A DNA stretch of 27,780 bases from a virus, in IMG/VR virus record IMGVR_UViG_3300047356_000512, positions 1-27,780 of that record; one strand, 5' to 3'. This document shows, piece by piece, positions 1 to 27,780 of the stretch (the stretch's first letter is position 1; every line of letters begins with the position of its first letter). The position numbers and the translations under genes were made by a program. The notes under the pieces are model-generated. The model was not told the DNA's origin. It ran no database searches and saw only the letters and a list, made by a program, of their open reading frames with translations.

Positions 1-155
1 CCTACGTTAGCGTGTCCAAGTATTACGTTAAAGTTTCCGTATTTAAAACGTAAGTGTTCGTCTATTTCAGGTAGCCCAAGTTTCAAGCCCTCTTTGATTT
101 GTCCGCTTCTTACTTGGTCAAGTTTGTTTATGTGGTCTTCGAAGTTTATTAGCAT
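1..155 (-). CDS. Partial copy of helicase N-terminus, cut by window edge
   Basis: This is the first 51 codons of the same gene that is complete at 26838-27752, running off the left edge just inside the Walker A loop. It is not a second gene: it lies in the terminal repeat and differs by one codon (His34 instead of Tyr34). In the circular genome the gene follows the ssDNA-binding gene at 200-526 across a terminator. Confidence 0.93.
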   Translation of the reverse strand, partial: MLINFEDHINKLDQVRSGQIKEGLKLGLPEIDEHLRFKYGNFNVILGHANV

Positions 156-183
156 TTTGTAAAGGTATAAAAAAAAGGGGGCT
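1..183. repeat. Terminal direct repeat, left copy
   Basis: These 183 bases recur at 27598-27780 with a single difference (G at 56, A at 27653). The left copy holds the start of the helicase gene and the A-run/G-run half of a terminator hairpin. Joining the two copies gives an unbroken helicase gene and a complete terminator. The repeat is therefore best read as the overlap of a circular or circularly permuted genome, though a true short terminal repeat is not excluded. Confidence 0.95.
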
Positions 184-195
184 ATTACACCCCCT
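169..195 (-). terminator. Rho-independent terminator after the SSB-like gene
   Basis: Read on the minus strand this is AGGGGG, an 8-nt loop, CCCCCT, then eight T. It starts a few bases after the stop of the DUF3127-like gene and ends just before the helicase start, so it separates the ninG-to-SSB group from the helicase group. The right end of the window falls inside this hairpin. Confidence 0.85.
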
Positions 196-199
196 ATGA

Positions 200-526
200 T
201 TAAAATGGTAGCCCCTCTCTGTCAGGTGCTTGTGCAGCTGCGGTTACTTCCTCTGTGGCTTCGTTTATCTTCCATCCTTGAATAGAATTAAAAACTTTGG
301 TTTCGCCTTGTGGATTAGTCCACTCACGACCACGAAGATTGTAAGCAACCTCTACCGCTTGTCCTAATTGATAAGAATCCAAAAGTACGCAGTTGTCTTG
401 CGTGAAGTCAATGCTTAATACCTGTGGGTACTTATCGTTTGTTGTTAGTGTTAATTTTCTAAATCTAAAATCCCCTCTTGATTCTGTTTGGGATATGTCC
501 TTGATTGTTCCTTGTACTTTATTCAT
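200..526 (-). CDS. DUF3127-like single-stranded DNA-binding protein
   Basis: The 108-aa product resembles the DUF3127 family, an OB-fold group related to SSB and common in Bacteroidota and their phages. Visible features are the early KVQGTIKDI strand, a central GREWTNPQGETKVFNSIQGW block typical of the family, and a C-terminal tail ending DREGLPF, like the acidic D-x-PF tail by which SSB recruits partners. It would coat ssDNA during replication or recombination. It overlaps the preceding gene by 8 nt and is followed by a terminator. Function is inferred from family resemblance. Confidence 0.8.
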   Translation of the reverse strand: MNKVQGTIKDISQTESRGDFRFRKLTLTTNDKYPQVLSIDFTQDNCVLLDSYQLGQAVEVAYNLRGREWTNPQGETKVFNSIQGWKINEATEEVTAAAQAPDREGLPF

Positions 527-884
527 TGTTTACGAAGTTTATTAAAAGTTGTGCATCTGCAATTACTGTGTGAATGTCTGACTGTGGTCTTGATGCGTGA
601 AAATCCGCAGAAGCCTTTACCATAGATTGTCTAATAATTATTTGGTCTTTAGAACCTGAATTGTTAAACGTCTGTGGTTTAGTGTAAACGAGTTTCGCTG
701 TTTTGTATTGCTCGTTTGTTACTTCAAACTCAATTTCATCGCCAACATTCTTCTTAAATTCCCCCTTTGCAAGAAATTGATAGTTGTTTCCATTTGCAAG
801 GTAAATCTGATACTTGTTAAAAGTACCTGATGCGTTAGTGTACGTGCCTTTCGGCTCAACATTTGTAATTCTACTCTGTGGCAT
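519..884 (-). CDS. Putative OB-fold nucleic-acid-binding protein
   Basis: The 121-aa product has an N-terminal half rich in short beta strands (RITNVEPKGTY, KYQIYLANG, EIEFEVT), consistent with a small OB fold. A helical C-terminal half contains KDQIIIRQSMVKASADFHA, a pattern I associate with phage replication-associated proteins. It lies between a coiled-coil peptide and the SSB-like gene and overlaps both, so a role in ssDNA handling is plausible. No catalytic motif is visible and I do not recognise a named family with certainty. Confidence 0.7.
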   Translation of the reverse strand: MPQSRITNVEPKGTYTNASGTFNKYQIYLANGNNYQFLAKGEFKKNVGDEIEFEVTNEQYKTAKLVYTKPQTFNNSGSKDQIIIRQSMVKASADFHASRPQSDIHTVIADAQLLINFVNNE

Positions 885-1032
885 AGTTTTCTAATTGTGT
901 TTCTAAAATTTCTACTTTCGCTTCTAACTCTGCAATATAGTTGCCATATAGTTCAACTTTAGTTTCGAGTTCTGCGATTTTGTTTTCCATTGCGATTGTT
1001 CTCGCTTTCAAAAATTCTACTTCTCCTTTCAT
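871..1032 (-). CDS. Small coiled-coil protein
   Basis: This 53-aa product is almost wholly a heptad-repeat helix: I/L/V recur at a and d positions in segments such as ENKIAELETKVELY and IAELEAKVEILETQL. The AAAGGAGAAG stretch just after the start is part of the coding sequence. The start forms a TAATG overlap with the preceding stop, and the end overlaps the next gene by 14 nt, so it is embedded in an operon. Oligomerisation is the only property the sequence suggests. Confidence 0.75.
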   Translation of the reverse strand: MKGEVEFLKARTIAMENKIAELETKVELYGNYIAELEAKVEILETQLENYATE

Positions 1033-1196
1033 TAAATAAATAATTTTACATTATCGCCTTGTGCTAATTTCTCATACAAGTCCTCTAATTCTAAAAGAGT
1101 TTTGTCTGATGTCCTTAACTTTTGTTTGTTAAGCAAAGTAACGCTTATAGCGTACATAAGTGCTTCTTGTTGTAATACAGTTAATTGTAAATTCAT
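1032..1196 (-). CDS. Small hypothetical protein with its own promoter
   Basis: The 54-aa product (starting MNLQLTVLQQEALMYAI) is predicted helical and is not recognised. A longer open frame extends upstream, but it runs through a terminator and a TATATTTG promoter box, so the internal ATG at 1196 is chosen. It begins the transcript of the coiled-coil, OB-fold and SSB-like genes. Its leader shares the sequence AACATTAAAAC with two other early genes. Confidence 0.7.
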   Translation of the reverse strand: MNLQLTVLQQEALMYAISVTLLNKQKLRTSDKTLLELEDLYEKLAQGDNVKLFI

Positions 1197-1203
1197 ATAA
1201 AAA

Positions 1204-1214
1204 GTTTTAATGTT
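1204..1214 (-). promoter_or_regulatory. Conserved leader motif AACATTAAAAC, copy 1
   Basis: AACATTAAAAC lies 5 nt after the -7 box and 7 nt before the start codon of the 54-aa gene. The same 11-mer occurs at 24373-24383 with identical spacing to both -7 box and ATG, and at 24100-24110 three bases before another start. It may act in initial transcription or ribosome loading. Function unknown. Confidence 0.5.
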
Positions 1215-1219
1215 CGTGT

Positions 1220-1250
1220 CAAATATACAAAAAGTTTTATATAAAAAAAG
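1220..1250 (-). promoter_or_regulatory. Bacteroidota-type promoter for the SSB operon
   Basis: On the minus strand a perfect -7 box TATATTTG occupies 1227-1220. Nineteen bases upstream is CTTT (1250-1247), a weak match to the -33 TTTG, formed by the T-tail of the preceding terminator. Five bases downstream of the -7 box the leader reads AACATTAAAAC, exactly as at the promoter near 24389. Placement right after a terminator and before a gene start supports it. Confidence 0.65.
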
Positions 1251-1271
1251 AGGGGATAAAAAAAAATCCCC
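1243..1271 (-). terminator. Rho-independent terminator after ninG
   Basis: On the minus strand GGGGAT, an all-T loop of 8, and ATCCCC form a stem followed by TCTTTTTTT. It lies about 50 nt after the ninG stop and ends the transcript from the lysis/ninG side. The next promoter's -7 box follows directly. Confidence 0.85.
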
Positions 1272-1291
1272 CCTAAACATTAAAACATTGG

Positions 1292-1310
1292 TGTCTGTAA
1301 GTGTCAGACA
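1292..1310. repeat. Inverted repeat TGTCTG/CAGACA
   Basis: Perfect 6-bp arms separated by 7 nt lie between the ninG stop and its terminator. A TATATTTG box immediately precedes it at 1321-1314, and an inverted copy of AACATTAAAAC follows at 1276-1286. It could be an operator or the 5' hairpin of a short RNA ending at the terminator. Confidence 0.4.
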
Positions 1311-1321
1311 TTGCAAATATA

Positions 1322-1708
1322 CTACTTCATTAGTTTTTTAACCTCTGACTTATATTTAGTTATTAAACCCTCTAAATCAACATTTGAGTATTTAGTGATC
1401 TGTATAGCTTTAGTGTGTAGGTCTTCCGCTGTACCTTGTCCAAAGTCCTTGTCTAATCTTACTCCAAACTTGTATTGTTCGCCATACTTGAATACATTAC
1501 ACCCTGAACATTGTACTTGACAATTTGTTTCATCCCAACGTGTTCCATAATGCTTCCTACTTTGAAAGTGTCCGCATTGTAGCTTCTTCCAATGGTCTTG
1601 TTTACCACACGTGTAGCATTCGGCTATACCAAGTGCATTAGCGTTGCGTAGTCGTATGTACTGACTAAACACATTGTCTAACTTTTTTACAAGTTGTTTA
1701 CGTGTCAA
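1322..1708 (-). CDS. ninG: NinG/Rap-like recombination endonuclease
   Basis: The 128-aa product matches the NinG (lambda Rap) family, which binds and resolves branched DNA during phage recombination. Zinc-site cysteines and histidine are evident: CYTC (31-34), CGH (45-47) and CSGCN (67-71), with a basic helical N-terminus. The start is TTG, overlapping the upstream stop as TTGA. No ATG lies nearby upstream, and family members begin at this point. It is transcribed after the lysis genes and ahead of the ssDNA-binding genes, a position consistent with recombination-linked replication. Confidence 0.85.
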   Translation of the reverse strand: MTRKQLVKKLDNVFSQYIRLRNANALGIAECYTCGKQDHWKKLQCGHFQSRKHYGTRWDETNCQVQCSGCNVFKYGEQYKFGVRLDKDFGQGTAEDLHTKAIQITKYSNVDLEGLITKYKSEVKKLMK

Positions 1709-1875
1709 AGTACAGCGTTGTCTAATATCTGAATGATGTGTCGTATCTCGGACTTCTCAAACTTGCCCTCGATTTGTGCGTTGTACGTTTTGAAAGTTAA
1801 GTGATACATATCTTTTTCAGTATCGCCTTTGTCCTCTCTCTTACCTAAATAGTTTATTTTTAAATCAAATTTCAT
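1705..1875 (-). CDS. Small hypothetical protein upstream of ninG
   Basis: The 56-aa product (starting MKFDLKINYLGKRED) is charged and mixed alpha/beta, ending in an amphipathic helix (KSEIRHIIQILDNA). It is not recognised. Its TGA stop overlaps the TTG start of ninG, implying translational coupling. Upstream is the AT-only tract. It has a clear ATG and codon use like its neighbours. Confidence 0.7.
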   Translation of the reverse strand: MKFDLKINYLGKREDKGDTEKDMYHLTFKTYNAQIEGKFEKSEIRHIIQILDNAVL

Positions 1876-1899
1876 AATGTACATAAATTTATTTTTCTT

Positions 1900-2010
1900 T
1901 ATATATAATATATACTAATATACTATACTATGATATATATTTATATATCTATATATACTATATAATATACTAATATATATATAATATAATATATAATATA
2001 ATATATACAA
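1900..2010. repeat. AT-only repetitive tract (candidate origin or unwinding element)
   Basis: About 110 bases composed almost only of A and T, built from interlocking units such as ATATACTAATATA and ATAATATA. It is the largest non-coding stretch in the genome (1876-2018) and lies between the holin gene and the ninG pair. Such a tract melts easily and could be a DNA unwinding element, but no iteron set or initiator box is identifiable by eye. It has no hairpin plus T-tail that would make it an ordinary terminator. Confidence 0.6.
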
Positions 2011-2018
2011 GTTTTTTT

Positions 2019-2465
2019 TTATTTTTTTATTGATTGATACTTTTCAAACCCTCTACTTCCAAAGTAAGCCACGTAGATCGTAACAAGCAAGGTCTTTAAT
2101 AGTTCCACCCACGATTCGTCTATATTGAAAGAGATATTTAAACTATCCAAAACTATGTAAAGTGTAGTAGCTACTGTAAGATAAATAAGCGTTAATGGTC
2201 TTGTGTTTTTTGAGAGCCAACTATCACTCTTCATATCGCTATCCCACCTCTTACTAACCTCTTGAATCTCGTTTAAGTCCATTTCAAGCATTTTTAAGGC
2301 AGTTTCTTTGTCCTGTGGCGTAAGGGTATCACTTTCTACTAAAAGTCGCTTAAACACCCCTAAAAAGCCTTTATCGGGCAATATATCGCCTACATTATCG
2401 CCAAGCGTTGAGCCTATGGATTTTAGGAATTTACCTACTTTAGTGTCTTTAAACTTCTTTTTCAT
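2019..2465 (-). CDS. Holin, 3TM type
   Basis: The 148-aa product resembles the Holin_3TM family (PF11351). A soluble charged N-terminal half contains LKMLEMDLNEIQEVSKRWDSDM and SDSWLSKNTRPLTL. The hydrophobic helices follow at about residues 92-110 (LIYLTVATTLYIVLDSL) and 119-137 (VELLKTLLVTIYVAYFGSRG). Holins permeabilise the inner membrane at the end of infection. It sits right after the M15 peptidase and two small membrane-type peptides, making a lysis cassette. It is the last gene before the AT-rich tract. Confidence 0.82.
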   Translation of the reverse strand: MKKKFKDTKVGKFLKSIGSTLGDNVGDILPDKGFLGVFKRLLVESDTLTPQDKETALKMLEMDLNEIQEVSKRWDSDMKSDSWLSKNTRPLTLIYLTVATTLYIVLDSLNISFNIDESWVELLKTLLVTIYVAYFGSRGFEKYQSIKK

Positions 2466-2601
2466 ACACTCTAAATTGAAATTGTAAGATAAATAAGTAT
2501 AGGTTTAATTCATCAAATGGGTATTGTTCGTTTCTTGGGTAGTAGCTTAAACCACAAAGGAACGCTTGGGGGAATAAAGATATGATTGCAAAACTATGCA
2601 T
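2449..2601 (-). CDS. Small hypothetical protein in lysis cassette
   Basis: The 50-aa product has an aromatic-rich core (CGLSYYPRNEQYP, ELNLYLFILQFQFRVYE), a pattern I have seen in small unnamed phage proteins. Two weakly hydrophobic stretches might touch the membrane. It overlaps the M15 peptidase stop by 8 nt and the holin start by 17 nt, so it is sandwiched in the lysis operon. Function is unknown; a lysis accessory role would be only contextual. Confidence 0.65.
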   Translation of the reverse strand: MHSFAIISLFPQAFLCGLSYYPRNEQYPFDELNLYLFILQFQFRVYEKEV

Positions 2602-2950
2602 AAGTCCAAATTACATTAGGTGTTTTATCAGAATCTATGTCAACGTGGATAAACGTACTTGCGATTCCTATGCGGTTAAATCCTACGTCTAATAGGCAAT
2701 TTATAAGGTCGAAACGATCAAGAGATGTCTTACAAGATATATCAACAGCTAAACCTCTTAAATGGCTACTATTTTCTTTACCACCTACTTTAGCATTGTG
2801 TTCTACTGTTCTATATCCTGATGTGATGTACATAGGCTTGTCGAACTTATCTCTTACCCTATCAAGCATTATAAGTAGTTTAGGGTTCATCTTCTTACCG
2901 CTTCCTACTTCATCAGGGCTATCGAACTCTGTGTAGTTAAAATACCTCAA
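2594..2950 (-). CDS. M15-family peptidase (endolysin candidate)
   Basis: The 118-aa product matches Peptidase_M15_3: it opens RYFNYTEFDSPDEVGSG, has SGYRT (44-48), HNAKVGG (51-57), and putative zinc ligands His63 and Asp70 (SSHLRGLAVDI) and His102 (IHVDID). Members cleave peptidoglycan cross-links. A GTG-initiated frame begins 9 codons earlier, but family members start at the RYF motif. There a TTG overlaps the upstream stop as TTGA, so 2950 is preferred. It lies between a small membrane protein and the holin gene, so it probably releases progeny. Confidence 0.82.
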   Translation of the reverse strand: MRYFNYTEFDSPDEVGSGKKMNPKLLIMLDRVRDKFDKPMYITSGYRTVEHNAKVGGKENSSHLRGLAVDISCKTSLDRFDLINCLLDVGFNRIGIASTFIHVDIDSDKTPNVIWTYA

Positions 2951-3105
2951 TTTTTCTTCTTTCTCAACTCGTGCCACTTTGCTATTGTATAGCCTATTGA
3001 CACCACAAGCAAAAGTAATTTCAATGCAGTTTCTATTTGGTCAATTGTAGATATTGTCATCGCTGACAAGTTCATCGCATATACTTTGAAGCTCGTAGTG
3101 TCCAT
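2947..3105 (-). CDS. Small single-pass membrane protein in lysis cassette
   Basis: The 52-aa product has one strong hydrophobic segment (residues about 26-43, TALKLLLLVVSIGYTIAK) followed by a basic tail WHELRKKKN, the pattern of small holin-like or antiholin-like proteins. It begins MDTTSFKVYAMNLSAM, a start I associate with small phage membrane proteins in this position. Its stop overlaps the TTG start of the M15 peptidase. With a 3TM-type holin nearby it may be a holin regulator, an inference from context only. Confidence 0.7.
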   Translation of the reverse strand: MDTTSFKVYAMNLSAMTISTIDQIETALKLLLLVVSIGYTIAKWHELRKKKN

Positions 3106-3111
3106 ATCTCA

Positions 3112-3435
3112 TTAACTAAAAGACCAACCTGCGAATGTATGAACCCCGTTGCCCTCAACAGAGATTTCATAGGACTTCCACCCATAAGGGCTTTCGTCTA
3201 ACTCTGACCACAACGCATCAACAGAATACTTGGTGCTGTATTCGCCTTCTTCTACTACGTTACCTTCATCATCAAATGTAGGCGAAGTAATAGGCAAGAA
3301 ACCAAGTTTAACGACAGTATGGCTGTGAGTTGGGTACTCGTTTCCATCTTCGTCTGTTTCGTGTGGCAAAGCTGCTATTTTGCTCTCTGCTTGTTCTTGT
3401 GAGTCGAACTCATACTTTTTGAATAAATATCCCAT
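3112..3435 (-). CDS. Small acidic protein after the tail fibre
   Basis: The 107-aa product is acidic with few hydrophobic runs and contains a His-rich turn PTHSHTVVKLGFLPI and a C-terminal beta-rich end (GVHTFAGWSFS). Genes of this kind commonly sit right after tail fibre genes in Bacteroidota phages. No enzymatic motif is seen. It begins 5 nt before the fibre gene stop region and is probably cotranscribed with it, so fibre folding or attachment is possible but unproven. Confidence 0.65.
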   Translation of the reverse strand: MGYLFKKYEFDSQEQAESKIAALPHETDEDGNEYPTHSHTVVKLGFLPITSPTFDDEGNVVEEGEYSTKYSVDALWSELDESPYGWKSYEISVEGNGVHTFAGWSFS

Positions 3436-3439
3436 TTTC

Positions 3440-4630
3440 TTAACTTGTTAAAGTTGCTAATTCAGCATCTGTAAGTGCTTCGTTAAATACCATTACTTGT
3501 TTTACTTTTCCGTAAAAGTCATTACCACCTGTGCCACCATCAAATGCAAGTTCATTCAATCCCGAAATAGCTGTCATAGCAGTTTCAGTTTCTCTTAATA
3601 CACCGTTTACATAAAGTTTAGGTGCGGTGGCATTGTAATAAACAGCGGCTTTCTGAAATTCTGTTTCATCGCTAACAGTATAAACCATTATCCTACCATT
3701 AGCGTTCGCTAAAATTCTATTAGATGCTGTATCAAAAGATACATAAACTAAATTACCTGTAGTTCCATCTGAAATAGCAATACGTCTATGCGTCAAGTCA
3801 TTAGCTAAAGCTGCAAACTCCACAAACAAAACACCCTCTGAATCGTTAAATTCTGTGGTTGTTCCTGCGCCATTGCATTCATCGGCTGAACGAGTTACAG
3901 CAGAACCTGATGTGGGTATATAGCTTGTTGCGTAGCTTCCTGCTTCGAGTTGTGGCATAGAAAATATAAGTGGTTTGTTTAACTGACTTGTGTTACTAAA
4001 AGCTCCAAAGCCAAGTCTAATATTACAACTCGCAGAAACAGTAGTAGTAAAAGTAAACTGACAAAGCCCTGTGTCTTGGTCAATCTCTCCAAAAGTTACC
4101 TCATCATCACCTGAATCGCCTGTCATAGATATAGCCGCAATAACTTCATTACTCGCTATATCTCCGCTATTTTCTAAATCAACATACATACTAAAGGTGT
4201 AGGTAGTACTTGCAGCCAACGAAGCAGAATCTTGTAAATAACTTCTTCCTGTTGTAAGTTGCGTGTGTTTTATAGCAGGTTGCCCTTTAAAAGTTGTTAA
4301 CTCGTGCGTAAAAGTACCTGTACCAAATCCTACCGCCCAACCTGTTGGTACATCTGCGTCAAAAACAGAATAGGGAACATTGTTAGTCCTACTCGGTTCA
4401 AGTAGTAAAGCAGGGCAGTCTTGTGCCACTCCATTAACCAAAGGATAGTCTAATCTTGGTACACCACTTGCAACGCTTTCAATCAACCCATCCTTGTTTA
4501 CCCTTGTGGCTGAACTTGCTCTTGTGTGTGTAAAATCGCCATTGCCATTAGCAGGTAAAACGGAATATAGTGTACCGTCTTTAGTTCCGCTTGGTATTTG
4601 TACTAAACTTGCTTTATCGTATAAACTCAT
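3440..4630 (-). CDS. Tail fibre/receptor-binding protein with LamG-like domain
   Basis: The 396-aa product starts SLYDKASLVQIPSGTKDG, followed by a region typical of phage surface structural proteins (DFTHTRASSATRVNKDGLIE, VPRLDYP, LLLEPSRTN). A middle beta-sandwich resembles carbohydrate-binding modules (about 95-235). The C-terminal LamG/concanavalin-like domain (about 262-396) has EGVLFVEFAAL, LYVNGVL and KVKQVMVFNEALTDAEL. Such domains bind glycans, so host recognition is likely. The ATG overlaps the preceding stop (ATGA). Its N-terminal part probably docks to the tail. Confidence 0.78.
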   Translation of the reverse strand: MSLYDKASLVQIPSGTKDGTLYSVLPANGNGDFTHTRASSATRVNKDGLIESVASGVPRLDYPLVNGVAQDCPALLLEPSRTNNVPYSVFDADVPTGWAVGFGTGTFTHELTTFKGQPAIKHTQLTTGRSYLQDSASLAASTTYTFSMYVDLENSGDIASNEVIAAISMTGDSGDDEVTFGEIDQDTGLCQFTFTTTVSASCNIRLGFGAFSNTSQLNKPLIFSMPQLEAGSYATSYIPTSGSAVTRSADECNGAGTTTEFNDSEGVLFVEFAALANDLTHRRIAISDGTTGNLVYVSFDTASNRILANANGRIMVYTVSDETEFQKAAVYYNATAPKLYVNGVLRETETAMTAISGLNELAFDGGTGGNDFYGKVKQVMVFNEALTDAELATLTS

Positions 4631-4812
4631 ATCGTATTATTAAATGTGTTTACTAAACAGGCATTGGCTTCCATAGAACCACTATCGTCAGTTATGCGTT
4701 TGTACATATCATTCCCATCTCCTACGATAGTAACGAACTTATACTCCCCTGTCCAACTTTCGTTGTAGATCGTTCCGTGTCCTATGTTGTTTGTTATCGT
4801 TCCCCAACCCAT
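4627..4812 (-). CDS. Small structural-region protein, unknown
   Basis: The 61-aa product (MGWGTITNNIGHGTIYNESW start, VTIVGDGNDMYKRIT middle) looks like a short beta-rich protein and is not recognised. It lies between the connector gene and the fibre gene with an ATGA overlap to the latter, so it is probably a minor tail or fibre-associated component. A 48-nt gap upstream contains no recognisable signal. Confidence 0.6.
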   Translation of the reverse strand: MGWGTITNNIGHGTIYNESWTGEYKFVTIVGDGNDMYKRITDDSGSMEANACLVNTFNNTI

Positions 4813-4860
4813 TTATATATTTTTTTAATTTGGTTATGTTCTTATCTTTTGGTTTATATC

Positions 4861-5361
4861 CTAAAGTACCCATCCGTTAAAAGTTGCATCATTATCAGGA
4901 TAAACATCCGAATCAGAGTTTGAATTGTATTCAGGGAATAGATTGTTGTTAAAGGTCATATAATCTATAAACCTCTTTGTGTAATATTCCGCTGTGTTTC
5001 TTGCTTTATTCACAAGATAATCAACCTCTGATTTACTTACACTCTCTGCATTTTCGGAAGTGTGTTTAAACACTCCACCATTCTTTACTTGATAAGCAGC
5101 ATAAGGCAAATACTCTACTTGTGCGTACCATATAAGCATTGGCTGTACATAGTCGTTTACAAGGTCTAAATAATCACCTGATAGCGTACCTGCTATTATG
5201 TCTGCGCTTATCTTGTTGTATAAGTCCGTACCTAAATAGTTTTGAACTTGTATCTGTTGGGCAATCTTTATGAACTGAATAAACTTATCCGTGTCAACAT
5301 TCCCATCAATGATGCTGTTCTTAACAAGGTCTGTGCGTGATATGAATAGTGCTGTTGCCAT
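4861..5361 (-). CDS. Head-tail connector protein (DUF6712-like)
   Basis: The 166-aa product is largely helical and resembles the DUF6712/gp6-type connector proteins of Bacteroidota phages. It has an N-terminal LFISRTDLVKNSIIDGNVD, IQVQNYLGTDLYNKI, YVQPMLIWYAQVEYLPYAAYQV, and a disordered acidic tail with SNSDSDVYPDND. Connectors bind under the portal and seal the head to the tail. It starts 2 nt after the portal stop, which supports this assignment. Confidence in the exact family name is moderate. Confidence 0.72.
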   Translation of the reverse strand: MATALFISRTDLVKNSIIDGNVDTDKFIQFIKIAQQIQVQNYLGTDLYNKISADIIAGTLSGDYLDLVNDYVQPMLIWYAQVEYLPYAAYQVKNGGVFKHTSENAESVSKSEVDYLVNKARNTAEYYTKRFIDYMTFNNNLFPEYNSNSDSDVYPDNDATFNGWVL

Positions 5362-5363
5362 AA

Positions 5364-7160
5364 TTAGTTTTTAAATCCCATTTTTTTCCAATAAGCAGCT
5401 GTATAACCTTTATATTTCATATCTTTAGGGGCAACAGGTACTTTCTGTGCATTAGTTTCAGGCTTAAACCCTTTGCTTTTTGCTTCTGTTGTACTAATAA
5501 CATCGCCTAAACTTTTAGACCCCTCTTTACGTGCGTAGATACGTCTAAACCATTTGTGTTGACATCTCGCACCACCTTTGTATAGCCAAATAGAATAAGT
5601 ATCAGAACCACCCTTGCCAAACCCTGCATTGACAACTCTTGTTTCCATTGACTTAATATCCTCTTTACGATAGACCTTTTTAGCACTTATCATTTTATTG
5701 CAGAACTCTCGTGAGTTAGGACTTGTCTTTTGTGGGTTGTACATATATCTTACTAAAAATATAGTGTCCTCTTGACCCTTTTGTTTTGACTTACCATCTT
5801 GATCACTCTCGCTATAAGGCTTTGCACTTCCTGTACTTGCAAGTTCTACCTGCTCGTTTAGTTCCTTAATCTTTTGGTCTTGCTCGTCTTCTAATTCGTA
5901 GTCAACCTCCGCTTCGTCTATAAGGTCAAAGTCCTTTAATAGTTCTTCTTCATCTTGACCCAAGTCGATAAGCGCATCTGCTATCTCTGTGTCTATAAAT
6001 TTATCTACATCAGAACTCATTTTAACCCCTGTTTCTTCCTCACGTGTTTCAGAATCTTCTACGTTGTCAAGGTCGGTAAACTCTAAAGGTTGTAAGGTTT
6101 TAAAGTATAGATTAAGTGAGATATTGTTATACGCTAATATCTTGTCAAAGTTTTCTATTAGCAAACGCTGAAATGGTCTGATAACCGTATTGTCCATAAG
6201 GATAGTAGCTGTCTTTAACTCGTCTGCGTTGTTTCCAAGCCCTGTGTTGTCTTTAATTCCTAAAAGCATAGGACTTACTACCCTGTGCGAAACGAGTATC
6301 TTACGTGAACTCTCATCGCTTAAAAACTGATACTGATTGTGAGCATCGGATAGTTGTATTGGCTCGATTGTAGCAGCTGTTTCTGCATTGTCGTTAAACG
6401 ATAGTATAAACTTACCTGCGTTGCTTGACCCACTAAACTTTTCATAGATACGTCTTTCAATAAGTTCCCTTTGTTCAGGGTCAGGTGTACCATTGTTCAT
6501 ATTGATAAGCATAGATGGGGCTAACCCATTCATTATGTTGTTTAAATGGTAGTTGCTTATCTCTTCCTCTAACTCTGCGTATTGTGTACCACCTTGATAG
6601 TCAACAGGGGAATAATACTTAAATCCTGCACGATAAGGCTTGATGTAAAGGATTTCTAACCCCTCTTTTGAATAACCAAACGCAGGTATTCTTTTAAGGT
6701 CATCAGAACGCTTGTATTTAGCCCAATCGTAATGGTAAAAGTAGGCTTCTATTTCGCCTTTGTCGTTGCACTTCTCTGCTCTTAATGTTTCAACAGGTAT
6801 GTGTTCAAGTTTTACAATCTTACTTCTATCCTTTGAGTAGATAACTTGCAAAGCACATTGACCCATAAGTTTTAGATCGTACACTACCTTTCTTGTGCAA
6901 TCAGGTGTGAATAAGGTCATCATTTGTGCATAAGCATCAGGCTTACGGTTAGAATCAGTAGCATCCAATCCCTTACCATAAATCATCTCGCTTATACCAT
7001 TTATGATAGCGTTGTTTGTTGGGCTTCCGTTGTATCTGTCTATAAGATATTGAAAGTAGTTGTTGTCATCCCCATAAGACACAAACTCCTGACCCTTTAC
7101 TTCCTTTACGGATGGGCTTGTGTATGTGCTTAAATTGACAATCCTTAAATCGTTGTTCAT
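5364..7160 (-). CDS. Portal protein with fused C-terminal domain
   Basis: The 598-aa product has a portal core (about 1-370): early SYGDDNNYFQYLIDRYNGSP, the conserved DRSKIVKLEHIPVETLR, and LVSHRVVSPMLLGIKDNTGLGNNADEL. Portals form the dodecameric DNA entry ring. An acidic linker (about 365-465) leads to an extra module (about 466-542) with SREFCNKM, VNAGFGKGG, YSIWLYKGGARCQHKW, a Cys/His-bearing block that in other phages accompanies head-associated proteins. The start is an ATGA overlap. The portal lies far from the terminase genes. Confidence 0.82.
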   Translation of the reverse strand: MNNDLRIVNLSTYTSPSVKEVKGQEFVSYGDDNNYFQYLIDRYNGSPTNNAIINGISEMIYGKGLDATDSNRKPDAYAQMMTLFTPDCTRKVVYDLKLMGQCALQVIYSKDRSKIVKLEHIPVETLRAEKCNDKGEIEAYFYHYDWAKYKRSDDLKRIPAFGYSKEGLEILYIKPYRAGFKYYSPVDYQGGTQYAELEEEISNYHLNNIMNGLAPSMLINMNNGTPDPEQRELIERRIYEKFSGSSNAGKFILSFNDNAETAATIEPIQLSDAHNQYQFLSDESSRKILVSHRVVSPMLLGIKDNTGLGNNADELKTATILMDNTVIRPFQRLLIENFDKILAYNNISLNLYFKTLQPLEFTDLDNVEDSETREEETGVKMSSDVDKFIDTEIADALIDLGQDEEELLKDFDLIDEAEVDYELEDEQDQKIKELNEQVELASTGSAKPYSESDQDGKSKQKGQEDTIFLVRYMYNPQKTSPNSREFCNKMISAKKVYRKEDIKSMETRVVNAGFGKGGSDTYSIWLYKGGARCQHKWFRRIYARKEGSKSLGDVISTTEAKSKGFKPETNAQKVPVAPKDMKYKGYTAAYWKKMGFKN

Positions 7161-7528
7161 AATATAATATAGTCGTTATCGTAGCTTGTTTCACTTACAT
7201 ATTCCCCATCGTTTACAGAATAGTAGTTGTTAGTATCTTGGTCAATAGTTTGAGCAGAACAAAAAGCTAAACCTTTATATACATTGTTTGCTTCATTGTA
7301 CGAAAGTCCTGTTGACACAAGCAAAGTATAAAACCTTGATTCTTTTAATGATTCGCTAAAACTACTAACTATAAAAGTAAAAACATCGCCCTTACTTAAA
7401 CTTAAACCACTTGGTGTTATATCCTCGTTAGTAGATTTATCCACCAACTTAAACGTATAATATACACTATCAGTTATTCTTGGTATAAACTTAATAGTTT
7501 GACTACCTGTTGGTGTTAGTATGTGCAT
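7157..7528 (-). CDS. Hypothetical structural-region protein
   Basis: The 123-aa product is predicted mostly beta (TIKFIPRITDSVYYTFKLVD, DVFTFIVSSF) and has an Asn/Asp/Tyr-rich end. It is not recognised. Position immediately before the portal, with ATGA coupling to it, and overlap with the 43-aa gene upstream suggest a minor virion or head-assembly component. No signal peptide or membrane segment is present. Confidence 0.65.
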   Translation of the reverse strand: MHILTPTGSQTIKFIPRITDSVYYTFKLVDKSTNEDITPSGLSLSKGDVFTFIVSSFSESLKESRFYTLLVSTGLSYNEANNVYKGLAFCSAQTIDQDTNNYYSVNDGEYVSETSYDNDYIIL

Positions 7529-7647
7529 AACAAGTATTTTTTATCCTTTGTGCTTTCGACATATTTAAACTCTACATAATCAAAAGCTGAACTTACATCA
7601 CATACATACTCTTTGTGCGTATCGCTAAATGTAGATGTATATGTCAT
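7516..7647 (-). CDS. Small protein led by a late-type promoter element
   Basis: The 43-aa product (MTYTSTFSDTHKEYVCDV start) is not recognised. The frame extends 21 codons further upstream, but those codons lie across a terminator hairpin and the GCAAA-N14-CGATATA element, so the ATG at 7647, five bases after CGATATA, is chosen. It would be the first gene of the portal-to-fibre transcript. Confidence 0.6.
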   Translation of the reverse strand: MTYTSTFSDTHKEYVCDVSSAFDYVEFKYVESTKDKKYLLCTY

Positions 7648-7652
7648 ACCTA

Positions 7653-7678
7653 TATATCGTATAAAGTTTAAATTTTGC
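7653..7678 (-). promoter_or_regulatory. Late promoter-like element, copy before 7647 gene
   Basis: Minus strand GCAAA (7678-7674), 14 nt, CGATATA (7659-7653), then 5 nt to the ATG. Block sequence and both spacings match those before the scaffold and protease genes. It lies just downstream of a terminator, as expected for a new transcript start. If CGATATA is a -10 region the mRNA would be nearly leaderless. Confidence 0.6.
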
Positions 7679-7680
7679 GT

Positions 7681-7707
7681 AAAAGAAAAGGGGGCATAAA
7701 ACCCCCT
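7681..7707 (-). terminator. Rho-independent terminator after tail tube candidate gene
   Basis: Minus strand AGGGGG, 7-nt loop, CCCCCT, followed by TTTTCTTTT. It lies about 70 nt after the stop of the 173-aa structural gene and directly before the GCAAA/CGATATA element. Confidence 0.82.
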
Positions 7708-7775
7708 CAACTAACTTAACCTCAAAATGAAAAAACTTCTTCGCTAATATACTAATTAGTTACTAAACCTACAAA

Positions 7776-8297
7776 TTAGGGAGTAGGGTTAATAGGGGAA
7801 GAAGAATCATCAGTTGGTAGTGTAGCCACAAAGAATGGTGGTGCAGTTTCCTGCGCTGTAAGAGTAAGCGTAAACCCACTCAAATCCCCCATAGCAGCAC
7901 CTGTAACAACAGTACCACCTGTTACTTCCGCACCGTGATCTTTACCAACCAAGAAGCCATTGCCATTGTAATCTTCTACTACAATCTGTGGTCTTCCGTG
8001 TGCTAAAAGTTTAATCTGCTCTTGTGTTGCTACATCTAAAAATGTAAATGTTACGTTCAAAGTTGATTCATAAAAGGTAGTACCATTTTCTCTCGAGGAG
8101 TTGATGGCAGTTTCCAAAGATGAATTGCCTTTGATTTCGTATTTGTAGAAAGATACGCTATCATCCAAAGTGATTGTACCACTACTATCCGTAAGGGCAG
8201 CTGTGGTAGTTGTATAGGGGGCAAAATAGATATTTTTCAGACCACCTACCGCACTTTTGCAAGGTAACGCTCTTCCGTTTGAAACTGAACAAGCCAT
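7776..8297 (-). CDS. Tail tube-like major structural protein candidate
   Basis: The 173-aa product begins MACSVSNGRALPCKSAVGG, followed by a beta-rich body (YKYEIKGNSSLETAINSSRE, YESTLNVTFTFLDVATQEQIKLLAHG, VVEDYNGNGFLVGKDHGAEVTGG) and a Pro/Ser/Thr-rich end. This layout is common to putative tail tube proteins of flavobacterial siphophages. An in-frame ATG 11 codons earlier lies inside the preceding terminator stem, so the ATG at 8297 is chosen. It is a single gene bounded by terminators, fitting a highly expressed virion protein. Confidence 0.65.
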   Translation of the reverse strand: MACSVSNGRALPCKSAVGGLKNIYFAPYTTTTAALTDSSGTITLDDSVSFYKYEIKGNSSLETAINSSRENGTTFYESTLNVTFTFLDVATQEQIKLLAHGRPQIVVEDYNGNGFLVGKDHGAEVTGGTVVTGAAMGDLSGFTLTLTAQETAPPFFVATLPTDDSSSPINPTP

Positions 8298-8310
8298 AGT
8301 TTTATAAATT

Positions 8311-8346
8311 AAAAAAGGGTAGGTAGGCACATCGGCTTACCCACCC
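8311..8346 (-). terminator. Rho-independent terminator after major capsid gene
   Basis: Minus strand GGGTGGGTAAGC and GCCTACCTACCC pair over 12 positions (one mismatch, one G-T) around a 6-nt loop, followed by six T. It lies 25 nt after the capsid gene stop. Confidence 0.83.
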
Positions 8347-8370
8347 CTTTATTGTTAGACATTTGATTTA

Positions 8371-9294
8371 TTACGAGTAAAGAACGATGTCAGAACCAAT
8401 ACCAAACTGAACACCTGCTGTATAGCGCATTACTACACGAACATTTTGTGAACCATCAATATCAGCCATATCAATTACTTTAACTTCGTTTCTGTCATCA
8501 AGCAATCCTGTACCGAAGAACAAGTTTGATTTTTGAGCAGCTACCGCAGTGTTGTCAGCAAGTCCTTTAGCTACGAAGATGTTGATACCCTCGAAAGACA
8601 ACTGACCACCGTTGTACCATTGTGTACCTTTGTTATCTACACCGTTAGCACCGATAGTAGCAACAAATCCACCCAAAGCACGTACATAAGCACGAGCGAT
8701 GTTAGAAGATACATAAAGTGTCAAATCTTCTTTTCCATAAACCGCAGATGGGATAGCATCAACGATAGCACCTAATTGTGCAATTACGTTAGAAGAATCA
8801 ACAGATACAGCAGTAACGTCATTTACAGTTCCATCAGCAAGTAAAAGAGTTTCAAAGCCATCGAAAGAACCTTCGCCTGCACTACCTGACCAAATAGAAG
8901 TTTCGGTTGCGTTGGCTACTTCAGCAGCTACACGTGCGATAACATAGTCAGAGAATAATGGGGGTAGTTCATCAAAAGCAGAGAATCCCATTTGAGCAGC
9001 TTCCCAATCTGCGTGAAGTTCTTTCTTACAGATTTGTAGGTTTACTTGCAACTCGGTAGGAGTTAATACTTTTTCAGTCAATGTAAGACCTGATGTAGTA
9101 GCATCAAAATCGCAATCAGCAGAACGAACAAGGTTGCTCATAGTTCCTACTTTCATAGCGGCTTTGTACTTTACATTAGGTAGAATAGAGATAGCACCTT
9201 GGTCAAGGGTATCTGCACTCAATAGGGCAGCACCTAAATACTTCCCTGCAAATTCGCCCGCATAAGTCGAGCTTGTAATAGTTGGATTAGCCAT
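8371..9294 (-). CDS. Major capsid protein (HK97 fold)
   Basis: The 307-aa product has the layout of Bacteroidota phage capsid proteins: MANPTITSSTYAGEFAGKYL start, LPNVKYKAAMKVGTM, the DFDATTSGLTLTEKVLTPTEL block, the helix ELHADWEAAQMGFSAFDELP, and a C-terminal end VRVVMRYTAGVQFGIGSDIVLYS. It forms the icosahedral shell. It follows the acidic scaffold gene by 11 nt and is followed by a strong terminator. There is no long N-terminal delta domain, consistent with a separate scaffold. Confidence 0.88.
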   Translation of the reverse strand: MANPTITSSTYAGEFAGKYLGAALLSADTLDQGAISILPNVKYKAAMKVGTMSNLVRSADCDFDATTSGLTLTEKVLTPTELQVNLQICKKELHADWEAAQMGFSAFDELPPLFSDYVIARVAAEVANATETSIWSGSAGEGSFDGFETLLLADGTVNDVTAVSVDSSNVIAQLGAIVDAIPSAVYGKEDLTLYVSSNIARAYVRALGGFVATIGANGVDNKGTQWYNGGQLSFEGINIFVAKGLADNTAVAAQKSNLFFGTGLLDDRNEVKVIDMADIDGSQNVRVVMRYTAGVQFGIGSDIVLYS

Positions 9295-9305
9295 TTTCTA
9301 AATAT

Positions 9306-9920
9306 TTAGTTGTTTAATAATTTCTGCATTACTTTATCTAAAGAGTTGCGTTGTCTGTTTTGTGCATACTTTAGATTTACTTTTTGTTTTGGTTCAGGAT
9401 TGTGTGAGATAGGCTCGGCAGCAGGAGTTTCGGATAGTTCCTCTTTTACCTGTGCTTCCACTTCACTCATTTCTTCCTTTTTGTCAATCATAGCTTTAAT
9501 TTCTTCAAGCATAGATTTAACCTCTGCCAACTCTTCTTTGGTGGCATACTCGGCTTCTACCTCTTCCGCAGCTTCTACCTCAACTTCTTCGGTATTTTCT
9601 ACTTCTGATGCTTCAACCTCTTCTTCTACTTCCTCTTCAACCGCTTCTTTGATTTCAGCAATCAATCCCTCTTCTGCAACAACTAAAACCATACCATCTT
9701 CCAAAGTGTATTCGCCTACGGGAAGTGCTACCTTTTCGTCATCTGTTAGAATAAAGACCTCTTGACCTGCTTCAAAAGATTCAGCTTCGAGTACTGTTCC
9801 GTTTTCAAGGGTCATTTGAGCCAACTTGACTTCTTGATTCTGCTCGATGTTCTCAACGATGTCGGCAGTATCTTCCCCTAAAAACGTCTTAATCTTGTTT
9901 AACATTTCAGTCGCTTTCAT
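9306..9920 (-). CDS. Acidic head scaffold-like protein
   Basis: The 204-aa product has an N-terminal small beta domain (residues about 30-85, TLENGTVLEAESFEAGQEVF). A very acidic Glu/Val stretch follows (about 91-124, VEEEVEEEVEASEVE), then a coiled coil (about 127-165) and a basic C-terminus (KQKVNLKYAQNRQRNSLDKVMQKLL). Scaffold proteins commonly end in a basic capsid-binding helix. It is placed directly before the capsid gene and after the protease, and has its own GCAAA/CGATATA element. Confidence 0.75.
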   Translation of the reverse strand: MKATEMLNKIKTFLGEDTADIVENIEQNQEVKLAQMTLENGTVLEAESFEAGQEVFILTDDEKVALPVGEYTLEDGMVLVVAEEGLIAEIKEAVEEEVEEEVEASEVENTEEVEVEAAEEVEAEYATKEELAEVKSMLEEIKAMIDKKEEMSEVEAQVKEELSETPAAEPISHNPEPKQKVNLKYAQNRQRNSLDKVMQKLLNN

Positions 9921-9925
9921 AATTA

Positions 9926-9951
9926 TATATCGGATTTAAAATTTACTTTGC
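9926..9951 (-). promoter_or_regulatory. Late promoter-like element before scaffold gene
   Basis: Minus strand GCAAA (9951-9947), 14 nt, CGATATA (9932-9926), 5 nt, ATG. It fits in the 35-nt gap between genes. The flanks also match the protease copy: both read AATGCAAA upstream and share a T/A-rich spacer. Confidence 0.62.
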
Positions 9952-9955
9952 ATTT

Positions 9956-10096
9956 TTATACTTTACCTATGCCTTGCGCCCTTAAAGAACCATCACAGCA
10001 TTTGACAGAATAAGTGTTGTCCTTACACAAACAACCACGTCTTGACCCTTTAGGGCTTGTCTTTGATGGTGTAAAGAAGTTCTTTAGTTTTCTCAT
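9956..10096 (-). CDS. Small cysteine-rich head-region protein
   Basis: The 46-aa product is basic at the N-terminus (MRKLKNFFTPSKTSPKGSRRG), then CLCKDNTYSVKCCDGSLRAQGIG with two pairs of cysteines (CLC, CC) that could bind zinc. I recognise this motif from short unnamed proteins in flavobacterial phage head modules. The ATG overlaps the upstream stop (ATGA). Role unknown; possibly a small head or cement component. Confidence 0.7.
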   Translation of the reverse strand: MRKLKNFFTPSKTSPKGSRRGCLCKDNTYSVKCCDGSLRAQGIGKV

Positions 10097-10227
10097 TTGC
10101 CTTGTCCTCTGTATTTCTTTTTATAGTTCTTTGAGCCTTTTACACTACTCATTTTTGTTTTAGCGTGGATGCCCTTTCTTCGTATCTTGGGCTTTTCCAC
10201 TTTTATACTTTCTATTCTTTTAGCCAT
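10093..10227 (-). CDS. Small basic head-region protein
   Basis: The 44-aa product is highly basic (MAKRIESIKVEKPKIRRKG start, KGSKNYKKKYRGQGK end) and has no hydrophobic core, suggesting nucleic-acid or acidic-scaffold contact. Similar short proteins occur next to capsid genes in Bacteroidota phages. It overlaps the protease stop by 8 nt and the next gene by ATGA. Confidence 0.7.
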   Translation of the reverse strand: MAKRIESIKVEKPKIRRKGIHAKTKMSSVKGSKNYKKKYRGQGK

Positions 10228-11410
10228 CGATAGGTATGCAATTTGGTACTAACTTTCCGTTCTTACGTTTCATTCCGTATTGTCTATAACCTGCGGTGCA
10301 AGGCTTTTCAAGTTTGTGTTGTTCGCAAGGCATATACCACACCTTACCCTCAAACTCGTGTTCGTGAAACTTATCACACCCTATGTCCTTTGCAGCCTGT
10401 ATAGCGAGTTCTTTGGTTGCGTATGCAAGTCGGTCATCTATAATAGCCATTGTGTCATTGATCACTTCACTTGCCAACTCTAAAACACCTAATTCTTTTA
10501 ACTTACTCTCTGACCAACGCTTGGCAGCCTTACCACCCCACAATAAGTAGGATATAGTACCACACGCTTTGGTATCGCTTTCATCGTAATATTCCTCTGC
10601 TCTTGATAGGTAGGAGTACATCCTCTTAATCGTTTCTTCGCTTACAGGCTTACCTTGTGCAAGTTGTTGCGCACGTACCTTACCCACTTGGGTAGCGCAT
10701 TTGTTGTTTACCGCTTCGTTGAGTTCTAACCCACGTTTAGCGTTGTTCTTAACCGCATCAGGATAGTCAGAGTAAGATTCTAATTCCTCTTTCTTACCAT
10801 CCTTATACCTACCATCTTGCTTTACGATTCTGCGGATATGTTTCAACATATCTTTAGCTTCCTCTTCCTCGATGTCGTTTAAGGTGTTGTCTTTTGGTCT
10901 TTCCATTTTGTCGGCAAAGTACCCTTCAATCGAAAATCCTTTAACCTTGCCTGTTTTTACAAACTCTTCCCATATTTGGTCGTTGTTTACTTTTACCGCA
11001 CCCATCCAAGTTCCCACAGGTACATTTAGTCCGTACTTTCGGCTTTTGTCCTGTACTTCGTCTTCTACTATCCAAGATTCTACAAGTGTTAGTCCGTTAA
11101 TCGAATGTTGATGTTCCAAAGTCGCTTTGCTTTGGTTTCCGTTCATAAGATATAATTGCGATGCTCTTTCTACTGTACTTTTAGAAAAGTATATATAGTA
11201 CTCTTCATCGCCCTTACGTCTGTAAATGGGTTTGTTGGGAATAAGTAAAGCACCGAGTAAGATTCGCTTCTCGTTAGATACCTCTGCGAGTTTGATCTCT
11301 TCGTTTTTAAGTGCTATAAAATCTTCCTCTATTGCAGGGTTCTCAACTACCGAAATAGCTTCGATTCCCATAACTTGCTCATCGTCTAATACAAGTTCAA
11401 TGATTTTCAT
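10220..11410 (-). CDS. XkdF-type prohead protease
   Basis: The 396-aa product has an N-terminal protease domain (about 1-170) of the XkdF/Peptidase_S78_2 type: SVVENPAIEEDFIAL, ALLIPNKPIYR, LEHQH (98-102, putative catalytic His), VESWIVED and GFSIEG (158-163, putative catalytic Ser160). A central helical domain (about 205-310, NAKRGLELNEAVNNKCATQ, ACGTISYLLWGG) and a Cys/His-containing end (KFHEHEFEGKVWYMPCEQH) follow. It would mature the prohead. It precedes the scaffold and capsid genes and has its own GCAAA/CGATATA element. Confidence 0.82.
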   Translation of the reverse strand: MKIIELVLDDEQVMGIEAISVVENPAIEEDFIALKNEEIKLAEVSNEKRILLGALLIPNKPIYRRKGDEEYYIYFSKSTVERASQLYLMNGNQSKATLEHQHSINGLTLVESWIVEDEVQDKSRKYGLNVPVGTWMGAVKVNNDQIWEEFVKTGKVKGFSIEGYFADKMERPKDNTLNDIEEEEAKDMLKHIRRIVKQDGRYKDGKKEELESYSDYPDAVKNNAKRGLELNEAVNNKCATQVGKVRAQQLAQGKPVSEETIKRMYSYLSRAEEYYDESDTKACGTISYLLWGGKAAKRWSESKLKELGVLELASEVINDTMAIIDDRLAYATKELAIQAAKDIGCDKFHEHEFEGKVWYMPCEQHKLEKPCTAGYRQYGMKRKNGKLVPNCIPIDG

Positions 11411-11415
11411 ATAAG

Positions 11416-11441
11416 TATATCGTTAAAGTTTTACATTTTGC
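11416..11441 (-). promoter_or_regulatory. Late promoter-like element before protease gene
   Basis: Minus strand GCAAA (11441-11437), 14 nt, CGATATA (11422-11416), 5 nt, ATG. It exactly fills the gap between the tape measure stop (11444) and the protease start, so no coding constraint explains its sequence. Confidence 0.65.
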
Positions 11442-11443
11442 AT

Positions 11444-13183
11444 TTACCCAAGAGAAGCACCCTTAACGATGTTTCTATCGAGTTCTTGTGCGGTACTAAC
11501 GTCATTCGATACCACATAAGCCCTTACAGGTTCTTGTGATTGACCACCTATTGCTTCGGCTAACTGACTTGTACCACCTGCACCTACTATGTTAAAAGCA
11601 GGGGGTGTAGAACCTACCGCAGTTCTTGGGGCGGATATATTTGGAGCAGAACCCCCACCTGCACCTAAAGAAGCAGCAACTCCTTTTGATTTACCCACCG
11701 CTTGTGATACAGCACTTACAATTCCAACCGCTTGTAATGCATAAGCAATCAACATAGGTATATTTTGTGGGAAACCTACTTTAGCTGTTTGAGCAGTACC
11801 CTCTGCAACCGCAGCTGATGAACGTGCAGCTACTAAACTTGAAAACGTAAGTGTCTTTTTAGCTTCCGATATTAACTCTTGTGCTGCTAATACCTGCTTG
11901 GCTATAAGGGCTGCTTTACCTGCTGCTGTTTCAGCACCAAATAATGCTATGGCTTGGTCAACCGCTTGTCTTTTAGCATTTATACGTCTTTGTTCAATTT
12001 CTATTTCAGATTTAGCAATTCTTTCATCTCTTGCTTTCTTATCCGCTTCCTCTTTAGCTTCTCTATCCGCCTTTTCTTTATCTAATTTATCTTGTCTTTC
12101 TTTATTGGCAGCATCTGTTTCATCTTGGATTCTTTTTTCTTCTGCACGTTGCTCGTTGATAAGGGCTATTGTTTGGGATGTTACCTCTTTCTGTTTAGAT
12201 AGCCTTGCAGTTTCTAACTGAATAAGATTAGCCTTTAATTGTGCTTCCTCGTCTAAATCTTCTTTAGTGGATTTACCTAAAGCGTTTTCTGCTTGTTTCG
12301 CTTCCAATCTTAACCTTGCAGCTTCTATCTCTTTTTGGGTTATTTCTTCTTCAAGCCTACCTGCTTCTTGTAAAAACTCAATTCTTTCTTGTGTTGTAAA
12401 TCTTTCCTTATCAACCGCCTTTTCTAAAAGTTCTGCTCTTTTACGGTCTGCTTCTGCTCTATCAACAAGCAACTTTCTTTCAACCTTATCAGCCTTTGCT
12501 CTTTGGTCTGCAATCTGACCTGCAATCTTTGCTTCTTCTGTCATCTCTTTAACAAGATTAGAAGTCGCTTTGGCTAAAGCTGTGGTTGCTATAACAGCAG
12601 GGTTTAGACCTTTATTTAGGTTGACAAACCCATCAGTAGCATCAGATAAAGCACCTTTGAAATCGCCTGTGAAAACTTTTTGTAATGCACTACCTAAAAG
12701 ACCTACACCCTCAAGTACATTGTTTATCCTATCGCTAACAAACGATGTTATACTTGCACCAAAATCCTTTAGTGATTGAATGGGGTTTGTGAAAACATTT
12801 ATTATGGATTCGCCTAAATTAGCAAGTCGGTCTAACAAAGCACCTGTGATAGCACCTATCATACTCATTAGCTTGGCAAACTTGTTTTGCCCCTCTTCTG
12901 ATCTTATAAATGCCTGTTGTAAAGAAACGATAGCCACAACTAAAGCACCAATCCCTGTTGCCATTACAGCAACCCTCAATGACTTAAAAGCTATCACTGC
13001 TTTTTTAACACCATTAACAACGCCTTTAAACCCACTAATAGCACCACCTGTAAATTTATCGGCACTTGCGCTTAAATCATCAAAGCTATCCTCTGTTTTT
13101 ACAACGGACTTATTTAGCTTCTCAATGTCAGCTTGGGCTTCCCCTGTTTTAACGTCTAATTCTATTGTTACTGTTTTAGCCAT
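11444..13183 (-). CDS. Tape measure protein
   Basis: The 579-aa product starts with the typical tape measure opening (VTIELDVKTGEAQADIEKLNK). It has hydrophobic segments near residues 66-90 (AFKSLRVAVMATGIGALVVAIVSL, split here by family convention) and 455-490, and a long Ala/Glu/Lys/Arg coiled coil (about 215-405). A Gly/Ser/Pro-rich end follows. Tape measure proteins set tail length and help DNA entry; this length suggests a tail of moderate size. It overlaps a 48-aa gene by 16 nt. Confidence 0.85.
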   Translation of the reverse strand: MAKTVTIELDVKTGEAQADIEKLNKSVVKTEDSFDDLSASADKFTGGAISGFKGVVNGVKKAVIAFKSLRVAVMATGIGALVVAIVSLQQAFIRSEEGQNKFAKLMSMIGAITGALLDRLANLGESIINVFTNPIQSLKDFGASITSFVSDRINNVLEGVGLLGSALQKVFTGDFKGALSDATDGFVNLNKGLNPAVIATTALAKATSNLVKEMTEEAKIAGQIADQRAKADKVERKLLVDRAEADRKRAELLEKAVDKERFTTQERIEFLQEAGRLEEEITQKEIEAARLRLEAKQAENALGKSTKEDLDEEAQLKANLIQLETARLSKQKEVTSQTIALINEQRAEEKRIQDETDAANKERQDKLDKEKADREAKEEADKKARDERIAKSEIEIEQRRINAKRQAVDQAIALFGAETAAGKAALIAKQVLAAQELISEAKKTLTFSSLVAARSSAAVAEGTAQTAKVGFPQNIPMLIAYALQAVGIVSAVSQAVGKSKGVAASLGAGGGSAPNISAPRTAVGSTPPAFNIVGAGGTSQLAEAIGGQSQEPVRAYVVSNDVSTAQELDRNIVKGASLG

Positions 13184-13314
13184 TTCATATCTCTTTTAAA
13201 TTGGTTAAATGCTTCTCTGAATGATTTGGGTAAATAGTTCTTGCCTTTGGCTATACGGATGTTTTCCGAGCCATCTTCTACATAGGGCAATAAATCTAAT
13301 ATATTTTTTATCAT
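13168..13314 (-). CDS. Small protein between tail protein and tape measure
   Basis: The 48-aa product (MIKNILDLLPYVEDGSENIR start, SFREAFNQFKRDMKWLKQ end) is helical and basic at the C-terminus. Its ATG overlaps the stop of the 786-aa tail gene (ATGA), and its end overlaps the tape measure start by 16 nt. The position suggests a tail-assembly helper. It is not recognised. Confidence 0.65.
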   Translation of the reverse strand: MIKNILDLLPYVEDGSENIRIAKGKNYLPKSFREAFNQFKRDMKWLKQ

Positions 13315-15671
13315 ACCTCGTTCAATAATTCTATGTTTGATTCGCCTGTCGCTAAATTGGTTTCTATGCTGTTTATCTTGTATCTCTGTCCGTTAATGTC
13401 GAACCTGTCTGCAAGTGTAAAGTTCAAAAGTATCTTCATAGGCAGATATGCCTTTACTTTTGTCAAACGTCTTTTAGTGCTAAACGCATCTGTTATGTAA
13501 GTGCGATAAAAATCCCTAAATAACGTATCATCAAATACTTCCCCTGCTTGTTCGTTTACCTCTGCAAAAAAGTTTATGTTTTCAGAACCTGTACCCACGT
13601 TTACAAATCCAATACTATTAGATGGCATATTTATATCCCCATCGAGTTCTATGTGATCGCCATAAATACCATCATCATCAATCGTTACAAAAGCTATTGA
13701 CACATCAGTACCACCTTTTTGTGGGTGTTCGTACACAGGGTAGAATAAAACAGGACTACCCTTTTGTGGGCTTTGGCTTTCATCTACACTCCAACCCCAT
13801 TGTAAGGTCATCTTGGTATTATCGTCAAGGTCGTATAGGTTTTCGTATTTTAAGTGTCCGAATGGCACTATAACATCATATACACCACCATCTACTTGGT
13901 TGTTATCATCATCTCTTTCGGTGTATTCTTCTTTTGCCCAAGCCTTGCCAAATAATTGTTCGTGTTGTACCGCTAAATACGTTTTGGTGTCCTCGTATGC
14001 AAAGTTTATTTCGCTATATGGTAAGGCAACATCTACTTGGGTTGTTTGTACGTCAACGTATTGGCTTATATCGTAAGCGGTAGATATAGATTTCTTGTCG
14101 GCATAGAAGTTATCTAAAGTGTCAACATATATCTTGCCATCGTCTTCCACAAGGGCAACCAAATTAAACATCTTAAACACACCTGTTAGAAAGTCAATCA
14201 CTTTCATTTCAGGTATCTGATTTGATGCTATAAATGTAAACGTAGTACCATCTGCTGTAAAGTTTCCAACGTCTGATGTGTTGAACGTGTCGGTTACGGT
14301 TATTCTTGACCTACAATTTGAATTACCACTACCAATAACAGCACAACTTTCGTGTCTAATACTCCACTCAATATCTGTGAATATTATACTTGATGTACTA
14401 TAAATAACTACGGTAAAATCCCCATTATCGTTTTCGTCAAAGTTAAATGTTTTTGTACCACTTGTTGCACTTAAATCTACATCTTCCTCAAAGTAGTATC
14501 TTACACCATTCCTTAACACTTCAAGGTCAAACAAAGAACTTGTGGCACTTGTAAGGGTTAATCTAAAATGCTTCCAATCATAAATAATTCTTGTACCCTC
14601 GTTTGTTTTAGAAAGCACGTTATTGCTCATTATACAAAACTCATAGTTACCTGTTTCATTATTCCAACCATCAACAGGGCTTGGGTTCTTTTGTAGCACC
14701 GTACCACTCTCTACCTTTCCACTTTTGCGATGCAACCACATATACAAATTAAACCAACGTGGGTTAGCTTCTTTGTTTAGGAAGTCATTACTAAAAGATA
14801 TATTAGAAGCATAGCCATTAGATGTAGTGTATTTGTGTTCTATGGCATCTATAATCTTTTGCGCTCTTACAGCGTATTTAAGTTCTTTCCAACTTACTCC
14901 GTGCTGATGCGCACCACCTGACCCACCGTGATACCAAAGGTTTCCTGTGCTACTACCTGATGCGGTGGTTTCGTAAAACAATCTTTTGGTGTTGGTTATA
15001 AGAGGGCAGATAACGTGATTGCTTATTTCGTATGTATCGCCTACTGTTTGAAAAATATCATCTGCCAAACTTAAAACAGTACTTGTTGGTATAAACACAA
15101 CTGTTGTACTTTGGTTTGTTGTTACGTTATAAACTTGATCGCCTACCGAAACACCTGTGGTACTTGGTACTATTAAACTATTTGATGAAACCGTAGTTAC
15201 CGTACCTGTGTCAAAGTTAGAACTACTTAACTCTAAAAGGTCTTGTACTTGCGTAGCACTATATTCTTGATCAAAAGGGCTTAAATCTAAAGAACTTAAT
15301 TTGTCATCGCCTATTATGTCTTTTAAGTCAACTGTGTTTCCGTAGAATGTTACTTTGTACATATAAGCCTTACCACTCTTTAACTCTACACCATCAAGTT
15401 TGATTTTACCTTTTTTAAATGGTAAGTAATTAAGTTCTATTGTCGCTGACTTTTTAGACCTTGCATCAAACCCACCCTCTATGTCAAAATTGTAGTAGTG
15501 TTCAAATATCTTGTTGTTGGTTTTAGATGCAGGTAGAGTAAATGTCTTTGTGAACTCGGTAAATATCTTTGCAACGTCTTTTACGTTCTTAATAGATTGT
15601 GTGATGCTTACGGATTCATCCTTAAACATATCTACCAACTGACCTTGTATGTAAAGCTGTATGCTCTGCAC
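13311..15671 (-). CDS. Large tail/baseplate hub-like protein
   Basis: The 786-aa product opens QSIQLYIQGQLVDMFKDE and has IKNVKDVAKIFTEFTKTFTLPASKTNNKIF, a block I associate with large tail proteins of Bacteroidota phages. It is beta-rich throughout, with EMKVIDFLTGVFKMFNLVALVEDDGKIYVDTLDNFY near the middle. It is probably a tail-tip or baseplate component. The start is GTG, overlapping the upstream stop as TAGTG; no better in-frame ATG is near. No lysozyme or peptidase motif is obvious. Confidence 0.7.
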   Translation of the reverse strand: MQSIQLYIQGQLVDMFKDESVSITQSIKNVKDVAKIFTEFTKTFTLPASKTNNKIFEHYYNFDIEGGFDARSKKSATIELNYLPFKKGKIKLDGVELKSGKAYMYKVTFYGNTVDLKDIIGDDKLSSLDLSPFDQEYSATQVQDLLELSSSNFDTGTVTTVSSNSLIVPSTTGVSVGDQVYNVTTNQSTTVVFIPTSTVLSLADDIFQTVGDTYEISNHVICPLITNTKRLFYETTASGSSTGNLWYHGGSGGAHQHGVSWKELKYAVRAQKIIDAIEHKYTTSNGYASNISFSNDFLNKEANPRWFNLYMWLHRKSGKVESGTVLQKNPSPVDGWNNETGNYEFCIMSNNVLSKTNEGTRIIYDWKHFRLTLTSATSSLFDLEVLRNGVRYYFEEDVDLSATSGTKTFNFDENDNGDFTVVIYSTSSIIFTDIEWSIRHESCAVIGSGNSNCRSRITVTDTFNTSDVGNFTADGTTFTFIASNQIPEMKVIDFLTGVFKMFNLVALVEDDGKIYVDTLDNFYADKKSISTAYDISQYVDVQTTQVDVALPYSEINFAYEDTKTYLAVQHEQLFGKAWAKEEYTERDDDNNQVDGGVYDVIVPFGHLKYENLYDLDDNTKMTLQWGWSVDESQSPQKGSPVLFYPVYEHPQKGGTDVSIAFVTIDDDGIYGDHIELDGDINMPSNSIGFVNVGTGSENINFFAEVNEQAGEVFDDTLFRDFYRTYITDAFSTKRRLTKVKAYLPMKILLNFTLADRFDINGQRYKINSIETNLATGESNIELLNEV

Positions 15672-16816
15672 TATCTTATGTTGTTTATTTTGTCAAATGC
15701 GTTTTCAAACTCAATCGTATAGTTTACAAGTTTATCGTTTACACTTGTCTTATAAGTTACCGTTTTGGTACGTGGTATAACAGGTACAACTAATTCCTCG
15801 TCTGTGATTTTAGTGTACCATACTTGCTCACTTAATAATAATTCTTCTATAACCGCATTGTGATCGTCATTAACGTACCCTGTGTTCATTGTTATTCTAT
15901 CCTTACCTTGTGTCATAAAGGATTGTTGTTGGTGTTGGTAGGTCTTATAGCCGAATGTCGCTTGGTCAAATATAGAAGCCTTAAACTGCTCGGAAGTAAC
16001 GTCTGTGGTTTCTACTGATTTCTTAAAGAACCAAAGGTCTTGCAACGCACCATATTTGTTTACGAATGTTACTTTGTATGGCTCGTACTTGCACTCGTCA
16101 ACTGTGTTTATTTTAAGTATGTCTACACCTGCATCTGTGGCAACCAACACTTCATCTACAAGCCCTATGTCAATGGTGTTTAAAAAGTCGGTAAGACACC
16201 CTGACACTTCCAAAGTACCACCATCAGCTACAACTCTTTCCTCGTAGGTGTCTGTGTTATCAGAACCACTTACAGTAACATAATCTATTTGTCCGTTAGT
16301 GTTTGTAGAATCGCTTATAGTAAGTGTACGTTTTAAAGTACCTTGATAATAAAAAGCTACGCTATTGGTGTCTTCGGTAAATACAGGAATCCTTACGTTT
16401 GAATCGTTTAGCCTAAAGATACTTCTATTCGACATCAGTAGCCCTCTTGATAGTTCAGGATTCTTACCCTCGTGAAAATACCCATAGCCATCCATAGCAA
16501 CATAATCGTATTCTAAAGGGCTACCTATAATAATACCTGATGAATCAAGGTTAATTACTTGTGCTTCTACCCACACACATTGGCTATCATACTCCCCATC
16601 AAACTCTATCTCTATATAATCTCTTATAAGTTCTGCAACCTCAAATACTACGTAGTTATTAGAATTTAAAGTGTACTTTGTTAAGCTATATGTAAAGTCC
16701 GTAGGTTTATCTGTTGTAAATTCGCCTGTGTATATCCATAATCGACAAACACACTCGGCTAACCCTGTGGCTGTTGCTTTTATGTAATAGGGGCTTCTTA
16801 CGTTTATCTTTTCCAT
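15671..16816 (-). CDS. Tail structural protein, unnamed
   Basis: The 381-aa product (MEKINVRSPYYIKATATGLAE start) is beta-rich with repeated Thr/Val strands and a conserved-looking region KVTFVNKYGALQDLWFFKKSVE. It resembles tail proteins that precede the large hub-like gene in Bacteroidota phages. Its ATG overlaps the stop of the upstream gene. No enzymatic motif is visible. Confidence 0.68.
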   Translation of the reverse strand: MEKINVRSPYYIKATATGLAECVCRLWIYTGEFTTDKPTDFTYSLTKYTLNSNNYVVFEVAELIRDYIEIEFDGEYDSQCVWVEAQVINLDSSGIIIGSPLEYDYVAMDGYGYFHEGKNPELSRGLLMSNRSIFRLNDSNVRIPVFTEDTNSVAFYYQGTLKRTLTISDSTNTNGQIDYVTVSGSDNTDTYEERVVADGGTLEVSGCLTDFLNTIDIGLVDEVLVATDAGVDILKINTVDECKYEPYKVTFVNKYGALQDLWFFKKSVETTDVTSEQFKASIFDQATFGYKTYQHQQQSFMTQGKDRITMNTGYVNDDHNAVIEELLLSEQVWYTKITDEELVVPVIPRTKTVTYKTSVNDKLVNYTIEFENAFDKINNIR

Positions 16817-17307
16817 TAGTTAAATGCGTTTTGTAGGTCTATTCCAAATTTTTCTTGTAGTTCTTGTGGTAGTCGTTCAAAGGCTCTTTCAAAAGGTTTG
16901 GTAAAAAACAAACTTGGCTTGATGCCTTTAGTATATACGCTTCGTGCTATAATATATTGCAAACTCTTACGTTTTATAAATCTACCCTTTTCATCTCGTA
17001 TGCCTTTTAGTCCTTTCCTAACAACCCAATCGCTAAATGCTTTTGCAGGGGGCATTTTGTCTTTGTATGAATAAGGTGTGTTGTACTTCTTCTTAACACC
17101 ACTAACACCCAAATCCTGAAACTTACCATAATCTTCCATAGAGAAAATAACAGACAAGTCATTAGCACCTACGTTGACTTGATACTCTATACTATCGTAA
17201 AGTCGTTTAGATGCGTTCTTTTTGCCTTTAGTTAGGTTGGTTCTTGATTGCTGAACCACGTACTTACCAAAGTCATTAAGTGCTTTCTGTGTTTCCTTTA
17301 GCTGCAT
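16816..17307 (-). CDS. HK97 gp10-like head-tail joining/tail completion protein
   Basis: The 163-aa product has an N-terminal helix (MQLKETQKALNDFGKYVV), KGKKNASKRLYDSIEYQV, VIFSMEDYGKFQDLGVSG and a Lys/Arg-rich middle followed by FFTKPFERAFERLPQEL. This helix/strand/strand order with DYGKFQDLGVSG resembles HK97 gp10-type proteins that complete tails or join heads. It overlaps the preceding gene by 10 nt. The family call is from pattern recognition. Confidence 0.65.
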   Translation of the reverse strand: MQLKETQKALNDFGKYVVQQSRTNLTKGKKNASKRLYDSIEYQVNVGANDLSVIFSMEDYGKFQDLGVSGVKKKYNTPYSYKDKMPPAKAFSDWVVRKGLKGIRDEKGRFIKRKSLQYIIARSVYTKGIKPSLFFTKPFERAFERLPQELQEKFGIDLQNAFN

Positions 17308-17771
17308 ACGTTAATATCGTTTTCTATGATCACATCAAAGCTACAAGCCCATCCTGCTACTTGGTGTTCAAATCTATCGGTAAATGGCTCACAAGTAGGA
17401 CTACCCTCTAATTGGTATTTATCCCTATATAGAGTTCCTATCCTTAACTTCTGTACAAGTTTGTTTACAACTGATAGTTGAGTGTTTAAGACATCGTGTT
17501 CGTTATTGTTACCCCTGAATATGTCGGTTGTTGCTTCCTTGCTTTGTTCTACTATGTCCATAGATAAAACAGAGATACTAAAACGTAGTACCTGTTCCTC
17601 TACGGTTGCTTGGTTGATAATTATGTGGGATAATGGGTATATCGTTTGTTTAGACAAATCAATGTCTGTAATATCCCCTGTGGTTACCGTGTTTACAAAG
17701 TCGTTACTTAATAACTCGTCTTTGATTGTTTCAGTTATTTGGTAGAACCCCCTTATACCTTGATTAGCCAT
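17298..17771 (-). CDS. Tail terminator/minor tail protein candidate
   Basis: The 157-aa product begins MANQGIRGFYQITETIKDEL and has TIYPLSHIIINQATVEEQ, LRFSISVLSMDIV and a C-terminal GWACSFDVIIENDIN, a pattern I know from phage tail-completion proteins of Bacteroidota. Position between the tail chaperone and gp10-like gene fits. Its ATG overlaps by 8 nt the stop of the -1 frame extension of the chaperone gene, not the chaperone's own stop. Confidence 0.65.
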   Translation of the reverse strand: MANQGIRGFYQITETIKDELLSNDFVNTVTTGDITDIDLSKQTIYPLSHIIINQATVEEQVLRFSISVLSMDIVEQSKEATTDIFRGNNNEHDVLNTQLSVVNKLVQKLRIGTLYRDKYQLEGSPTCEPFTDRFEHQVAGWACSFDVIIENDINVCS

Positions 17772-18018
17772 TGAATTGCTTTTTTATATTTCTTGCTTCC
17801 ATTTCAGCTTTGTCTTTCATAAAACTTAACGCATACAAACATTGATGTACACCTAATTTAGTGATATTTTCAAATCGTCTAATATCCCCTTTAGCGAGTG
17901 CGAAAAGTGATTGATACCAACCCCATTTTCTTCCGAAATTAGATACTGCGCTAAACTCGTTTCCTTGCTCTCCAAAGAGTTCAGCATAGTTCTCGATAAG
18001 TCCATCCCTAAATTGTAA
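17764..18018 (-). CDS. -1 frame extension of tail assembly chaperone
   Basis: Read one base back from the chaperone frame, this stretch is open for 84 codons. It encodes FGRKWGWYQSLFALAKGDI, RRFENITKLGVHQCLYALSF and a basic helical end MKDKAEMEARNIKKQFNG. The FG-K/R-KWGWYQS block is one I recognise from the C-terminus of intact single-frame homologues. It stops 8 nt inside the next gene, closing the only gap in the tail operon. Slipping at the T run would give a fused protein of about 245 aa. A missing or extra T in the assembly is the alternative explanation. Confidence 0.65.
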   Translation of the reverse strand, partial: LQFRDGLIENYAELFGEQGNEFSAVSNFGRKWGWYQSLFALAKGDIRRFENITKLGVHQCLYALSFMKDKAEMEARNIKKQFNG

Positions 18019-18500
18019 AAAAAAAGTATAGAACCTAACACTGCGTTCATTGGCATACCTTTCATTTGTTCAACCGAATCTACTTGGTATTCTTCGATAG
18101 CGTACTTATCGCCATATTGGTCTGTTACAGGTCGGTAGAGAACATTCATAGCACGGTGCATATTATCCCAATCGCCCATAAACGTATCAAGATCTATGTA
18201 TTCGCCAAAGGTCATATCCTCTAACTTGGGTATGAATCCGTATTGCTTACCTTTCATCTTGAACTGCGTTACTAACTTTGGTGTGTCGTTTAGCATATCG
18301 GTTAGGATGTTTACAATAGATTGTATGTCGGTGGCTCTCATCATTAGTACGTGATCGCCCCTTAACCCACAAAATATCTCAATCATCTTTACAGCTAAAA
18401 ATTTCTCGTCTTTGTTCTCATTCTGTATCTTTAGATACTTCTGATATTGCTCTAAAGTTACCTCTGCAAGTGAATCAGGAATGTTTATGTCAACTTTCAT
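17853..18500 (-). CDS. Tail assembly chaperone, short frame
   Basis: The 215-aa product in the initiating frame (MKVDINIPDSLAEVTLEQYQ start, LEDMTFGEYIDLDTFMGDWD, MNVLYRPVTDQYGDKY, LGSILFFYNLG) resembles tail assembly chaperones placed upstream of tape measure genes. Such genes usually make a short protein plus a longer frameshifted one. After a run of nine T at codons 159-162, the -1 frame looks more protein-like than this frame and continues past this stop. It follows a terminator and carries a CTAAA/CGATATA element 5 nt before its ATG. Confidence 0.75.
   Translation of the reverse strand: MKVDINIPDSLAEVTLEQYQKYLKIQNENKDEKFLAVKMIEIFCGLRGDHVLMMRATDIQSIVNILTDMLNDTPKLVTQFKMKGKQYGFIPKLEDMTFGEYIDLDTFMGDWDNMHRAMNVLYRPVTDQYGDKYAIEEYQVDSVEQMKGMPMNAVLGSILFFYNLGMDLSRTMLNSLESKETSLAQYLISEENGVGINHFSHSLKGILDDLKISLN
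18017..18026 (-). other. Candidate -1 slippery site (C then T9)
   Basis: On the minus strand the chaperone gene reads CTT TTT TTT TAC. The T TTT TTT heptamer satisfies the X XXY YYZ rule for -1 slippage, with full re-pairing of both tRNAs. It is the longest T run in this gene and lies just before the point where the -1 frame becomes protein-like. Confidence 0.55.
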
Positions 18501-18505
18501 ATATA

Positions 18506-18531
18506 TATATCGTAAAAAAAATAAGTTTTAG
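18506..18531 (-). promoter_or_regulatory. Late promoter-like element before tail chaperone gene
   Basis: Minus strand CTAAA (18531-18527), 14 nt, CGATATA (18512-18506), 5 nt, ATG. The upstream block deviates from GCAAA, but spacing is identical to the other copies. It lies just downstream of a strong terminator, so a transcript start is needed here. Confidence 0.55.
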
Positions 18532-18547
18532 AAAGTTAAAGATAAGC

Positions 18548-18572
18548 AAAAAAAAAGCCCCTCGAAAGGGGC
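18548..18572 (-). terminator. Rho-independent terminator with TTCG loop
   Basis: Minus strand GCCCCT-TTCG-AGGGGC followed by nine T. It is a perfect 6-bp stem with a stable UUCG tetraloop. It starts 6 nt after the stop of the 42-aa gene and isolates the small cassette 18964-18579 from the tail operon. Confidence 0.92.
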
Positions 18573-18578
18573 ATCGTA

Positions 18579-18707
18579 CTATTTGTTGTTGAGTTGCATC
18601 TTTAAGTACGTTATCTCACGTAATAGAGTGTCCTTGTCGTATATCTGAAACTCTTTGATGGTTTCTTCGTGTAACATATCGTACTCCATTTTCTTTAGTA
18701 AATCCAT
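18579..18707 (-). CDS. Small coiled-coil-like protein of the accessory cassette
   Basis: The 42-aa product (MDLLKKMEYDMLHEETIKEF, then DKDTLLREITYLKMQLNNK) is charged and helical with a heptad-like C-terminal half. It is not recognised. It lies 17 nt after the 79-aa gene and immediately before a strong terminator, forming a two-gene unit. Confidence 0.65.
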   Translation of the reverse strand: MDLLKKMEYDMLHEETIKEFQIYDKDTLLREITYLKMQLNNK

Positions 18708-18724
18708 AATGTTTGTTTTTTGTT

Positions 18725-18964
18725 TTAGAGTTTAAACCACGATTTGAAATCAGCCACTATTAGGTGTTTTGTATCATCATTTAAAAGACCCTTCTTATTG
18801 ATAGCTTGATGAATAATTAAAGCAGATTTAGGAATCCATTTATAGTTATCTTTATTACCAATCCACTTACCGTTATTGATAGCAACGCAAATAGCTTTTT
18901 CAGTAACTCTTATGACACTTCCATAATCTTGTAAATAATCTCCTATTTTAAATTGATGATGCAT
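18725..18964 (-). CDS. Small SH3/KOW-like protein of the accessory cassette
   Basis: The 79-aa product begins MHHQFKIGDYLQDYGSVIRV and continues with short strands (KAICVAINNGKWIG, YKWIPKSALII), resembling a small beta-barrel of the SH3/KOW type, then a helical basic end. I do not recognise a named family. It has its own host-type promoter overlapped by an inverted repeat, and lies between terL and the tail operon, so it is probably expressed independently of the late genes. Confidence 0.68.
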   Translation of the reverse strand: MHHQFKIGDYLQDYGSVIRVTEKAICVAINNGKWIGNKDNYKWIPKSALIIHQAINKKGLLNDDTKHLIVADFKSWFKL

Positions 18965-18970
18965 AATTGT

Positions 18971-18996
18971 TATCTTTTAATTATGGTGTAAAGATA
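18971..18996. promoter_or_regulatory. Operator-like inverted repeat over the -7 box
   Basis: TATCTTT and AAAGATA form perfect 7-bp arms separated by 12 nt. One arm coincides with the -7 element and the other lies in the leader, 7 nt before the start codon. This is the usual geometry of a repressor operator, or of a leader hairpin masking the start. Confidence 0.45.
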
Positions 18997-19019
18997 CAAC
19001 CTTTTTAGTTATACACAAA
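18989..19019 (-). promoter_or_regulatory. Bacteroidota-type promoter for the accessory cassette
   Basis: Minus strand TTTG (19019-19016), exactly 19 nt, then TATCTTTA (18996-18989), one base off the -7 consensus TAnnTTTG. It sits in the only gap between terL and the 79-aa gene. Confidence 0.7.
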
Positions 19020-19035
19020 TTATTTAATAACTTTT

Positions 19036-20244
19036 TTACCTAATAGCGTATTTACCTCTGTTGGGGTTCTGTAATTGAAACCCTACTGCATAGCGTACTG
19101 CATCGATTAAATGGTTGTAAGCATCTATCGGAGTGTTGGATTTTCTTTCCAACCAACAGTAGTTATTTAGTTCTTTGATTAAGTTCAATGAATCAGGGCT
19201 TACTACAAGATCATAATCTTGCAATAGTGATATGCCATACGTTACACTACCTTGTCCTTTGATTGATGGCTTTACGTTGCATCCTTTAGCTCGTATCTCG
19301 CTTATTAAACGTGGCTCTGCTGAATCCCCCACGATAAGCCCATTTTTAGCGTGTTTAAGGTTGAGGTGCGCTATCTCTGATGTGGTAAGTCGTGGAAGAT
19401 AAAAACATTCCCTTAAATAGATTATTTTGTTGTCTGTGTCTATGTTACTTTCTACGAGTGTACTTGGGTCTGATGCGAACCCATAATCTTGTCCAAAGAT
19501 GCTAACCCCTACGTGCTTGAACTCGCCTATTGTCCAATTATCAAATATCACACCCTCTGCCTTGTTAAGCCACCCACCTAATATCTGATGCTTGTACTTT
19601 TCAGGTCTTCTTTGTTTCATTTGCTCTATCTGATGTAAGTAGCTATCGGATAGGTTGTCTAAATTGTCCTCGTATGTAGTGTGTATATATGTGGTGTTTT
19701 CTTTTGTTGTATTGCTACCCTCTTGCACACCTCTATCCTCAAAGAATCGTTTGTAGATAAAGTGTTCCTTTGTTGTTGGGTTTAGTATAAGTATTACCCT
19801 GTTCTCTTTGGCTTGTGAACGTACAGATAGGTCTATGGTGTCAAACTTTTCTTCGTCTGTTAGTTCCTCTGCTTCATCTACTACCCACGTGGTTATTCCT
19901 GTAAGGGATTTAAGGTTTGCTGTTTGGTCGCCTGAACTTGTTTTGATTCCCCTAAAGATAATCTTGCTTCCTGTACGTCTGTTTATTATCTCGTCTTTGG
20001 TTATGTGAAAATCGCCTATAACACCCAATAGTTCTAACTTCTCTATAAATTCAGGTATAATAGATATGTAAGCCGATGTGAGTGTGTAGCGTGTAAATAG
20101 TATTGTGTGTCCTTGCTCGTATGTAAGTAATACAAGCATAAGGTTCACAGCAAAGGACTTACCTGAACCCCTACCACCTGTAATTACAAAGTACCTACTA
20201 TCGTCAGCTTGTAATGGTGCATACTTTGGATGTATGGCTATCAC
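19036..20244 (-). CDS. terL: Terminase large subunit
   Basis: The 402-aa product has the two-domain packaging motor layout. The ATPase has Walker A GGRGSGKS (23-30), Walker B VVDEAEE (121-127) and motif III LILNPTT (about 152-158). The RNase H-like nuclease has acidic residues in GQDYGF (Asp253), VGDSAEP (Asp307) and HLIDAVRYA (Asp381). It resembles the PBSX-type terminases. The GTG start overlaps the small subunit stop (GTGA). Length is slightly short for the family but all motifs are present. Confidence 0.95.
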   Translation of the reverse strand: MIAIHPKYAPLQADDSRYFVITGGRGSGKSFAVNLMLVLLTYEQGHTILFTRYTLTSAYISIIPEFIEKLELLGVIGDFHITKDEIINRRTGSKIIFRGIKTSSGDQTANLKSLTGITTWVVDEAEELTDEEKFDTIDLSVRSQAKENRVILILNPTTKEHFIYKRFFEDRGVQEGSNTTKENTTYIHTTYEDNLDNLSDSYLHQIEQMKQRRPEKYKHQILGGWLNKAEGVIFDNWTIGEFKHVGVSIFGQDYGFASDPSTLVESNIDTDNKIIYLRECFYLPRLTTSEIAHLNLKHAKNGLIVGDSAEPRLISEIRAKGCNVKPSIKGQGSVTYGISLLQDYDLVVSPDSLNLIKELNNYCWLERKSNTPIDAYNHLIDAVRYAVGFQLQNPNRGKYAIR

Positions 20245-20489
20245 TTGTACTTGATAATGTCTTTAAAATTGATATTAAAGCCCTCTGACGTAATATCTAC
20301 GCTTTCTTTAGGCTTACCATATCGGTAGCTTAAATATGTCTGTATGGCTCTTAAATCGCCTTTAGCAACGAGTTCCCCTAATTTAGACAAAGCAACATCT
20401 GAATCAATAATGTTGTCTAATCTTTCGATTAGCTTCTTTTCGTCTGCCTTTGGCTTTCTACCTGCGCCTTTTCTTGCTCCACCGTGCAT
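20241..20489 (-). CDS. terS: Terminase small subunit-like DNA-binding protein
   Basis: The 82-aa product opens with GGARKGAGRKPKADEKK, the GARxGAGRKP signature found at the start of many phage small terminases. A helical segment follows (LIERLDNIIDSDVALSKLGELV) ending in SYRYGKPKE. It would recognise packaging DNA and load terL. It is short compared with typical small terminases and directly precedes terL with a GTGA overlap. It is the first gene after a late promoter-like element. Confidence 0.82.
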   Translation of the reverse strand: MHGGARKGAGRKPKADEKKLIERLDNIIDSDVALSKLGELVAKGDLRAIQTYLSYRYGKPKESVDITSEGFNINFKDIIKYK

Positions 20490-20515
20490 CTTGATATATC
20501 TTGTTTATTCAATTA

Positions 20516-20541
20516 TATATCGTAATTATTCAGGATTTTGT
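20516..20541 (-). promoter_or_regulatory. Late promoter-like element before terS
   Basis: Minus strand ACAAA (20541-20537), 14 nt, CGATATA (20522-20516). Here the start codon is 27 nt rather than 5 nt downstream, so the element is not simply part of a start-codon context. That favours a promoter. It overlaps the last codons of the preceding 43-aa gene. Confidence 0.55.
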
Positions 20542-20657
20542 TTGGCTTTTAACTCTTTGAGTTCTTTAGCAAGGTTATTAACCATCATTAGAAGATTGGT
20601 AGTTACCTTTTCAAGTTGCTGTATCTTCTGTGCTTGTGTCCACTTCTTTTGCTTCAT
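20526..20657 (-). CDS. Small coiled-coil protein before terS
   Basis: The 43-aa product (MKQKKWTQAQKIQQLEKVTT, then LMMVNNLAKELKELKAKQ) is a basic helix with L/I/V spacing typical of a coiled coil. The ATG overlaps the upstream stop as ATGA, which selects it over an in-frame ATG two codons earlier. Not recognised. Confidence 0.68.
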   Translation of the reverse strand: MKQKKWTQAQKIQQLEKVTTNLLMMVNNLAKELKELKAKQNPE

Positions 20658-20794
20658 CGCCATTCAATTACTATCCATTTATTTAAAAACGCTATTCCTA
20701 TTTCGTAATAGCCTGTCAGTTGCTTATCCCACGTAAACCCTATTGTAGGGAATAGGTAAATCATTGATGTTTGGTTGTATGTTTTAATTCTCAT
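20654..20794 (-). CDS. Small aromatic-rich hypothetical protein
   Basis: The 46-aa product (SMIYLFPTIGFTWDKQLTGY, then EIGIAFLNKWIVIEWR) is hydrophobic and Trp/Tyr/Phe-rich and resembles short unnamed phage proteins with a Y-LFPTI-WDK pattern. It is translationally coupled at both ends. It could be membrane-associated. Confidence 0.65.
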   Translation of the reverse strand: MRIKTYNQTSMIYLFPTIGFTWDKQLTGYYEIGIAFLNKWIVIEWR

Positions 20795-20963
20795 CTTTTA
20801 GTTTCTCTATATATATTATTGCGTCTAATAGTTCTTCTTGTAAGTGGTTTAGCCATTCGTATGTTGATAGGTCTGTACGTTCCATTGTTACCCCGTACTT
20901 TTGTTTTCCTATCTCGGCACGTTGGTTAATCTTGTCTATTACTCGTTTCTCAATCTTACTCAT
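20784..20963 (-). CDS. MazG-like small protein
   Basis: The 59-aa product has a basic N-terminal helix, then KQKYGVTMERTDLSTYEWLNHL and QEELLDAIIYIEKL. The KYG...ER-DL...EWL-HLQEEL-DA-IY-EKL pattern is common in short phage proteins, and its EE..DA helix recalls the metal-binding helix of all-alpha NTP pyrophosphohydrolases (MazG/MazZ). At 59 aa it is only part of such a fold, so catalysis is doubtful. Confidence 0.65.
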   Translation of the reverse strand: MSKIEKRVIDKINQRAEIGKQKYGVTMERTDLSTYEWLNHLQEELLDAIIYIEKLKDEN

Positions 20964-21090
20964 AATCTTTAAATATAAACTCTATGTAAATCAGTCCTAA
21001 ATCAAACACCAAATACTTAATACCGTTTACCCAAGTGTACCACACACCTACTCCAAACTGACTATGGTATCTGCTTATTCTTATTTTCAT
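20956..21090 (-). CDS. Small hydrophobic hypothetical protein
   Basis: The 44-aa product (MKIRISRYHSQFGVGVWYTW, then VNGIKYLVFDLGLIYIEFIF) is rich in aromatic and aliphatic residues with one possible membrane-associated stretch. An upstream extension of 18 codons overlaps the Cys-rich gene in another frame, so the internal ATG at 21090 is preferred. Not recognised by function. Confidence 0.62.
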   Translation of the reverse strand: MKIRISRYHSQFGVGVWYTWVNGIKYLVFDLGLIYIEFIFKDYE

Positions 21091-21181
21091 TCTCTTGTAC
21101 TTCTTTACATTGTTCGCATTGTTCTTTGCATCGCTTGTAAGCAAATATATCGTCTATGCATAGGAACTCATCTTTGTCCAT
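21062..21181 (-). CDS. Small cysteine-rich protein
   Basis: The 39-aa product contains CKEQCEQC (three Cys spaced like a metal site) and a charged tail KEVQENENKNKQIP. An AAAAGGAT sequence lies about 7 nt before the ATG at 21181, favouring it over the ATG two codons upstream. It overlaps neighbours on both sides. Confidence 0.58.
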   Translation of the reverse strand: MDKDEFLCIDDIFAYKRCKEQCEQCKEVQENENKNKQIP

Positions 21182-21260
21182 CGTCATATCCTTTTATGTA
21201 GCTTAAAAAAGAAAATACTACTACAACTACTAAACATATTATTAAACCCTCTGCATCCAT
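21168..21260 (-). CDS. 30-residue transmembrane peptide
   Basis: The product MDAEGLIICLVVVVVFSFLS plus a short polar end (YIKGYDDGQR) is a single membrane helix. The ATG forms a TAATG overlap with the previous stop. Its size is marginal for gene calling, but the coupling and the hydrophobic run support it. Confidence 0.55.
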   Translation of the reverse strand: MDAEGLIICLVVVVVFSFLSYIKGYDDGQR

Positions 21261-21535
21261 TAGTATATCTGTTCTATTCCGTGTTTGTTTTTTAGTAAAC
21301 CGCTTAATACTCCCCAAGCGTAGTTCTCGTGTCTTCCTAAAGCCTTTGATGCTGCGAGTTTAGAATCGAATACTTGGTCTAACGATGCCACGTATATCTT
21401 ACATCTTTTACCCTGTCTGCTATTAGGCTTTAGTCCTTTTGAGAATATATCAATCATCTTGTCGCAATACTTGTGTATCTTTTCGCACTCTGTATTGCTT
21501 TTCCAATCCTCGTAATAACTTATCATATGTTTCAT
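21260..21535 (-). CDS. NUMOD/HTH-like small DNA-binding protein
   Basis: The 91-aa product starts MKHMISYYEDWKSNTECEK. Its C-terminal part (VFDSKLAASKALGRHENYAWGVLSGLL) looks like the NUMOD1-type helix-turn-helix, in which S-xAA-xALG is followed by a recognition helix. Basic residues NSRQGKRCK precede it. The ATG is taken at the TAATG overlap with the methyltransferase stop; the longer frame would run through the methyltransferase gene. DNA binding is inferred. Confidence 0.65.
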   Translation of the reverse strand: MKHMISYYEDWKSNTECEKIHKYCDKMIDIFSKGLKPNSRQGKRCKIYVASLDQVFDSKLAASKALGRHENYAWGVLSGLLKNKHGIEQIY

Positions 21536-22149
21536 TAGAACATTCTTATTTGTTGTTTGTGTTGGTTTATTCGCTTCATAGCTGCTTCGTAATAATCTTT
21601 GTCGAGTTCGCACCCTGTAAGTTCAAAGCCTAAATTATGACAAGCAATAGCTATGCTTCCACTTCCTAAATGTGTGTCAAGTATCTTATCGCCTTCTTTT
21701 GCGTAATTCATTAAAAGCCATTCATAAAGTTGTACGGGTTTTTGTGTAGGGTGTATTCTGTTTCTATTTTTAGCAGCGTTATAATCGTATTTTTTTGCAC
21801 TTGTTTTAAAACTACTCCAAGCCAACTCATACTGAGCGAATGTAACATCTTCACTAAATCCCTTATCCCACAACAACCAACAAGCACTTGGGTATAAATA
21901 ATCAGTCATATAGTTCCCGCCCCAAATAATTTGATTTTTGCTTACCCTAAATAAATCAATAAAGTATTTTTCGCTTGGTATTGTTTTATCGTTACCTGCA
22001 AATTTATGGTAGGTGCTTTTTTTATCATTTTTACGCCTACCCATATTTACATTTACATCAATTCCATAAGGTGGGTCAACAATAGCAAGGTCGAAGTAGT
22101 TATCCTCGTACCTTGCCATTAAATCCATACAGTCCTCGTTTGTTATCAT
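21535..22149 (-). CDS. DNA methyltransferase A (N4/N6, beta class)
   Basis: The 204-aa product has the catalytic DPPY motif (25-28), a variable central region, HPTQKP (133-138) and the SAM-binding motif DTHLGSGS (158-165) near the C-terminus, the order of beta-class N6-adenine/N4-cytosine methyltransferases (PF01555). Substrate is DNA and the donor is SAM. No cognate restriction enzyme is adjacent. It is a clear paralogue of the enzyme at 26218-26841, with a differing central recognition region. The ATG overlaps the upstream stop. Confidence 0.9.
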   Translation of the reverse strand: MITNEDCMDLMARYEDNYFDLAIVDPPYGIDVNVNMGRRKNDKKSTYHKFAGNDKTIPSEKYFIDLFRVSKNQIIWGGNYMTDYLYPSACWLLWDKGFSEDVTFAQYELAWSSFKTSAKKYDYNAAKNRNRIHPTQKPVQLYEWLLMNYAKEGDKILDTHLGSGSIAIACHNLGFELTGCELDKDYYEAAMKRINQHKQQIRMF

Positions 22150-22628
22150 TCCATTGTTGTTAGGTTTGACTGATATATCTTTCCTTGATAGCCTTTAGGT
22201 CGTATGTTGAATCCTGCTATCATCGCTTCTAATCTTACTCTTACGTTATCCCTTTCGGTTACAGGAATCTTATCTACTATGTCGTATAAGGGATTCATTT
22301 CTCGCTTGACTATCTTTTTTTCTTCATTTACAGGTTCTTCCTCTACACCAAAGTACAACCTTTGTAAGTGATTGTAAGTGTTACTAAAGTCCTGAACATT
22401 CTCATAAAGGTACTCAAAGTTTTTTAAGTGATGTAAGATAGTAGCGTGGTTCTGCTTAAACACCTTTGCTATATGGCTTGGCATACATTGTTCCTTTGTC
22501 ATTATCTTGTAAGCCATTGTGCGTAAGTAAACCACTTCTCTTTTACGAGTTCTTTCGTTTATGTCTTCGCCTACGTATTCTTTGATTAGGTTCTCTAATC
22601 TTAATTTACATTCCTTTGCGTGTGTCAT
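22146..22628 (-). CDS. DnaA domain IV-like replication initiator
   Basis: The 160-aa product contains a DnaA C-terminal-like DNA-binding region (about residues 26-72): RTRKREVVYLRTMAYKIM, MPSHIAKVFKQNHATILHHLK. The final part matches the DnaA signature helix (DHATV-type), which contacts origin boxes. No AAA+ ATPase domain is present; the rest is charged. It may bind the phage origin and recruit the helicase. It overlaps the small gene before and methyltransferase A after. Confidence 0.72.
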   Translation of the reverse strand: MTHAKECKLRLENLIKEYVGEDINERTRKREVVYLRTMAYKIMTKEQCMPSHIAKVFKQNHATILHHLKNFEYLYENVQDFSNTYNHLQRLYFGVEEEPVNEEKKIVKREMNPLYDIVDKIPVTERDNVRVRLEAMIAGFNIRPKGYQGKIYQSNLTTME

Positions 22629-22750
22629 TTAAGTAAATCTAATAATTTAATTTCTTCTTGTATTTCTTCTATTAGCTTGATAGCATCTCGGTAGTCGCAA
22701 TTCCTTATTGCTCTTTTTACCATATTTAAGTCGTTTACGAATCGTATCAT
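22625..22750 (-). CDS. Small helical protein between exonuclease and DnaA-like gene
   Basis: The 41-aa product (MIRFVNDLNMVKRAIRNCDY, then DAIKLIEEIQEEIKLLDLLK) is fully helical. It is coupled by ATGA overlaps both to the exonuclease stop and to the DnaA-like start. Not recognised. Confidence 0.65.
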   Translation of the reverse strand: MIRFVNDLNMVKRAIRNCDYRDAIKLIEEIQEEIKLLDLLK

Positions 22751-23514
22751 AGCGTACCTCTTAAACAATAGGTGTCAAGGTCTGCACCGTTTATAAAAAA
22801 TGTTTCAAAGGTTTCTATCGCTTCTTGGGTCTTTCTCTTGCCCTCGTTGTAAAATTCTTCCGACACATCATATATAGCTATGTCAAGGCTGCCCTTGTCA
22901 ACAACTGCGAACGTGAAGTCCTCGTAGCTTATATTGAATAGCTGACAATATACATACACCTGAACGTCATATCCATACTTCCGTGCGGAGTAGGGAAACG
23001 CTTTGATGTCTGTTGTTGTTTTAAGGTCAACTATCTTTCCATTACCAAATACATCTGCTTTGCCCCTAAAAGGATAGCCATCTATCATACCCACCGCAGG
23101 TACTTCAAACTCGCTATTCTTTAGTAGTTGAAGTGCGTGTTCGTTTCTCAAAAAGGCATCAGCAACTCTTTCGGCATCTCGCTTTTCCTTTTGAGTAAAC
23201 ACTTTACCGTGTTGGGCTAACGCTTCTTTATAGGCTTTAGTGTTTTTGCTTTGTACGTCAACAAATATCTGTTCCTCAAATACGTGTGGTTCAAGTATGC
23301 AGGTATGAAACAACCACCCATCTCGCAAGGCTTGGCTTGACCCTGAACCATAATCTAAAACGTACTTATATGTCTTTGGGCTTGATAGAAGCGTTTTAAT
23401 CGAACTTGAACTCAACGCTGCTTTAGCCATATACCCATAGTAGAACTCATCGTTTTGCATAAGGTCTAATAGGTTTTCTTCTACAAAGGTTTCCCCATTT
23501 AATAATGTTATCAT
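22747..23514 (-). CDS. RecE/Cas4-like PD-(D/E)XK exonuclease
   Basis: The 255-aa product has the AddB/RecB-type nuclease core: a helical N-terminus with ALSSSSIKTLLSSPKTY, a conserved LFHTCILEP His (His70), GKADVF (Asp154), IVDLKTTTD (Asp163, Lys165) and the QxxxY motif (DVQVYVY, Gln185). It resembles exonuclease VIII-type phage proteins (PF12684), which resect dsDNA ends for recombination. An upstream TTG two codons earlier exists, but the ATG at 23514 overlaps the preceding stop as ATGA and is preferred. A partner annealase is not obvious. Confidence 0.82.
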   Translation of the reverse strand: MITLLNGETFVEENLLDLMQNDEFYYGYMAKAALSSSSIKTLLSSPKTYKYVLDYGSGSSQALRDGWLFHTCILEPHVFEEQIFVDVQSKNTKAYKEALAQHGKVFTQKEKRDAERVADAFLRNEHALQLLKNSEFEVPAVGMIDGYPFRGKADVFGNGKIVDLKTTTDIKAFPYSARKYGYDVQVYVYCQLFNISYEDFTFAVVDKGSLDIAIYDVSEEFYNEGKRKTQEAIETFETFFINGADLDTYCLRGTL

Positions 23515-23648
23515 ATCCAAGATGCTTTAAAACAAGTTGCACTACAATATTCGTTTTCTTCTTCGGTACGACCACCACATTCAGGGCATTCATATCCATA
23601 CTCTCTGTGTTCGTGTTCCATATACACTAACCAATCATCATATCTCAT
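23511..23648 (-). CDS. Small zinc-ribbon protein
   Basis: The 45-aa product has CPECGG and CSATC, four cysteines in two pairs forming a zinc-ribbon pattern, flanked by acidic and aromatic residues (MRYDDWLVYMEHEHREYGYE). It overlaps the coiled-coil gene before it and the exonuclease start after it. Such minis often bind nucleic acid or RNA polymerase; no target is shown here. Confidence 0.7.
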   Translation of the reverse strand: MRYDDWLVYMEHEHREYGYECPECGGRTEEENEYCSATCFKASWI

Positions 23649-23910
23649 AATTTATCTTTTTTAATGTTTCTAATTCTTTCTCTACTCGTCTTGCTCTTTC
23701 GATTGCTCTGTTCTTATCCGCTCTCGCTTCGCTAATCAATCTTTTAAAGCAGTAGGATTCTAATTCTAATTTATTCGTATAGAACACAATCCTGACAATC
23801 GTTTCAGATAATAGTCGTAGTTCCTCGTTATCTGACTTCTCTTGCCACTTCTTTAGGATTTGCAAAGCTGCGTCAGCATCGGCTATATATTGTAGTTCAG
23901 CCAAATCCAT
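23638..23910 (-). CDS. Small coiled-coil protein
   Basis: The 90-aa product starts MDLAELQYIADADAALQIL and ends in a charged coiled coil (EARADKNRAIERARRVEKELETLKK, split mentally at Arg-rich heptads). An in-frame TTG three codons earlier exists, but the ATG at 23910 is preferred. It overlaps the 26-aa membrane peptide gene. Not recognised. Confidence 0.65.
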   Translation of the reverse strand: MDLAELQYIADADAALQILKKWQEKSDNEELRLLSETIVRIVFYTNKLELESYCFKRLISEARADKNRAIERARRVEKELETLKKINYEI

Positions 23911-23963
23911 AGCATACAAATCAAAATTCCAACAAGTCCTATTTGTGCAAAGTCAATCTTCAT
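23883..23963 (-). CDS. 26-residue transmembrane peptide
   Basis: The product reads MKIDFAQIGLVGILICMLW then IWLNYNI, a single hydrophobic helix. The ATG begins one base after the stop of the upstream 43-aa membrane protein gene, so the two are likely coupled. Short size keeps confidence modest. Confidence 0.5.
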   Translation of the reverse strand: MKIDFAQIGLVGILICMLWIWLNYNI

Positions 23964-23964
23964 A

Positions 23965-24096
23965 CTAAAAGATTAAAGTATCAAACCAAGCTGCGAATAA
24001 TAGGAATAAGATAATACCTGCCCATACCATAAGTGTAAACACACCTATAAATATAGCGTTCTCGTGTCTGCGTAAAAATTTAAGTACTCGTTTCAT
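23965..24096 (-). CDS. 43-residue membrane protein
   Basis: The product has a basic N-terminus (MKRVLKFLRRHENA) and one long hydrophobic helix (IFIGVFTLMVWAGIILFLLF, then AAWFDTLIF), giving an N-in orientation by the positive-inside rule. An AACATTAAAAC leader motif lies 3 nt before the ATG. Function unknown; host-membrane modification or superinfection exclusion are possibilities only. Confidence 0.65.
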   Translation of the reverse strand: MKRVLKFLRRHENAIFIGVFTLMVWAGIILFLLFAAWFDTLIF

Positions 24097-24099
24097 AAT

Positions 24100-24110
24100 G
24101 TTTTAATGTT
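24100..24110 (-). promoter_or_regulatory. Conserved leader motif AACATTAAAAC, copy 2
   Basis: The 11-mer lies 3 nt before the start of the 43-aa membrane protein, with no -7 box upstream. It therefore looks more like a translation-related element than part of a promoter. Confidence 0.45.
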
Positions 24111-24119
24111 TATTATTTA

Positions 24120-24365
24120 TTAAATGTCGAAATGCCCTATATAATACCACTTTATAAAGTCAGTAATCTCTTTTGAAACAGCATTAAGATTATACTCTGA
24201 TTTTTTGTAGTTTCTAACATATTGTTTCCACTCGCCTTGACAAGCATAAGATACAGATTGATATTGAAGATTAACAGTAATAACATCCTCATTGTCCTCT
24301 ATTGTTGGGGGATACAATGGTAGATTGTGATTGTGAACAATCGGTAATGATAGTATTGATTTCAT
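24120..24365 (-). CDS. Small hypothetical early protein with strong promoter
   Basis: The 81-aa product (MKSILSLPIVHNHNLPLYPP start, DVITVNLQYQSVSYACQGEW middle, TDFIKWYYIGHFDI end) is not recognised. An in-frame ATG lies 12 codons upstream, but those codons coincide with the promoter's -7 box and leader, so the ATG at 24365 is the true start. It heads a transcript of small proteins leading into the exonuclease and replication genes. Confidence 0.68.
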   Translation of the reverse strand: MKSILSLPIVHNHNLPLYPPTIEDNEDVITVNLQYQSVSYACQGEWKQYVRNYKKSEYNLNAVSKEITDFIKWYYIGHFDI

Positions 24366-24372
24366 AATAAAT

Positions 24373-24383
24373 GTTTTAATGTT
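24373..24383 (-). promoter_or_regulatory. Conserved leader motif AACATTAAAAC, copy 3
   Basis: It is identical to the copy at 1204-1214, including the 5-nt distance from TATATTTG and the 7-nt distance to the ATG. Confidence 0.5.
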
Positions 24384-24388
24384 TGGTA

Positions 24389-24419
24389 CAAATATAAACA
24401 AAAATGTTAATTAAACAAA
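24389..24419 (-). promoter_or_regulatory. Consensus Bacteroidota promoter
   Basis: Minus strand TTTG (24419-24416), exactly 19 nt, TATATTTG (24396-24389). Both boxes match the primary sigma factor consensus of Bacteroidota perfectly. It begins one base after the stop of the 46-aa gene and drives the early group from 24365 downward. Confidence 0.85.
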
Positions 24420-24420
24420 T

Positions 24421-24561
24421 TTATTTTTTTCTGTACTGAACAGCGCATATCGCAAGGCGTTGGTCTTTGTTCTTATATTCCTTGACCATTACAGGATGAG
24501 CCATACATCTTGCTATGAACTCTTTTCTGTCTTCTGTTGGTTTTGGTGTTGGTATTGGCAT
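24421..24561 (-). CDS. Conserved phage microprotein (MPIPTPK type)
   Basis: The 46-aa product reads MPIPTPKPTEDRKEFIARCM, AHPVMVKEYKNKDQRLAICA and VQYRKK. This pattern, with conserved RCM-xxPVM-KEY-xxx-QRxA-C, is widespread in phages, usually near or fused to head genes. Here it is free-standing among early genes. Two Cys and one His might form a structural site. It lies between a nuclease-like gene and a promoter. Confidence 0.78.
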   Translation of the reverse strand: MPIPTPKPTEDRKEFIARCMAHPVMVKEYKNKDQRLAICAVQYRKK

Positions 24562-24564
24562 AAC

Positions 24565-24990
24565 TTAAAATTTAATTGAATATTTATATAATATGTCTTT
24601 TTTGATTAAATACGCTTTTTTATACTTGTCATCCCCATTGCCTATAAACTCTCTCACGGGTGGATTTAAATCTTTGATGCATTTATGTATAAGATTCATT
24701 GTAAACCACTTATAAACATAACCATCCCACCATACCCAATAGTCGGCTTTAGATGTCATTAGCGCAGATGGTTTGCCATTAAACTCAATCTCGACAAGTA
24801 TGTTTCCTGTGTATTTGCTTTTTTCATCGCATTTTACTTCAACAGATTTATTTATTTCAGGAACGAACAAATCATAGTCTTTAAAATACCCTTTTACCTT
24901 ATATGCTTTAGGATATTTTTTTTGTATCATAGATAGTACATTCAATTCTATCTGTTCCCCTCTTTTTAAATCTTCTGCGAAACTTAACAC
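24565..24990 (-). CDS. PD-(D/E)XK nuclease-like protein 1
   Basis: The 141-aa product has the minimal nuclease core: a conserved early Glu helix (RGEQIELNVLSMIQKKYP), Asp40 in KDYDLFVPEI and Glu51-Val-Lys53 in SVEVKCDEKS, then SKADYWVWWDG. This resembles Holliday junction resolvase/VRR-type endonucleases encoded in phage replication modules. It follows the second nuclease-like gene by only a few bases. Activity is inferred from motif spacing. Confidence 0.75.
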   Translation of the reverse strand: MLSFAEDLKRGEQIELNVLSMIQKKYPKAYKVKGYFKDYDLFVPEINKSVEVKCDEKSKYTGNILVEIEFNGKPSALMTSKADYWVWWDGYVYKWFTMNLIHKCIKDLNPPVREFIGNGDDKYKKAYLIKKDILYKYSIKF

Positions 24991-24993
24991 TAT

Positions 24994-25407
24994 TTATATA
25001 TTAAGATTAACTATACTTGCTTGGTCTTCTCTTAACAGATAAACCTTTTTTGTTCGTTTCTTATTATCCCACATAGTTGTAGATGGGCAGTACTTTTCTT
25101 CAACCTCTAAATCTTCAAGGTCGTTTAGCCAAAACAAATAGTTGCCTTTAGGGTCATTTACAAAGTACAGCTTTACTATGTCATCGTCAAGTTTCATTAG
25201 CTTGTTGTATTTGTATTTTTCGAGCATCTTGGTTTCATAGTACCTATCTCGGAACTTCATCTCAATAACGCATTTGTGTCCTTTAGGTGTTAGCCCCTGC
25301 GCATCCCAACTCAACATAGAATCGCCTGTCCACTTTAAATCCCAACCATCTATGTTAAGAGCAAATATTACAGCTTTCTCAAACTTATGTACGTCTTTAA
25401 TTTGCAT
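24994..25407 (-). CDS. PD-(D/E)XK nuclease-like protein 2
   Basis: The 137-aa product has an Asp35 (LSWDAQG) and Glu49-Met-Lys51 (CVIEMKFRDRY) in PD-(D/E)XK spacing, then a helix KMLEKYKYNKL and a strand/helix end with LYFVNDPKGNYLFWL. It probably belongs to the same broad fold as its neighbour but shares little obvious sequence. It overlaps the preceding small gene by 11 nt. It may act on DNA branches or host DNA. Confidence 0.7.
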   Translation of the reverse strand: MQIKDVHKFEKAVIFALNIDGWDLKWTGDSMLSWDAQGLTPKGHKCVIEMKFRDRYYETKMLEKYKYNKLMKLDDDIVKLYFVNDPKGNYLFWLNDLEDLEVEEKYCPSTTMWDNKKRTKKVYLLREDQASIVNLNI

Positions 25408-25606
25408 ATATCTTGTTTATCTGTGCTATCCACTCCTTAATTCGTTTAGGGGAACAAGTACAGGGTTCGTGGTAAGGGTGTGCGTATAAGTCAGCGTGCA
25501 AACGACACACCATTTTGTATTGAGATTCATCAAGCCTACTATTAGCTGTTTCTAAATAGTTAGCCCATTCTTCTCTTTGGTCTTGGTTCATTTGTCCTTT
25601 TGGCAT
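25397..25606 (-). CDS. Small hypothetical protein
   Basis: The 69-aa product (MPKGQMNQDQREEWANYLET start, YKMVCRLHADLYAHPYHEPC and TCSPKRIKEWIAQINKIY) has three Cys and several His that could bind metal. A frame extending 25 codons upstream exists, but those bases encode another conserved peptide (25608-25733) in a different frame, so the ATG at 25606 is chosen. Function unknown. Confidence 0.68.
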   Translation of the reverse strand: MPKGQMNQDQREEWANYLETANSRLDESQYKMVCRLHADLYAHPYHEPCTCSPKRIKEWIAQINKIYAN

Positions 25607-25607
25607 C

Positions 25608-25733
25608 TTATAGTTGTATGTCGTTCCACTTCTTTCTTCGCTTGTCGCACCCACAGTCAGGGTACAACTTCTTCCACACATAGCGTATGCCTGTGTACTT
25701 TGTAATATAATATACTAAATCGCCTAATCCCAT
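25608..25733 (-). CDS. Small conserved phage protein (MGLGD type)
   Basis: The 41-aa product reads MGLGDLVYYITKYTGIRYVW then KKLYPDCGCDKRRKKWNDIQL. The opening MGLGD...TGI and the CGCDxRRKKWN end form a pattern I recognise from many Bacteroidota phages, often near structural or early genes. The CGC could bind metal. It overlaps the sigma-like gene end by 10 nt. Confidence 0.75.
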   Translation of the reverse strand: MGLGDLVYYITKYTGIRYVWKKLYPDCGCDKRRKKWNDIQL

Positions 25734-26221
25734 TCTAAATTGTCTTTAATTAGTCCTTTTACGTTTCGGTATGTGTTGTAAAGCGAATAATAACTGATGC
25801 CTGTTTTCTTTGAGAGTTCGGCAACACTTGTGCCATCGCTTATAATCTCAAACACTTGTCTATCGTACCAATACACTTTGTCTAAAAGCGTGTCCATTTG
25901 GTTCATAGCCTTGCAGATATTCTTTTCCTTTTTTACGTTTTCTTCATCTATGTAGTCAGCTAATCGGTCAATATCTACTTTTACTATCTTGGCTTCTTTT
26001 CTGTGTAGGTCAACAAATAACCCACGAAGCTGTTTGTAAATGTAGTAGTGATTGATATCATCATCATAGTTGATGTCTAACCCACGATTAAGATACGTGT
26101 GCATAAGGATATACATTTCCTGAACGATGTCCTCTGCTATTGAATCCTTGCACCCAAAGGACTTTACTATCCTTATCCAATCTTGGTGCTTATCGGCTAT
26201 TTTGTCAAGTGTTGTTTTCAA
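25724..26221 (-). CDS. Sigma-factor-like protein
   Basis: The 165-aa product has a region 2-like helix pair (IVKSFGCKDSIAEDIVQEMY, residues about 19-38), where the AEDIVQE core is typical of ECF-type sigma factors. A helix-turn-helix of region 4 type lies near the C-terminus (SVAELSKKTGISYYSLYNTY, about 131-150). The middle is acidic. It would redirect host RNA polymerase, most plausibly to phage promoters. The start is TTG in a TTGA overlap with the methyltransferase stop. It may instead be an anti-sigma or HTH regulator. Confidence 0.75.
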   Translation of the reverse strand: MKTTLDKIADKHQDWIRIVKSFGCKDSIAEDIVQEMYILMHTYLNRGLDINYDDDINHYYIYKQLRGLFVDLHRKEAKIVKVDIDRLADYIDEENVKKEKNICKAMNQMDTLLDKVYWYDRQVFEIISDGTSVAELSKKTGISYYSLYNTYRNVKGLIKDNLEWD

Positions 26222-26841
26222 AATAATCTTTGTTGTGCTTTATGGTTTTCTATTCGTTTAATGGCAGCTTCATAATAGTCAGGGTCAAGTTCACAAGCTG
26301 TCAAATCAAATCCCAAGTTATGACAAGCAATAGCAATAGAACCCGAACCCAAATGAGTGTCTAAAATCTTATCCCCCTCTTTAGCATAATTCATTAGTAC
26401 CCATTCATATAATCTAATAGGTTTTTCTGTTGGGTGTATTCTTGGCGTTCCATTGTTAGCGTTTGCACCAACCCAACTAACCTTATACTTTCTTAACGCC
26501 CTATTGAAACTTGTGTATGCTAATTCGCCATCACTAAAATCATTTGCGCCCGTACCTTTATCCCAAAAAATCCAACCCATACTTGGCGGTAAAAATGTAG
26601 TCATATAATTAGCGCCCCAAACTATTTGATTTGCGCTTACCCTAAACAATTCCTTAAAATAATCAGCATTTGGTATATTGCTATCCCAATCTGTTGTACC
26701 TCTGTTAATTTTTTTCTTACCGTTTCCAAGTGTCATTTTTGTAACGTCTATACCATAAGGTGGGTCAACGATAGCCAAGTCAAAATACCCATCAGGATAC
26801 CTTGACATCAATTCCATATTATCTTCGCAAGTTATTTTCAA
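26218..26841 (-). CDS. DNA methyltransferase B (N4/N6, beta class)
   Basis: The 207-aa product carries DPPY (26-29), HPTEKP (136-141) and DTHLGSGS (161-168), the beta-class order. It is a paralogue of methyltransferase A: the C-terminal 30-odd residues around the SAM motif are nearly identical, while the region between about residues 33 and 130 differs. The two enzymes probably methylate different sites. The start is TTG (TTGA overlap with the helicase stop). It lies between helicase and sigma-like genes, implying early expression. Confidence 0.9.
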   Translation of the reverse strand: MKITCEDNMELMSRYPDGYFDLAIVDPPYGIDVTKMTLGNGKKKINRGTTDWDSNIPNADYFKELFRVSANQIVWGANYMTTFLPPSMGWIFWDKGTGANDFSDGELAYTSFNRALRKYKVSWVGANANNGTPRIHPTEKPIRLYEWVLMNYAKEGDKILDTHLGSGSIAIACHNLGFDLTACELDPDYYEAAIKRIENHKAQQRLF

Positions 26842-27752
26842 AATGGTACTTCTGTTTGTTTCTTGGTTTTGTAAGTTACTAAATTTTTTCCACTTACCTC
26901 AAATCCTACATTGTTTATAATAGAACGGAATCGTAAAGGCTCATCCATTGGTGTAGGTCTTCCGCCTGTGTCAACATCTTTTACCTTTCTAACGTGAAAG
27001 TGGGAGTACATCCAATCGGTAGGGTGTTGGGTGTATCTGTGTATTACATAAAAGTCATCTGCACGGTTTACAAACTTACCACCACCCTCAACGTCTGATG
27101 CCATTGGTGGGATAGGATGCCCCTCGTAGTCCTCGTTCTTACCGTGCTTCTTTCTTAATGCTTCGGTAGCTGCGTGGGTGTTAAGCCATATAGACACATT
27201 GTTTGTCTTGCAGAAGATTCGCATCTCGGATGTCGCTTGATAGTCGTATTCGTGGGAGTTGATACCTTTTAACACATCTCGGTCTTTCATAAGTGAGTTG
27301 TAAGGGTCTATTAAGAACCCTTGATAATCCCAAGCCTTTTTGATTGCTTGACCGAGTTCCAAGATTTGTTTGTATGTGTAGAGTTCTTGGCAATCAACAA
27401 ACTTAAAATGTAGGTTTATCCATTTAAGTTGTTCTTTGTAGTCCTCTGATTCTATCTTGTTAATAGGCTTACCCTCTGCAAACTCTACAATCTTTCGTAT
27501 AAGTGCATAAGGTTCGTTCTCACTTGAAAACACTAACCAACGTACTTTGTGCTTTAAGGAATAAAGGTACATTAGGTAAAGTATAAGCGATGTCTTTCCT
27601 ACGTTAGCGTGTCCAAGTATTACGTTAAAGTTTCCGTATTTAAAACGTAAGTATTCGTCTATTTCAGGTAGCCCAAGTTTCAAGCCCTCTTTGATTTGTC
27701 CGCTTCTTACTTGGTCAAGTTTGTTTATGTGGTCTTCGAAGTTTATTAGCAT
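26838..27752 (-). CDS. DnaB/RecA-like helicase ATPase
   Basis: The 304-aa product is a RecA-fold ATPase with Walker A GHANVGKT (47-54), the strand/Glu motif WLVFSSENEP, a Walker B-like GFLIDPYNSL and WLNTHAATEALRKKHG (motif H3-like), then a C-terminal tail ending TEVPF. It resembles the helicase domain of DnaB-type replicative helicases without the primase-interacting N-terminal domain, and could equally be a RecA-type recombinase. Tail residues VPF mirror the LPF end of the SSB-like protein. The ATG is the first of the early operon. Confidence 0.82.
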   Translation of the reverse strand: MLINFEDHINKLDQVRSGQIKEGLKLGLPEIDEYLRFKYGNFNVILGHANVGKTSLILYLMYLYSLKHKVRWLVFSSENEPYALIRKIVEFAEGKPINKIESEDYKEQLKWINLHFKFVDCQELYTYKQILELGQAIKKAWDYQGFLIDPYNSLMKDRDVLKGINSHEYDYQATSEMRIFCKTNNVSIWLNTHAATEALRKKHGKNEDYEGHPIPPMASDVEGGGKFVNRADDFYVIHRYTQHPTDWMYSHFHVRKVKDVDTGGRPTPMDEPLRFRSIINNVGFEVSGKNLVTYKTKKQTEVPF

Positions 27753-27780
27753 TTTGTAAAGGTATAAAAAAAAGGGGGCT
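27598..27780. repeat. Terminal direct repeat, right copy
   Basis: Right-hand copy of the 183-base terminal repeat. The one mismatch changes codon 34 of the helicase: TAC (Tyr) here, CAC (His) in the left copy. A mismatch inside an assembly overlap points to two alleles in the sampled population or a base error. Confidence 0.95.

Follow-up and report, generated by a model that had tools for sequence, protein, structure and literature searches.

The window, i.e., the whole 27,780-nt stretch of viral DNA analysed here, carries five copies of a two-block element, which are best explained as late phage promoters read by a phage-encoded ECF-like sigma factor, with four of them predicted to give leaderless mRNAs (estimated probability, roughly 0.85). 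The elements (P1 to P5) and the late genes that they precede are given below, with scores from a matrix trained on other phages.

20516–20541, minus strand: P1, before terS; ACAAA-N14-CGATATA; matrix score 31.5; predicted +1 is G at 20510, with a 21-nt leader
20241–20489, minus strand: terS, first gene under P1; adjoins TerL; family of unknown function
19036–20244, minus strand: terL, PBSX-type large terminase
18557–18572, minus strand: intrinsic-terminator-like hairpin immediately before P2
18506–18531, minus strand: P2, before the 215-aa tail gene; CTAAA-N14-CGATATA; matrix score 22.7; predicted +1 is A of ATG, 18500
17853–18500, minus strand: conserved 215-aa gene under P2
11416–11441, minus strand: P3, before the protease gene; GCAAA-N14-CGATATA; matrix score 13.9; predicted +1 is A of ATG, 11410
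10220–11410, minus strand: head protease (Peptidase_S78_2) under P3
9926–9951, minus strand: P4, before the scaffold-like gene and then the major capsid protein; GCAAA-N14-CGATATA; matrix score 17.7; predicted +1 is A of ATG, 9920
9306–9920, minus strand: scaffold-like gene under P4; second half of protease-scaffold family phrog_24921
8371–9294, minus strand: virion structural protein of the P4 unit, probable major capsid
7688–7708, minus strand: intrinsic-terminator-like hairpin immediately before P5
7653–7678, minus strand: P5, before a 43-aa ORF and then neck, portal and fibre genes; GCAAA-N14-CGATATA; matrix score 27.2; predicted +1 is A of ATG, 7647
7516–7647, minus strand: 43-aa ORF under P5; no homologue found
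5364–7160, minus strand: portal protein, P5 unit

The motif [C/T]AAA-N14-CGATATA occurred in five exact copies, all on the late (minus) strand and none on the other, versus a mean of 0.13 and a maximum of two in 400 second-order Markov sequences used as the null model. CGATATA was present nine times in total; five of the nine had [C/T]AAA at a spacing of 14, and those at 2382, 14067, 17638, and 21146 had no such block upstream. When spacings of 5 to 25 were scanned, none apart from 14 gave more than two copies. Moreover, CGATATA-N5-ATG was found four times and the reversed pattern was not found, and the element showed no palindromy. The initial annotation had reported the element at the same five minus-strand positions, and each was confirmed, with CGATATA exact and [G/A/C][C/T]AAA exactly 14 nt upstream. 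Its distance of 5 nt to the ATG was also correct for four copies, while that of the terS copy was 26 nt instead of 27 nt. Likewise, the two copies described as following terminators are indeed preceded by the terminator-like hairpins listed above, and the protease copy occupies its whole intergenic gap (33 nt, 11443–11411). However, a degenerate sixth copy proposed at the fibre start was not sustained: it lay outside the top 11 matrix matches, and relatives had nothing similar before the fibre gene.

The gene names tail chaperone, for the 215-aa gene under P2, and scaffold are plausible. A scan for E. coli-type sigma-70 promoters was uninformative (43 found versus 40 expected). No Rfam families or tRNAs were found, and no phage RNA polymerase was seen among the Pfam-scanned ORFs. 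For the terS leader, a hairpin was also considered, but RNAalifold predicted no pairs.

A motif search in related phages (about 100 relatives in the comparison set) found the two-block element before the same five late genes, and the element shared by the window and its relatives precedes late genes and not early genes. The matrix, trained on other phages only, ranked exactly the five sites of the window first (13.9–31.5), with the sixth match at 8.0, and in G001, G002, and G004 it likewise gave five sites each, clearly separated in score from the matches below. In the case of P2, the element was present at all 50 loci holding both the sigma gene, described below, and the P2 gene; P5 in relatives lies directly before the homologue of the window's 123-aa gene. 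Each genome kept a single block spacing (14 or 15), whereas the distance to the ATG varied from 2 to 39 nt, the terS copy being 26–39 nt from its ATG. Displaced copies before the P2 gene kept the block spacing and the T/purine register even though no ATG was there. Among 72 unique sites without an ATG at the register, position -1 was T in 97% and position +1 was A or G in 99%; among 63 sites with an ATG at the register, -1 was T in 100%. None of the other ATG genes of these phages showed the T(-1)/register signature. No named phage matched the late region in a megablast search, and the window phage was considered an aquatic, Bacteroidota-type phage.

The likely trans-acting partner of the element, a sigma-like ORF that the initial annotation did not include, lies outside the late units.

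25724–26221, minus strand: predicted 165-aa ECF-like sigma factor that begins with TTG; it is third in the early cluster and is the proposed reader of P1 to P5

The ORF was present in 12 of 12 records longer than 25 kb, the window included. The AlphaFold model of the window protein (pLDDT 79) contained two helical domains joined by a floppy, low-confidence linker, and its best PDB match was SigE of M. tuberculosis (E 2.9e-4), most of the top 40 matches being sigma factors, largely of the ECF type. The sigma4 domain of the model aligned structurally with 8jzt_C at 1.4 Å over 58 columns. Full-length TM-scores were low (0.3–0.4) because the inter-domain angle is uncertain. At the sequence level, Sigma70_r2 scored 14.5 bits in the window protein, below the Pfam cut-off of 24; it matched weakly in 19 of 23 family members at E ≤ 1 (best 2e-4), and weak Sigma70_r4_2 matches were obtained in 4 of the 23. 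The size and the two-domain model fit the ECF-type layout, which comprises sigma2 and sigma4 only, about 160–200 aa, and a flexible linker. Structure prediction thus assigns an ECF-like sigma fold to this product. A tblastn search with the window sigma gave no match to named phages at E ≤ 0.01, and a search of a bacterial genome collection gave a single relative (36%) on a Bacteroidia MAG contig; therefore, no host was identified. No obvious anti-sigma candidate was found among the annotated neighbours of the sigma gene. The libraries searched list the protein as unknown; this analysis names it as the likely late-switch protein.

The -10 block fell into lineage-specific classes, namely CGATATA, CGTTATA, and TTTATATATTA, with CGTTAAT in the isolate P12024L, and the class followed the sigma clade. 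Two phages with 97% identical TerL (L007 and L016, genomes G001 and G004) differ by A to T in the -10 block of all five promoters, and sigma residue 64 departs from Q where these near-identical phages swap the base. This residue was Q in all four CGATATA phages and never in other classes, the comparison holding four class-I sigmas, three of which are close kin. The -35 block and the sigma4 recognition helix were conserved across classes (74–90% between classes), and the sigma2 helix was less conserved (32–65%). As the classes track general phylogeny, the correlation between promoter and sigma is partly one of shared ancestry.

In the proposed mechanism, the early-cluster gene would provide a minimal ECF-like sigma factor composed of sigma2, linker, and sigma4, which would bind and recruit the host core RNA polymerase. 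Sigma4 would read the conserved -35 block CAAA, and sigma2 would read the -10 block CGATATA. Cellular ECF promoters typically carry AAC in the -35 element, and the CAAA block here lacks AAC. Transcription, presumably late in infection, would begin 6 nt after CGATATA. For P2 to P5 this start base would be the A of the ATG, so that the first gene of each of these units would be translated from a leaderless mRNA; terS, under P1, would instead have a leader of about 21 nt. Since T(-1)/purine(+1) is kept at the register of the ATG's A when the ATG is displaced, the late mRNAs from P2 to P5 are predicted to lack a leader. Leaderless mRNAs are rare in Bacteroidota hosts (3.7–5.5%), and leaderless translation was therefore less expected here.

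Of the two readings offered by the initial annotation, a late promoter specific to the phage with nearly leaderless mRNAs and a translation element close to the start codon, the comparative evidence strongly supports the promoter. A Kozak-like or ribosome-binding signal would account for the four copies lying exactly 5 nt before an ATG, and the hosts, which lack Shine-Dalgarno sequences, use A(-3)/A(-6) (PMC6847099). However, the internal spacing and the T/purine register persist when the ATG is displaced by 12–37 nt, the terS copy is remote from its ATG, the other ATG genes of these phages lack the element, and two copies directly follow terminators; a translation signal is thus very improbable. 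Even less credit was given to an operator of a phage repressor, or a packaging or replication site, repeated along the late region. A repeated phage-specific two-block element could bind another kind of protein, but its strict orientation, its tie to late gene starts, the lack of palindromy, and a -35/-10 layout like that of promoters, together with a T/purine initiator, argue against such a role.

If the elements are promoters, they may still be read by a host sigma factor (sigma-A or a host ECF sigma) together with a phage activator, leaving the sigma-like ORF another role. Host flavobacteria own several ECF sigmas, seven in F. psychrophilum (PMC9723704), and a DnaA_C-like HTH protein of the phage (22146–22628) is a possible activator. 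However, the motif is unlike TAnnTTTG, the host -7 element, and phages of 97% TerL identity differ in the -10 block at all five sites together, this block following the phage sigma clade and the sigma gene being present in all long relatives. Recognition by a host sigma factor was accordingly considered unlikely, and recognition by the phage sigma factor was preferred.

More broadly, it appears somewhat probable that in small aquatic Bacteroidota phages of a widespread lineage a phage ECF-like sigma switches the whole structural programme to leaderless mRNAs in hosts that rarely use them, with the sigma and its five or six promoters shifting specificity together, repeatedly and in concert. If true, the co-evolution of sigma and promoters is naturally recorded in these phages, possibly along with a late-stage shift to leaderless translation, and such translation would be predicted to be efficient here although it is rare in the phylum. 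Several naturally matched sigma/promoter pairs differ by single bases; with these, the reading of the -10 element by a minimal sigma can be tested, as can the way in which all promoters of a regulon change at once. A late-gene switch is thereby proposed for an abundant, almost unstudied phage group. No account of these promoters turned up in a literature search, which included few subscription papers.

The closest known system is Salmonella phage 7-11, with its sigma SaPh711_gp47 and late promoters (PMC8948821). Its sigma has region 4, as the sigma4-like domain predicted here; its bipartite promoters, GTAAtg-(16)-aCTA, precede late genes only, with the start 6–9 bp from the element, while early genes are driven by host sigma (PMC8948821). 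The 7-11 authors explicitly predicted that phages carry more sigma/promoter pairs still to be described, and nothing on leaderless starts was found in their paper (PMC8948821). However, 7-11 is an enterobacterial podophage with another motif, its sigma had no detectable sequence match to that of the window in phage records, and it autoregulates its sigma via a late promoter, whereas the window sigma gene has no late-type promoter upstream. Similarly, gp36 of Escherichia phage phiEco32 redirects host RNA polymerase to middle and late genes, with the start 6–8 bp after the element, but its promoter is the single element tAATGTAtA and gp36 lacks region-4 homology, unlike the two blocks and sigma4-like domain here.

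Cellular ECF sigmas (SigE and SigL of M. tuberculosis and sigma-E of E. coli) share the predicted sigma2-linker-sigma4 fold, the size, and the -35/-10 architecture; with an ECF sigma, RNA polymerase initiates 4–6 nt downstream of the -10 element and prefers CG immediately before that element (PMC6372665), which resembles the promoters here. They differ in very low sequence similarity, the -35 CAAA, and the location in a phage gene cluster. The Bacteroidota primary sigma has the same element-to-start distance (~12 nt) and probably serves early phage genes too, but the late CGATATA elements are unrelated to its -7 sequence TAnnTTTG. Nonlabens phage P12024L (Inhavirus) has a sigma-70 region 2 protein, gp35, just before the terminase; it is Pfam-significant for Sigma70_r2 (25.2 bits, cut-off 24). 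In P12024L, the late genes are preceded by six CAAA-N13/14-CGTTAAT-N4/5-ATG sites, each of which lies on the late strand; its sigma is 19% identical to that of the window, and its -10 block differs (CGTTAAT). The P12024L record lists gp35 only as a hypothetical protein and gives no promoters. RAP44, which has no sigma homologue, showed one chance-like match to the element. Late transcription driven by a phage sigma is thus already known, and its variant in this phage group is new.

The window (27,780 bases, 36.9% G+C) carried nearly all of its genes on the minus strand. As its two ends shared an overlap of 176 bases or more, in which a single base was mismatched, the phage record is terminally redundant and probably complete. 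At 1890–2020, a tract of some 130 bases, made up almost wholly of TATATTA-type repeat, was located upstream of a short ORF. This small genome also encoded two DNA methyltransferases that resemble each other in their C-terminal stretches (21535–22149 and 26218–26841), and a 160-aa protein encoded at 22146–22628 showed a DnaA_C-like helix-turn-helix (E 5.5e-6, below the cut-off), possibly making it an origin-binding or regulatory protein.

All five copies of the two-block element reported in the initial annotation, P1–P5, were present exactly as described, except that the terS copy was 26 nt, not 27 nt, from its ATG. [C/T]AAA-N14-CGATATA matched five times on the late strand and never on the opposite strand, against a mean of 0.13 in 400 random Markov-2 sequences, and the blocks were enriched at a spacing of 14 only. 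A weight matrix trained on other phages, with the window excluded, ranked the five sites at the top (31.5, 27.2, 22.7, 17.7, and 13.9; next 8.0). A supposed sixth copy at the fibre gene was outside the matrix matches and was not conserved in relatives.

A TerL scan provided 80 viral contigs with 76–99% identity, in which an element of the same kind preceded the homologues of terS, the 215-aa tail gene, the protease, the scaffold, and the pre-portal gene. It was found in all 50 loci holding both the sigma gene and the 215-aa gene. The relative genomes G001, G002, and G004 had five matrix sites each with a clear score gap below, while in G026 one terS site scored low and a chance site within the sigma gene scored higher. 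One 53-kb contig (G030, L107–L109) was built from two copies of this phage type arranged in tandem; the copies have diverged, and each carries its own sigma gene and five promoters. The −10 blocks fell into four classes: I (CGATATA), II (CGTTATA; spacer 14 in IIa, 15 in IIb), III (TTTATATATTA), and IV (CGTTAAT). Sites within a genome shared a class; the exceptions were a degenerate site at the scaffold gene of G001 and a small number of additional matches that were ambiguous. Class IV was from Nonlabens phage P12024L (TerL 55%), where six CAAA-N13/14-CGTTAAT-N4/5-ATG sites were all on the late strand ahead of late genes.

The element could be a late promoter giving nearly leaderless mRNAs or a translation signal close to the start codon. 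At most sites of classes I and II the ATG lay 5 nt from the element, and where the element was of the longer class III type it lay 2 nt away. The distance rose to 14–17 nt at displaced sites preceding the 215-aa gene and to 23–39 nt at terS, while the block spacing stayed at 14 (15 in one sigma clade). Other ATG genes of these genomes had A-rich starts, and the blocks were not found there. The −1 position was T in 63/63 elements with the ATG in place; among 72 unique elements without it, the same register showed T at −1 in 97% and A/G at +1 in 99%. For the start site, this is the most compelling evidence that the sequences give. T at −1 and a purine at +1 are the usual bacterial initiator preference. 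Because this register persists, the mRNA would start at the A of the ATG at four of the five promoters. The majority of transcripts are leadered in F. johnsoniae, and leaderless or very short leaders account for 5.5% in F. psychrophilum and 3.7% in B. thetaiotaomicron. Taken together, the late-promoter reading of the five elements is supported.

The following ORF is proposed as the likely recogniser of the five promoters:

25724–26221, minus strand: sigma-like ORF (165 aa), third gene of the early cluster, with a region-2-like stretch (AEDIVQEMY...YKQLRGLFVDLHRKE) and a C-terminal helix-turn-helix

Sigma70_r2 matched this protein below the Pfam threshold (14.5 bits) and matched 19 of 23 relatives weakly; the gene at the corresponding place in P12024L, noted as containing Sigma-70 region 2, was above the cut-off. 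The AlphaFold model (mean pLDDT 79) had a low-confidence linker between two helical domains. Its best Foldseek match was M. tuberculosis SigE (E 2.9e-4), and the best 40 matches were mostly sigma factors, largely ECF; as it is uncertain how the two domains are placed relative to each other, full-length TM-scores were low. The gene was present in 12/12 records over 25 kb, the window included, and the eight family records without it were all 11–24 kb fragments. Riemerella phage RAP44, without a sigma homologue, had one chance-like motif match in 41 kb. No relative was found by tblastn against named phages. A single relative, 36% identical, was on a contig of 9.7 kb that had been assigned to a Bacteroidia MAG (L196, JAUIFC010000146.1), probably a phage contig in that bin.

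In the sigma tree, III and IIb each formed one clade, while I and IIa interleaved, requiring two changes. Loci L007 (class I) and L016 (class IIa) shared 97% identity in TerL and 84% in their sigma proteins, and their genomes, G001 and G004, differed by A versus T at the class-distinguishing −10 position in 5/5 promoters. Four sigma positions distinguished classes I and II with no exceptions. One of these, residue 64, in the helix expected to face the −10 element, was Q in 4/4 proteins of class I; in the others it was T, V, I, C, or M. It appears to track the −10 class, with few independent events behind this claim, and shared ancestry accounts for part of the cis–trans correlation. Between classes, the sigma4 recognition helix was 74–90% identical, as expected from the constant −35 block, and the sigma2 helix 32–65%.

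Other features were observed near the late genes. Directly before terS, at 20515–20490 and in relatives, a conserved TTGA(A/T)TAA(A/T)CAA-N7-TCAA was found, its first part in 49/59 unique leaders and replaced in a subgroup by TTCAGTTAACTAATTAAAAACTGA; RNA fold prediction gave no structure for this leader, and the motif could be an operator, packaging site, or mRNA element. A terminator-like hairpin at 8346–8321, kept in close relatives (GGGGTGGGTAAGCCGAGTGCCTACC), directly follows the capsid gene, ahead of a structural gene without its own promoter whose true start is probably the ATG near 8286; the hairpin is perhaps a partial terminator setting capsid stoichiometry. Between terL and P2, at 18557–18992, a host-type promoter (TTGTGTATAAC...TATCTTTA) accompanies two small ORFs; among relatives, the 79-aa ORF had no match and the 42-aa ORF one, and the segment is a moron-like insertion.

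Salmonella phage 7-11, in which a phage sigma serves bipartite late promoters (GTAAtg-16-aCTA) with starts 6–9 bp from the element (PMC8948821), is the working model for this phage. Unlike 7-11, the window had no late-type promoter upstream of its sigma gene; therefore, positive feedback is not suggested. ECF sigma factors favour CG before the −10 element and 4–6 nt to the start (PMC6372665), and the window sites, read as CG-ATATAT-AATT-ATG, would place the start at a distance of 4 nt.
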